64,000 nucleotides of DNA from Ophiura sarsii (lineage: Eukaryota > Echinodermata > Ophiuroidea > Amphilepidida > Ophiuridae), in the NCBI GenBank assembly GCA_035610835.1, contig CM069446.1, forward strand, positions 1,875,001-1,939,000, in the 5' to 3' direction. The notes under the pieces are model-generated. The model was not told the DNA's origin, ran no database searches, and saw only the letters and a program-made list of their open reading frames with translations. A program made the translations under genes and the position numbers. Positions within the stretch are counted from its first letter, which is position 1. Each line of letters starts with the position of its first letter. Shown one piece after another: positions 1 to 64,000 of this stretch.

Positions 1-229
1 AATTTAACCTTAAACAATTAATGGTTTATAGTAAAGCGCTACAGTGGTCAGTTTGACCATATATGGGTTGACCATGTCCTGCATTGGCCTGAGTATGACT
101 TACTACGGGAAATAAAGGATTGCATTAAGATTTTGTACAACTTCCTATCTAGTGATGACTCTATCAATAGAATAGGTCTTCTAAAAAGTTCCAAGAAGCA
201 CAGCCATGTACCAAAAACGGTCTTAGCAT

Positions 230-519
230 GTACCGTATTATCCCTATTAAGCGCCCAGTGCGGTTAGCAAAGTCATTTTTGGTGGGTGTTATTATGTTAC
301 CTTTTTAAACTCATTTATCGTACTAAATAAAATGTACAAGTGGTCATTTGAAGATGCTGACCATTTGATGTACTAAATACAATGTACAATTGGTCATTTG
401 AGGATGCTGACCATTTGAAAAGGTGGGCGCTTATAAGGGATTGTTTTTTGGTTGTCATTGAGAAAAACAGGGGTGGGCGCTTATAAGGTCCTGGGCGCTT
501 AATAGGGATAATACGGTAC
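230..519. mobile_element. MITE with 28-bp inverted ends
   Basis: The ends are inverted copies: GTACCGTATTATCCCTATTA at 230 continues into AAGCGCCC and is mirrored at 492-519. The interior holds two imperfect direct copies of a stretch around TGGTCATTTGA(A/G)GATGCTGACC. There is no coding capacity. It is a short non-autonomous DNA transposon; the superfamily cannot be assigned from the ends alone. Confidence 0.7.
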
Positions 520-1194
520 ATGTATTATTGCTTCTAGGGGAACAGTTTATGAAGCTGATAAATGGGCAGAGCCCGGCGGGGGCAGGGCAGTGTTTTCAGT
601 AATTGCAAAGGTAACCATAGAGGGCAGGCTTTTCAGATTACAGTGATCACAGAAAATTGTCAGTTTATCCCTGTTCATATAGAAGCATTCAGTCATGTAG
701 CGTAGAGGCAGTAGTACTGTATGCCCATTGATAAAATGACTGTTTCTATGGATGGCTTGTAACTTTAGTGGCAAATCAACAAAGTCAAGTGTCTGCATAA
801 AATTGTATTTTGAATAATTAGTAATCACATTACTAACCGACTATACATTTAACCCTTGGTTTTTCTATAAAAAGTTTGGATTTAATTTAATACTTTGTGT
901 GTAAATCGGGGGGGGGGGGGGGGGGGGGGGGGGGCATGGGAGCCAGTCCCCTCCCCCAGTCAGCTCAAGCCCCACTTCATTTTGTCCCCCATACAATTGA
1001 AAATGTTGAATTTCAATTTCAAAATTACTTAAAATTACTTTATAATTGGTCTGAAATGTCTAATTTAGAACAAATTAATCTAATTTCAGGCAATTTTTTA
1101 CAATAAAAGCCATTAAAAATGTTGCATTTTATCACCAATATTTTTTCTTCCCCCCTCTGTTCACCCCCCCCCCCCCCCCCCCCCCAGTGTTGAT
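520..1194. other. Intergenic or intronic DNA with long G and C runs
   Basis: No gene is visible here. There is a G run of 27 at 908-934 and a C run of 22 at 1164-1185, with AT-rich sequence between. Short open frames through these runs are artefacts of the homopolymers. Confidence 0.5.
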
Positions 1195-1272
1195 GCTGAT
1201 GCCGCCACTGAACCCGGGTCCACCAGCTGCGAGTCCCTGCCTTGCTCCACTTCGCAATGGGTCCGTGCACCT
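1195..1272 (-). repeat. Possible tRNA-derived SINE head
   Basis: Read on the minus strand there is a box-A-like stretch (TTGCGAAGTGGAGCAAGG) and a box-B-like stretch (GGGTTCAGTGGC) at roughly tRNA spacing. The match is weak and no tail was delimited. Confidence 0.3.
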
Positions 1273-1509
1273 GAATTCAACAATTATGTCTGCATTTATC
1301 CCCTACCGTGATAGCCCATGGAGATAGACTAATAAGTAACTAAAATGAAACCTTAGCTACAAGATACATAAACAAAATGTTGTGAACTTGTAAGATGAAT
1401 ATTGTAATAGGATTTAATAGAAATGAGCAACTAATCCAGGGTTTATAAGAGGTCAAACCTATGAGGTCGTCTCAAGGGATAATCCAGATGATCCAGCTCA
1501 TGTTGCTTA

Positions 1510-1843
1510 GGCCAAAAAAAAAGTTATGTTGTCCTCGACCGCCCGCTCCGGATTTAGGGCCGCTCCAATTTTTTTTTTTTTTCCCAATTTTTTTTTAAAA
1601 ATCCGATTTTTTTTTCTTCAGATTTTTTTAAAAACAGTTTAAATGGCATTGAATATTAAATTAAGTGTTTATAACATATATGTGCGACTCTCAGAGTGAT
1701 TTCAACTTCTTGTTGGCTGAACTTTGAGCTTCCGCTGGTAAAAGAATTTTTTTATTTTTTATTTTTTATTTTTAAAAATCCGCCAGCCCGCCCCTCCTCT
1801 CTGAAAGCTGTGGAGGACAACATAACAAAAAAATGTTGGGGCC
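1510..1843. mobile_element. GGCC-ended MITE, copy 1
   Basis: The inverted ends run GGCCAAAAAAAAAGTTATGT then TGTCCTC, mirrored by GAGGACAACATAACA...GGCC. The flanks TTA/TAA are palindromic. The same family occurs at 2192-2536 and 21767-22062, with a diverged relative at 42620-43024. Short open frames across it have no family resemblance. Confidence 0.7.
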
Positions 1844-1950
1844 TAAGAGTCCACATCCTAACATGACACCATATAATCCAGCTCATGTTGCTTACAATGT
1901 CCAACAACATGAATGGAGCACAAGGTCTTCTTGGAAACACTCGACCTTAA

Positions 1951-2902
1951 CACTTTCCACGCGACAGGCGGCTGCAGACGACATTCCAAAATTTCACAAA
2001 ATGTTTTAAAAAATTGAAAATTATTAAATTTCATTACCATATTTAGAATCCCCAAGGGAAACGCATTGACATAAGTACAAACATGCCTAGTATTGAGTCA
2101 GTAATGGAGCAACTAATCCAGGGTTTATAAGAGGTCAAACCTATGAGGTCGTCTCAAGGGATAATCCAGATGATCCAGCTCATGTTGCTTAGGCCAAAAA
2201 AAAATGTTATGTTGTCCTCGACCGCCCGCTCCGGATTTAGGGCCGCTCCAATTTTTTTTTCTTTTTTCAATTTTTTTTAAAAAATCAGTTTTTTTTTTTT
2301 TCAGTTTTTTTTTTCAGTTTTTTTTAAAAACAGTTTAAATGGCATTGAATATTAAATTAAGTGTTTATAACATTATATGTGCGACTCTCAGAGTGATTTC
2401 AACTTCTTGTTGGCTGAACTTTGAGCTTCCGCTGGTAAAAGAAAATTTAAAAAAAAATATTTAAAAAAAATCCGCCCGCCCGCCCCTCCTCTCTGAAAGC
2501 TGTGGAGGACAACATAACAATTTTTTTTGGGGGGCCTAAGAGTCCACATCCTAACATGACACCATATAATCCAGATGAACCAGCTCATGTTGCTTTATAC
2601 AATGTCCAACAACATGAATGGAGCACAAGGTCTTCTTGGAAACACTCGGATTATAGACCTTAACACTTTCCATGCGGCTATTAGTTTTACCATATACAAA
2701 ACATATTTTTCAGAAACCTTTCCTAACTTTAAAGGTCTATCTCAAGAATTACTGTGCCTATACTAGGCATGTTTGTACTTATGTCAATGCATTTTTCATG
2801 GTGATTCCAAATATGGTAATGAAATTTAATAATTTTGACATTTTTAAAACATTTTGTCAACATTTGGAATGTCGTCTGCAGCCGCCTGCCGCATGGAAAG
2901 CG
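1951..2902. mobile_element. TTAA-flanked MITE carrying duplicated DNA
   Basis: CACTTTCCACGCGACAGGCG at 1951 and its continuation GCTGCAGACGACATTCC are inverted at about 2860-2902. TTAA lies immediately outside both ends (1947-1950, 2903-2906). TTAA target sites are used by piggyBac and Kolobok elements. The interior contains the second copy of the 682-bp duplication, so the element was disrupted after insertion. Confidence 0.55.
2192..2536. mobile_element. GGCC-ended MITE, copy 2
   Basis: This is the duplicated partner of the element at 1510-1843, with the same GGCC ends, the internal GAGTGATTTCAACTTCTTGT and different homopolymer lengths. Confidence 0.65.
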
Positions 2903-2906
2903 TTAA

Positions 2907-3284
2907 AGGGGCATTGAAAGATGTATCGATTATACTAAATGAGTAAATAACGTAAAGATAATCATCAACATAGCCCAAATCCAAAATGTCGTACAATTCT
3001 GACATCGCCTTCATGCCAAATAAGCAAATAAAGGCACTTCCGGGTTGAGATTTGCCGCGAAAAGGCTGCATGTAAAACGATAGCCTAACTTCCGAATTCA
3101 GCACCTAGTTTCGATTTGATCATATCGAAACTAAGAAAATCATGAAATTTTATATGATTAAAAGTGAATGTTGGTAAACTGTTTCAGATGGTAGTTAGTA
3201 TATGCCTAAGTATTACTTTGATGCAAAAACCTGATTTCCAGGATAATTGAGGGCGCACTCCCGTACGTATCTCTCAATGCCCCT
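2907..3284. mobile_element. TTAA-flanked MITE (AGGGGCATTGA ends)
   Basis: The left end AGGGGCATTGAAAGAT is inverted at the right end as ATCTCTCAATGCCCCT. TTAA is present on both sides (2903-2906, 3285-3288), and the left TTAA is shared with the preceding MITE. A minus-strand open frame inside has no recognisable domain. Confidence 0.7.
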
Positions 3285-3559
3285 TTAAAATGGCGCTAAA
3301 AGTACAAATACACCATTAAAGTTCTCATTCCCATGGTCAGTGTAAATCTTAATTCAAATACACCACTTTTCCAGCCCTTTTATAGGAATTATTTATATTC
3401 ATCTTTTCTATGTATCTTGTTGACTGGCATAAAACCCCTGAGAATAAGTTTTGATTCCCAAAATGTAGCAGCTATTTACCCCGGTAGTTTCAGTTGACAT
3501 TGACTATTTATAACAATTAGGCTGAAGAGCCAGGACAAACCCAATAGTGACTTAAGCAC

Positions 3560-3760
3560 TAAATTAAAGGGATGCCCGATGTGTGTGTACAGATACAGAC
3601 CCGGGATGATCCCCTACTCTTTACGAAGGAGTCTGACCTTTTAACGTGCTCGGGGATAGCTCTTCCGATGCACGAGACCACCATTTCTACGTGACTTCTG
3701 AACCACGAGGCAATTGAGACTAAGTACCTTGCCTAAGGATACAAACATGTTGGCCGTTGA
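3560..3760 (-). repeat. SINE fragment, minus orientation
   Basis: It matches the SINE at 4280-4640 in reverse complement: the block from GATGATCCCCTACTCTTTAC through AAACATGTTGGCC mirrors 4330-4500. The two copies form an inverted pair about 0.5 kb apart. Confidence 0.6.
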
Positions 3761-4279
3761 CTATGGGTATGGGTATGTTGACTATGGGTATGCACGATCG
3801 TTCAAAAAGCAGTCCCCTAGCAAAATAATTAATCTATGCAAAAATGTTTAATTAATTTATACAAGAAAAGTATAAATACTTCAAAGCTGAAATTTTGTAA
3901 ATTATAGTTTGTATAAAATGTCCTGTGCTGCGGGATGTCTGTTATATAAATGGGAATGTTACATGGATATCGGCTGTAAGACATCTGCATAATTAATTAT
4001 ACTTAATCATCTAAGGAAGCTTTAGGTCATTAAAAAATTATGCTAATTAATGTACTTAATTATTTTTTGTAAGTTCATGCACTTTCCTTGGTGTATATGT
4101 TGGTTATGCAACTTTCCTTATATCCTGTGCTGCGGGAATCTATAGTAGTTTTCAATACAAATAAGTGCAGCATTCATAATTATGGCCTAATTTCATGATA
4201 TTCCATGTGGGCAATTTGGTTTTAGACAAGAGGCAAAGGGCAAGTCAACTCTTTTTTTTTGGGGGGGGGGGAGGCTAGT

Positions 4280-4640
4280 AGTGATTAGTGACCATGTGAG
4301 CATGGGTCTCACGATACAAAGGTTGTTAGTTCTAGCCTCGCTATGGCCAACATGTTTGTATCCTTGGGCAAGGTACTTAGTCTCAATTGCCTCGTGGTTC
4401 GGAAGTCACGTAGAAATGGTGGTCCCGTGCATCGGAAGAGCAATACCTGAGCACGTTAAAAGGTCACAGACTCCTTCGTAAAGAGTAGGGGATCATCCCG
4501 GTCTGTGTTTATACACACATATTCCTAGGTTTCAGGAACTCATCGTCTATTGTCTGTCTCTGTTTGTGTGCAACTTGGCGCTGAATTAGCTGCTGCCTGG
4601 ATGTTGAAATGGCGCTTTATAAAAACTTGTATGTATGTAG
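4280..4640 (+). repeat. SINE with LINE-type 3' tail
   Basis: It ends in GGCGCTTTATAAAAACTTGT followed by ATGTATGTA, the kind of 3' tail shared by CR1/L2-type LINEs and their SINEs. The body contains CCTTGGGCAAGGTACTTAG, common in such SINEs, and a weak box-B-like GTTAGTTCTAGCC. It is non-coding. Confidence 0.55.
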
Positions 4641-4650
4641 GGGTGTATGT

Positions 4651-5263
4651 AAAGGGTTCAACAAAAGAAAGTATACCACTTTGTTTATGTCATTTTGAGT
4701 AACTTTTAATTTGTTTTTGACCAAACAGGCTAGATAGGCATTTAGATAAATCTTTTAGGCATAATTTGATACCAAACTTGCCCCCTAACAACAAAGATAA
4801 ACCATGATTAGCACCATTTAAAGGAAAATATCCCATTTTCAAAAGTCGCATTTCCAATACACAGCACGAGAAGATTTGGTTAATCTGTCCATGTTCTCCC
4901 CATCCATAACATTCCTTTTACATTCAAATCCTTCACCCATGCATCAGTTTACATTTGAATTAGCCCGCGCATTGAGGGATATGCGCGGTGATCAGTACGG
5001 GATAAATACGGCATATGTGTGTGTTAACAATTGGCCTATTCTTCTCGTGCTGTGTATTGGAAATGCGACTTTTGAAAATGGGATATTTTCCTTTAAATGG
5101 TGCTAATCATGGTTTATCTTTGTTGTTAAGGGGCAAATTTGGTATCAAATTATGCCTAAAAGATTCATCTAAATGCCTATCTAGCCTGTTTGGGCAAAAA
5201 CAAATCGAAAGTTACTCAAAATGACATAAACAAAGTGGTATACTTTCTTTTGTTGAACCCTTT
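4651..5263. mobile_element. MITE with about 215-bp inverted arms
   Basis: Long inverted arms start AAAGGGTTCAACAAAAGAAA and are mirrored at the right. ATGT is duplicated directly outside both ends (4647-4650 and 5264-5267). A shorter relative is at 26421-26695. The arms would fold into a long hairpin if transcribed. Small open frames across it are not genes. Confidence 0.8.
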
Positions 5264-5369
5264 ATGTCGGACATTAGTTATATCCTCCTCCTTACATTCA
5301 CTGACTGACTCCTGCACAGCATGAGTGTGTAGGTGATCGCCGGCAATTGCGGACATTAGTTTGAATACA

Positions 5370-5990
5370 TACCTTCCAACTGTGGACACACCTGCAACCA
5401 TCGACATTCCTCGGTTTCCTGATATGTGCAAAATGTTGCAAATAGTGTAAAAACACTATTTAAATGAGGTCCTCACATGTGATACCCCCTGACATACCTC
5501 TGTTAGATAGTGCACTGTCTGGTTGGCGGTATGATACACAAACACACCCACACAAAATCACCATTTTGTCCTCGTTTGGATTGTACCACTTCATGGTCCT
5601 TGTGTGCCGGTAGTTACAGGTAGGGGTGGGGGGTGCGTTGACAAATACCTGCGAACGAGGACGCACACACGTTTTTTACATTCCAACTGATGACACACCT
5701 GCAAACGAGGACGTCCTCGGTTCCCTGATACGTGCAAAATATTGCAAACAATGTTAAAACACTAAACGAGGTCCTCGTATCACCTCTACCCCCTTAGGCC
5801 TCAGTTAGATAGTACAGTCTAATTGGCGGTTTGACACCCGTGTAAGCTGCCATTTTGGTCCTCTGTGTGTCGGTGTGTGTCCAGGTTGGTGGGTCCTCGT
5901 TTGGATAGTACCAAAACTGGGTCCTCGTTTGCAGGTCATTACAAACAGGGGTGTGTGTGGATGGGAAGGGGGTGTGTGTGGGGGGGGGGT
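5370..5990. repeat. Degenerate tandem repeat rich in CCTCG and CA
   Basis: A roughly 300-bp unit is repeated about twice: the text CCTGATATGTGCAAAATGTT near 5418 returns near 5726 as CCTGATACGTGCAAAATATT, each followed by GAGGTCCTC. Short GT-rich stretches lie within. No gene is seen. Confidence 0.5.
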
Positions 5991-6034
5991 GTTAGGGTAT
6001 GTATATTTTTCTTAAATGCACTATAGGGTCTTAC

Positions 6035-6180
6035 CTCAATTATAGTATCTTCATCCCACGGCATGATGGTCCTAAGGTCTATTAATTCACACGACACACC
6101 TAGTTTATTCTGTGCCATCTGTGCTACCTCACGTAGGACATGAACCTGTGTACCCCAGCCTAGTAACGTTACATCGCTTC
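6035..6180 (-). CDS. BCKDHB: BCKDHB exon 8 (last exon found)
   Basis: This 146-nt exon is preceded by acceptor TTTGTAG at 6181 and followed by donor GTAAGACC. It completes the split Gly codon and then encodes 48 residues containing [19 protein letters not shown] and [19 protein letters not shown]. This is the conserved start of the C-terminal transketolase-like domain of E1-beta (GSDVTLV.WGTQ and IDLRTI.PWD in the family). It ends in phase 0. The remaining C-terminal exon or exons, with the SHEAPLTGGFA region expected next, should lie left of the window or in its unassigned first 6 kb. Confidence 0.95.
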
Positions 6181-6494
6181 CTACAAATGGATAAGAAATA
6201 AGGTGTTAGGAGAGTCAGGCTGGAATTTTTTTCTTCTCATTTTTCACATTAGTTCTGACTGCACTCCTAACAAAACAAATAGGATTACTCTATAGTTTAA
6301 TCCGTTCTAAATTGACGAGAATTTGATCTCTCTGTGCACAAAAGTAAAGGATTAATGCAGAATATTTCAATGACCAAATCAATCAGACTTATACAAAACC
6401 TCATTTTTTCAATCTTATAACCTTAACCCGGTATATTTTTTCTGGAATAAATTAGGGAGAAAAAGGTGTCAATTTTTTTTTGGAAAACAGCCGG

Positions 6495-6560
6495 CATTGT
6501 CGGCGCCGGTGAATTGAACCTGGGTCGTCTGCATCAAACTGAGCTAAGGAGGCAGCCGGC
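6495..6560 (-). repeat. Truncated tRNA-like sequence
   Basis: On the minus strand it reads GCCTCCTTAGCTCAGT, a tRNA acceptor plus box A, then jumps to ACGACCCAGGTTCAATTC, an anticodon 3' side plus box B. The middle of a tRNA appears deleted and the acceptor stem cannot close, so it is a tRNA-derived repeat and not a functional tRNA gene. Confidence 0.45.
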
Positions 6561-6910
6561 AAATTCTTAATCTTTTCCTGCGCATATGATAGTCCGCCAG
6601 GGCTATAGAATATTCACAGAGGTCAGGTAATTGTTCAAAAAGAGAGGGGATAAATTGCTACAATAGCTGAAAATACTGAAACATGGGAACCAAATCTGTT
6701 TACATGGCGAGTACAGAAAATATCAAGGTAGGTTATTAAAGATAAAAAGCTAAACAAATGAGGAAATCCGGTTTATATAGAATCCATTTTGATAAACATA
6801 CTGATCATTCATTTGCTTTCAAGCACATAGATTACTAAACTGATATATTGCATTATAAAATGGATGGTTGGTTAACTAAGCATGTTTGACTGAATAGCAA
6901 ATAAGATATA

Positions 6911-7474
6911 CAGTCATCAAAAAAAGTAACTATACAGGTAATAAATGTGCTTTTAACTCTCAAAATATATATCCTACCTAGAAATATTAAACCATAAAGT
7001 TGTTGAGAAATTTATCTTCTTTAATATGAGATATTGCACGCTAGGATCGGTTGAATATTTAAGAAGCGACAATCCAAAATGTAAAGTAAAGTCACAATTT
7101 CAAATTCACATTTTACATTTCAACACGGGGAGAGAATGACCGGTAGCGTGTGTGTGGCGTATTGATCCATCGGAACAATGCGTCTGACTGTCCAACCTGC
7201 GCATGCAACCCCCAATTGCACTACCGGTAATCGATAAGGTACCCGTAGATTGGTCCGCGTGTAGAAAATAAAAATGTGAAAATGAAAATCGGACTTCTCC
7301 TTACATTTTTGAGTGCCACTCCCTCAATAATCACTCGATCCTAGCGTGCAATATTTCATATTAAAGAAGACAAATTTTTCAACAACTTTATAATTTAATA
7401 TTTTTAGGTAGGATATATATTTTAAGAGTTAGAAGCCCATTTATTACCTGTATAGTTACTTTTTTTGATGACTG
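6911..7474. mobile_element. TA-flanked MITE with about 140-bp inverted arms
   Basis: The ends are CAGTCATCAAAAAAAGTAAC and its inverse, with TA on both sides (6909-6910, 7475-7476), the target duplication of Tc1/mariner elements. The arms continue as inverted repeats of about 140 bp. The core (about 7105-7260) carries a tRNA-like sequence that also occurs around 43311-43384 and 46348-46440, so the core may be a captured SINE. Confidence 0.8.
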
Positions 7475-7529
7475 TATGAGAAATAAAGGTCATCCATATG
7501 TTAAACCTATCAGTCACTATGGCTCAGAG

Positions 7530-9640
7530 CCCATCTACTATAAAGAAAAACAACAAGATAAATCCACCCACCAATATTTCCTTTAATGAAAAGATGTGTT
7601 GGATCATTAAGTAATTCATCTAACTATTCATTAAAATATAACCTTGACCTATCTATTGCACTTCCTTTCATATCAGGCAATGCTCCAAATAGAGGGGGAC
7701 AGGGCTCAAAATTAATCAAAGGCACCTAGATCTACTATCTACTATAAAGGAAAACAGAGAGATAAATCCACCCACCAATATTTCCTTTAATGAAAAGTTG
7801 TGTTGGATCATTAAGTAATTCATCTAACCATTCATTAAAATGTAACCTTGACCTATCTATTGCACTTCCTTTCATATCAGGCAATGCTCCAAATAGAGGG
7901 GGACAGGGCTCAAAATTAATCAAAGGCACCTAGATCTACTATCTACTATAAAGGAAAACAGAGAGATAAATCCACCCACCAATATTTCCTTTAATCAAAA
8001 GTTGTGTTGGATCATTAAGTAATTCATCTAACTATTCATTAAAATATAACCTTGACATTGCACTTCCTTTCATATCAGGCAATGCTCCAAATAGAGGGGG
8101 ACAGGGCTCAAAATTAGGCACCTAGATCTACTATCTACTATAAAGGAAAACAGAGAGATAAATCCACCCACCAATATTTCCTTTAATCAAAAGTTGTGTT
8201 GGATCATTAAGTAATTCATCTAACCATTCATTAAAATGTAACCTTGACCTATCTATTGCACTTCCTTTCATATCAGGCAATGCTCCAAATAGAGGGGGAC
8301 AGGGCTCAAAATTAATCAAAGGCACCTAGATCTACTATCTACTATAAAGGAAAACAACAAGATAAATCTACCCACCAATATTTCCTTTAATCAAAAGTTG
8401 TGTTGGATCATTAAGTAATTCATCTAACCATTCATTAAAATGTAACCTTGACCTATCTATTGCACTTCCTTTCATATCAGGCAATGCTCCAAATAGAGGG
8501 GGGACAGGGCTCAACATTAATCGAAGGCACCTAGATCTACTATCTACTATAAAGGAAAACAACAAGATAAATCCACCCACCAATATTTCCTTTAATGAAA
8601 AGTTGTGTTGGATCATTAAGTAATTCATCTAACCATTCATTAAAATGTAACCTTGACCTATCTATTGCACTTCCTTTCATATCAGGCAATGCTCCAAATA
8701 GAGGGGGGACAGGGCTCAACATTAATCGAAGGCACCTAGATCTACTATCTACTATAAAGGAAAACAACAAGATAAATCTACCCACCAATATTTCCTTTAA
8801 TGAAAAGTCGTGTTGGATCATTAAGTAATTCATCTAACCTTTCATTAAAATGTAACCTTGACCTATCTATTGCACTTCCTTTCATATCAAGCAATGCTTC
8901 AAATAGAGGGGGGACAGGGCTCAAAATTAATCAAATGCACCTAGATCTACTATCTACTATAAAGGAAAACAACAAGATAAATCCACCCACCAATATTTCC
9001 TTTAATCAAAAGTTGTGTTGGATCATTAAGTAATTCATCTAACCATTCATTAAAATATAACCTTCACCTATCTATTGCACTTCCTTTCATATCAGGCAAT
9101 GCTCCAAATAGAGGGGGACAGGGCTCAAAATTAATCAAAGGCACCTAGATCTACTATCTACTATAAAGGAAAACAGAGAGATAAATCTACCCACCAATAT
9201 TTCCTTTAATGAAAAGTTGTGTTGGATCATTAAGTAATTCATCTAACCATTCATTAAAATATAACCTTGACATTGCACTTCCTTTCATATCAGGCAATGC
9301 TCCAAATAGAGGGGGACAGGGCTCAAATTAACCAAAGGCACCTAGTTGCCTTGATGCCCTCAATTTCTGGCTGCTTTCACTTCATTACAAAGTATGAAGC
9401 TACGCTTCTCTATCAGTCACTGCGGCTCGGGCCTATCTACTATAAAGGAAAACAGAGAGATAAATCCACCCACCAATATTTCCTTTAATGAAAAGATGTG
9501 TTGGATCATTAAGTAATTCATCTAACCATTCATTAAAATGTTACCTTGACCTATCTATTGCACTTCCTTTCATATCAGGCAATGCTCCAAATAGAGGGGG
9601 GACAGGGCTCAAAATTAATCAAAGGCACCTACAATCAAGG
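7530..9640. repeat. Minisatellite, about 205-bp unit, 10 copies
   Basis: The landmark ACCCACCAATATTTCCTTTA recurs ten times with spacing of mostly 201-206 bp, once about 192 and once about 279. Copies are over 90 percent alike by eye. The long spacing at the right is an insertion of about 75 bp beginning GTTGCCTTGATGCCCTCAAT, which recurs at about 9735. Minus-strand reading frames stay open across several units (containing LFGALPDMKGSAIDRS), but no family is recognised. They are treated as repeat-borne frames. Confidence 0.9.
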
Positions 9641-10090
9641 AAAAAAAGGTTGGCACACTTTGTCCTAATTACGGAAAAAACCCGCCCCTCTCCCCGGAGG
9701 CAATGTTGATCCGAGTCATATTATCAGATGCCTTGTTGCCTTGATGCCCTCAATTTCTGGCTGTTTTCACTGCATTAAAAAGTATCTAATTGCCTTGGAG
9801 AAAGTATGTGCCTCTTTCAAATTGCCTTAAATTGCATGACCTCTTCCTTTCTTAATTTGAGGCCTGAGTGTGGGGGGGGGGGGGGGGGCAGAGTGCCTCC
9901 CCTGAAAAATAAATTGACTGGGAAATCTGTAAGGCAAAGGAAGGAAAGAAAGAGAGGAGAGAAGACAAAAAAAGGGAAGGAAAGGGAAAGGAAAGTCCAT
10001 TAAGTCCATGGTCAGGCCTTTTAAAAATTTGGCCTTTGTGAACATCCAGAAGTGACCCATCACCCTACCAATCCCTCCCCTTCCCCTCCC
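9640..10090. other. Low-complexity purine/pyrimidine DNA
   Basis: A G run of about 19 near 9870-9889 is followed by a GA-rich tract (AGGAAAGAAAGAGAGGAGAG and similar). This resembles another G-run plus GA-rich tract near 20537-20670. No gene is seen. Confidence 0.5.
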
Positions 10091-10102
10091 CATCCATTTT
10101 AA

Positions 10103-10795
10103 AGGTGGATGTTACGATCACTTTAGATTTGTTTGGCCAATCAACATATTTTGATTTCAGAAGAAACCCCATATTTTTTTCATTATAGTAGAGTCATTAT
10201 CTTGGATTCCGTGACCAATTTCTTCCTACCTTAGTTTCTTAGTGAATTTGTCAACTAGAACCATTTTAAAAGAAAATGAGCTCCCATGCACCTCTCAAAA
10301 GTGACGGGAACGTTCTTTTATAGCGCAAGTTCCAAAATGGCCGCCATACAGGGACCCAAAAATTCAAATGTCTTTAATTAAGCTAAAAAGCACACCACAT
10401 TGTTCGGCTGAGCACAAGGATTCCGAAAAAGTATAGTTTGCCATACTTCCGATGTTTGGTTAACGAGTTATCGGGTAAAACGTAAAAAGGCCGTTGACCT
10501 TTGCATATGGGGTCAAAATTTAAACTTGCTCCGATTTTGAAAAACAATGGTTCTAGTTGACAAATTCACTAAGAAACTAAGGTAGGAAGAAATTGGTCAT
10601 GGAATCCAAGATAATGACTCTACTATTATTTCTGTAAAATATTTGGCGCAAGATATGTTCCATTTAGAAATAAGCCAAAATGCAGTGAAATTCAAACTGC
10701 CAAAGGTGGTTAACCACCTGGCCAGTATGTGTACTACTCAATGGGCAAAATGTTATGTCACCTTGTGCTTCTAAAATAAGAACCATTGGAGTTCA
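10103..10795. mobile_element. TTAA-type MITE interrupted by another MITE
   Basis: It begins TTAA AGGTGGATGTTACGATCAC and matches the family at 11281-11638, 12700-13056 and 23305-23621 (shared blocks CATTTAGAAAT and TTCTAAAATAAGAACCATTG). The match is split by the insertion at 10186-10625 and the right end is lost near 10795. Confidence 0.65.
10186..10625. mobile_element. MITE with TTA target duplication, nested
   Basis: About 80-bp inverted arms start TAGTAGAGTCATTATCTTGG. TTA is duplicated outside each end (10183-10185 and 10626-10628), as in PIF/Harbinger elements. Related copies (for example 12960, read in reverse) show the uninterrupted host text CATTATATCTGTAAAAT, which proves a nested insertion. 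Confidence 0.8.
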
Positions 10796-11280
10796 GTAAT
10801 GTATGACCCAAGACGAATAAACTTAAAGGGAATGGAGGTGAGCTTGTGATCCCTTGTTAAAAGCTCACAGACCCAACATTTTCTGACAAACTTGAATAAA
10901 AATCTAAATTTTTAGTGGCACTAAATACCAGAGATCTCTTCCTGTTGATTTTAAGGAATTTTATTGGCAGTGGTGTCATGGTAATGGCTAATTATGAAAA
11001 TGTTTGCATTACCTACTCAAATTTTAAATGTAATTGATGTTGCAATATTTCAGTCTACAAATACTTCCTTAATCAATAAGTATTAACACCACTTACAGAT
11101 GCAATAATGAAATTGAGTGAAATAATGAATAATGAAAAATGAAATAGTCACCCACTCTTTGAAAAATATGTAACAGGGAAACAAGGAATCAACTTTTATT
11201 AGCCTAATGGATCGCAGTGTTTGCTCCCTTTGCTTCCAATCAAAACCCTAATCAGAATGCCAGCATTAAAGGGACATTAA

Positions 11281-11638
11281 AGGTAGATGACCCGATCACA
11301 TTTTCGTAACACAGAATTATTTCAAACATACAGAGATTTTCATATCATATGAAAGCTCGTATTTTTCTCATCATCATACTGAAATTTGACGGCCTAAATC
11401 GGTATAATTATACGGAGAAATCGATGAAATAACGTCGAATTACCGCGAATGGTGGTAACCACCGATATAGTTTGTGTACTACTCAATGGGTACAGTTCAC
11501 AGCATCTTGTGCGTCTAAAATAAGAACCATAAGAGCTATGCAACTCAAACTTTGGAACACGGCTTTTTTAAGGATGACCTTTCATGTAGAATAGAAAACT
11601 TCAAGTTGAAAATCGGAATGTGATCGGGTCATCTAACT
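11281..11638. mobile_element. TTAA-flanked MITE (AGGTAGATGA ends)
   Basis: The ends AGGTAGATGACCCGATCAC and GTGATCGGGTCATCTAACT are inverted. TTAA lies at 11277-11280 and 11639-11642. It appears to sit just inside a second element whose ends are TTAAAGGGACATTAAAG (about 11267) and ATCTCTTAGTGCCCCTTTAA (about 12010-12030). Confidence 0.75.
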
Positions 11639-12699
11639 TTAAGTGGTGTTGACATTTTTGAATTTTTAAAAATTTACTTCAGAATTCAAGGTGAACATTA
11701 AAAATTGCCATTGTTGTTTCTACCAACAAAAACACAGCAAAACTTGATTAAAACAATACCATTGCTATTTATTGAAAAACGCCCTCTATACAAATAATGT
11801 TCACGTTATTTATCATGCCGACTGCGGGGGGACTCTGTTTGACGAAAAATGCTGATCGGGCCCGATCAGCATTTTTTGAATCAACGTTTTGTTGTACAAA
11901 GAGGGCTGATTTTTCTTAATCCTTATAGGTGTAAGTTTATACATGTAATACAATTGTATAAATATACTAATCCCAGTTTTTATCATAATTGAGGGCGCAG
12001 CCTCCAACACATCTCTTAGTGCCCCTTTAAACAAACCTGAGTTACAATTTACTGGCAGTAGGATCTGAGTTGCAGACAATACAGAAGTGATTTGCATTGG
12101 TATAAATACCATTGTGTAAGCACTCCTAAGCTATACTTTGGTATTTATATTTCTGGTATTTGCTTAAGATTGGATAAACTCAAGACAGGTCCCTGATACG
12201 CTGATATGTTTGATTACAGTTTTATGTCATTCCTGTTCTATCAAAACCATGCATGTTTTTCTGGCCCTTCAGCATGTATATCAAGTAAAACTGTCCAATG
12301 GTTATGCATTAAGTATTGCTTTATACATGTTCAGGGGCAAGAGCTCTTTTACAAGGTTTTGATAGTTTTTGGCCCTTTGACATGTTTAGACAGACTGACC
12401 AAAGGTTATACATAGGAAGTATTACTTTATACATGCTGAAGGGCAAAGTGAAGATACATGGTTTGAACAGAACAGCACGGATATGTTTGATTAAAGTTTT
12501 ATATGTTTGATTAAAGTGTTATATGTTTGATTAAATACTCCTATCTAGACACAGACATTGCCTGGTGCAGGAGCAATCATCAATGCTAAATAAACAATAC
12601 TATTTATAGACCGTCTTTCATTGTCCATGCAATTGTTTCCCATCAATTTTCACAAGTGTATCAACATCAATCACAGGATCTTTAATATGATAGGTTTAA

Positions 12700-13056
12700 A
12701 GGTAGATATTCTGATCGCTTGCCCGATTTTTAACTTGATGCTTTCTATTTTACATGAAAGGTCATCCTTAAAATTGTCGCATTCCAAAGTTTGAGTTGTA
12801 TAACTCCAACGATTCTATTTTTAGAAGCACATGGTCACATAATATTTGCCCATTGAGTAGTACACAAACTGGTTGGTGGTTAACCACCTTTGGCAGTTAT
12901 TCACCACATTTTAGCCTATCATTTCTAAATGGAACATTTCTGGCCCCTAGGATTTTACAGATATAATGAGAAAAATATGGGGATTCTTCTGATATCAAAA
13001 TATCTTGATGTGAAAAAAAAATCATAGCCCCAAAAAAGTGATCGAAACATACCATT
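12700..13056. mobile_element. TTAA-flanked MITE, same family
   Basis: AGGTAGATATTCTGATCGCT follows TTAA at 12696-12699. The other end is GTGATCGAAACATACCATT before TTAA at 13057-13060. The interior matches the copy at 23305-23621 in inverted orientation. Confidence 0.7.
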
Positions 13057-13619
13057 TTAATAGGTTTTTATATATCTCAATTTAATGATTTAACAAAAAA
13101 ATTGATATCACATTGATAAAATTAATGTGTAAATTAAAATGTATTGATCAATAGAAGTCAATAAAATGTATTGAAATAGAAATACAGTACTAGACTTATA
13201 TCAATATAAATAACAAACCACGGAGTACCTTTAGTATACCCCTACCACTGCATGTCTTCAACAGGGACTTTTAAAGAACGACCCATACACTAACACAGTG
13301 AGGAATAAAATGGTAGGGTATTTTAAAGCTTACCCGTATAATGACATGATTACATAATTTCATAATTACGGAATCTTTATCATTTATCATAACTGCATTT
13401 ATTGGTTGTTTTATGTTTGTTTTCAAATTAAAAACAAAAATTCAATTCCATTTGAGTATATAAACGTAAACAACAACCCACATTCTTAAAGTTAGCAATC
13501 CCACTGGTTCTCAGAGAAATTAGCGACACTTATACGAGACAATATAAATCGGGTAGGCAAAGCTTAAATATGGTACCACTTTCGAGCAGTGCATGTTAAC
13601 CAGGGTGTTAACTATAGTT
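13057..13619. other. AT-rich non-coding stretch
   Basis: No open frame, repeat boundary or RNA gene was recognised. This is intronic DNA of BCKDHB (intron 7). Confidence 0.5.
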
Positions 13620-13975
13620 TTGTTCAATACATACATACATACATACATTATTGGTATTTATATAGCGCTGCTACATCGAGATCGTAGCGCTTTATGACAA
13701 AACAAAAATAAGCATACTCAACAAAACAAAACTAATTACTGTACAAATGGGTTTTAAGAGCTTTTTTAAAAATGGCTACAGATGGAGACTCTCTGATGTG
13801 AATTGGGAGGTCATTCCAGATGGAGGGGGCAGTGTAATAAAATGTCCTACGTTCAGCAGACTATATGAGCTTGGTGGTTTTATGAACAGTTAGACGGGTG
13901 GTGTCTGATGCTGAACGCAGGTTAGGACGAGCAGGGTGATAGATGGTGAGCGTTGAAGCGATGAAGGAAGAAGGA
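13620..13975 (-). repeat. CR1/L2-type 3' end or associated SINE
   Basis: On the minus strand it ends ...GCGCTATATAAATACCAATA followed by (ATGT)n, a typical CR1/L2-like 3' tail. The adjoining block (about 13745-13970) contains GGGAGGTCATTCCAGATGG, which resembles a widespread invertebrate SINE/LINE 3' region. It is non-coding. Confidence 0.5.
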
Positions 13976-14580
13976 GGCATTACACATGCATGATAATGAT
14001 ATTCAATAACATAGTGACGTCTACTGTGCTTCTCCTGCGTGTTTATGCGGCAAAATACTCCGCTGCATGCATGCATACTCACTGCACAGGATTGGATGGA
14101 ATGTTTGTGGGTTATTCAATAATAACAAGAATAAAAGTTGACATATGTGGGCAACTAATTTCATTAGATAAATTTCTAAAAAGTATAACTGTTTATGCAC
14201 GAAAATAAAGGTATTATTTTAGACCGTACTAGTGTTATTGTCTGACATTAGTCACTCAATATAACATGGGTATGGTCTATAAAACAATACCGTTATCCTC
14301 TAATTTGTGAAGGAATAAGGAGGCATTACACATGCATGATAATGATATTCTGCAAATATTGATGGATAGATCAATAGATCCACAACTCAATATGTTGATA
14401 CTTATCAGTCATTAATTGTTTTATCTACAGTTTAAAATGGAAAGAACAGGCATTTTTCAAAAGCAAAACCTAGGCATACACACACACATTTTAAAATCAT
14501 TTCAAATGGTGGCAGAAAGATCATTTTTAAACTCTAACCCTAATCAAGCCAAATCCAACCAAATCTAACCAGATCCAGAA
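13976..14580. other. Non-coding DNA with a small direct repeat
   Basis: A 26-bp text beginning GGAGGCATTACACATGCATG at about 13973 recurs at about 14320. Nothing else is recognised. Confidence 0.4.
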
Positions 14581-14718
14581 GCGCTACACCGGTGGCCCCC
14601 GCTTTCCAGGTCTATCTCATTGAATGATCATGAAAAGGTATATATAGGCTCCACAAAGTTAGTTTTGGGAGCGCGACCCGTTAGTGTGATGCATGATCAC
14701 CTGGACTTGGTAAGAATC

Positions 14719-15237
14719 TTGACACCACAGAATGGATATGTAAACTGCTCACAAAAAGTATCGAAACACTTGGAAATGATCCAATATATAACGGCTCGAA
14801 AAAGTATGCATTAATCGAAGCAAATAACCAAGTGCATAATTTTGTTCTGCGTATTTTGACACCTTGATCGTTGAGATACGATGTTGCGGAGTGGAGTTAG
14901 TGTCATTTCAACGATCGTGGGTCCAGTTTCAAAAGTGACACTCATCCCTATTGAAAAACACGAATCTGATCATTCTAAACAGTAATGCAAACCTCTTTCT
15001 ATAGGATGATTGTCACTTTTGAAACTGGACCCACGACCATTGAAATTACAATAACTCCGCTCCGCAACATCGTATCTCATCGATCTAGGTGTCAAAATAC
15101 GCAGAACAAAATTATGCACTTGGTTATATGCTTCGATTAATGCATACCCTTTCGAGCCGTTATATATTGGATCATTTCTAAGTGTTTCGATACTTTTTGT
15201 GAGCAGTTTATAATGTTGACACCACAGAATGGATATG
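14719..15237. mobile_element. Long-armed MITE flanked by 22-bp direct repeats
   Basis: Inverted arms of about 220 bp start TAAACTGCTCACAAAAAGTA at 14741 and close near 15210. Directly outside is a perfect 22-bp direct repeat (TTGACACCACAG...GATATG) at 14719-14740 and 15216-15237. The right repeat runs straight into a LINE fragment. Target duplications of 22 bp are unusual for cut-and-paste MITEs. Confidence 0.7.
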
Positions 15238-15630
15238 CATGATATGCATAAACTTGACGTGCTACAGAAGCGATGTGCTCGAGTTATACTTGGTGTTAAT
15301 TCTTTTACTCCCTCTAATGAAATGTTCCATGAACTTAAATGGCAAAAACTTTTTAACATCAGAAATTATTTCACTGCTTTGCTGGTTTTTAAATGTCTAA
15401 ATGGTCTGGCACCATCGTATTTACAAAGTAAATTTAGTTATGTGCGCGAACAATCCGCAGCAGGTCTGTTGGCACTACCCCTATTGACAAATGGCAATGA
15501 CATTGAGTGTTATAAGTATTGTTTTAGCTACAATGGTGTTAATGTATGGAATTGTATTGAAATTGCAATCAGAAATTCTGTGAACGTGCAATCTTTTAAG
15601 GCTTTGTATAAATCCTATCATTGGAACTAG
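15238..15630 (+). pseudogene. CR1/L2-like LINE, RT C-terminal fragment
   Basis: The frame encodes the region after the RT domain of a non-LTR retrotransposon, with LDVLQKRCARVILGV and KLFNIRNYFTALLVFKCLNG. It closes at TAG at 15630. Upstream RT and endonuclease are absent, so it is a 5'-truncated relic cut by the MITE at its left. Confidence 0.75.
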
Positions 15631-15825
15631 CTCAAATTTAATGTGTTTGATGTATCATAGTCAAGCTTTTATGAAATAGATCTTTTCAATTTAATTCTAA
15701 TGAAGTGTATGTATGTAATCAAATAATTTTAATATGTTTTTATTGTATGCTTTTAATATGTGATAGATTTATGAGTGTTGTCCATTGGGTTTTATACTCT
15801 ACACATAATCATCTGTATCTAATAA

Positions 15826-16375
15826 TCTCGTCTCGACAACTGTAACAGTATTCTATATGGCCTTCCGGACAAAGAACTCAACAAACTTCAAAGAATCCAA
15901 AATTCAGCAGCCAGACTTGTGAGCCTGACCAAAAAGCGCAATCATATTACACCGGTTTTGTGCCAGCTGCACTGGTTGCCAATCCGTCAAAGGATAATCT
16001 TCAAACTAATGCTTCTGACTTTCAAAGCTTTAAATGGCCAATCCCCTGCATACATTTCTGATCTGCTCTCAGAGTACAAACCCCAAAGGACACTGAGATC
16101 TTCCTCTCAATACCTACTTCAGGAATCAGTTAGTAGGACAAAGACTTATGACAGATCTTTTTCGTGTGTTGCACCGAGACTATGGAACAATCTGCCACTT
16201 GCTCCTCAGACAATCGGCTGTTTCAAATCCAATCTAAAGACACATTTGTTTAAAATGACGTATCACTTATAACTGTCTCCATGTGCAATTGCTTTGTCTT
16301 TACACTCCGTACACTATGTACAGCGCTTTGATGCCGTTGCTTTATGCGCTATATAAGTCTTTTTATTATTATTAT
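15826..16375 (+). pseudogene. CR1/L2-like LINE 3' relic
   Basis: Frames encode NKLQRIQNSAARLV and ITPVLCQLHWLPIRQRI through PRLWNNLPLAPQ and FKSNLKTHLFK, the classic C-terminus of CR1/L2 ORF2. The 3' UTR ends GCGCTATATAAGTCTTTTTA plus (TTA)n. It is 5'-truncated and lacks the RT core. Confidence 0.85.
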
Positions 16376-16588
16376 TATTATCATATTGTCATTATTATAT
16401 CTCATGTATTTTATATTAAGTCAATATTTTTAAGCATGTATTATATTGATGTGCAGGGCCCCGCCAGCTGATTCGGGCAACCCTGGGTAAAGATAATAAA
16501 TAATAATAATAATAATAATGTGAATATTGTTAAATGAAAGTAATCCAGCAGGTGTTGGTAGACTCAATCCTCCTGCTTCCCTATTTTA

Positions 16589-19029
16589 GGGAGCACAGCA
16601 CCAAGACGCTCTCCATAGACTTTACTGTTAAAAAAGGCTTACTTAAATGGCTCTAGTTTCTAAATTAGCCATAAAATTTCAATGAAATTTTGATATGTTT
16701 TACTCACAAGGGTAATCTACAACATATCTCAATATGAAGCAAACTTTCTCGTGCACTTTTTTTGCTATAAGCCGCCGCATAACAACGTAGTGATATGCCT
16801 ACCTAAATTCGGTCTCCGGTCTGGATATAACCGTGTGTGTAAATCGGTCCGTGAAATTAAAATTGACCTCAAATCACCTAGTTTAAATGTCAGAACATCA
16901 ACTACACATTTCAAACACAACATATTAGTGAAAAATTATATCATAAACCGTCAAAAAATAACTCTCTTTCCCGCCAAATAGGAACTATTGTCGTACTCAA
17001 CTTTGATTGATCGCGACGATAGCGTGTCGCGATACCTGTTTAGGTATGTACTCCCTTATAGAGCACAAATTTGCTCAAAATCATTCAAAATTGATATCAA
17101 CTTTTTCAGCGTGAAATTTTGAACAAACTAGCCAAATAAAATTACAATTGAACAATCCGTTTTTGAAATATGATCTGATCACGGAGGCCGCATCTTCCGT
17201 AAAATCACTATTATTTTCCGTTTTTTGACTCTAGACGCGGCACGCTTTGATTTGTTAGGCCTACACTCACGAAATTTAAACTTTTTGACTCAAATCCAAC
17301 TGATTTTGATTTCGATCAGTCTCTGATTATGTCGACCTAACCCACCTATAACACATCAACTGAAATAACGCTGTGTTTTTGTTTAAAAAAGAGCAACCAC
17401 ACCCCCCCCCCCCTGTTTTTTAAACCGGACAAAGTTGGCCTATGCCATAAATACACTGCCCAGTAGATATCAAAACGCATAGATTTGGGTGAAACCCGAC
17501 TTTTATTTATTGCATTGTGTAATACACCTACACTGGATCGGAGCACGCGGGAGATCGGGCACCTGGCGCTATAAGGGAGCACAGCACCAAGACGCTCTCC
17601 ATAGACTTTACTGTTAAAAAAGGCTTACTTAAATGGCTCTAGTTTCTAAATTAGCCATAAAATTTCAATGAAATTTTGATATGTTTTACTCACAAGGGTA
17701 ATCTACAACATATCTCAATATGAAGCAAACTTTCTCGTGCACTTTTTTTGCTATAAGCCGCCGCATAACAACGTAGTGATATGCCTACCTAAATTCGGTC
17801 TCCGGTCTGGATATCACCGCGTGTGTAAATCGGTCCGTGAAATTAAAATTGACCTCAAATCACCTAGTTTAAATGTCAGAACATCAACTACACATTTCAA
17901 ACACAACATATTAGTGAAAAATTATATCATAAACCGTCAAAAAATAACTCTCTTTCCCGCCAAATAGGAACTATTGTCGTACTCAACTTTGATTGATCGC
18001 GACGATAGCGTGTCGCGATACCTATTTAGGTATGTGCTCCCTTATAGAGCACAAATTTGCTCAAAATCATTCAAAATTGATATCAACTTTTTCAGCGTGA
18101 AATTTTGAACAAACTAGCCAAATAAAATTACAATTGAACAATCCGTTTTTGAAATATGATCTGATCACGGAGGCCGCATCTTCCGTAAAATCACTATTAT
18201 TTTCCGTTTTTTGACTCTAGACGCGGCACGCTTTGATTTGTTAGGCCTACACTCACGAAATTTAAACTTTTTGACTCAAATCCAACTGATTTTGATTTCG
18301 ATCAGTCTCTGATTATGTCGACCTAACCCACCTATAACACATCAACTGAAATAACGCCGTGTTTTTGTTTAAAAAAGAGCAACCACACCCCCCCCCCCCC
18401 TGTTTTTTAAACCGGACAAAGTTGGCCTATGCCATAAATACACTGCCCAGTAGATATCAAAACGCATAGATTTGGGTGAAACCCGACTTTTATTTATTGC
18501 ATTGTGTAATACACCTACACTGGATCGGAGCACGCGGGAGATCGGGCACCTGGCGCTATAAGGGAGCACAGCACCAAGACGCTCTCCATAGACTTTACTG
18601 TTAAAAAAGGCTTACTTAAATGGCTCTAGTTTCTAAATTAGCCATAAAATTTCAATGAAATTTTGATATGTTTTACTCACAAGGGTAATCTACAACATAT
18701 CTCAATATGAAGCAAACTTTCTCGTGCACTTTTTTTGCTATAAGCCGCCGCATAACAACGTAGTGATATGCCTACCTAAATTCGGTCTCCGGTCTGGATA
18801 TCACCGCGTGTGTAAATCGGTCCGTGAAATTAAAATTGACCTCAAATCACCTAGTTTAAATGTCAGAACATCAACTACACATTTCAAACACAACATATTA
18901 GTGAAAAATTATATCATAAACCGTCAAAAAATAACTCTCTTTCCCGCCAAATAGGAACTATTGTCGTACTCAACTTTGATTGATCGCGACGATAGCGTGT
19001 CGCGATACCTATTTAGGTATGTGCTCCCT
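16589..19029. repeat. 987-bp tandem array, 2.5 copies
   Basis: GGGAGCACAGCACCAAGACG starts at 16589, 17575 and 18562 (periods 986 and 987). Each unit is a roughly 465-bp block E (bounded by GGGAGCAC and GTGCTCCC, inverted) followed by a roughly 520-bp spacer. The array begins and ends with E. Outside lie TTTA on the left and TTTACAC on the right, which could be a target duplication. Copies differ by very few bases. A repeated minus-strand frame of about 66-78 codons has no recognised domain. Confidence 0.9.
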
Positions 19030-20500
19030 TTACACACAGCCCCTGCGATGGTGCTCAAATGTGAAGACTGGACAAAATACAGTTCTAAAAGTGTGCGCTG
19101 ATAAACTCGTGAATAAACATGAGCTTATTCACGCACCAGTGCGTCGGTAGTTTCACGCGACGTAGTACACTGTGTGACGCGATAGGACGCACGATTGGCA
19201 TCCCGTGGCGCAGTGTGACGATCGATCAATGCACTGCTTTTGAATTGTACCAATCGGGTGGTATTTCTGTTGTTGCTGTGTATTGGTATGCATATTCATA
19301 TATGCAAAGTTGTCGTGGAATTCCATAACAAACCGCACACTTTTTGGACCTACTATTTTCCCAGTCCCTATATTTGGTCCGCCATTTTTAAAGATGGCAG
19401 CCATGTAGAGGGATGTGGGGACCCAGTCTAGGGGGGGGGGGGGGAGGGGAGGGGTTTGGAGGGGAGCGTGGAAGAGGACCATAATCTCTTGCATGCACAT
19501 TAAGTACAGAGCATTTCTCAATGTTATATTTTTTAGATTTATTCGGAGTGATAATCGGTATGTATCAGCTAACATAGTTTGCAAAACCTTTTAATTCTGT
19601 TCTTTCCTTCCCCCCCCCCCCCCTTTTTTTTTTGGGGGGGGGGGGGGGATGTTTATAAAAGTTGTGCTCCAGGATAAACAAAAAACAACTGCTACTTCAA
19701 AATAAATAATGCATAGTTTGAATCTAGCTGTTCTAGCCTATGGTGAATACGGTCATGGATATAATAGCCTAGATTCGCAGATAGGGAAAGAGCCACTTAA
19801 TCAGTACTGCTTTCAAATTCAAGGCTAACAATTCAATGGTGAAAACTAGCTATATTGGCATTAACAAAACCTATGGGCCCTAACTGACCCATTTTGTCAA
19901 ATTGTCAACAAAAAAACACTACAAAATTGTTGAGATGACTATGACATGAAGAGAGGTTTGCCATTACTAATGTACCACAGCTGTTTGACTGTTCGATTTA
20001 TATTTACAATTATGAGATAAAAAAAAGATTATACAGTGGCCCTTTTATGGTTTGACCTGATTTAGGTAGTGCTAATGAATAAGAGTATACGGTGAACATT
20101 TCAAGAAAATTGTTCGAGCCCTTTTTAAATTATCTGCATTTTCTACTTGACACCCATTTTACATGTAACTCTATGGGAAATGTGGCCGATGAGGGCACTT
20201 TTATAGTAAATAATAATATTCAAAGCTCTATTTCTCAGAACTGGCACCAACAAATGTTCTGAAATTTCTACAAAAGATGGCCAGTATATTCAGGTATTTG
20301 AATCAGTTAAAAACAGAACTGGGCCAGCAAGTTACGGTACGGTGTTCTCAGACTAAAACGGACACATTATGTGGGATCAAACAGCCGTGGTACCTGTGCA
20401 TATTATGCCTCATTAAACACAGCAACAGAGCTTCATTGTTTCATTTAGCCCAATATGTCAATGTCAGTCAGATAGGGAATCAAAAGATTAACCTTTCACA
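19030..20500. other. No gene; C14-T10-G15 tract
   Basis: A G run is at about 19429-19444, and a C14 (19610-19623), T10, G15 (to 19648) block forms a perfect homopolymer inverted repeat. The rest is unassigned intronic DNA. Confidence 0.5.
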
Positions 20501-21766
20501 ATATAAGGTCAGAACCAGTAGCGTAGCCAGGGGGCAAAGGGGGGGGGGGGAATTGGGAAGGCAGAGGAAAATAGGAAAGGCAAACGAAGGGAGAAGAGGA
20601 GACAAAAAGAGAAGGAAAGGAAAAAGGGAAAGAAAAGGGACAGAAAGGAGAAAGGAAGACAGGCAAATTAGTTGGACAATTTTCTGGTTTTAACGCTGGT
20701 ATGGGGTCGCAACGCCTCTAAAAGGATGCAGTTTTCGGTGAACTACATTTTGAAATATTGATAGTATTAGGCATGGGAAAAACAAAGAAAATAAAGACAA
20801 TTTACAGGAAGTTTTCTTTATAAAATAAGAAAGCAGTGTCCAATCCTAACTATAAACGTGTAATTTTGAAGCATTCAAAAAGCTCCTTCTGTTGGTATTA
20901 AGATCTCAAAGGTGTAACCACATTCTCTTAGTTCCCCACTAGCGAACCACGCATGGTAAAACAGTCAAGGCTGTTAGGACAAGGAAGGTCAAGGTTGAAT
21001 TTGTTCAAAGTAACAGGGCCTGTCACTGAGGCTAATTCCCCTAATTTTAGTTACGGCTATTGTGTCATCTAGCTCATTATTACATGCATTTATGGCTCAA
21101 CATCCCTGGCTGATATTTCCAGCAGAGAGTTGGCGTGGTTATGTCTTTAAGAGAGAATCGCATCCTTTTCCCATGGCTGTACACATATTTTAAATTAAGG
21201 GATATCAAACAAACATAGAAAGAATGCTCTTAGATTTGGAAAATGGTGAAATAATATCATGCAGATGTCTGCCTTTGGCATTTATGCTCTTACAATTCCA
21301 GATGACTGTGTGATATGTTTATAGGTTGATTAGGTGTTGTTTCAAGAGAAATTAGACAAACCAATGCAAATGCGCTGACGTTCATGCATTAATAATGGCA
21401 CGCTCCCATAGGCCTAAGGGGAGAGCTCTTTGAGCATATCAGCATTTGCACAAATGTATCAATTTTTCTCAGTTCTCGAAAAACATGACATACACACCTA
21501 TTGGGCAGGTTCATACATGACAATACTAATCAAATGTAAGGTTTTTTTAATACTTTTTGCTCTCTTTAATTAGGTTTAATAAACAAAATACATAAGAACA
21601 GGTTTGTTTGTTTGATTACATGGTCGGTCCGGTCCGTATGGACACACGCTTGGGTCCTGAAGGGACCAGGCTCAAGCAAAATGCTAGGGCCAGGTTTATA
21701 TAAGCATGCTGGCTGAAGGTTCAACCCACAATGAAAATCGGTGAACCTGTGCTGCGTGGACAGTAA
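20500..21766. other. Unassigned intronic DNA
   Basis: Around 20517-20690 is a repeat-like CAGTAGCGTAGCCAGGGGGC followed by a GA-rich tract. The rest shows no gene or delimited element. Confidence 0.4.
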
Positions 21767-22062
21767 GGCCAAATAAAAAAAATGGTTAAGATGTCCTCCA
21801 CAGCTTTCAGAGAGGAGGGGCGGGCAGGTGGATTTTTTTAAAATTTTAAAATTTTCTTTTACCAGCGTAAGCTCGAAGTTCAGCCAACAAGAAGTTGAAA
21901 TCACTCTAAGAGTCGCACATATGTTATAAACACTTAATTTAGTATTCAATGCCATTTAAACTGTTAAATAAAAAAACTGAAAAAACCCCAAACAAATCAT
22001 AGCGGCCCTAAATCTGACGAACGGGCGGCCGAGGACAACAAAACAAATTTTTCTTGGGGGCC
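21767..22062. mobile_element. GGCC-ended MITE, copy 3
   Basis: This copy is inverted relative to 1510-1843. The shared core contains AAGTTCAGCCAACAAGAAGT and GCGGCCCTAAATC. GGCC lies at both ends with palindromic TAA/TTA-like flanks. Confidence 0.65.
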
Positions 22063-22487
22063 TAAACCAAAACATAGTACGTAGTGCGTGCATGTCAAAT
22101 CAGTCAAAAAAGAACATGTTGTTGGCAAATACAGTTTTGAGATAGAGGCCAATATATTTGGTAAAAAATACAGAAAAAGGTAGAAAAAATATGCTTCTTC
22201 AATTTATTCTTGTGATTACAAAGTCTGATAACCTTCAACATAGTATCACTTCAAAGCTTAAAATGTGCTCTTTGAAGTCATACCAATAACTCATAATTGA
22301 CTCGGGCCTCCAACATGTCCATTTTGACGTGACGGGTCACAAATAGACATTTTCAATGGAATCGGCATATTTTAGTTTCCTACTTTTTGATTAGTGGTTT
22401 GTGAGCGCTACGAGTGTAAGAATTCTCACTGTTTCCCTCATGAGTATTCAATGTTTGGGTAAATTTTGGACATAAAACAACTCCTAC

Positions 22488-22550
22488 CTTCTAACATGAC
22501 TTCTGCTTTTGATAATGGTATGTCATATGCTTTAACAGGAACTTGCTCCA
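22488..22550 (-). CDS. BCKDHB: BCKDHB exon 7
   Basis: This 63-nt exon has acceptor TTTTACAG and donor GTAGGAG. It encodes VEQVPVKAYDIPLSKAEVMLEG across its split ends, matching the E1-beta linker before the C-terminal domain (VP...Y.IPLS.AEV..EG). Phases 1 in and 1 out agree with exons 6 and 8. A second partial copy of its 5' half lies 65 bp upstream in transcription (22582-22618). Confidence 0.95.
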
Positions 22551-22581
22551 CTGTAAAAGGAAATAAAAGGAGAACAATAAC

Positions 22582-22618
22582 GGTATGTCATATGCTTTAA
22601 CAGGAACTTGCTCCACTG
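22582..22618 (-). pseudogene. Duplicated 5' half of BCKDHB exon 7
   Basis: These 37 bp are identical to 22517-22553, including the AG acceptor. The copy lacks the rest of the exon and a donor, so it is unlikely to be spliced in productively. It could act as a decoy acceptor. Confidence 0.85.
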
Positions 22619-22754
22619 ACTGTCAGAAGAAAACTACAAATAAACCCATCAAAAAAATTTCAAAACTACTGCTTTTAACAAATACAAAGAAATTTAAAAC
22701 ACTTTATTATTAACTCTAACTCGAGATCACCACACGGCAACAGATTTCTTTTCT

Positions 22755-22862
22755 GACCCCCAAAATTCACCAGAAAGGTCACCCCGACCCCAGGGATTTG
22801 AACTACGGACCTCCAGTACCAGGGCCCAGATCCTAGCCACTACACCACGGCTGTCAGTTGAC
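22755..22862 (-). repeat. tRNA-derived SINE head
   Basis: On the minus strand it reads CAGCCGTGGTGTAGTGGCTA (box A) and GTAGTTCAAATCCCTGG (box B) at tRNA spacing. It is a SINE promoter region. The A- and T-arms are recognisable but a full cloverleaf was not closed. Confidence 0.75.
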
Positions 22863-23224
22863 ATTCGGCGAGTATATTCGCCTCGTTATATAGCCTGGGT
22901 CCGTTTTGTAGCCCAAAAACCTGCACGCCGGGTTATAAAAACATCTTTTCCGCAGTTGCCGTGTGGTGAAGTAGAGTTAGGGTTATATTGGTTAAAATTA
23001 GCTGCGGGTTAATTTGTTTTGAACCACCCTGTATCACCCTGCATATGATCTTGATATATGTCATATTGAAAGAGTATTATTTATTTATCTATTTAATTCA
23101 ATTCAGCATCAAACTGACAAAGAAACATAGACAACCCAGACAGGAAAACAAATAAATGGAAATAAATGTTGTGTGCCCTACACCAATAGCAAGCTCTGTC
23201 AGGCTCCACATAGAATTGGGTTTT

Positions 23225-23296
23225 TTGTACATAAAGAGCACACACGAACACATGTGTGTTGGGGTGTGTACATAAAGAGCACACACGAACACATGT
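23225..23296. repeat. Tandem duplication of a GT/CA-rich 40-mer
   Basis: TGTACATAAAGAGCACACAC followed by GAACACATGTGT occurs twice, about 42 bp apart. Open frames across it (repeats of CVRVCSLCT) are repeat artefacts. Confidence 0.6.
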
Positions 23297-23304
23297 GTAT
23301 GTTC

Positions 23305-23621
23305 TGATCACCTTTTTTCCCAACTTTTTTCACATCAAGATATTTTGATATCAGAAGAATCCCTATATTTTTCTCATTATGTCTGTAAAATCTTAGGGCC
23401 CAGAAATGTTCCCTATAGAAATTATAGGCTAAAATGTGGTGAATTACTACCAAAGGTGGTACTACTCAATGGGCAACTTTCTTGTGACTTTGTGCTTCTA
23501 AAATAAGAACCATTGGAGTTATGCAATTCAAACTTTGGAATGTGACAATTTTAAGGATGACCTTTCATGTAAAATAGAAAATATCAAGTTGAAAATCGGG
23601 CCAGCAATCAGAACATCTACT
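23305..23621. mobile_element. TTAA-type MITE, truncated
   Basis: The right end AACATCTACT abuts TTAA at 23622-23625. The interior matches 12700-13056 in reverse. The left end seems lost at the neighbouring duplication. Confidence 0.6.
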
Positions 23622-23880
23622 TTAAGTCGTCCACATAGGACAATTGAAATATTGTTCAAGGCAGGAAATATTATCATTCAAGTGACCTATAGCAAATGTG
23701 CCAACAGTTTTCACAGGTGAATAGAGTAGAGGGCTACACAATGTGGTTGGCAAACCATAATGCCTCTGCTCAGAACAAGAGAAGATATCGGTATCTTCCC
23801 AGAAACCAGTGTGTCCGATCGAATTACCATGTCTTATTAACTTACACTACTGCTGTTGACAAATTTAGAGGCATTAAAGC

Positions 23881-24157
23881 ATAATGCATTGTGGGAAGGA
23901 CCTTTTCTTGCTGGCCATACTATTCTATCAGCTATTGTCATCATTTGAGTCAGATAGTTGAATGTATCCACATCTACAGAAATACTCACAAAGGGTTGGT
24001 AATCGATCCATGTCTGTATGGAGCATATATGTGCTTGATATGCCTAACAAAGCGGGCATTTTAAAAGTGTATTTCACACATGGGTGCCCACACAAGCGCA
24101 GTAAAGCTATCGGATTTTGGACCAGACAGAAATCATAACCTTCCCACAATGCATTAT
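23881..24157. mobile_element. MITE with ATAATGCATTGTGGGAAGG ends
   Basis: The 19-bp ends are perfectly inverted. There is no coding capacity. The next 700 bp (24158-24890) hold nothing recognisable. Confidence 0.7.
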
Positions 24158-24896
24158 ATTTATGTTTTGGAGCTTTTAAAAGTGATATTTCCCTCTATAA
24201 CATGAACCGCTAGTGGAAAAAATAACATAAATTAATAAAGCAGAACTAGAACTTTGCAATGGTGTGTTTTAATTTACTAACGATTCATGTTTACCCAGTT
24301 TATTCCGAACCAGGAATGGGAACCATGTACTAAATTATGAGAGTGCACGTTTGATTAGACATAGTAATGCGACCAGCCACAATGGTTTCTGGGAAGCTCC
24401 TCTTCTCTTCTCTTGCTCAGAACAGTCAAAATCAAGAGCACTAGTTGGCCATGGTAGTCGGCCTACTCTCTGGTCCTCTCATTGTAGTATTTGTCGGATG
24501 TAATATATATTTTAAATAATACAAGTAAATCATCAAAAACTGCTTTCAAAAGGAATCACATGGATTTAAGAAAAGTCCATTCCACTCCTCAGGATAAGAG
24601 TGAAGTAAAGGTAAAGAGTTGTGCCCACTCTTTCATTGGCGTTTGGGCCAAACTCCTCATGCAATTTTTGCTGTGGGGGTTCGCCACTTCTCCCGCACAA
24701 CGAGCCTGTATTATTTGTGAGTTTATTGCCCGACTGCTGGTGGAAAAATCTGAAGTTCCAGCACTGCTAACAAGCCTTTCGCAATGGTTCCATTTCATAA
24801 CTTTGAGAAGAATTCCACCATGTTGAAGTGTTCAAGTATGACTATCCTACCTACTGCTTCCATATTTTACAATTTGGTGTAGACTTTATCGCAAAT

Positions 24897-25016
24897 AAGT
24901 AAAAATCAATTGATTATACTTTTCTGTTGCATTGTAGGATTGAAAAGGGACAACATTTGCCCCCTTTTCTATCCCACAATGCATCAGAAAAGGATAATCA
25001 ATTGATTTTTACCTAT
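24897..25016. repeat. Short imperfect inverted repeat
   Basis: AAAAATCAATTGATTAT on the left is mirrored by ATAATCAATTGATTTTT on the right, around a core that repeats the CCCACAATGCAT motif. It is a probable tiny MITE. Confidence 0.5.
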
Positions 25017-25138
25017 AAGCGATATACCTTATTACCCAGTTTTGTTTTCAAAAAGCCTGACCTGTATCATAAACAATTCATGATTTGTTTTGATTTTGTG
25101 TTATTTGCATGGCTAAAGTTCACATCCTGGCTACCTAC

Positions 25139-25247
25139 CTGCGGCTCTGTATAATACTTTAGGTTCAAAGAATATACATGGATTCCTATCTCTTATACAA
25201 GCCAGTAGTAATCCTTTAGCTTGGATTGGACTTCTTGGCATGACAAC
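25139..25247 (-). CDS. BCKDHB: BCKDHB exon 6
   Basis: This 109-nt exon has acceptor CTGCTCTAG and donor GTAGGTAG. It encodes [20 protein letters not shown] then [15 protein letters not shown], the conserved E1-beta segment following the HSQSPEAF helix (PRSP...KGLL and FEPK.LYR). It enters in phase 0 and leaves in phase 1. A LINE relic and the SINE/MITE cluster lie in the adjoining introns. Confidence 0.96.
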
Positions 25248-25517
25248 CTAGAGCAGAAGGTAACATGGAGAAAGAATGAAATATTACAGTTATGATAGGT
25301 TGTCATAAAGCCTGTAAGCCATTGTATGATTTCATGTACAATTTCATTGATGTCAACTTGCATGTATGCTTTCACTTCATTTATTAATCACTGTAATTCA
25401 GAGCACTTGTAGTCAACATCTACAGCACACAAAAACCCAGGCTAAAGAGAACTGGTATTACCCAATCTTAACACATGTGCTCTCTCCATCCCATAATAAT
25501 CCCCTCTGCCCATCCCA

Positions 25518-26000
25518 GGCTTTATGACAACCTATCACATCTCTCCTGTCTTAGCTGATTTACATTGGCTACCTGTGGAGCAACGCATTGTCTTCAAATA
25601 CTCTTTACTCATCTACAAAATACAACTTGGTAAAGCACCCGTATATCTTGCTGACTCTGTTCAAACATACACTCCTGGGCGTGCTCTTCGTTCGTCAGAG
25701 CAAGGTCTTTTAACATTAAATCGTACAAAAACGCAGTGGGGCAACAGAGCCTTTGGGATTGCAGCGGCAAGAATATGGAACAATTTACCTGCTGTCATCA
25801 GATTAAACAGCAATATAAACAGTTTCAAAAAGAACTTAAAAACCCACTTATTTAAAGTGGCTTTTACTAAATAATCTTTTTGTTGTCATCTGATATGTTT
25901 TGTGCTCTTTTGACTGTATAACTTGTTTGTAAATGCATAAGCGCCATGAGCGCCATTTATGGCGGATACCGGCGCTTTATAAGTTTTCATTATTATTATT
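25518..26000 (+). pseudogene. CR1/L2-like LINE 3' relic
   Basis: It encodes HISPVLADLHWLPVEQRIVF and AARIWNNLPAVIRLN...FKKNLKTHLFK with a stop at 25874. The 3' UTR contains GGCGCTTTATAAGTTTTCAT then (TTA)n. It is a 5'-truncated relic in opposite orientation to the host gene. Confidence 0.85.
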
Positions 26001-26420
26001 TATCCCATAATGATAACTGACCCACCAATCACCTGCCTGTCCAGATCTTCCAGCATATCCATTATATAACCTAAGCCCCCAGCAAAACATGTGCTCTTCC
26101 AAGGATGTCTGGTGGGTTTACTTCCTGAGCCCATCCAGGCCCCTCTCCTTATACCCCCCCCCCCATATAGCTCACTATATGACATAGGTACTTTCCCCCC
26201 TAGGAAACACTTTCTTGAGATACTTATCATGCAAAACAAATACAGATCTATTCAACAAACTGCTCAGATTTGGCTTAAATCTACATAATTGCTCGATTAA
26301 TTTTCCTAAAAAGGGTTTCTATATCGAGATAACACTTGAAGGTGTTTATTTCGATGAAATCTGTATGCTAATCTTTTAAACTACATTAATTAACTGTAAC
26401 AGCACTGACTACTACAAAAT

Positions 26421-26695
26421 AAAGGGTTCAACAAAAGAAAGTATACCACTTTGTTTATGTCATTTTAAGTAACATTCAATTTTTTTGACCAAACAGGCTA
26501 GATAGGCATTTAGATGAATCTTTTAGGCATACTTTGATACCAAATTTGCCCCCTAACAACAAAGAACAACCATGATTAGCACCATTTAAAGAAAAATATC
26601 CCATTTTCAAAAGTCGCATTTCCAATACACAGCACGAGAAAAAAGGACCAATTGGGGGTAAATAAAGTGGTATACTTTCTTTTGTTGAACCCTTT
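26421..26695. mobile_element. MITE related to 4651-5263
   Basis: It shares AAAGGGTTCAACAAAAGAAA ends and more than 180 bp of the left arm. The right arm is reduced to about 35 bp, so this is an internal deletion derivative. Confidence 0.75.
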
Positions 26696-27070
26696 ACTAC
26701 TCTACTGAGGCTAGTAGTGTGAGCTTCCCCAGTCTATATTCCTCTCATGCTCCTGCAGAATATCATATGCTGACAAAAAAATTAAGATTTGCTCGCTTAA
26801 ATAGGGGCAGGACTACTACGTAAGGGACCCTGGTGCGATTCCCAGTGCTAGCAGATCTTTTTTTCTCCCCTGATAGTTTTATTTCCAAACCCATGCCGCC
26901 AGGGTTAGGGTTAATATGATATTACACTTAAAAAGATCCCTATGTGCATTTTCCCCCTCAAAACCGTGTTATGTCGAATAGCGCAGTATGCGATGTAGCT
27001 AATGATTTGTGCAGTAAAAAAGTTCCCAGATTCAAGAATATGGGAGTCAGATTTAGACAAACAAACCACT

Positions 27071-27327
27071 ATAGTTTAATCAGTTCCAAATTGGCGAAGC
27101 ATTTTTACAGCAGCGAATGAATATAGAAGGATGCAGGCGCGCAGGAAGACAACAATCGCATAATGCATCATATGCACGACGCGTGCGTGTGGCCAAAACC
27201 GCATGCGTGTGGCAAAAACCGTGTACATGTAGGTGCGCCCATGATTGCGCGTGGACACTTGAATTAGTTTTGCGAGCGGAGAGATAAAAAAATAATATTT
27301 CTCGCCAATTTGGAACTGATTAATCTA
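27071..27327. mobile_element. TA-flanked MITE (TAGTTTAATCAGTTCC ends)
   Basis: The ends TAGTTTAATCAGTTCCAAAT and inverse are flanked by TA on both sides. A relative is at 40345-40572, and a one-ended fragment is near 6290-6340. Confidence 0.75.
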
Positions 27328-27368
27328 TAGTGTGTTTTACTTTTCCAACCATCCATATTTAAACATAC

Positions 27369-27524
27369 CTTTACACCTGGTACATGGGCATAGAAAGCCT
27401 CTGGACTCTGTGAGTGATAGATGGCGCCATGACCAACAGCTCCTACTGGTGTACGTATAGTAAGACCCCCACAGTTGAATACATTACCCGACCGATACCT
27501 GAACTTGGAGGCTTCGTTAACAAT
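27369..27524 (-). CDS. BCKDHB: BCKDHB exon 5
   Basis: This 156-nt exon encodes 52 residues, phase 0 to 0 (acceptor CTTCTCCAG, donor GTATGTTT). It carries [20 protein letters not shown] and [20 protein letters not shown], among the most conserved E1-beta stretches. The GHG..HSQSPEA segment is a hallmark of the transketolase-like pyrimidine-binding fold in E1-beta. Confidence 0.97.
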
Positions 27525-28493
27525 CTGGAGAAGCGGAGATAGTGTAAAAGTTGCAGAATGGTATAAAAATAAAAACAAACATTTCTTCTACATTTGATCA
27601 TCCAAAATGTGAAACTCAGAATAAAAATATACACAAACACAATACGGTCGGGTGTGTACACTTGTGGTTTCAGATTCCATGCTTTCATGAATTGGTCAGC
27701 AAGCATTGTAAAATCAGCAATAACCGTTTATCGAAACCCTGCTAGTTATATTTAATTTCTTTTAAACATGGTTGCTCTGATCAGAAATTATCCAACTATA
27801 AACTCATTTAGCAACAGTATCTGGTTTAAAGAAAAGTTTTAATTATTGGGTACTTCACAGCATTGAACCCTACTAACTGACACTTGCATATGTAGTAGAT
27901 GTTCAGGCCAAAATTACATGGACATGGACAGCATGGTGTATCCTCTGTATCACTAATGCCTTTTCGCAGCACAGCTTGACTTGACCAATGTGACACAATA
28001 TCTGTAATTCATACACAGCCATATTATTAATGTCTGGCAGAGTGGTTACTTGACTGCCAGTACCTGTGTGTAGGATGCTTAGTATCTCTAAGGGGACTGT
28101 ACCTGTGCGGTACAACCAAAGTAGACGTACAATAGCAGTGTTACAGTATCAGTGTTACAGGTACTGTGCGGGCTTCTTTGGTTGTACTTTACTTTACCAG
28201 TATTATTTAATGGCATCGTAAATGTCGGACCATAAGCTCAATATCTAGCACACACATAGGGTCATTACTAAACTGAACATATGGTACAAGATTGATAATT
28301 AAGGTCTTATCAGCACCTGATCTGTTTGAAACTTCTGGTGACTTCAGGTTGCACCCTTGAGGTTCATTCATACTCCTGTCATTGCGCACTACCCGACACA
28401 TCGACAGATGCGCAATGTCAACTTTCATCTGGCGACTTCGGCCTATGCACAATGACACAAGTATGAACGGACCTTCAGGCTACAGGGAAAACC

Positions 28494-28760
28494 CCCTGTT
28501 TTACAGGCAAACAGACCTCTCACGATAGGGTCGGTCTGTGAGGCATTTTTGTTTTATGTTGCTTTTGCATGAACATTTTGGTGAATTTTTAAAAAAATTC
28601 ACTGTGCCTGTGTGGCACAAATTTTTAATTTTTGTTGTTGAAAATTGTTAAAACAATTTTCAAACAAAAATTAAAATGTTCAACAGATTTCACCAAAAAA
28701 AACCTTTATTTTAAATCTCAAATTCAAAACAAATGGATCAGTTCGGCCCGTAAAACAGTG
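28494..28760. mobile_element. MITE with CCCTGTTTTAC ends
   Basis: The CCCTGTTTTAC left end is inverted at about 28750-28760 (GTAAAACAG). It is related to 29327-29572, and both carry CAAAC(A/T)GACCTCTCA next to the left end. It lies 46 bp from BCKDHB exon 4. Confidence 0.55.
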
Positions 28761-28806
28761 TGTGCTTTTTTCATCATGGAGAAACTTACTCATTTACAGT
28801 CCTTAC

Positions 28807-28940
28807 CTGATCAAAAGCTGGATGAATATAATCTGCAAACTGTATCTCAGCAATCGCCGTAGCACCTACTGCAGCTACACCAATACCAAAACCAACGATT
28901 CCCTGCTCACATAATGGGGTGTTAAATACACGATCTTTAC
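28807..28940 (-). CDS. BCKDHB: BCKDHB exon 4
   Basis: This 134-nt exon has acceptor CACCTAG and donor GTAAGG. It completes a split Gly and encodes [20 protein letters not shown] and [17 protein letters not shown]. The family motifs R.FNTPL.EQGI.GF.IG and [14 protein letters not shown] are intact. These residues sit near the E1-alpha/beta active-site interface. Confidence 0.97.
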
Positions 28941-29326
28941 CTAGGTGCAAATAATGTAAATAACAATGTCAAGGCAATCTCACAGCTTAAAAATAAACAT
29001 TACCCTAACTCAACCTTCCAATTGATCTATTTTTGTTTCCTTTTTTAGCTCTTTTTTGAGAATTCAGGCCGATTATCTATCCACATGTTTGTTGATGGAG
29101 TGACACACATGCCTCTTGATCATTGTCCTACATAGCGGATGTTTATGATTACTAGCATCTATTGCACAAAAGCACACACATTCCATCATTTTACTCTTAG
29201 TAAATGACATTAATTTCCCAAATTACAATATCTTGATCTATAATTTTATATATAGCAATAAAAATGACGACACATTATTTTGTTTTTTGGGCTAAAAGAA
29301 GGTAGATAGGGCGACGAAAAAACACC

Positions 29327-29572
29327 ACCCTGTTCTACGGGCAAACTGACCTCTCAGGTAGGGTGGGTCAGTTGGTCGGACGTTTTACTTTTGTTTGTTT
29401 TAAAAAAATGTTGGGAATTGTCCAGTTATTATCAAAATTGAAAGAAGAAGAAAAAAAATGTTTTTAAACATTTCAAAATAAATCAAACATTTGCACTCAA
29501 AAATTGCAAAAATATTTTCTATAAAATTAACCAGAAAAGAAATAGGTAGGTTGTTGGGCCGTAGAACAGGGT
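29327..29572. mobile_element. MITE with ACCCTGTTCTACGG ends
   Basis: ACCCTGTTCTACGG is inverted as CCGTAGAACAGGGT. It lies between BCKDHB exons 3 and 4. A similar one-ended text (CCTGTTCTGCCAGCGGACAG) is at about 29631. Confidence 0.7.
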
Positions 29573-29749
29573 TTATTAATTACAGCCTATTGATATCAAA
29601 TGCTTAACTTTAAATGACAATGAAAATACAACCTGTTCTGCCAGCGGACAGACCTTGTAAGTACCCTAGGTCCTTTCAAGTTGTTGTTTGGGTCGGTATT
29701 CATTTGTACACTAATTATTATTTCGCGTAATATTTTAAAATCTGTGTCA

Positions 29750-29890
<141 letters not shown>

Positions 29891-30104
29891 TTAATCTCTA
29901 TTGCGGTATGTGAGATGTATAACAAAACAGGTCAAAATAGAACCTTTATACTTAAACCCACAAGTTGACTTAATCCTAACCCCCTGAATGCTACAAAATG
30001 CCAATCCTAAGTCCCTCTACAAGCGCATGCGCTGCCGGTTTTCGATGATGTAGTCAACCGAGCCTATTATATAGTGAGCGCAGTACACAGCACGAACGAG
30101 TAGC

Positions 30105-30185
30105 TGAGGGCCGTGGCTTAGTGGTTGGGACTTGGGAACGGAGGGTCCCCGGATCGAATCCTGGCAGGTTCCTGGAGATTTAGTT
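30105..30185 (+). repeat. tRNA-derived SINE head
   Basis: GGGCCGTGGCTTAGTGGTTG (box A) and CCGGATCGAATCCTGGC (box B) lie at tRNA-like spacing. It resembles the other SINEs in the window (22755-22862, 41983-42060). Confidence 0.7.
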
Positions 30186-30229
30186 GGTGTTTTTTTCTCG
30201 AAAATTGTGATCTCAGTCAAAAACCCTTA

Positions 30230-30553
30230 TACTCCCTTTCATAATCCCTTGGACATAATTCCATCAAATCATGCGTACGTGCGAGTTGCATATGTATGTG
30301 CGTAGGTTCGCATAGTAATGTGTAGGTGCGTATGTGCGTAAACCCGGAAGTGCGTACCAGTCCCTTTAAAAAAATAATCGCGCATCCTAATTGGTCAATC
30401 GTGAAATCGTCACACGCCGTGATCGGCGGCGCGTGACCTTGTTCATGTTTATCGCGCCTGTCAAGCATTTTGACGCCGCGCCTCGAAAACAACAACAAAA
30501 TACGCTCGCGTGAAATAACGCGAATTATGTCCAAGGGATTATGAAAGGGAGTA
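30230..30553. mobile_element. TA-flanked MITE
   Basis: TACTCCCTTTCATAATCCCT and about 12 further bases are inverted at the right, with TA duplicated outside both ends. The interior is GC-rich and CpG-containing, with no gene. Confidence 0.75.
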
Positions 30554-30639
30554 TACATGTAGGGTTATGCTACCAATTTTTTTGTGGTTTTTTGTGTTCT
30601 ATATAGCCCTAACCTTACCAGAGGCCACAAATGTGCACA

Positions 30640-30960
30640 GTGTGCCAACAGTGTGCATTTTTGTAGCACCTGGGCATTTAGTGAAATTATTATTTTTTGT
30701 GACTATTTGGAGCATTGAGTAAATAACCCCTCATACACATTTTTTTAAGCTGTGGCTATTTGGAGCATCTGGGCATTTAGTCCATACAGTCCACTATTGT
30801 GCTATTCCCACTAAATTACTCAATGCCTCAAATTGCTACAAACCCAATTTTGTGGCTATTTGGAGCATTCAGTAAATAACCCCTCATACGCATTTTGTTA
30901 AGCTGTGGCTATTTGGAGCCACCAGGCATTTAGTGAAAAATAAAAAGTATAACTTATAAA
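30640..30960. repeat. Left subterminal repeats
   Basis: About six variants of TGTGGCTATTTGGAGCATT / GAGTAAATAACCCC occur in both orientations. The same motif family fills 39780-40158. Confidence 0.8.
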
Positions 30961-31604
30961 ATACTCAATTGTCGTTGTTATGAACGTAGTTCGGTAAGTA
31001 TTACAATTACAATTAAAATGTACCAGCAAGTTCCAGATCATATTGAAAGGCGAGCCAGAGGTGTGTTATTGAATGGACTCATCAATTTAATTAGGTGAGA
31101 AATCTATTTCATAATATATAATAATTACTGAATCGCATCCAGAAATGAACAAATATAATAATTGGTAGAGGGCTTGTAAGTCCTACAATGTGCCTAGAAG
31201 TTTATATCTAATTAGGCGAGTAAACTTTGTTTTTAAACTTTATATTTAAAAATATATTTACATTGTTAAAAATAATATAATGAGATGGTCCCTAGACTCA
31301 ACTATGGAGACCCAAACAATTCTGAACATGAACCATAATTGAATTAGTCACATTGACCTCAATAAAATGGTTAAGGTCAATTTAATGTCTCAATGCTACA
31401 GTGAAATCAGTAGAGTAATCATTCTTCAACTAGCTTCTAAACTTGAACCAAAATTGAATTTAGCAAAATTGAATTAGTTACATTGACCTCAATAAAATTG
31501 AAAGGTCAATGTCTCAATGTTGAAATTAGTAGGGTAATCATTCTTCTAGCTTTGGCTTGAGGGGGAGTACATTACTTATGCTTGCTTAGGCCTACACTAG
31601 CTAT
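30961..31604. other. AT-rich spacer with a short tandem repeat
   Basis: A roughly 110-bp text (CATTGACCTCAATAAAAT...AGTAGNGTAATCATTCTTC) occurs twice between 31340 and 31550. No gene is seen. Confidence 0.5.
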
Positions 31605-31846
31605 CAATGGTGTCAAATTTAACATAAATTTAAAAATATTGAGTTGTGGATGGCGAGCATATTCAGGGGAAGAAACATGGCTGACCCCAGGCATTGCCAT
31701 GAACTTATATTTAGCTACTCAATACTCCATCCACTCCTCCCACGGTTGTGTTTAGTGTTAGTGTTAGTGTTAGTGTTAGAGCCAGTGCCGCCTTGATGAG
31801 GCTGGTTGGTTGAAGGAATGCTACCCGAACCAATAGCATTATTATT

Positions 31847-32400
31847 ATGGGTGACTTTAATGTTGATTATGCATTAAAGCAGAATTGTCTCTTGTCAAAA
31901 ATGAAGCTTGTGTTGCAACTGTTTGACTGTAAACAACTCATAGATTCTCCCACAAGAGTGTGCCTAACAGGTGCTTCCATTTTAGATCATGTTATCTGCA
32001 ATAACTCAGAAAAAATCAGTCAATCAGGTACGATCGGTGTTGGCCTCAGCGATCATCAGTTTCTTATTTACTGCACTAGAAAGATCAAGAAGTTAAAATC
32101 TTTTAAACATAATGTTGTTAAGATGCGATCGCTGAAAAACTACAGTAAGGATGATCTTCTGGCTGCACTGACCGCGACTGATTGGTCACATGTGTATTGT
32201 AGTGATGTCGACTCTGCATTGAATGTATTTAAAAATAATCTGTTGTGCATTCTGGACAAAATTGCCCCTGTGAAAGAGGTTCGCATCAAGAACAAAACTG
32301 AACCTTGGATGAATAATGCCATTTTAGATAGCATTCGTACAAGGGACAGGTTACTATACCAATTAAAGACAGGGACAAATTCTGATGTAATACTCAGTTC
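31847..32400 (+). pseudogene. LINE endonuclease C-terminal part
   Basis: Starting at MGDFNVDY it encodes the end of an apurinic-type endonuclease: the GDFN motif, then SILDHVICN and GVGLSDHQFLIYC (the SDH active-site motif). A one-base frameshift near 32400 breaks continuity with the RT. The true continuation (RNRIQRDIKKAKASYFSNKI) is in another frame. The N-terminal catalytic residues are gone, so it is inactive. Confidence 0.85.
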
Positions 32401-32401
32401 T

Positions 32402-34296
32402 GTAAAATCAGGAATCGAATCCAAAGGGATATTAAGAAGGCCAAAGCTTCATATTTTTCTAACAAAATTGAGGAAAACAAAAATAATCCTAAAGGTCTTT
32501 GGAAGCAATTCAAATCTCTTGGTTACAGCTCAAAAAGTAAAGATCAGTCGCAAATTGTCTTAAATGTGAATGGTAAGAAGTGCTTTAATCCTAGAATAGT
32601 GGCCGACAGTTTTAATGACTTTTATACTAATGTTGCTGGCAACTTGGTAAAAAATCTTCCGCCTTCGCAAGGGCTTTTTAATACTGATTCGGATGTTTTT
32701 AAGAATTATTATAAGGAAAAGGGGACTGAGTCAAAACGTTTTAACCTCTTGCCCATCACTTCCGAATTTGTTTTCAAAGAACTCTGTGCGTTAAACCCAA
32801 CTAAAAGTACTGGTCTTGATGGTATTCCGGCTAGATTTCTAAGAGACGGTGCTATAGCTATAAAAGATCACTTGGCTCACATCATTAATTTATCTATTAG
32901 TTCTAGTTCCGTTCCACAAGATTTTAAAACTGCTCGTGTGAAGCCACTTTTTAAGAAAAAGGATAGGTCAGAAGTTGGTAATTACAGACCTGTGAGTATA
33001 CTCAGTGTCGCTTCAAAGATTCTTGAAAGGGCAGTCTATACCCAGCTTGAGAGCTATCTAAGAGAGAATAATATCCTTTATAGCTTTCAATCTGGATTTA
33101 GACGATCCTTCTCAACAGACACATGTTTAACTCACTTAACCGACTACATTCATAATCAGACCTCTCGTGGTAATTTCACTGGTATGGTTTTAATTGATCT
33201 TCAAAAGGCTTTCGACACTGTTGACCATGTCATTCTGTTAAACAAATTAGAGACCATGGGTGTGTCCTCAGTTGAGTGGTTTAGATCGTATTTGAGCGGT
33301 AGGAGGCAAATTGTCAATGTTAACCAGGTTGATTCTGCCCCACTGGGAATCACCTGCGGGGTTCCGCAAGGCAGCATCCTTGGTCCTCTCCTTTTTCTCT
33401 GCTATGTGAATGACATGCCCATCAGTGTCGACTGTAAAGTGTCTTTATATGCTGATGACAGTGGCTTGCTGGTTTCTGGCAAAGATCCCACAATTATTGC
33501 GGATAAACTAAGTCAAGAGTTAGAAAATTGCAGACAATGGCTGATTGATAACAAGCTCTCCCTTCATCTTGGTAAGACAGAGGCTATTTTATTTGGTACA
33601 AAGAGGAAGCTTAATTCTGTTGATAATTTTTCTGTCATTTGTAATGGTAATATGATTAATACCTCTTCATCTGTCAAGTATTTAGGTGTCACCCTTGACA
33701 ATATTCTTTCAGGGGAGTCGATTGCTTTAAATGTTATCAAAAAGGCCAGCGGGAGACTCAAATTTTTATACAGGCACGCTGATTGTTTGAATTTAAAAAC
33801 CCGCAAGACACTGTGTTCAGCATTGATTATGTGTTATTTTGATTATGCATGCTCTTCCTGGTATTCAGCTATTTCCCAAAAATTCAAAAATCGTTTTCAA
33901 ACCATGCAAAACAAAATTGTCCGTTTTATTTTGGGTGTGGGACCGCGTACCCATATTGGTCAAAAAGAGTTGGACATGGTAGGGATGTTATCAAGCCGGG
34001 ATAGGGTTGTGCAACTTAAACTTAACCATGTTTTTAAGATTTTTCATGATTTGTCTCCTGATTATATGAAATTGTATTTTACTAGAGTGTCATCTTTGCA
34101 TAAATATAGTACCAGGGGTAGCCCGTTCAACTTTGTTGTTCCTTCTTCTAAGGGTCAAGCTAGATTTACTTTTTATAATACTGCTATTCATCACTGGAAC
34201 TCATTGCCGAGCGAGATCAAGAACACCAATCATTTTAGTTTATTCAAACAATTAGTTAAAAGACACTTGGCGAGTTATGATTCAATTGATTTATGA
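32402..34296 (+). pseudogene. LINE reverse transcriptase part
   Basis: The frame runs from the frameshift to TGA at 34296. RT motifs are intact: STGLDGIPARFL, KPLFKKKDRSEVGNYRPVSI, LIDLQKAFDTVDH (first catalytic Asp), GVPQGSILGPLLF and YADD (catalytic pair). A CR1/L2-type C-terminus (QNKIVRFILGVGPRTHIGQ, FYNTAIHHWNSLPSEIKN) follows. It copies LINE RNA at the nicked target. The RT half is undamaged, but the element is 5'-truncated and frameshifted. Confidence 0.92.
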
Positions 34297-35367
34297 GCTG
34301 GTCTCCCACCTTGTGCTCGTGCCCTGTTTTTATTTGTTTTGTCCTTGTTTTCGTTTGGCGTTTGTGCTTCTTTCGTGATTTTCATTTGTTTTGTTGTTTT
34401 TTCTTCTGCCTTTCTATGCTTGTTAAAGGACCCCAATGGAAATAAGCTTTGTGCTCAAAGCTTTTTGGGCTATCCTTGGTACTTTTGCTCATATTTTATT
34501 ATGTCTATATGTTTTTAAAATAGGTTTGTGCAATCTTTTACATGTTTGTATGCTTAAATGTTTCTCTATATGATGTTTTGAGTACCTAATAAAATCAAAT
34601 CAAATCAAATCAAATCACAATCGACCATCATTGCGCTGACACTAATATATAGCCGAATTTTTCTATTTATGTACACCCGTTTTCTTGAATATGCTATCAA
34701 TGGTGTCAAATTTAACATAAATTTAAAAATATTGAGTTGTGGATGGCGAGCATATTCAGGGGAAGAAACATGGCTGACCCCAGGCATTGCCATGAACTTA
34801 TATGTAGCTACTCGATACTCCACCCACTCCTCCCACGGTTGTGTTTAGTGTTAGTGTTAGTGTTAGAGCCAGTGCCGCCTTGATGAGGCTGGTTGGTTGA
34901 AGGAATGCTACCAGTACCGAACCAAATAGCATCACAATCGACCATCATTGCGCTGACACTAATATATAGCCGAATTTTTCTATTTATGTACACCCGTTTT
35001 CTTGAATCTACAATCAATGGTGTCAAATTTAACATAAATTTAAAAATATTGAGTTGTGGATGGCGAGCATATTCAGGGGAAGAAACATGGCTGACCCCAG
35101 GCATTGCCATGAACTTATATGTAGCTACTCGATACTCCACCCACGGTTGTGTTTAGTGTTAGTGTTAGTGTTAGTGTTAGAGCCAGTGCCGCCTTGATGA
35201 GGCTGGTTGGTTGAAGGAATGCTACCCGAACCAATAGCATCACAATCGACCATCATTGCGCTGACACTAATATATAGCCGAATTTTTCTATTTATGTACA
35301 CCCGTTTTCTTGAATCTACAATCAATGGTGTCAAAACACATTATTCAATGCGCTCTCAACTAAATGG

Positions 35368-35715
35368 GCGGGAAAGTTAATGGGTTTAAATATCATGTGC
35401 TAAATGGGAGGGAAAGTCGATGGGTTTATTGTCATGTGCAAAACTAGCGGGAAAGGTTCATGGGATTCAAATTATGTAATATTTATATTGGCTCACAAAT
35501 ATCCATGTGTTAAAAAGGCGGGAAAGTGTTACCGAATAGAAATACAGATTTGAATCATGTGATGTTGAAATACAAAAAAAAATAGGTGAGAATTAGCATG
35601 CTAAATTAAATATGTAGCGGGAAATATAAATTATGCAGCGGGAAAAAGGAACGAATCAACAATTAGCATGCTAAATTAAATATGTAGCGGGAAATATAAA
35701 TTATGGAGCGGGAAA
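35368..35715 (+). promoter_or_regulatory. Cluster of seven E2F consensus sites
   Basis: Exact GCGGGAAA occurs at 35368, 35447, 35518, 35617, 35638, 35687 and 35708. The last four sit in two 70-bp direct copies (about 35590-35731). GCGGGAAA is the reverse complement of the E2F/DP consensus TTTSSCGC. The cluster lies upstream of a TATA box and the piggyBac start, so it looks like the transposase promoter's enhancer. The function is inferred. Confidence 0.7.
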
Positions 35716-35798
35716 AAGGAACGAATCAACAAGCAGATACCATGGTAATAGAATCAAACATAATTATCATATGGATAGGGGATTAGACTTGGGTAGGG

Positions 35799-35806
35799 TA
35801 TATAAG
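35799..35806 (+). promoter_or_regulatory. TATA box of the piggyBac gene
   Basis: TATATAAG lies in GGGTATATAAGG, about 120 nt before the ATG at 35922. A start site near 35830 would give a leader of roughly 90 nt. Confidence 0.65.
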
Positions 35807-35921
35807 GCTTGAAAATCAGGTTCACAGCCTCTCATTTGCAATCTGCAAAACCTGAACTATACACACGTATACCAGATTTCTGCACTTTTTGAGAAGTTAA
35901 CCAGAGTGATTATCTTTGACG

Positions 35922-38224
35922 ATGACTAATCGTGAGGTTCGAGACCTGCAAGGCTCTCTTTCAACAAGTGAAGGGCAAGCTTTCTGTGGCTTAGTTGATG
36001 GTCGGAAAACTTCACGCCGTAGAGCTGCTGATCGTGAATCTGAGATGCGAGAAAAGATAGGAGGTAGCAGGAAGAAAGTAAAGGTGTATGGTGCAAGTAC
36101 AAGCCAAGCTGGACCGTCAAATCCTTTGACATCTTCCGATGATGATGATTCACTTGATCCATTTGGATTTGTAGCAAGTGTGCGGAGAGACGGCAATGTT
36201 GATGATGATGATGATGATGATGATGACGATGACGAGGACTACGAGGCAATGGATGAAAGTGACCAATCCCATGATGACTATGAGGATGCAACAGACTCTC
36301 ATGAAGATGATATCCAGGAAGAGGAAGACCATGACTCTCTTGAAGATGACATCCAGGAAGAGGAAGACCATGACCCTCATGAAGATGACGTCCAGGATGA
36401 CTCTCAGGATGACCAGTCTAGTCAAGGGGAAGACCAACCCAGAGCTGAAGCCCCACCCAGAGCTGAAGCCCCACCCAGAGCTGAAGCCCCACCCAGAGCT
36501 GAAGCCCCACCAAGGAGACGACGACGACGAGGCACACAATTCCTTGATCCGTTCCCTGAGAATGATCCTGATAAGGCACCAAGAAACATCAACCAACATC
36601 GTGCACCAGAGGCTGGAGGTTGGTCTAGAAATCTAACAAGACTGCCAGTGCGGAGGTTTGAAGGAAGTGGACCACCAGGACCATCATTTGCTATGACACC
36701 TCAGATGAGACCGGTTGATTTCTTCTTCCAATTCTTCAGTTTACATCTCTTTGAGATGATAACTGAATGGACCAGTGCCAAGCTGGCTGCTGCTGCGAAG
36801 TTACCGACCACTGTTGCTGAGATCCGTGCATGGTTTGGCATCCATATAATTATGGGGATCTGCAAACTTAACAACTCCAGAGATTATTGGTCAGATCATC
36901 CAGGACTCCACAATGAGCTCATTTGCAAAACAATGAAGCGGAATCGTTTCGACACTCTTTCACAGTTTCTCACTTGCTGCTCCCCCGAGGATGATTTGTC
37001 ACTGATGCCCGAAACCACAGCCGAAGAAACATCCCATAAGTACAAGGCACAGAAGAAACACCCAATGTGGCCAGTGAAAGATGTTTGGAACGAAGTCCTC
37101 CAAAATTGCCAGACCAAATACCACTGCCTCAGAGAGCTTGCCATCGATGAGGCGATGATTCGCTACAAAGGGTGCAAAGCAGTGGCACACAGATTTTTCA
37201 TGCCCAGCAAGCCCATCAGAGTTGGGTTTAAGATTTACGCCATGGCAGAGAGTGCGACAGGATTTATGTGTGGTTTCCGCACACACATAGTGACCACGCC
37301 ACCAACAAAGATCATAGAGCTTACCATGGATGTTGCAAGACCCATTTTTGGCCGATTTCACCACATCTTCACCGACAAATTGTATACGTCTGTGAAATTG
37401 GCCCAACAGTTAGCTGAAAACTGCACCTACATCACCGGGGCCATCAAAACAGCTGCCAAGAGTCTACCAGCCTCCCTGAAAAAAGCCACAAGGATCTTCA
37501 AAGAGATGCACAGAACAAGAAGAGGAACATATTATTGCCGGCAACTAAAAAAGGAGATGATCTACGCACTATTTAAAGACAGCAGTGTCGTATCAATCCT
37601 GTCAACAGCACACAGTGGGTTCAGAAACAGAGCAACAGACTTCCTGAGAAGAACCTTCAGCGTGGATGGCATTGCCCGCAGGACAGAGCAAGAAATTCCA
37701 GCTCCTCGATGTGTCATTGATTATACAAAACATATGGGAGGTGTGGATCGTGCCGATTAATTAAGATCCTACAACACCGCAACCCGAAAGAGTCAACTCT
37801 GGTGGAAACAAGTCATGTTCTTCTTGATTGATATATCCAGAGTGAACTCCTGGATATGTTACAAAACCTTCAAGACCATCACAAATCCAGCCAACATACC
37901 CATCGACCTATCAGACAGCGAAGAGGAGGAAGAGGTGGAAACCTGCAAATCTCCGAAACCCAGACACTCAATGTTTACGCTGGATGTAGCGATGGGCTTG
38001 ATTGACGGGTTTGCAGAGGGAAGCAAATTATCCAGACAACACAGAGATGCCCAACCTGTTGGCAGTCACAATATGAAGCATGTCCTTATCAGGCATGACA
38101 CGTGCAATACATGCAGGCAATGTGTCATCGATAAAAGAAAAACAGCGAGTGGCAAGGCAGTCAGGTGCAGGACTGGATGTGAAGCGTGTGGAGTACGCCT
38201 TTGCCAGACGAACTGCTTCAAACG
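35922..38224 (+). pseudogene. piggyBac transposase exon 1, nonsense-mutated
   Basis: The first ATG is at 35922. The N-terminus is basic, then has a long Asp/Glu-rich tract (residues about 70-170) and four RAEAPP repeats. The DDE_Tnp_1_7 domain follows: RPVDFFFQFFSLHLFEMI, LAIDEAMIRYKG (first Asp, about 409), HIFTDKLYTS (second Asp, about 485) and KHMGGVDRAD (last Asp, about 609). Immediately after GGVDRAD is TAA at 37758-37760 where the family has Gln (CAA to TAA is one change). The same frame then runs on through LRSYNTATRKSQLWWKQ and a C-terminal Cys-rich zinc-binding domain (CNTCRQC...CRTGCEACGVRLC). The transposase excises and inserts DNA at TTAA. This copy is probably dead unless the stop is read through. 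Confidence 0.92.
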
Positions 38225-38365
38225 GTAAATATCTATAGTTAACTTTTAATTTGATTTGGTATAAATATCAATTATCCTATCCTATATAGAAAATATATTG
38301 TTTGTTTTATAAATGCTGCATATACATGTACATTGTCTAATAAATATCTCCTTTTTTATTTTCAG
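38225..38365 (+). other. Probable 141-bp intron of the piggyBac gene
   Basis: Donor CG|GTAAAT at 38225 and acceptor TTTTATTTTCAG ending at 38365 join the split Arg codon. The product runs from the Cys-rich domain into FHSAPGDGG. Without splicing the frame stops at once (TAA at 38226), just before the CF..FH motif. Confidence 0.7.
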
Positions 38366-38420
38366 CTTTCATTCAGCACCTGGAGATGGTGGCGTCTTGA
38401 GTAGTGAAGGTGACGAGTAA
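38366..38420 (+). CDS. piggyBac transposase exon 2
   Basis: It completes CFKRFHSAPGDGGVLSSEGD-E with TAA at 38418. C-F-x-x-F/Y-H is the usual end of the piggyBac zinc-binding domain, which supports the splice. It inherits the upstream nonsense mutation. Confidence 0.7.
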
Positions 38421-38589
38421 TCCCCCAACTTGGATCTTCAGGTATGTTTTACTTTTTAGAAGATACTTAAAATTGAAAATGAAATATTATCAAATAATAT
38501 GTAATACGCCAATCGTTTTATATTCCTAATCATTTACATTCATAAATAGTTTACTAAATACTTGCAATCTTCTTTTATATTTATTTTTA

Positions 38590-38760
38590 TACAGGATCCT
38601 AAAACGGGAGACCGACGGAGAGGCTGGATACAGACGGACGGACGGACGAGGACGGACGGACAGTCCAGCAAGCCCCCCCCCCCCCTAAAAAAAAAATACA
38701 AAAAAAAAAATACAAAAAACCTAAAAAAACCACAAAAAACATAAACACATGCGATCTTAC
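38590..38760. repeat. GACG-rich and C/A-rich low complexity
   Basis: A repeated GGACGGACG tract (about 38632-38662) is followed by a C run of 11 and A-rich sequence. It is non-coding. Confidence 0.6.
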
Positions 38761-38884
38761 ATGTACTTTATAATTGTTGGCTGTGATGATAAAAATGTCT
38801 ATGAGTTGTAAACTTTTATGATGTAAACCTAACAATCTGAGCCAAACACAGAAAAAGTAAGGACTACACACATACAGGCTCAAA

Positions 38885-39720
38885 AAATATCCCGGAATCA
38901 CAAAGATCATTCCCCTTCATGGTTCCAAAGGGATAAAAAGGGGGAAAATATCCCACTCCGCCTTATGTTCTAGTACTTACAGTACAAAAAGAAGGGGTTA
39001 CATATTGATAAAACAGGTCTACATGTAGTTGACCGTATGAAAATATGCAACATATCCTTCCTTAGGAGCAAGGCTACATAATCATAAAATATCCCGGAAT
39101 CATGAAGATCAATCCCCCTTTAGACGCAAGTTCTAAATGATCATGGTTCTAAAGGGATAAAAAGGAAACAAAATATTGCACTCCGCCTATGTTTTAGTTA
39201 TCAGCATATAACCAGGGTGAAATATTGATAAAACGGGTCTACATGTATACCGTAATTTGGTAAAAAAAATTGAAAGAAAAGAAACTATTCCACTCCGCCT
39301 TATGTTCTAGTAATTACGGTAAAACCAGGAGTAAAATATCCCGGAATTATGAAGATCATTCCCCCTTCCTTAGACGCAAGTTCTAAATGATCATGGTTCT
39401 AAAGGGATAAAAAGTAAACAAAATATCCCACTACGCCATGTTTTAGTAATTGCGGTACAAAAAGGAAGGGATGACTGGAAGCAATATTTGTGTCACCAAG
39501 AGTGAACCTTTTTGCCAAAATGACAAAAACTCAAACTCCATCAGCATATAACCAGGGTGAAATATTGATAAAACAGGTCTACATGTATACCGTAATTTGG
39601 TAAAATATCCCGGAATTATGAAGATCATTCTCTTTCATGGTTCCAAAGGGATAAAAAGGGGGAAAATATCCCACTCCACCCTATGTAAAACAGGGAGTAA
39701 AATATTGATAAAATATTATA
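38885..39720. repeat. Tandem repeats in the right part of the element
   Basis: The phrases AAATATCCCGGAATCATGAA, TTCCAAAGGGATAAAAAG, CCCACTCCGCCTTATGTTCT and TTGATAAAACAGGTCTACAT recur three to five times in the same order, giving a unit of roughly 190-290 bp. Confidence 0.8.
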
Positions 39721-39779
39721 AAACTGTTTACCATATATAAAAATAAGAAAATCATAAATTTGCAAAATAGTATACAAAA

Positions 39780-40158
39780 CATCTTGTAGCAATTTGTAGA
39801 TTTCAGTAAATAACCCCTCTCAGCACTTTATTTCTTCTGTGGTAATTTGTAGCCTCCAGTAAATTACCTACCTCCAGAGGAGTATGTCTTACATGGGCTT
39901 ATTTACTGAATGCTCCAAAATGCACCAGCATGTCATTTGTAGCAAATTGGAGACTTCAGTAAATAACCCCTCTCAGCACATTTTTTCTTCTGTTGCAATT
40001 TGTGGTCACTAGTAAATTACCCTCAGTGATAGGTATCTGTGCAGCACAGGGTGATTTACTGAGTGCTCCAAAAAGCCCCGTGGCTATTTGGGGCAATGAG
40101 TAAATCAGTGATATGTATATTGTGCACTTTTGTGGTACTCAGTAAATAACCCCTGCAG
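39780..40158. repeat. Right subterminal repeats
   Basis: Variants of TTTGTAGCNNNCAGTAAATA/ACCCCTCTCAGCAC and the reverse TTTACTGAATGCTCCAAAA are present. They are the same motif family as 30640-30960. Confidence 0.8.
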
Positions 40159-40344
40159 ACAAGTTAGGAGGTTTTAAGATTGGACTTTTTTGGTTTACTT
40201 TTTTTTTTTTCATAGAAATCCAAGTTATCTGGAATGCTGGGAAGTGTATTATATAATATTTGGATAAGATAATGAATTCAAATTAACTTGACAAAAAGTA
40301 GTTCTGAAGTTATATGGAATGGGAAGTAGAAGTTGATCTTGTTA

Positions 40345-40572
40345 TAGTTTGATCAGTTCCATATTGGCGATGCCTCCTTACAGCAGCGAATCAAAACAGA
40401 AGAATGCGGCCACGCATTAGGTCATCAAGCCCACCTCGCATCATATGCGTGACGCATGCATGCCACTAAAACCTTGTGCGTTTGGGCATAATCGCTCTCG
40501 TACGCTTGGATTACTTTTGTGCGCAGAGATAAAAAACCAAATATTCTTGCCAATTTGAAACTGATTAAACTA
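40345..40572. mobile_element. TA-flanked MITE, relative of 27071-27327
   Basis: The ends TAGTTTGATCAGTTCC/CTGATTAAACTA are flanked by TA. Internal text such as TTACAGCAGCGAAT is shared with the other copy. Confidence 0.75.
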
Positions 40573-40688
40573 TATTTCATTTCAACCCTCCAAAGTGAAT
40601 CGACATGGCTGTGTGCATCACCATTGGAATAAAATGTAAACACCTTATGTAATTCAAATTATTCCTGATCAATACATAATATACTCAA

Positions 40689-41183
40689 TAGACCATTTCA
40701 AATCCGAAAATATACGATCAGTTCCGAATGCTTCCGATTAGCCGAGTGATTTGACGCTCGGTTACATGACCTGTCAGCTCACAGGTCATGTCCATGTGCT
40801 GGAGAAAAACAAATGTATTTTTCACCCGTCTGCTAGAATGCGCTGGTGTTGGTGATAGATTGTATCCCTCATCACAAAGTTGATGTTGCGGCATTTCAGT
40901 AACAAAAAACGGTGAGATGAAACCGATTTGGGGTAATATTTTCACTTTTTACCGTCTGCTCGATACATTTGGAATTTGCCGGTCAACGCCTTTGTTGCTA
41001 AAAAACAATGTTCCACGTTTCTCATGTGTGCACGCGTGTATGTAAACATAGTAAATCACTAGGCGGACAACCAACCAGGACAATGCTGTGAATGCGATCA
41101 ACTGTTGTGAAGAACGCACAACGCACCTACTCCACGTGACCTGTTTTTCCGAAGATTTCCGAGCTCAATTTGAAATGGTGTAT
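40689..41183. mobile_element. MITE with TAGACCATTTCAAAT ends
   Basis: The left end TAGACCATTTCAAATCCGA and the inverted right end (ATTTGAAATGGTGTA) mark a roughly 0.5-kb element. The interior is non-coding. Confidence 0.6.
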
Positions 41184-41389
41184 AGACTTAGTGAGAAGGA
41201 AAAAAACATTGCTGTTTGATCGTGCATTCCCATAATGAAATAACAACATTATACCGACCAAATAAACAGCCTTAATTCAGGTGACATTAGTATTTCCCAC
41301 GAACCATACATTAATTTTTTTTGCCCATGATTCATTGCTATTACATCCACTCTCTTGAGATTCTGTTACACATGTTGTTGTGAATACAA

Positions 41390-41425
41390 CTGTAAGTGCT
41401 ATGTCCATGGCATTAGTTAACGCTC
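41390..41425 (-). pseudogene. Duplicated fragment of BCKDHB exon 2
   Basis: About 36 bp repeat the exon text (TAAGTGCTATGTCCATGGCA and following) 82 bp downstream in transcription. Neighbouring GTTGTTGTGAATACAA is also duplicated. No splice sites frame the fragment. Confidence 0.75.
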
Positions 41426-41456
41426 GTCTTGTTGTGAATACAAATAATCATCTTAC

Positions 41457-41534
41457 CTGTAGTGGGGTCTTCTGCAAGTGCTATGTCCATGGCATTAGTC
41501 AACGCTTGGAACAGGTTCATCTTTACCGTTTCTC
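41457..41534 (-). CDS. BCKDHB: BCKDHB exon 2
   Basis: This 78-nt exon has acceptor CTCTTATAG and donor GTAAGATG. It encodes ETVKMNLFQALTNAMDIALA then EDPTT with phase 1 at both ends. This matches the conserved KMNLFQ...A.D..L..DP start of the mature E1-beta pyrimidine-binding domain. Confidence 0.96.
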
Positions 41535-41982
41535 CTATAAGAGGTACATGTAAGGCGAAAAACATAATAAGGTAATATTGTTGAAGGAAATGCAAGCGTA
41601 TGTTTCTGTCTTTCAACGCTCGTGTGTATACGTGTGCGTTATATGCTGCAATTAGTGGAATACGCATCTGTCTCGTGATGGCCAATAGACTATAGAACCA
41701 TGTTTTCCTTCAAAATTGAAGGAGCTGATTGGCATGGAGGCTTTAAAATTTATGGGGTCACAAAACTACCTAATCAACATTCTCACTTCTAAATTTCAAA
41801 TATAAAAGCAAACATGCATTTTCTTTTTTCCGGAAAAAAAAAGGCTCAATAACCCTAACACTACCATATACCCCAAAATACCACGACTGGGCACGTTGGT
41901 ACCACCCGGCGTGGAAGTTTTTTGATGAAAAAATGGACCCAATACATACAGTCTGGGCAATACACTGCCCAGAACTGTGCTT

Positions 41983-42060
41983 GACAGCCGTGGTGAAGTG
42001 TGGAATCCCTCGCTTGTGGTGCGAGAGGTCCCTGGATCAAATCCCGGGGGGATCGGGGGG
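41983..42060 (+). repeat. tRNA-derived SINE head
   Basis: CAGCCGTGGTGAAGTGTGG (box A) and CCTGGATCAAATCCCGG (box B) are present. The 3' side runs into long G runs (to about 42128 and again about 42185-42197). Confidence 0.7.
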
Positions 42061-42619
42061 ATATTTTGGTCGATTTTCCGCGTTGAAGAAAAAATTCTGA
42101 AAAAAGTGGGGGGGGGGGGGGGGGGGGGAAGTGTTAGGGTTAATGTTGATCACACATTCTTTCCCCCGCCAGTTTTTTTTTTTGGGGGGGGGGGGGGTGA
42201 AAAATCATAACTCAACAGGAATTTGTGGACATGCAAAGTCAATACATTTCTGTATTTACAATTGAGAGAGACAATAGGCCTAGTATTAGTAATACACACG
42301 GTACACGGATTGATAACAGAAATCAGTTCATCAATTAATTTCCTGCATATTCTACTGGAAAGAGGTCATATTTCAAATCAAGAAGTCTGGGCAATATCAT
42401 GTTCTTTGCCCCCAGGAAACTCATAGGGCCGTCCGTATCCTCGTACTAAACACGGTTTTAGCTTAAAATTGTGTTTATCTAAATGTGTGTCTAACTTAAA
42501 TGTGAGTTTATCCTTTAAACGATGTGTTTAACAAAACACAATTTTAATCTCTGCAAATATCGTTTCCAGAGTGGTCCTGCGTTGATTGTATACAGGTATT
42601 TATTACATTGTGGCCCTCA

Positions 42620-43024
42620 GGCCAAAAAAAAAAAAAAATGTTTGATTGTCCATAGATCACTTTTAAAAGTTGGGTAGGTCGGTCGGGAAAAGGGGTTTTT
42701 TTCTTCTTTTCTCACTTGCCCTTTTTCAGGTACCAAAAGTAAAATGAGATGTACTTGTTGTGGTAACCAAAACGGGGAAAAAAACTTTAACATTTTGTTG
42801 AGTATTTCTATTTTCTCAACACTTAAAAAAAAATGAAATAAAATGATTTTTTTTATTTTCGGCTAATATTTGTAAAAATATCACGGTAAAAATGAAATTT
42901 TCAACAACAAAAATTGGAAAATTTAAATTTTGTTAAAAAAAAGTTCAAAAAAAAAGTGTTTGGGTCGGAATGATTAAGAGGGTCGGGCGGACGAGGACAA
43001 TCAAACAACTTTTTGTTGTTGGCC
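42620..43024. mobile_element. GGCC-ended MITE, diverged
   Basis: It begins GGCC followed by an A run and TGTTTGATTGTCC, mirrored by GGACAATCAAACA...GGCC. It shares the end logic of the copies at 1510, 2192 and 21767. Confidence 0.6.
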
Positions 43025-43384
43025 TAATGGGTTACAATAGATATCGACCGAATGCATTAAATACACGGTACCTGTAAAGACTACACGAGCCGCACGTCAG
43101 CTTGCACCGGGCACGGTTGAGTGATCATTCAAGGCATACAATTGGTGCGTGAGTCTAGTTAAACTCGCATTAAACTACCCCCATACCCATGTTTAAAGTT
43201 GGACACATTTCGGCGAGTTAGACGCGTGTTTAAGTAAAACAAATGGACGAGAATTGCATTTAGTTAAAACCGTGTTTAACTACTTATTTTAGACTAATTT
43301 AGACCATTCGACAGCTCGATTTTCACATTTTACATTTCAACACGGGGGAGAAGTGACACTGACAGGTAGCGTGTGTGTGGCATA

Positions 43385-46347
43385 TCAATCCTAGCAGGTG
43401 GCCAAATTCGGCCCCTGATAAAGTGGGCAAACATGGCCACCAAGACAAAATGCGTAATAAATTCACTATTTTTCATGTTTGAAACTCAAAACAATTGTTC
43501 CAATGGAATAAAAATCTGTTGGGGAAAGGTTTAAGTTTGATTTCATGTTTGAATTAAGCAAATTATGATGTTTGTTGAAGAGATGAAGAGCAGTTGGTGA
43601 TTTTGGTGTTGGGAGGCTTGATATCTCCCAGCACTATATCTGGGGGAGCTCACTAGCCAAAATGATGTCATAGGTACTTGTAGCCAATTAAATACAAGGG
43701 GTGTGTGAGGGGTGTGTCCGAGACATCCACTCAGCATCAAGCAAAAGTTTTGTCTATTGTATAAAAGTTTTAGTAGTGATGGGCACAACGGTACCATAAT
43801 GATTTTTGTGATAGAAATAGGTGGAGTGTATACTCTCATCCCTATTGAATTGTGTATGAATATTGATGTATATCAAGGGGAGTATGTGGCCAATGATATG
43901 CTGGGTTTCATGACAACCAGTTATGCATGGGTTAGGGACAACCAATCAGCTTTGAGAAAAAAAGTTTGTGGATATCCTAAAATAGTGATGGGCTAACTTT
44001 TATTTGTTCTCTCTCTCTTTTTCTTTCTTTTTCTTTCTTTTTGGGATTTTTGAAGAATTATTTAGATATATTTACTGTCATGAGTGTGGATTAGTTTTTT
44101 TGGGGTGTTTTTGTGTTGATATATTTTTGTTTTGGGTGTGATTATGTTGTTTTAATGGCTTTTTTAAAGGTATTTTATTGTTGTTTTCTTGTTCAGTTTG
44201 TGTGTTTTTTTAGTTTTGTCTATATTAACTTTATTTATTTATTCATTAATTTATTTATGTATTTACTGTTTGGTGAATTATTTTTTAAACATTTATTTAC
44301 TTGTTTATTTATCAATGTTTTTCTTTTCTTTTATTGTTTTAAGTGTTATGGGGGTGGGGTCTTGTGAGTATTCTAGTAGATTTGGGGACAATCTTGTGCT
44401 TCTTGGCTTGTTTGTTTCTTTTTGTTGTTTCTTTTTCTTTGTTTTTCTTTCGTTTTTCTTGGGGTGGGCTGTGGGGATTGTCTTTTTGTTCAGGTGTGGG
44501 TGGGCTGTTTGTTTTTATCGGGTAGGGGGTATTGTCTTTATCCGGGGGGGGGGGGGGGGGGGGTCTTTTTCTGGATAATGGGTGCTGGGAAAAATCAAAA
44601 ATCCTTATTTTATTCTAGGTTGTTGTTTTTTCTCAAGGGGGGGGGGGGTATTGTATTTGCTTTTTATTGATATCATTTTCTGGATATTAGGTGCAGGGAA
44701 ACAGCTTCTAATATGATTAATTTCATAACTTGTGGAGGGGATGTTTGTTTGGTGGTGGCTGATGTATGTAATTAGGATTATTGCTCTTTTTGTGTTCAAA
44801 TTGGTCTTTATTAGCTACAAGAAAATGTCTTCCTTAGCTTTTTGTTATGAACCAACATTATGTCACCTTCATGTTGTATACATACCTTTTGATGGTGTAT
44901 TGGTAGAGTAAAATGAGAGGGGAATAGAATCTGCACCCCACCCATTTCTCTGCTGGAATTCCTTGACCATGTCTACACCAATCATGTTTGAAGCCAAATT
45001 AGCCATACTGAGATGTAATGCTTTATATTTGAATCTAGTAAAATAATGTGATGGTAGAAGATGTTGGATCAGTGTGTGCAGATTGGAGCATTGATGTGTA
45101 GTGTATGATGGCAGGTTACCAACTGACTGGCCATGTGGCATTTGTGTAACTATTGGGCAATCTTGCTTAATCCCATACACCTGGCATGGTTGCTTTTATT
45201 ATGCAAATTATAATTCAATGCATGAGCTTTTACCAGGTATCTTGTTTACTAGTTCAGTTCACCTGTATTTCAAAGTTGCTATTGTTCATATGAATGTCCA
45301 TTGAATATACCTTTCTTGAATCAAAGGCGTGGTCATCTGTACATGTACTAGTATGTTTGTATGATGCAATATATAGCTAGTGGCCTTGATCAGCTGGGTC
45401 ATAACAGGACTAGCCACACTATTTACTCAGCTGAAAGTGTATTCAAACCATGGCAAAAACTAAGCGTGTAGCACCTAGGCATAACTTGAGGAGCAATGCA
45501 GGAAGGGGCAAGGTAGGCCAACCAGCCCAGCCTCATTCTAAACGACAATGTTCATGTAAAATTCATGAATACACTTTGAGGCTTTTATATTTTTCTCTGA
45601 TATTACAAAATCCAAGTGAATCCAAGTATTTATGTTTTGAATTTGTTGCTGTTGTAACAGCATAATAACATGCTTTTTTTGTACATGTATGTAAGTCCCA
45701 TTTCTATCAAATGTTTAAAATAAACTTTCAATGAAATATCTTGATATTTGGAGGCCCAAAATGACTGACATTTAATTAATTTTCCAACAAAACATAAAAT
45801 ACTTTTTGGACGTTTCACAAAATGTTTAGGTATTGAGGATTTCCGTTTTGTTAATGTTAGAGCACTTTCAATGAAAGTTTGAAAATTATATTACAAACAT
45901 TACAAATATTTTGGCCAAAAATGACTGAAATTGCATCATTTTTCTGGTAAAATGCAACCCAATTGTTTTCAAGCGACACTAAATATTTTGGTATGGAGTT
46001 CAGATATCGATATAGGAAGGATAGAAGATGCCATTTTGTGTGTGTGAGAGCACTACTTTTGGATTAACTGTAAATACAGGAAAAATGTCTACTTGCCACA
46101 AAATGACTGAAATTTCATCATTTTTCTGGCAAAACGCAACCAAGAATTTTTTTGAAGCGACACGAAATATTTAGGTATTGAGTTAAACAATTGATATATG
46201 AAAGGTAGAATATGCCATTTTTTGTGTGGAAGCGCTACTTTTGGATTAACTGTAAATACTGGCAAATATGCCCACTTAGCGGCCATATTTGCCAGTGCAC
46301 TGGCAAATTTGCCAGGGCTGGGGAATTCGGCCACCTGCTAGGAATGA
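43385..46347. mobile_element. 2.96-kb TA-flanked DNA transposon
   Basis: The ends are TCAATCCTAGCAGGTGGCC and the inverse of GGCCACCTGCTAGGAATGA, with TA outside each (43383-43384, 46348-46349). Removing it rebuilds the target sequence seen at about 7146. The interior has AT-rich T/G stretches, a G run of 20 (44544-44563) and small frames, but no recognised transposase. A frame at 45450 begins MAKTKRVAPRHNLRSNAGRG and then meets a possible donor (AAGGTAGGCC). It is probably non-autonomous. Confidence 0.7.
45750..46265. repeat. About 175-bp tandem repeat, three copies
   Basis: AAAATGACTGAAATTNCATC followed by ATTTTTCTGG, and AGCGACAC(T/G)AAATATTT, recur in order near 45760, 45930 and 46100. 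It lies inside the TA-flanked transposon. Confidence 0.75.
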
Positions 46348-46756
46348 TATTGATCCATCGGTACAATACGGTCGACTATCCAACCTGCGCATGCATCCCC
46401 CAATTGCTCTACCGGTAATCGATAATGTACGAAAAGCGCAAAAATAAAACCACCACGATAATTTCAGCTTTAGCAAAATTTAAGTTTTATTAGTTACACT
46501 ACAGTTAGTTAGCCTAGGCTACTACTTGCATAGAAGAAGTAGTGCACGGTTTATTCCGTACGGGATGCCTAGCAAGATATCTATAGCCAAGTCTCACATA
46601 TTTTGCAGGGGTAAAAAGAAAAATAATAATTGTTTTGAAAAGGTGGAAGGATCGGGTAACATAACCATGATAGTACACGTAAAGGCAACGTAAAGCTGCC
46701 GAATTCAGCAACTGAATATTTATAACATTTCACATTTCACTCCACAAAAAAATTAC

Positions 46757-46913
46757 CATCTGCATCAGACGGGGAATCCGGTACTATGGTAACTCCTGCA
46801 GCATTGCGTCGAAATATTCTTTGATTGACATCCCTTGAAGCATTGAGAAAACCACCTTTCCCTTTCAAAATATGCACTGAAAATCGACCAAAAACATTTC
46901 GTACAGTCGCCAT
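46757..46913 (-). CDS. BCKDHB: BCKDHB exon 1 (start codon, transit peptide)
   Basis: ATG at 46913 opens 52 codons plus one base before donor GTAATTTT. The peptide MATVRNVFGRFSVHILKGKG then GFLNASRDVNQRIFRRN is rich in Arg/Lys/Ser and lacks acidic residues at its start, as expected of a mitochondrial targeting presequence. VTIVPDSPSDADG follows and leads in phase 1 into exon 2. The assignment rests on phase, position and presequence character, because this region is not conserved in the family. Confidence 0.85.
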
Positions 46914-49215
46914 TTTGTTTTCAGTGAAAGTGGTTAGCGCCCTCTACCTGTTTTAGCGGTGTTTGTGGTTCGCAGATTTATCGACTCAAGGGGGACAGGC
47001 GCGGCGTTATATAGATTTAAAATTACAAGTTAGACATTACCCTCAACAATAATTATTGCTTTGACATGTGTCAGAGGCAATTATTTATATCAAGTGACAT
47101 GAGCATTAAATGTAACCATACATTGGGCAATACGTCGTGTAAATAATATAAAAACATTAGTAACGCCAATAAAATATGTGATATATTTGATAATTTTTGT
47201 AATCGTAGGCCCGTATACCAAAAACGTGCTTGGAAAATGCGTTCTGAACATAAAGCATCACTAATAGCTTCATAAAGCCGAAAAGTCCATTAACATAACG
47301 TTGCCACATGCTGTATTCATAAGATGTTTATTGTTTTCACTCGATTTAAATCGATGTGACAGTGTGTTTTATTTTGTAAATGTATGTTGTTGTTTTGTTT
47401 TGTTTTAGTTGGATGCACCGTTTATTTTAAGCCACTCAGTTCCACTGATGTAAAATTGTATTTCCAAATAAATAAATAGGCTACATATATAAATATTTTA
47501 GCGAATGATTCTGTAAAACGCTACACCCTGCCAGTGCCATGTCATTCATATTCACTTTACCCTTCACACTTCGTTTTCTAGAAATAATTTAAGAATGGGA
47601 TACCAGTGCTATATCCCGTGCTTCATACGGGCAAGTGGGTTTGTGCCAAAGACAGCCTCAGCACTTCTAATATCTATTATGTCTTCAGTGTTGAAATCCT
47701 TTTCTTTTTATTGGCCCATTGCCTATATAATTAAGTGTGGAGGAACTACATGTATAGATTAGAAGATTTTAGCTTTCTACATACCCTATGGGACTCACAA
47801 AAGTAACATTGATGTTTATGTAAGTCATTTATGACAAACACAAGAAAAAAGTTTGATAAAATAAGAATATTGATAAAATTCATGGAATTCATCCTGTATG
47901 CCAGGTTATCTATGACCATGCACATGCAGCAAACTTAGGCAGGGAGGCCAATGCTCATTATGATAATAAAACAGTGGTCAGTATACAGTTTGATCATAAT
48001 CTATTGAGAACTTTTTAAAAATAATAACGTTTATAAATTGAGTACAGCTTAATGACAAATAATGTCCTCAAATTTGGGTGGAAATCCCATGACCATGATG
48101 ACGGTACAAAAAGGGTTAAAAGATAGCTATTATTCACTCCAGTGGCGTACTCGAATTTGAAGAGGGTAGGGGTATGTGACTTTGCAGTCTGAAAACAGGG
48201 GCTTACCAAACTGACACATCCTGAATTGTGGGTCTTATGAAACTGAGTGGCATCTTTGAAAATGGGGGTGGTGAACTGCCCAAGGTTGAAATGGGGGGTC
48301 TTGGCGAACTGTCCCCGACTCCCCGGGGATCTTCAGTCTCGAAAATCTTCGTGTGTATTAGTATAGATCCTTCTCGCAAGCAGACCATCTCGAGACTCGA
48401 AAACGATATGCTTAGAGAACGGGTCTACAGGATTTCTGGGCTAATGAACGGGGCCGCGGGGGATAACGCCCGAACGGGAGAGTTTGGATTGTATAGCTTG
48501 TGGAACGACTTATCAGTGAAATGAGATGCTTATGAGATAGTATACACAGTTTGTCAATTCATTTACACAGGAATATGAATGAGGGTTTATTCTTCTGAGT
48601 CAACACACTTTGTTTATCAAATAGGGTTTACATAGCCGTGAAAATAGTTCACACATGAAGCGGGTTCTTCCAAATTACACCGAAAATATCTCAACAGTAA
48701 CTATAGTGTGCTCTATTCATCGCCTTTGCTGACTTTACTCTTTTAATTAATCATGTTGTTAAATGTTTTGATATTGCACATTGCAAAGATTAACAAACAA
48801 TGACACTAAACAAAACTGAACAAACAAACAGAGCATGGACAACAAATTGCCTTGAAAACTATAAAGCAACAACAGTATTGCCCAAATGTATAAATTTTCG
48901 AACAGAGAGGGACTGATCTGGGACTGATGTTATTTACGTGTTAGCGCCCTCTGTCGAGTAATTTGAGAATACTTGACACCGTTTGTCGGCATTGCATTTA
49001 CTATCTACTGAAGATAGCACGCGTACGTGCATACGTTCGCAAAAAAGGCAAACGTTTTGTAACTGCGTGTATTAACCAAAGATATCCATATGTAACGCAA
49101 ATAAGAAACAAAGACAAAACACGCAACATTTCAACACTGTGCGTAAAAACACCGTGGAATGTGTATTGACATTCTGGATTGGGTTGCAAATAGCCGTCAC
49201 TATCACTATACTTAC
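46914..49215. other. BCKDHB 5' flank; nothing else recognised
   Basis: No clear TATA box lies just upstream of 46913. AT-rich DNA follows. The frame at 48228-48524 lies in a repeat-like sequence (CCAGTGGCGTACTCG nearby) and is not recognised. Confidence 0.4.
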
Positions 49216-49273
49216 CTGGCGCAGGGGTAGCTTCGATCACCAAGGAAGCTCCCCCAGGTCGAGGCCTTGCCAT
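49216..49273 (-). CDS. Candidate first coding exon, gene unknown
   Basis: ATG at 49273 opens MARPRPGGASLVIEATPAP plus one base, ending at a strong donor (CCAG|GTAAGTATAG). Upstream on the minus strand the DNA is CpG-rich with two CCAAT motifs (CGCCAATCGC, AGCCAATGCC). The donor phase (1) equals that of BCKDHB exon 1, so it could be an alternative first exon of BCKDHB (replacing the transit peptide) or the start of another minus-strand gene. No homology is recognised. Confidence 0.4.
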
Positions 49274-50230
49274 TGCACTTCGGCATTGGCTGAAGCCTGC
49301 GATTGGCGTTCGGGTGTACCGGCGTGCAATTGTCTACGCGAAGTCTACACTTGCGACTCATCTGCGCATGCTCACATGCCACACTTTTTACTTTCACGTT
49401 AATGTCGCACACCGTGACACTTGCAGTACACCGTAATGTTACTCCGGCACATCGTGGCGCTTCCAATACACCGTCATGGTATTGTTACGCGTAGTCTATT
49501 TTTAGCTTATCATACATATGCAGACGATGCCAGACATGTGCTTATTCACGAATATTCAAGATGTGATGAAAATAGATGAATACCGAATGTGACGAAAGGT
49601 TAACATGATGGATACAATTATTCTTGAACCACCTGAGACAAGTATCTTGCATTGGAATGGGTTTAAACATGTTTAATGAAAAGTTCCAACATGAGTGATG
49701 CAGGCCCCACCCATGTCACGGGTTCTCCCAGCCACCCGACGGTTTTGATTCTGAACCGAATTGACTTTTAAGTCATTGTCGGTGTTTTCTCTTTAGTATA
49801 CCTGTGCAACCACAGCTCATAACCTAAAATTAGTTAAAAAGTGGGGTGACGGGGATGAGACGTAACCTGAAATCTAATATCTAGAATTCCTGGAATGATA
49901 ATTAGTATAGTAGCTTTTATATCTTACTACGTGGTGATAAGAGGATGCATGGGATTACATGCTATCTTATGGAGGGGACTATTGGGGGTTATTTTATAGA
50001 TATTATTGTGGGTTTTGAAATATAGGGAGTGCTCTTAATTATATATTATAAAAGAGCATGTATAGTAGGGATAGGTGGGTTTATATTATTTTTATATGTT
50101 AAAGAGACATTTTATTTTCAAAATGATTGGGAAACATATGGTAGGAGCATAAGGGAAGAGTGCTGTAGAGTATTTAAATATATGGGGAAGAAAATATAAA
50201 AAATTATATTTTTTGTTTTTGAAGTTTGGT

Positions 50231-50246
50231 GGCTCTGAAAAGAGCC
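50231..50246 (-). terminator. Histone-type 3' stem-loop (distal, ORF1, left)
   Basis: The minus strand reads GGCTCTTTTCAGAGCC then ACCAAAC: a 6-bp stem, a UUUC loop and the 3' ACC flank. It is about 120 nt beyond the first stem-loop of ORF1. Confidence 0.85.
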
Positions 50247-50350
50247 TTCTTAGGAGTGTATAGAATTTTATTTATTTATAAGTAAATAATGGGAAGATGC
50301 ATATTTGTTTAGAACATTTGTTCATTTAAACTCTTTTTGGAAGGTGGGGT

Positions 50351-50366
50351 GGCTCTGAAAAGAGCC
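50351..50366 (-). terminator. Histone-type 3' stem-loop (proximal, ORF1, left)
   Basis: AAACGGCTCTTTTCAGAGCC then ACCCCACC begins 23 nt after the ORF1 stop. A purine-rich CCAAAAAGAG lies about 12 nt downstream of the stem, where histone pre-mRNAs carry the U7 snRNA-binding element. Confidence 0.9.
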
Positions 50367-50389
50367 GTTTGTGCTGCAATAGCGAAATA

Positions 50390-51280
50390 TTAATGCCGTC
50401 TTGTTTCTTGTCTCCTCTGGTTTGTAGACTGGAGGGATGGGCCCGGGTAGGTACTCATAAGAGGCATCGGGCGTGTGTTTCTCGGTGTTTCTCGGTGCTT
50501 TCTTGGTACCGCCTGGTATGGTGCTTTACGTTTCCTTGAAGTTGCTCTGTCGTTATGAGCTCTCGCCCTTGATGCCGCTTTCCTGACGATCTCTCTTTCT
50601 AGGATCTCCTTCGCCAGCTCCAATTCTTGTGGTGGGCACTCCATTTGAACTCTCCTTCTCGCCTTCTGTTCAGCTTGGTTGCATTCTGCTTTACAGGTGG
50701 GTATTACGTTGGTGGCAAGATCATTAAAAAGGATAGATAAGATCTTGTTGTTGTTGGCAGTATCTGCCTTTTGGACTTCTATCTGGGCTATGACCGAGAA
50801 AGAAAAGTCGCCTCCTAATGTAGGCAGGTGACGGTTGGTGTCTAGTGATTCAGAAATTTTGGAAGAACCGTCTATGACAGTTTGTAGTTGAGCTTGTCTA
50901 GATTCTAGACTTGCAAGGTGGGAGTAGTTTCGCTCTACCGTCTTAACAAGGTTGGCAACAAATTTAAAAGTAACAGAGGAAAGGCGTTTCTGAATAATAG
51001 ACGGTATGGTGACATCGGCGCTCGTTTGTTTTGATGGGATAATTTGTGAGTCCTGAATTTGGTATTGATTGGATAAATTTGGGGAGAAGGACTGATCAAT
51101 CAGACGTCCTTTGGGAGATGGAGAAGGTTTGAGAGGAGATGAAGGTGATTTGGTGAGGTCCATTTCTTCTGAGCTGGAGGCGGAGCTGGAGGCGGAGCTG
51201 GAATCTTCTGGCTGCTTTCTGGTTGGTTTCTTCTGTTTGTTGCGGCGGCTGAGTTTGTTGTGGCGAGCTGGAGTTGACAT
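50390..51280 (-). CDS. PLE ORF1, gag-like basic protein (left copy)
   Basis: 296 residues. The N-terminus is Lys/Arg-rich (NKLSRRNKQKKPTRKQ), followed by a Ser-rich stretch and a Pro/Ser segment with SPSPKGR. Residues about 95-235 have alternating hydrophobic and charged residues that could form helices or a coiled coil (IIQKRLSSVTFKFVANLVKT, LELAKEILEREIVRKA). The C-terminus is Arg-rich with RKRKAP, a possible nuclear localisation signal. No zinc knuckle is visible. It is probably the nucleic-acid-binding partner of the RT. It is translationally identical to the copy at 55746-56636 and followed directly by histone-type stem-loops. Confidence 0.85.
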   Translation of the reverse strand: MSTPARHNKLSRRNKQKKPTRKQPEDSSSASSSASSSEEMDLTKSPSSPLKPSPSPKGRLIDQSFSPNLSNQYQIQDSQIIPSKQTSADVTIPSIIQKRLSSVTFKFVANLVKTVERNYSHLASLESRQAQLQTVIDGSSKISESLDTNRHLPTLGGDFSFSVIAQIEVQKADTANNNKILSILFNDLATNVIPTCKAECNQAEQKARRRVQMECPPQELELAKEILEREIVRKAASRARAHNDRATSRKRKAPYQAVPRKHRETPRNTRPMPLMSTYPGPSLQSTNQRRQETRRH

Positions 51281-51326
51281 CTTGTTGTTGGTTGAGAGAA
51301 CACGGTGTTGACTGTAGAGTAGACAC

Positions 51327-51342
51327 GGCGGGAATGAATTGG
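51327..51342 (-). promoter_or_regulatory. E2F-like site and CCAAT upstream of ORF1 (left)
   Basis: The minus strand has ACCAATTCATTCCCGCC: a CCAAT box 3 nt from TTCCCGCC (E2F-like), about 50 nt before the ORF1 start. The duplicate is at 56683-56698. Confidence 0.45.
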
Positions 51343-52058
51343 TAGTATGATTATGGGGGTTTCTTATGCAGTTATTGCGGACGTGCGAGAAATAGGTTAT
51401 GTCTGTAACTTTCTCGGTGGTAGAGTTTGGCGAGATTTGGCGAGATTCGCCGTTGGGAAAATTTTATCGTAGAGATGCACTCGGACGTCGGTGAAAATGA
51501 ATATTATCGTCCATTTTGTATTTGGTGGCGGATGTGGGATCGGGTTTTCTTTGGATATGGATAATGTGTTATATTTGGAGGGATTTGAGGGTGGAAATAG
51601 GTGTTATTATGTGGAGTATTTGTTTATTCCGTCGTATGTGAACGGGGGTATATACTTATATTTTAGAGATCTTCATGTCAAGTTCTCTGTTTAAAATAGG
51701 TATGGGTTGAGGGATAGTTATATTTGAATAGGGGTTTTAGGTACAGGGGATATGTATTATAAGGATGTTATTATGTGGAACTGAGTGGGGGTGATGCTAT
51801 CTTTGATGGGAAACAAACCAATTAAAGTATTGTATAGAGGGGTGGGTAGGGTGGAATTATTATATTCCATAGGAGGGTAAGAACAGTCTATAAAGTATTA
51901 AGTATTTAATATTTATAGGGGGAGATGTAAAATATATAAAATTTTACATGTGTGTCATAATTAAGGATAGATGAAGAAAATGAGGGTAAGTTGAGGGGTG
52001 TTAAAATATTAAATTATTAACGTATATGTAGGTTACTAGGTGTTAGAGCTGTGAGCTA

Positions 52059-52101
52059 GCGAGACTAGTTTCTGGGTCGCTCAAACCCGTCTTCAGTCGC
52101 C
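52059..52101 (-). ncRNA. Hammerhead ribozyme, type I-like (left)
   Basis: On the minus strand: GGCGA, core CTGAAGA (fits CUGANGA), stem II C-GGGT/ACCC-A with loop TTGAGCG, GAAA, CTAG, TC, then TCGCT. Stem I is GGCGA/TCGCT. Helix III is only C-TA-G, but ACTAGT is self-complementary, as in PLE hammerheads thought to act as dimers. The basal stem II pair is a C-A mismatch, so activity may be reduced. Predicted cleavage is after GTC. Confidence 0.75.
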
Positions 52102-52282
52102 TTGTAGAAAATAAAATAAGTTAATTAAACTTTTGAGTTGCTCTGGGTGGGTGGTACTTGGGAGTATATATATATTCATTCTATGCGTACACTTATTATT
52201 GTATGAAATAAGTTGTGTCGTTATGAATGAGATCGGTGAAGTTATGGGTCGTTCTTAAATAATGTTCAAGTGGAGTTATGGT

Positions 52283-52298
52283 GGCTCTGAAAAGAGCC
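52283..52298 (-). terminator. Histone-type 3' stem-loop after the RT ORF
   Basis: CAAAAGGCTCTTTTCAGAGC-C then ACCATAA starts about 68 nt after the RT stop codon. The stem and UUUC loop are perfect. The truncated upstream PLE copy begins inside this stem (homology ends at 57642). Confidence 0.9.
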
Positions 52299-52366
52299 TT
52301 TTGACATGTTGTCCATTTTTGGTAGGACTATTTATTATAGAATTGTTTTAGAAAAGAGATAAGGAT

Positions 52367-54505
52367 TTATGGTGTGGCAGTATCAACTGTTTCACCATTG
52401 TCTATCTCGGGATCTTCTAGAATAATCATGTCTTGGGGGTGGTGTTGATTGAAATCTATAAACTGTTCGTAGGATCGGGTGTAAAAATCATTGAAACCTC
52501 TGCTCTCTACTTCTAGGTCTTGTAACATCTGAAGTGTTGGAGAGCCTGAGCGTGGGTTATTTGAAACCGTATCAATATTTTGGTAGTTCGATTTCGGGAG
52601 TTTAGCTTTGACTAAGCTATCATTTAGATTCTTAGCTCTGCTATATGCTATAATGGGGGTGTCGGGGAAGATGTTATTAAGGATGGGATCTTTAGAGATA
52701 ATATCCCAGTGTTTGATGAGGGCTTTTTTGATGTGTTTACTAGAAATATGGGGATAGTATTGTGATTTGAAGACCAGTGGTATAGTATTATCATGTGTCT
52801 TCTCTGCTATGTAGTGTGTTCTGTTGGTGAAATTCACGCCTTTTGAGGCTGATGTAATTTCTGATTGGGTATAACCTCTTTCTAAGAGTTTCTTGAAGAA
52901 TACGCTCTTTTTGTCTTCATAGGATTTGGGATTGCTGGAGTTTCTGACGTATCTTATCAGTTCTCCTTTGATAAATCCTCGGAAAACATTTGGGCTGTGG
53001 CATGAGGATCTCTCTAGATAACAATATGTTTCTGTGGGTTTTGTGAAACATTTGATGTCTAGGATATTAGATTTCATAAACCTTTCTCCTTTATATATGA
53101 CTAGGTCTAGAAATTGGATTTCTGTGTTAGAGGCTTCATAGGTGAATTTGATGGAGTCATGTAACTCATTTATTTGTGCGGTGAATTGTTTCAATTCATC
53201 CATGGTGCCTTCCCATGCTATGAATGTATCATCCATGTACACGAAGAGGGATTTGATTCTGGGTTCTGAATCGTATATTTTTTGTATAAGTTTGTTGACA
53301 ACTAAGCAACTAATACTAGGGCTTGATCTTAAACCCATGGGGGTGCCTGAGGTTTGGAGAAAATATCTGCCGTTAAATTCAAATGCATTGCGGTAGAGTA
53401 TTAATTTGAGCAATTGGCTCATGTGGTGTAGTCCGGGGATCGGTGGGTTAATAGAATTAGCTTCAAGATTTGCCAGGGTTTCCATGGCTACTTCATAAGC
53501 TTCTTCTTGGGGTACTGAGGTGAACATGCTTTTAACATCAATACTTCCTAGTATGATATTGTTTGCGAGTATAAGGGTTTCTATCTTTCTGATTGTGTCG
53601 GCCGTGTCTTTCAGATAGAAGGGAGATTTTTGGACGGTTGGGAGTAAATATTTGTCTACGAATTCTGAGATTCTGTTAAGGGGACTGCTTACTGAGGATA
53701 CCACTGGTCGGCCTACAAATTTTGAGCCTTTCGGTGGTATTTTGTGTACCTTAGGAAGCATGAAAAATACTGGTGTATTCTTCTCGAGATTCTCATATGG
53801 GTCTAGGTATTTGGAAAGGGGTTTATCTATTTCTTTAGACAAATACATTTCGTGTATCACCTCGTTTATCATTTTGGCAGTGTCGGGAGTCATATCATAG
53901 TCTAGTTCTATGTATGATTTGGGATCGCTTAGTTGTCTGTAGCCTTCTAAAATATAGTCTTTGGTAGACATAACACAGATACCTCTCCCTTTATCATACC
54001 TTTTAAGGATGATATTAGGGTTGGTTTTCAGGGAGTTGATTGCTTTTAATTCTGTCTTATTCATATTAGGTTGGACAGTTTTTATGGGGATGTTGGAGAA
54101 TTCTATTTTGATGGTTTCGAGGTAGTCCTCTAGAGCGTGGTTATAAGTTGGGTTTGGGTTCCATGTCGATGGGTTGCGGAATTTATGTTTAGATTTCCAG
54201 CCTTTGATATTGGCTATGTATCTAATTCTCATACTTCTAGTAAGGATTTGTAGTGATAACATAAGGGTTCTTTTAGTTGGTTTGTTGGGTGTCGGGATAT
54301 AGTTAAAGCCTTTCCCTAGTGCTAGGATTTCATCGTCGGACAGTATATAGTCCGAGAGATTCATGATGAAATTACTCGCTTTGGAGATAAGGTTTTGACG
54401 TTTAGACTTTCTAGTAGCGGATCTTTTAGATCGGAAGGAATTCTTTTTCCATTTGTTTTTATGTTTATTCCTATTTTGGGATGGCTGTCTAAAACAGCGT
54501 GGCAT
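52367..54505 (-). CDS. PLE reverse transcriptase (ORF2), no GIY-YIG
   Basis: 712 residues, uninterrupted. The N-terminus is very basic (residues 10-37). RT signatures of the Penelope/telomerase-related class: DKG at 171-173 in RYDKGRGICVM, then KDYILEGYRQL; LPKVHK at 250; GRPVVSSVSSP at 265; SIDVKSMFTSVP with the first catalytic Asp at 323; TSGTPMGLRSSPSIS at 385; YMDDTF at 423-428 with the catalytic pair; FLDLVIYKG at 465; and the thumb FRGFIKGELIRYVRNSS at about 508. The C-terminus after residue 640 is acidic and has no GIY-YIG endonuclease or Cys motif, and none is seen N-terminally. It would prime on existing 3' ends or rely on host nicks. The intact frame suggests recent activity. Confidence 0.93.
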   Translation of the reverse strand: MPRCFRQPSQNRNKHKNKWKKNSFRSKRSATRKSKRQNLISKASNFIMNLSDYILSDDEILALGKGFNYIPTPNKPTKRTLMLSLQILTRSMRIRYIANIKGWKSKHKFRNPSTWNPNPTYNHALEDYLETIKIEFSNIPIKTVQPNMNKTELKAINSLKTNPNIILKRYDKGRGICVMSTKDYILEGYRQLSDPKSYIELDYDMTPDTAKMINEVIHEMYLSKEIDKPLSKYLDPYENLEKNTPVFFMLPKVHKIPPKGSKFVGRPVVSSVSSPLNRISEFVDKYLLPTVQKSPFYLKDTADTIRKIETLILANNIILGSIDVKSMFTSVPQEEAYEVAMETLANLEANSINPPIPGLHHMSQLLKLILYRNAFEFNGRYFLQTSGTPMGLRSSPSISCLVVNKLIQKIYDSEPRIKSLFVYMDDTFIAWEGTMDELKQFTAQINELHDSIKFTYEASNTEIQFLDLVIYKGERFMKSNILDIKCFTKPTETYCYLERSSCHSPNVFRGFIKGELIRYVRNSSNPKSYEDKKSVFFKKLLERGYTQSEITSASKGVNFTNRTHYIAEKTHDNTIPLVFKSQYYPHISSKHIKKALIKHWDIISKDPILNNIFPDTPIIAYSRAKNLNDSLVKAKLPKSNYQNIDTVSNNPRSGSPTLQMLQDLEVESRGFNDFYTRSYEQFIDFNQHHPQDMIILEDPEIDNGETVDTATP

Positions 54506-54641
54506 GTTTTTAATAGTACCGTATTATACTTCGTATTATGCGGTCTATATATGCGTATAGGAGTGGGATTGATGATACCACAACAATTAGTTGTAGTGTG
54601 GAATTTAGTGAATAAAATAGGCATAAAAACTCTTTTGTGGT

Positions 54642-54657
54642 AGCTCTGAGAAGAGCT
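54642..54657 (-). terminator. Variant histone-type stem-loop (TCTC loop) 1
   Basis: AGCTCT-TCTC-AGAGCT then ACCACAAAAGAG: a 6-bp stem, a loop fitting UYUN, an ACCACA 3' flank and a U7-type purine element right after. It lies in the leader upstream of the RT ORF. Confidence 0.65.
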
Positions 54658-54677
54658 TTTGTATACTCTTTTGTGGT

Positions 54678-54693
54678 AGCTCTGAGAAGAGCT
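54678..54693 (-). terminator. Variant histone-type stem-loop (TCTC loop) 2
   Basis: Same sequence as the copy at 54642, duplicated with its ACCACAAAAGAG flank at 36-bp spacing. The pair would define short transcripts from the CCAAT promoter. Confidence 0.65.
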
Positions 54694-54878
54694 TTTTGTA
54701 TGTACCTTTTTAATGTAAAAGGGCTGCTGTAGTACTAGAAGTCTGTAGTCTTTTCCTTTGTTGATTCGCTGGTTGAGTAGACGGAGCGGTGTTGCTTGTG
54801 TATACACGGAGCAGTAGAGTGATAAATGAGGCTCTTGTTGTGGTTACGGCGGTATCCTGATGTTGCCGGTCTTTTGTG

Positions 54879-54933
54879 ATTGGCTATGAAAGCTGGCTTC
54901 GTGATTGGTCACGAAAGCGGGCTATGTGATTGG
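54879..54933 (-). promoter_or_regulatory. Three CCAAT boxes at 25-bp spacing
   Basis: CCAAT lies on the minus strand at 54929-54933, 54904-54908 and 54879-54883, each in the context CCAATCAC (NF-Y type) except the last (CCAATCACAA). Exactly 25 bp separate neighbours. An ATTTATC at about 54820 could serve as a TATA-like element. They lie about 375-430 nt before the RT start. Multiple CCAAT boxes are common in histone promoters. Confidence 0.6.
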
Positions 54934-55586
54934 TTGGGATTCGGTAGGGCAGTTCTTTGGATAGTTTTTGCCTTTATGATGGCGTAGTCCTTGTAGTATT
55001 ATATACTTTAGGCGTTTTGGGTGTGTGTGTGTAGGATCCTATAAATTCTGAGATATAGATAACTAGGGATTCATCGAAAAGACCTGTAAGGGTCAAAACA
55101 CGAATTCTATACGTCCGCCGCACATCGTTCTCAACCTTTTTCTAGTATTTATAAATAAATAATATAGGTCGGTTGAGAAATAGTCAAAGTTAAAAAGTGG
55201 GGTGACGGGGATGAGACGTAACCTGAAATCTAATATCTAGAATTCCTGGAATGATAATTAGTATAGTAGCTTTTATATCTTACTACGTGGTGATAAGAGG
55301 ATGCATGGGATTACATGCTATCTTATGGAGGGGACTATTGGGGGTTATTTTATAGATATTATTGCGGGTTTTGAAATATAGGGAGTGCTCTTAATTATAT
55401 ATTATAAAAGAGCATGTATAGTAGGGATAGGTGGGTTTATATTATTTTTATATGTTAAAGAGACATTTTATTTTCAAAATGATTGGGAAACATATGGTAG
55501 GAGCATAAGGGAAGAGTGCTGTAGAGTATTTAAATATATGGGGAAGAAAATATAAAAAATTATATTTTTTGTTTTTGAAGTTTGGT

Positions 55587-55602
55587 GGCTCTGAAAAGAG
55601 CC
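55587..55602 (-). terminator. Histone-type 3' stem-loop (distal, ORF1, right)
   Basis: Duplicate of 50231-50246: GGCTCTTTTCAGAGCC then ACCAAAC. Confidence 0.85.
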
Positions 55603-55706
55603 TTCTTAGGAGTGTATAGAATTTTATTTATTTATAAGTAAATAATGGGAAGATGCATATTTGTTTAGAACATTTGTTCATTTAAACTCTTTTTGGAAGG
55701 TGGGGT

Positions 55707-55722
55707 GGCTCTGAAAAGAGCC
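55707..55722 (-). terminator. Histone-type 3' stem-loop (proximal, ORF1, right)
   Basis: Duplicate of 50351-50366, 23 nt after the ORF1 stop, with the same CCAAAAAGAG downstream. Confidence 0.9.
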
Positions 55723-55745
55723 GTTTGTGCTGCAATAGCGAAATA

Positions 55746-56636
55746 TTAATGCCGTCTTGTTTCTTGTCTCCTCTGGTTTGTAGACTGGAGGGATGGGCCC
55801 GGGTAGGTACTCATAAGAGGCATCGGGCGTGTGTTTCTCGGTGTTTCTCGGTGCTTTCTTGGTACCGCCTGGTATGGTGCTTTACGTTTCCTTGAAGTTG
55901 CTCTGTCGTTATGAGCTCTCGCCCTTGATGCCGCTTTCCTGACGATCTCTCTTTCTAGGATCTCCTTCGCCAGCTCCAATTCTTGTGGTGGGCACTCCAT
56001 TTGAACTCTCCTTCTCGCCTTCTGTTCAGCTTGGTTGCATTCTGCTTTACAGGTGGGTATTACGTTGGTGGCAAGATCATTAAAAAGGATAGATAAGATC
56101 TTGTTGTTGTTGGCAGTATCTGCCTTTTGGACTTCTATCTGGGCTATGACCGAGAAAGAAAAGTCGCCTCCTAATGTAGGCAGGTGACGGTTGGTGTCTA
56201 GTGATTCAGAAATTTTGGAAGAACCGTCTATGACAGTTTGTAGTTGAGCTTGTCTAGATTCTAGACTTGCAAGGTGGGAGTAGTTTCGCTCTACCGTCTT
56301 AACAAGGTTGGCAACAAATTTAAAAGTAACAGAGGAAAGGCGTTTCTGAATAATAGACGGTATGGTGACATCGGCGCTCGTTTGTTTTGATGGGATAATT
56401 TGTGAGTCCTGAATTTGGTATTGATTGGATAAATTTGGGGAGAAGGACTGATCAATCAGACGTCCTTTGGGAGATGGAGAAGGTTTGAGAGGAGATGAAG
56501 GTGATTTGGTGAGGTCCATTTCTTCTGAGCTGGAGGCGGAGCTGGAGGCGGAGCTGGAATCTTCTGGCTGCTTTCTGGTTGGTTTCTTCTGTTTGTTGCG
56601 GCGGCTGAGTTTGTTGTGGCGAGCTGGAGTTGACAT
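55746..56636 (-). CDS. PLE ORF1, gag-like basic protein (right copy)
   Basis: 296 residues, identical in sequence to the product of 50390-51280. In the RNA unit running from one hammerhead to the next (57424 to 52068), this is the ORF1 that precedes the RT, giving the usual PLE order ORF1-ORF2. Its own stem-loops lie between it and the RT. The two ORFs may therefore be expressed from separate mRNAs, with the CCAAT promoter serving the second. Confidence 0.85.
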   Translation of the reverse strand: MSTPARHNKLSRRNKQKKPTRKQPEDSSSASSSASSSEEMDLTKSPSSPLKPSPSPKGRLIDQSFSPNLSNQYQIQDSQIIPSKQTSADVTIPSIIQKRLSSVTFKFVANLVKTVERNYSHLASLESRQAQLQTVIDGSSKISESLDTNRHLPTLGGDFSFSVIAQIEVQKADTANNNKILSILFNDLATNVIPTCKAECNQAEQKARRRVQMECPPQELELAKEILEREIVRKAASRARAHNDRATSRKRKAPYQAVPRKHRETPRNTRPMPLMSTYPGPSLQSTNQRRQETRRH

Positions 56637-56682
56637 CTTGTTGTTGGTTGAGAGAACACGGTGTTGACTGTAGAGTAGACAC

Positions 56683-56698
56683 GGCGGGAATGAATTGG
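56683..56698 (-). promoter_or_regulatory. E2F-like site and CCAAT upstream of ORF1 (right)
   Basis: TTCCCGCC and CCAAT on the minus strand, duplicate of 51327-51342. Further up, TCTCGCCAAATCTCGCCAAA (about 56785-56805) gives two weaker E2F-like cores. Confidence 0.45.
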
Positions 56699-57414
56699 TA
56701 GTATGATTATGGGGGTTTCTTATGCAGTTATTGCGGACGTGCGAGAAATAGGTTATGTCTGTAACTTTCTCGGTGGTAGAGTTTGGCGAGATTTGGCGAG
56801 ATTCGCCGTTGGGAAAATTTTATCGTAGAGATGCACTCGGACGTCGGTGAAAATGAATATTATCGTCCATTTTGTATTTGGTGGCGGATGTGGGATCGGG
56901 TTTTCTTTGGATATGGATAATGTGTTATATTTGGAGGGATTTGAGGGTGGAAATAGGTGTTATTATGTGGAGTATTTGTTTATTCCGTCGTATGTGAACG
57001 GGGGTATATACTTATATTTTAGAGATCTTCATGTCAAGTTCTCTGTTTAAAATAGGTATGGGTTGAGGGATAGTTATATTTGAATAGGGGTTTTAGGTAC
57101 AGGGGATATGTATTATAAGGATGTTATTATGTGGAACTGAGTGGGGGTGATGCTATCTTTGATGGGAAACAAACCAATTAAAGTATTGTATAGAGGGGTG
57201 GGTAGGGTGGAATTATTATATTCCATAGGAGGGTAAGAACAGTCTATAAAGTATTAAGTATTTAATATTTATAGGGGGAGATGTAAAATATATAAAATTT
57301 TACATGTGTGTCATAATTAAGGATAGATGAAGAAAATGAGGGTAAGTTGAGGGGTGTTAAAATATTAAATTATTAACGTATATGTAGGTTACTAGGTGTT
57401 AGAGCTGTGAGCTA

Positions 57415-57457
57415 GCGAGACTAGTTTCTGGGTCGCTCAAACCCGTCTTCAGTCGCC
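57415..57457 (-). ncRNA. Hammerhead ribozyme, type I-like (right)
   Basis: Exact duplicate of 52059-52101 (offset 5356). It marks the 5' side of the RNA unit that contains ORF1 and the RT. Confidence 0.75.
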
Positions 57458-57642
57458 TTGTAGAAAATAAAATAAGTTAATTAAACTTTTGAGTTGCTCT
57501 GGGTGGGTGGTACTTGGGAGTATATATATATTCATTCTATGCGTACACTTATTATTGTATGAAATAAGTTGTGTCGTTATGAATGAGATCGGTGAAGTTA
57601 TGGGTCGTTCTTAAATAATGTTCAAGTGGAGTTATGGTGGCT

Positions 57643-58880
57643 TTTTTAAAAAGTGGGGTGACGGGGATGAGACGCAACCTGAAATCTAATATCCAGAATC
57701 CATGAGATACTAAGAGATATTACTATAAAACAACAATCAGTTGTTGAAGGATATCAAAGTGTCATGGACGGGAGCCACTAACAACTATCAATATTGTTAA
57801 GTTATAAAAGTATAAGTCATGCTGGGGTTGTGTAAGGGACTACAAGGAATGGGTGTGTGTGTGTGGGGGGGGGGGGGGGGGGGGCGGGAGAAGATGTATT
57901 TACAACTTGACAAATGTTTGTTTATTCCGTATTATAGAACAAACGGGATATGTTTAAAAAGTGGGGTGACGGGGATGAGACGCAGAATGTGTGTGGGGGG
58001 GGGGGGGGCGGGAGCGGGAAAAGATATATTGTAAATATGACAAATGTTGGTTTATTCCGTATTATAGAACAAACGGGATATATTTAAAAAGAGGGGTGAC
58101 GGGGATGAGACGTATCATGTGGGGGTGGGAGGGGTGGGGCGGGAGAAGATGTATTTTAAATTTGACAAACGTTTGTTTATTCCGTATTATAGAACAAACG
58201 GGATATTTTAAAAAGTGGGTGATGGGGATGAGACGCAGAATGTGGTGGGGGGGGGGGGGGGGCGGGAAAGATATATTGTATATATGACAAATGTTGGTTT
58301 ATTCCGTATTATAGAACAAACGTGATATATTTAAAAAGAGGGGTGACGTGTATGAGACGTAGCTTGTGGGGGGGGGGGGGGAAAGAAAATATATTTTTAA
58401 CAAGACAAATGTTAGTTTATTCCGTATTATAGAACAAACGGGATATATTTAAAATGAAGGGTGACTTGTACCAGGTGCTCGTGATTTGTGAAAGTAAGGT
58501 TTATTCCGTATCGGAATTATAAGGGGTACCAGGCGCTCGTGATTTGTAAAAGTTAGGTTTATTCCGTATCGGAATTATAAGGAGGGTGGGGGGGGGGGGG
58601 GGGTTGACGGAGATGAGATGTAACCTGAGATCTAATATGAGGAATTTATCCTGGGGTAATAAAGAGATATTTCTAACACAACAATTAGTTGTTGAAAGAA
58701 GTAAATGTATTTATTTTACAGGGAGTAAATTTTACAACTATGAACATTTGTTCAGTTATAAGAGTGTATTAATATAAAATGTCATGTTGGGTTTGAGTAA
58801 GGGACAAAAAGGACGGGTATAGGTGGTCGGGTGATTTGTGAAAGTTTGGTTTATTCCGTATCGGAATAATAGTTGGAGAT
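57643..58880 (-). repeat. Array of PLE 3'-end fragments with G tracts
   Basis: The PLE left-terminal text AAAAAGTGGGGTGACGGGGA/TGAGACG returns at about 57649, 57957, 58086, 58211 and 58332, and diverged near 58604. It alternates with a G tract of up to about 20 (57867, 57996, 58240, 58367, 58587), GGGAGAAGATRTAT and GTTTATTCCGTATTATAGAA/CAAACGGGATAT. The unit is about 125 bp. A second short repeat (GCGCTCGTGATTTGT...TATTCCGTATCGGAATTATA) follows at about 58475-58580 and 58830. Glycine-rich frames are artefacts. Confidence 0.85.
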
Positions 58881-59072
58881 GGTAAAAGTGATATTATCAC
58901 TCCTAGAAAATGGACAAAATCAACCAATTGATATAAAAATATAAGGTGAACAGCTTCAACAGATTAGATATCTGTTAATAGTAAGAATGGGAAGTAGCTG
59001 GTAGTAAATCGAACAAACTGTAATTGGACTGCTCTTCAAGATAATAACATCTTTAAAAGCAAAGAAGTAGCC

Positions 59073-59121
59073 GGCAATATATGCATATTTCGGGAGCGGC
59101 CAAACTCCCTCATCAGTTGCC
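59073..59121 (-). ncRNA. Hammerhead ribozyme, canonical core
   Basis: On the minus strand: CTGGCAA, CTGATGA, stem II GGGAG/CTCCC with loop TTTGGCCG, GAAA, TATGCATA, TA, TTGCCGG. Stem I CTGGCAA/TTGCCGG has seven pairs with one G-U. All core positions are canonical. Helix III is the palindrome TATGCATA (tiny hairpin or dimer). Cleavage is predicted after ATA. No RT was found next to it, so it marks a separate, diverged PLE end or a retrozyme-like element. Confidence 0.85.
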
Positions 59122-59412
59122 AGGGACCATGCCTAGTGATTCGGTATTATTATACTCAAATCTAAGGCGAGGTTAACGTGCTTTCGCTTGGTATATTAAC
59201 CCGTGTTATGTATGACAGTTGTATTTACATAGTCATATCTACATAGACCGAAACATGCCGCGTGGAACCAGTATTCGGTTGTGAAGCCTTTCCACGGTTG
59301 CATTTGGAATGTAGGTCTAATGCATTTGGGGAGCCATTCTAGATAGAGAATATGGCAGCATATCGACTTTGGATAATTGTGTCGGGTTATGCTCAGTGTA
59401 GGTCAATCTACT

Positions 59413-59460
59413 ATATAAAGTCGGGGTGTCAATTCCCCTCATCAGCTAGACCTTCAGCGA
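59413..59460 (-). ncRNA. Degenerate hammerhead-like remnant
   Basis: Minus strand AGGTCTAG, CTGATGA, GGGG/CCCC stem II, but GACT where GAAA is required. Flanking AGGTCTA/TTGACCT can pair with one mismatch. It is probably inactive and related to the ribozyme 340 bp away. Confidence 0.45.
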
Positions 59461-59689
59461 TATGTTAGTAACAACATATCTCGGGTCGTGTATACAAGTT
59501 ACTAATACGTAACTATATCGTTGGAGGGGATGCTGTTCAGGATAGAAATCATATAACACTCCAGTCTAAGGATTCGACTACAACATTACAGGCAAATCAT
59601 GCCTACTACGTGTATACTCAATCCTGACTGTACTGTGGTCTGCGGAAAGGCATGATATTGAAAATGGGAAACTTTTAACGGATATCTAA

Positions 59690-60135
59690 ACGTTTTTTCT
59701 TTTCAGAAAAGTTTCAATTTTTTAAAACGTCTAGTTGTGTGGGGGTGTCATGTTATGCAAACAAAATTGTATAAGATTGTGAAAATTGCCACTGTTTCTG
59801 AGATAATCGTTTTGGAAAAATGAGACAGTTTTTGGAAAAGTAAACATGATACTGAACAGGAGAAAGTTTTTGTGAGAAGCCAAGCATTTTTTTTCACAAG
59901 TTTGTAAATTTCTCAAAACGATTAATCCTGTGCGGAGTTATGCAAACAAACTTGGTCTAAGTGGTATGGACCAAGTGCCACTTTTTCTGAAAACATCATT
60001 TTGTGGAAATGTGACTGTTTTGAGAAAAGTAAACATGATATCGAAAATGTAAAACTTTCAATTGGTAGCAAAGCGTTTTCTCTTTTCATAATCGTTTCAA
60101 CTTTTCGAAACGTCTAATTGTGTGTGAAGTTATGT
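59690..60135. repeat. Degenerate repeat, about 200-bp unit
   Basis: The sequence TTTTCAAAACGNCTAATTGTGT/GNNGTTATGCAAACAAA and GAAAAGTAAACATGATA recur two to three times in the same order. It is non-coding. Confidence 0.6.
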
Positions 60136-60183
60136 AAACAAAAGTAATCTAATTTTAGGGGGGACTTACTTTTTTGACCCCTT

Positions 60184-60395
60184 TATATAAAGGTGCGTGA
60201 TCCAGTTACCGTTGAGTTACATAATCATGATAATTACTTCGATGGTGAATAGAGTCGGTTATAAGATGAGCATTCTAAAATATTTCAGGTCAAGAAAAGA
60301 TAATTTTGCTTTGCCGTGGACGGTCTCATCTCATTCACCATATCTGTTCATTGACATGTATTAGGTGTTCAATTGCTACTTTTGGGCTGTTACAG
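60184..60395 (+). promoter_or_regulatory. Candidate TATA promoter and 5' UTR exon
   Basis: TATATAAA (60184-60191) in CCCTTTATATAAAGG is followed after about 200 nt by a strong donor (GTTACAG|GTAAGTTGA). It could be the non-coding first exon of the gene whose coding begins at 63849. The link is inferred from strand and splice-site order only. Confidence 0.35.
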
Positions 60396-61480
60396 GTAAG
60401 TTGACTTTCATTTGCAAACATGTTTGCACAGTTTACAAATCTGAATTTAGCATAGATTTTGTAAATCCACTGAAATCAATCTTTTTTGACTACCCTTAAA
60501 GCGCCCCGATTTGTAGAATATTGTGGTTATAATGTGCGTCATTCAATACGTTGGCGGGGACGTTTGTAATTCGATGTATTTAGGAAGTATTGAATTGTAA
60601 ATGAAGCAAATTAACTTTAGTTCAAGATTGTGTCACGTTTCCTGCTTAGTCAAATACAAGTAGGAATCCCGGGGGTGCCACGGGGTACCACTATGCGAGA
60701 AATGTATTCTTTTGTACACAAACAGGCAAAAGTAAAACAAAATATAAATATGGGAGAGAACAACCCGACGACCTCCTTTTCCGTAACGCCAATAAAAACA
60801 ATTGAATTCATACTAAGCCCGGTACTAAGCTAAGGGTACTAATTTTCCTTGACAAAACCTGTCAAACAAGAGCGCCCTGTCCCCGTCCCCGAGTGTCTAA
60901 GTCATCAGGATACATGTTTGATCCAACTGAGTTGTTTTACATGGTTTGAACATACCCTTAACTTTAGCATGTTTATGTCTAATTACGAATTGTGATTATT
61001 TAATTATCAACTACTGCAAACATTATGCGCAGGATTTGCATGTTAGACTTGTTCGTCATTGAGTCATCAAAAAATAGTTCTTCCGGGACTATTTCTTGTT
61101 GATCGCATATTCTGTTATTCATAACTCATTCATAGTTGATCAAGGTGACATTTTGCTGAAGGGGTTTAGTCAGTGACGCCGAGTTGAAGTAAGCTGGATG
61201 AATGTTGAGGATAATATGGAATAACGTCCTAGACCCTGGATATATTATAAGGTAAGTGCGGGATCAGAGAATGGGAGATCGTGCTTGAAGGGGTGAGGGA
61301 AGGGGGTGAGTGAGGTGAAGCTAGCTGGCCACACGACCGGCCGTTATGTCATAAATTGAAAGGGGCAAATGATCAGGGAATTGGCAGTAATAGGGCGCAA
61401 GCGACCCTTATGACTAGCGAGTTTGACCCGTATACAATATGGTACAGGTCTTAATAGTATGCTTTTAGTCTCATCGCCAA
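60396..61480. other. No gene recognised
   Basis: AT-rich DNA. The plus frame at 60630-60833 shows no domain. Confidence 0.4.
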
Positions 61481-63480
61481 TGTGTGACTAGTATGGCAAT
61501 AACGTTTTCGGGAAGAGAAAGGAAGGAATGGTTGTGTATATTTAAGCCCAGTTACAATGGTATAGGTCTTACTCTACCGGCTTTAAGTCTCATCGCCAAT
61601 GTGTGAAGTAGGCCTATGGCACTAACTTTTTGGGGAAGGTGGTGAGAGGAATGGTTGTTAAGCCTCGGGATTAGTTCACCCATTGATATGTGAGAAGTGT
61701 GGCAATAACGTTTTCGGGAAGGGAAAGAGAGGAATGGTTGTGTATAAGCTACGGGATTAGTTACACCCATTAGGGCCTACTACGAGGGTCATTCAGTAAG
61801 TTATGAAAGTGATCATGGTATGGGATGCATGAGTGGGTTCTATTGAGGGATAGTGTGATCAATACAATGAACCTTTGTCTTTCAAACAATACAGTTTTGG
61901 ATTTCTAAGTGTGAACTATGACGTCATAGCATTGTCTCAAAGTAAGTATACTTGGGACACTGCTAAATCAGTTATTTGGCGGGAAATTTGAATTGTTTGT
62001 ATGAAACATGTGGTAAGAAGATTGCATAACATGACACCAGAAGCAGGTAAATACAATTTTTTCCCCTCGTAAGTATGATAAAAACACAATAACTTTAATC
62101 CCTGTGTAATTTGATATATGTAGTTTAAGAGGAAAAAGTAAGGAGAGACAATTGAATAAAAAGTATACAAATATCAGTATTTCATATAGGCCTAGCCAAT
62201 TTCATTGAAAAATGCCCAGTCAGTGAATCACTAATATTGCGGAAAAATCAAACAATTTAGGAAAAATCCAAGCAATTAACCAGTATGATAGCTAACTAAT
62301 TACCTGAACTTATTCGCATGAAACCTGCAGAAAATATGCGCATGCGCAGACGGCAGATGATTTTGAACAGGGCCAAAAATGGCTAAAATCATGAAATTCA
62401 CCAGATAAAAGCTTACTGTGCCTTCAAATTCTAATCAGAAATAATGAAAAATGCTTAAATTAATGTGTATAAATGTTGTGATAGTCAAAATGAAGATATA
62501 CATGAATGTATCAATCAAAGATGTCTGCCACAACCTCTCTTATTACTGTTATCTTTAGAGCTACTAGATATGTATTGTTAAAGTAATTGTCACACAATTT
62601 CAATAGTTTAAGGACATTTTATGAACAGCTCCTCTTGAAATCCTCACTATTATTGCTTTACATCCCACAACAATTTACTAAATTATAATCTCTCCATTGT
62701 TCTTTATCCTTTGTTGTTTTCTAAGGTATATTATTGCGGATTTTGCTAAATAAAAGCGTATTTGAGATGGTCCCTTCTTGTTTGTATTAAGGAATTCCGA
62801 TCTGAAAAAGAGTGTCAAACAGAGATAAATGTGTGTTCTAACTATGTGCCAGGTGTCATCTTTTTTATGCTTGCATTGCCGAGATATAGGCCTACGCAAA
62901 TGTATCAATCAACCCATATTCAACATATTACATATTCAGCCAAATAATTGACAGATTTCAGTCAGTGTCTGAAACCTATTGTGTGTATGTTAATGACGTT
63001 ACATAACCAAAAGTATCTAATATTAATAATCCCAAAGTGTATTGTTTGAAAGACAAAGGTTCATACTTTGTATTAATCATATTATCCCTCAATAGAATCA
63101 CTCATGCATCCCATATTATGATCACTTTCATTATTTATTGAACGACCCTCGTATGTGTGAAGTATAATGGCAATAACGTTTTCGGGAAGGGGAAGAGAGG
63201 AATGGTTGTGTATAAGCCTCGGGATTAGTTATGCCTGTTGCTATGTGTGAAGTGTGGAAATTACGTTTTCGGGAAGAGAAAGAGAGGAAGTGGTGTGTAT
63301 AAGCCTCGGGATTAGTTACACTCACTGATATGTGTGAAGTATGGCAATCATTTTCGGGGAAAAGGGAAAGAGAGGCATGGTTGTGTATAAGCCTCGGGAT
63401 GTGTTATACCCATTGCTATGTGTAAAGTATGTCAATAACTTTTTTGGGAAGGGAAAGAGAGGAATGGTTGTGTATAAGCT
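61440..63480 (-). repeat. Minisatellite (about 88-bp unit), split
   Basis: AACGTTTTCGGGAAGGGAAA followed by GAGAGGAATGGTTGTGTATA and AGCCTCGGGATTAGTTA recurs about three times before 61780 and four to five times after 63152. The two halves are one array split by the mariner-like insertion. Confidence 0.85.
61783..63151. mobile_element. Mariner-like non-autonomous element, 1.37 kb
   Basis: Inverted ends of about 115 bp start CGAGGGTCATTCAGTAAGTT, with TA outside each (61781-61782, 63152-63153). CGAGGGTCATTCAATAA-type termini are typical of mariner elements. The interior has no transposase frame. A single GCGGGAAA is at about 61979. Confidence 0.8.
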
Positions 63481-63738
63481 ATGAGGAGTGAGGTATAGTG
63501 TTTACAAGGCTCACCATAAAGGAGTAAAGGATGAATAAAGACTTGAAATTTCACTAAATCTGTAAATCGAAGTGAATTTAATATTTCTTATACTATTTTA
63601 AGAGCAGGCGAACCCTGTGGCATTTTCAGAGAGTACATTTCACAATTTTTTAATATTTGAAAATATGAATATATACCTTCTGCAATCATTTAACAAATCT
63701 GAATGACTGTTTTAACCGATTTTTCTCATCCCTTCAGG

Positions 63739-64000
63739 CAAACAAGACCGTAATACGAAAACCATATTGGACACGACAAGAACAAGAGCAAGACCATATT
63801 GGACACCCAGCTTTTTGTTTTGATTTCGTTAACACACACACCATCAGTATGCAGTCACAACTCTACAGTCCGCTATTGTTTATGACACTCATCAACATCA
63901 TCTTAGGATGCAGCGAACCCATAGGCTGGGTATCCCAAACCCTGGCTGGCCGTGCCAATGAAGCATTGCAGATTATTTACGGTAGCGTAGTCGGTGTCCA
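63739..64000 (+). CDS. 5' end of a secreted or membrane protein gene
   Basis: A pyrimidine-rich acceptor (TTTTTCTCATCCCTTCAG) ends at 63738. ATG at 63849 opens MQSQLYSPLLFMTLINIILG then CSEPIGWVSQTLAGRANEAL and continues to the window end without a stop (50 codons). The first about 20 residues form a signal peptide with a hydrophobic core and a Cys just after it. The family is not recognised from this fragment. It could be a secreted, GPI-anchored or type I membrane protein. Confidence 0.5.

Follow-up and report, generated by a model that had tools for sequence, protein, structure and literature searches.

We found that a Penelope-like retroelement (PLE) on chromosome 6 of Ophiura sarsii carries, shortly behind its first open reading frame (ORF1), a unit of hairpin, ACC flank and purine-rich AAAGAG site that is, by its sequence, a histone-type 3'-end signal. 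This signal at the end of ORF1 suggests that PLEs borrow the histone-mRNA machinery of their host. Animal histone mRNAs end with an RNA 3'-end signal of this hairpin type, and use of the stem-loop/U7 pathway is, to our knowledge, regarded as almost confined to replication-dependent histone genes. In the part of the PMC literature covered by our search, we found no description of a histone stem-loop in a transposable element.

The window, i.e. the whole stretch of DNA analysed, comprises 64,000 nucleotides (C6:1875001-1939000 of 79,407,082). The element in it is Penelope-like, as it has a PLE-type reverse transcriptase (RT) and shows the pLTR/tandem arrangement of PLEs (Table 1). Its RT has 140 homologues, including, among the 120 matches listed, some with a GIY-YIG domain (PF01541), and groups with GIY-YIG PLEs on the tree. 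Pfam did not find PF01541 in the window RT itself (P0001), and this domain is also unlisted for all 21 database rows of the 23-row clade to which the RT belongs. Relatives also include the Amphiura filiformis proteins P0016, P0024 and P0029. Further RT copies are present on C13 and C18 at constant spacing. ORF1 has no Pfam match; its relatives include P0123 (46%) and P0124 (49%). A hammerhead ribozyme in the terminal repeat is a common, not universal, PLE feature; none was found at positions 44000-60000 at E<=5 or by a pattern search of 49601-57900, and the relative L081 has hammerhead-like cores by pattern.

Table 1. Positions of the Penelope-like element, its reading frames and its histone-type signals in the window.
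Feature	Position	Strand	Basis or remark
Whole PLE without detected endonuclease, with terminal repeats	49832..57645 (5' edge ~57645)	-	repeat boundaries, RT ORF
Upstream terminal repeat (pLTR); contains ORF1 and two hairpins	55188..57642	-	2455 bp
Downstream terminal repeat	49832..52286	-	1 mismatch vs upstream repeat
ORF1, 296 aa, upstream copy	55746..56636	-	ORF list, Pfam scan
ORF1, 296 aa, Arg-rich C-terminus	50390..51280	-	ORF list, Pfam scan
RT ORF, 712 aa, RVT_1	52367..54505	-	Pfam
SL1, histone stem-loop, 23 nt past ORF1 stop	50351..50366	-	39.8 bits
SL2, histone stem-loop, A-rich 3' flank	50231..50246	-	36.6 bits
SL1 copy, upstream repeat	55707..55722	-	pattern + Rfam
SL2 copy, upstream repeat	55587..55602	-	pattern + Rfam
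Histone stem-loop, 68 nt past RT stop	52283..52298	-	37.7 bits
Variant stem-loop AGCTCTTCTCAGAGCT then ACCACAAAAGAG, 136 nt 5' of RT ATG	54642..54657	-	24.6 bits
Second variant stem-loop, sequence as in 54642 variant	54678..54693	-	23.4 bits
CCAAAAAGAG, U7-type downstream element of SL1, holds AAAGAG	50331..50340	-	sequence
CCAAAAAGAG, downstream element, upstream repeat	55687..55696	-	sequence

All hairpins reported in the earlier note, five perfect copies of GGCTCTTTTCAGAGCC and two variants, are present at the positions it gave, on the PLE coding strand (minus), and the spacers it claimed are exact (23 nt from the ORF1 stop and 68 nt from the RT stop to the hairpin, 120 nt from start to start between paired hairpins). 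A pattern search allowing up to three mismatches yielded 7 matches in the window, compared with a mean of 0.38 in dinucleotide shuffles, 0 of 100 of which attained this number. The covariance model Histone3 (RF00032; gathering score 34 bits) called all five perfect hairpins, at 39.8, 39.8, 37.7, 36.6 and 36.6 bits, with both variants below the cut-off (24.6 and 23.4 bits). Because the hairpins at 55587 and 55707 are duplicates of those at 50231 and 50351 generated by the terminal repeat, and each of the two variants sits in one of a pair of identical 32-nt direct repeats with a spacing of 36 bp, the window contains four independent hairpins. The variants, both located 5' of the RT ORF, terminate no ORF.

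What distinguishes the SL1 unit from a generic hairpin is the combination of stem-loop, ACC and U7-type site, which bears out the proposal of a histone-type signal. AAAGAG, given as the U7-pairing core of the downstream element in PMC7026596, is present 3' of SL1 and 3' of the variant hairpins. All four host histone genes fetched (L094-L097; H2A, H2B, H3) share the layout of hairpin and AAAGAG seen at SL1, with stop-to-hairpin distances of 25-35 nt and RF00032 scores of 37.1-40.4 bits, and SL1 shows only 3 differences from the H2B locus L097 across the 20 nt 3' of the hairpin. An Rfam search for U7 returned no match in the host, and the control likewise matched in 0 of 14 genomes. Pfam gave no histone in six of the seven window ORFs of at least 150 aa, supporting the view that no histone coding sequence lies nearby and that the element is not a captured histone gene.

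The signal at the end of ORF1 is also kept in relatives of the element. The RT of L081 shares 251 of 676 aligned residues with the window RT (37%; 49% codon-aligned nucleotide identity), whereas the hairpin and downstream site after its ORF1 are identical in 39 of 42 columns, with one gap (blastn); the best-matching 42-nt segment of the RT contains 31 identical positions. The spacer between ORF stop and hairpin is 23 nt in the window, 22 nt in L081 and 17 nt in L098. Among L082-L090, which were selected for the exact signal and so provide no independent proof of conservation, the ORF1-end hairpins score 39.5-42.6 bits and the spacers measure 23 (L082), 30 (L083), 31 (L086, L087), 24 (L088) and 21 nt (L090); in L089, 20 nt separate the stop from the first of two hairpins, with the AAAGAG-bearing one 54 nt further on, and the frames of L084 and L085 are broken or short. 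The ORFs of L088-L090 end Arg-rich, yet have no tblastn match to ORF1, and in L091-L093 no ORF ends near the signal.

L098, a member of a family with 39% identity, was sampled via its RT position rather than its hairpin. After its ORF1, it has the hairpin GGCCTTTTTAAAGGCC followed by ACC, with two compensated pairs, and then CCAATAAGAG (38.8 bits), and its U7-type site is nearly kept (AATAAGAG). The sample of this family consists of at least seven listed RT matches at about 39-41%; the compensated hairpin is found in all six copies whose match starts near the RT start (residue 6-13), 114-135 nt upstream of the match, and 10 of its 16 places have no link to any listed RT match. In a 16-row hairpin alignment, which left out the degenerate L100 and L101, 96 of 96 cells were paired, three of six pairs had double changes, and the covariation score was attained in 0 of 500 shuffles. 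The double changes all stem from two of the 16 rows (window 54642 and L098), and further pair types were in no excess over shuffles (3 vs 3.0). The hairpins show RF00032-type covariation that preserves pairing. The earlier note had named a lack of conservation or covariation in other family copies as a refuting result; these copies have both a kept block and compensated changes.

RT-end hairpins are weaker than those at the end of ORF1. The hairpin is degenerate in L101 (73% family) and L100 (58% family), with one copy sampled each, and neither L081 nor L106 (39% family) has a hairpin after the RT within 4 mismatches; more generally, L099, L100, L101, L103 and L106 have either a degenerate hairpin or none near the RT. 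In view of L100, L101, L106 and L081, we rejected an equal marking of the two ORF ends by hairpins. The statement that they terminate both ORFs is therefore well supported only for ORF1; at the end of the RT, the window hairpin is followed by no AAAGAG within 70 nt, and the hairpin is degenerate or absent in these four relatives.

The feature reaches beyond the window element to other PLE families and to a second, many-copy PLE lineage. The exact 16-mer of the hairpin occurs 4714 times genome-wide, and the stem-loop followed by ACC, 5-11 nt and AAAGAG 1961 times, with no occurrence of either control (reversed in the case of the 16-mer). In a sample of 100 from the 4714 hairpins, 80 belong to the second lineage, whose members have a GIY-YIG domain. 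Searches of viral contigs with P0001 and alignment A1, and of genome contigs with A1, gave no confirmed relatives. The exact 19-mer occurs 0 times in viral contigs and twice in genome contigs, both bacterial, which by estimate is about chance level. Two candidates were set aside: the hairpins 3' of the RT at a LINE-type locus (L028/L029) lie possibly outside the LINE, several kb of duplicated sequence being common to both loci, and a hairpin near a GIY-YIG-type PLE (L018) is not clearly part of it.

We consider it probable that the ORF1 hairpin, together with ACC and CCAAAAAGAG, is a working histone pre-mRNA 3'-end signal of the host type that is processed leakily and kept as an ORF1 module by a clade of PLEs without a detected endonuclease. 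The hairpin would be bound by SLBP and AAAGAG paired by U7 snRNP, and a CPSF73 cut between the two would release a short, non-polyadenylated ORF1 mRNA. Transcripts escaping this step would reach the RT and the 3' end of the element, serving as both RT mRNA and template, such that incomplete processing would set the ORF1:RT ratio, and the supply of ORF1 would depend on an abundance of SLBP and U7 in the cell, as in S phase and oocytes. Leakiness must be assumed, because efficient cleavage would destroy the template; as the element ends 519 nt past the ORF1 hairpin, read-through is unavoidable for the template RNA at any rate. Given this read-through and the AATAAA motifs between SL1 and SL2 and 5' of the RT hairpin, it is unlikely that the element lives by non-polyadenylated RNA alone. 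More tentatively, it is plausible that the endonuclease-less clade and the separate GIY-YIG lineage both use the host histone-mRNA pathway, with incomplete U7/SLBP processing after ORF1 splitting a single population of transcripts into an abundant, cell cycle-tied ORF1 message and a rarer full-length RT/template RNA, and that the hairpin copies may draw on host SLBP. A complete signal kept at the right place by a retrotransposon clade would mean that the pathway is open to takeover by selfish elements. It would, if true, provide a concrete link of retrotransposition to S phase or early embryos, a new mechanism for the unequal expression of two ORFs and a new route to a Gag:Pol-like ratio. Such transcripts would escape poly(A)-selected RNA-seq, and annotation by hairpin alone would produce many false histone genes in O. 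sarsii.

Alternatively, the hairpin could act by SLBP binding only, for export, translation, stability or targeting to the histone locus body, with 3' ends formed at ordinary poly(A) sites and no U7 cleavage. This reading would accommodate the AATAAA motifs, the lack of AAAGAG in the 70 nt 3' of two of the four independent hairpins (SL2 at 50231 and the RT-end hairpin at 52283) and the hairpins 5' of the RT ORF (54642, 54678, L102), which are useless as an RT end. We nevertheless regard it as unlikely, because AAAGAG and its spacing are kept after ORF1 in the window family, in L081 and in the ORF1 family at 46-49%, and the site, nearly kept even in L098, matches that of host histone genes. Passive capture, in which the 3' end of a histone gene was acquired once and hitch-hikes without function, appears very improbable: the near-identity of SL1 to host histone signals and the thousands of copies in the host genome fit such an event, but the block has stayed nearly identical where the RT has diverged to 49% nucleotide identity, and the independently sampled 39% family has compensated changes.

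A PLE-internal RNA element that merely resembles a histone hairpin and serves recognition by the ORF1 protein or RT, packaging or template switching would explain why the upstream repeat, which begins AGCCACCATAAC, has its 5' edge within the 3' arm of a hairpin, as if reverse transcription had halted there, and why hairpins occur at several sites of the element and in a second PLE lineage. The C18 family has neither an ORF1 in the 1.4 kb upstream nor a histone-type hairpin, so that the signal seems to accompany ORF1, in favour of the main reading. An internal element would, however, fit an unrelated hairpin of this family, TAGTATACCAATACTA with ACC, 82 nt 5' of the RT ATG, a position resembling that of the hairpins before the RT in L081 (99 nt) and L098 (94 nt); this hairpin has no Rfam call and no AAAGAG 3' of it, and if it works, pairing and place could outweigh histone-type sequence. 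Other families, however, keep base identity, loop and ACC beyond mere pairing, plus the U7-type site, and the scores of PLE copies resemble those of true histone genes, which makes a purely internal role distinctly improbable.

Compared with canonical Penelope-like elements, which combine an RT with a C-terminal GIY-YIG domain, the window element shares the PLE-type RT and terminal repeats but differs in having no detected GIY-YIG domain, a separate ORF1 and no hammerhead found. Athena and Coprina are endonuclease-deficient PLEs, a group reportedly studied by Gladyshev and Arkhipova in 2007. Athena/Coprina insert at telomeric repeats. The window element likewise has no detected endonuclease domain; however, the bdelloid rows P0097 and P0117, whether or not they represent Athena, are far from its clade, and this copy lies about 1.9 Mb inside chromosome 6. 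With metazoan histone mRNA 3' ends, the PLE signal has in common the 16-nt hairpin, ACC, the AAAGAG purine site and the short distance to the stop codon, whereas it stands behind a retrotransposon ORF1, with several hairpins per element and more element sequence, including the RT, lying 3' of it. Dual 3' ends are described for H2AFX (PMC7807067), which, in contrast to the PLE, is a host histone gene with one ORF and no read-through into a second ORF.

The element on the minus strand carries a complete host-type 3'-end signal, composed of a hairpin, ACC and a U7-type site, at a histone-like distance from the ORF1 stop, and this signal has been kept through deep divergence. The earlier note had proposed histone-type 3' ends behind both ORFs of this Penelope-like element (PLE), and the hairpins on which it relied, five perfect and two variant, were all recovered on the minus strand (seven matches; shuffle mean 0.38; none of 100 shuffles reached seven). 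All five perfect hairpins pass the cut-off of the Rfam model Histone3 (RF00032, 34 bits), which neither variant reaches (24.6 and 23.4 bits). Because two hairpin pairs are mutual copies within the 2455-bp terminal repeat and the variant is duplicated, the independent hairpins number four. The two repeats differ at one base, so that the insertion looks young. AAAGAG, the core of the U7-pairing site, lies downstream of SL1 (the hairpin 23 nt past the ORF1 stop) and the variants only, with none within 70 nt 3' of SL2 (120 nt further on) or of the RT hairpin.

Positions of the hairpins and of other features in the window and in fetched loci and chromosomes of the same genome
Feature	Position	Strand
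SL1, after ORF1 (two repeat copies)	window 50351, 55707	-
SL2, after ORF1 (two repeat copies)	window 50231, 55587	-
Hairpin after RT	window 52283	-
Variant before RT (duplicated)	window 54642, 54678	-
5' edge of upstream repeat	window 57640-57650	
Pieces resembling element 3' end	window 57646-58660	
U1 snRNA-like sequence	window 49208-49320	+
Two adjoining ORFs plus transposase ORF	window 31847-34296, 35916-37760	+
C18-family hairpin	L099 364-379	
Hammerhead-like core	L081 5318	+
Two hairpins 3' of LINE-type RT	L028 4625-4672, L029 4976-5023	-
RT copies, spacing 5165 bp	G000:C13 55.860-55.888 Mb	
RT copies, spacing about 6582 bp	C18 1.871-1.932 Mb	

Locus L081, found via its hairpin, holds a relative with both frames open, in which the ORF1 stop is followed after 22 nt by the hairpin (41.1 bits), then by CCAAAAAGAG and, 99 nt past the hairpin, by the RT ATG. 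Its RT is identical to that of the window at 251 of 676 aligned residues (codon-aligned nucleotide identity 49%); hairpin and site agree at 39 of 42 columns (one gap), compared with 31 matches in the best 42-nt RT window. At E≤0.01, blastn aligns L081 with the element over this segment alone, apart from hits of that hairpin to the further hairpins of the element.

With 63 of 2489 candidates scored, the RT search returned 64 matches, which group into families of about 94-100, 72-76, 55-60, 39-41, 38 and 36% identity to the window RT; four families were sampled by RT position rather than by hairpin, with one copy each. The 39% copy (L098) again shows ORF1, its stop, 17 nt, GGCCTTTTTAAAGGCC ACC TTATTTTCCAATAAGAG and an RT ATG 94 nt past the hairpin (38.8 bits), with no hairpin after the RT. 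A genome-wide count gives 16 places with this hairpin form (control 0), ten of them without link to a listed RT match. In all six RT copies of the family that match from residue 6-13 it lies 114-135 nt upstream of the match; the seventh match starts at residue 86. The 73% copy has an exact hairpin with ACCAAAAGAG before the RT (37.4 bits) and a degenerate one after it, and the 58% copy has none in the 491 nt before the RT and a sub-threshold, 3-nt-loop hairpin after it (17.2 bits). In the copy of the 36% family, on chromosome C18, a histone-type hairpin was found on neither side of the RT, nor an ORF1 in the 1.4 kb upstream. At the place of the histone-type hairpins of L081 and L098, 82 nt upstream of the RT ATG, this family has a hairpin, TAGTATACCAATACTA followed by ACC, whose sequence is unrelated to the histone type and which is not called by Rfam. 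It may be a replacement or due to chance, since perfect but non-exact hairpins with 6 bp, a 4-nt loop and ACC occur eight times in 626,264 nt (both strands, overlapping loci), those of L098 and C18 included.

In an alignment of 16 hairpins (12 PLE or PLE-like, four histone), 96 of 96 cells are paired, and double changes affect three of six pairs, one contributed by the window variant and two by L098. The covariation score was reached by none of 500 shuffles and further pair types are as numerous as in the shuffles, with most other rows unable to vary because they were picked for exact sequence. The alignment leaves out L100 and L101, whose hairpins are degenerate, as well as the duplicate at 54678, the near-identical L082 and L084-L086 and the unassigned L091-L093.

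Host histone genes were sampled at four signal places in regular arrays, all of which encode histones (L094 H2B, L095 H2A, L096 H3, L097 H2B), with 25-35 nt from stop to hairpin and Histone3 scores of 37.1-40.4 bits. The hairpin of L097 is followed by ACCCTGTCTTCCAAAAAGAG and SL1 of the window by ACCCCACCTTCCAAAAAGAG, with three differences in 20 nt. The other 12 of the 16 fetched signal places, all picked because they hold the signal, lie outside histone arrays. In six (L082-L087), tblastn detects similarity to ORF1 upstream, the frames of L084 and L085 being broken or short; three (L088-L090) follow an Arg-rich ORF end without ORF1 match by tblastn, with a 59% RT match 1.9 kb upstream of L089; and three (L091-L093) have no ORF ending near the signal.

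The 3' end of the ORF1 mRNA would thus be made by SLBP and U7. In mouse extract, CUCUUU of U7 base-pairs with AAAGAG in the element downstream of the hairpin, and cleavage drops strongly when AAAGAG is replaced (PMC7026596). Some of the RNA would have to escape processing at SL1, because the element extends 519 nt beyond it, with the RT further on in the repeat-body-repeat arrangement; mixed 3' ends have a precedent in H2AFX (PMC7807067). The RT-proximal hairpins, which are less constant than the ORF1-end hairpin, may be backups or SLBP sites without cleavage. Element class and RNA signal are both known, and their combination appears to be new; no report of it was found in the PMC literature, a scope that omits subscription papers and preprints.

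On the minus strand, a repeat with ORF1 (296 aa) is followed by a body with the RT ORF (712 aa, RVT_1) and a repeat with ORF1 again. Pfam detects no GIY-YIG domain in this RT. In a tree of 90 RTs (quick method, midpoint root), it falls, with L081 and 21 database rows, into a 23-row clade with support 100, outside which lie the GIY-YIG-labelled and two bdelloid rows; PF01541 is listed for none of the 21 database rows of the clade. The closest named RT relatives in the protein database come from Amphiura filiformis (best 120 of 140 matches), and the database relatives of ORF1 number two, with 46 and 49% identity.

In the genome (G000) the window corresponds to C6:1875001-1939000. The exact 16-mer occurs 4714 times genome-wide (2368+2346; reversed control 0). 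Among 100 sampled copies, in loci covering listed places, all on C1, and grouped by flank similarity, 80 belong to family A, nine to the tandem family B, two to L014 and two to L028/L029, and seven are single. Family A corresponds to the 3' part of a PLE whose C-terminus is of the GIY-YIG type, and the hairpin is therefore present in a second PLE lineage. In L023 and L017, the GIY-YIG-type frame ends roughly 170-270 nt upstream of the hairpin (by eye and tblastn, no Pfam). The common form of family A has AGTAGGAAAGGG after the hairpin in place of AAAGAG, and many copies bear an additional imperfect hairpin about 54 nt upstream. Hairpin, ACC and AAAGAG 5-11 nt on occur together 1961 times (control 0), a total that includes histone genes as well as other loci and of which about 100 places were listed.

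Several further features were observed. At its 5' edge, the upstream repeat begins within the 3' arm of the hairpin, with AGCCACCATAAC, as if the hairpin had stopped cDNA synthesis. Upstream of the element, several pieces resemble its 3' end (AAAAAGTGGGGTGACGGGGATGAGACG), some forming a ~125-bp tandem array with G-runs, PLE ends head-to-tail. The near-constant spacing of RT copies on C13 and C18 reflects tandem arrays of these elements. L081 contains hammerhead-like cores (CTGATGAG..CGAAAC, by pattern; not called by Rfam), also on the minus strand in its 5' repeats, and the window element has none. A U1 snRNA-like sequence (68.6 bits, slightly below the Rfam cut-off of 69.5), seemingly shortened at its own 3' end, lies 0.5 kb past the element's 3' end. 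Elsewhere in the window lie a DDE_Tnp_1_7 transposase ORF and a pair of adjoining ORFs, of which the second has RVT_1. Family B consists of ~324-bp tandem repeats with the exact hairpin in L012, L013 and L030, in both orientations in the first two, without histone or PLE match by tblastn. A dispersed hairpin with a ACCCTATTTTCCAGAAAGAG-type signal and no ORF end close by occurs in L049, amid short repeats around CCAGTATCG..CGATACTGG, and in L091-L093. In L028 and L029, which are duplicated loci, two hairpins lie 3' of a LINE-type RT and are possibly not the LINE's own.
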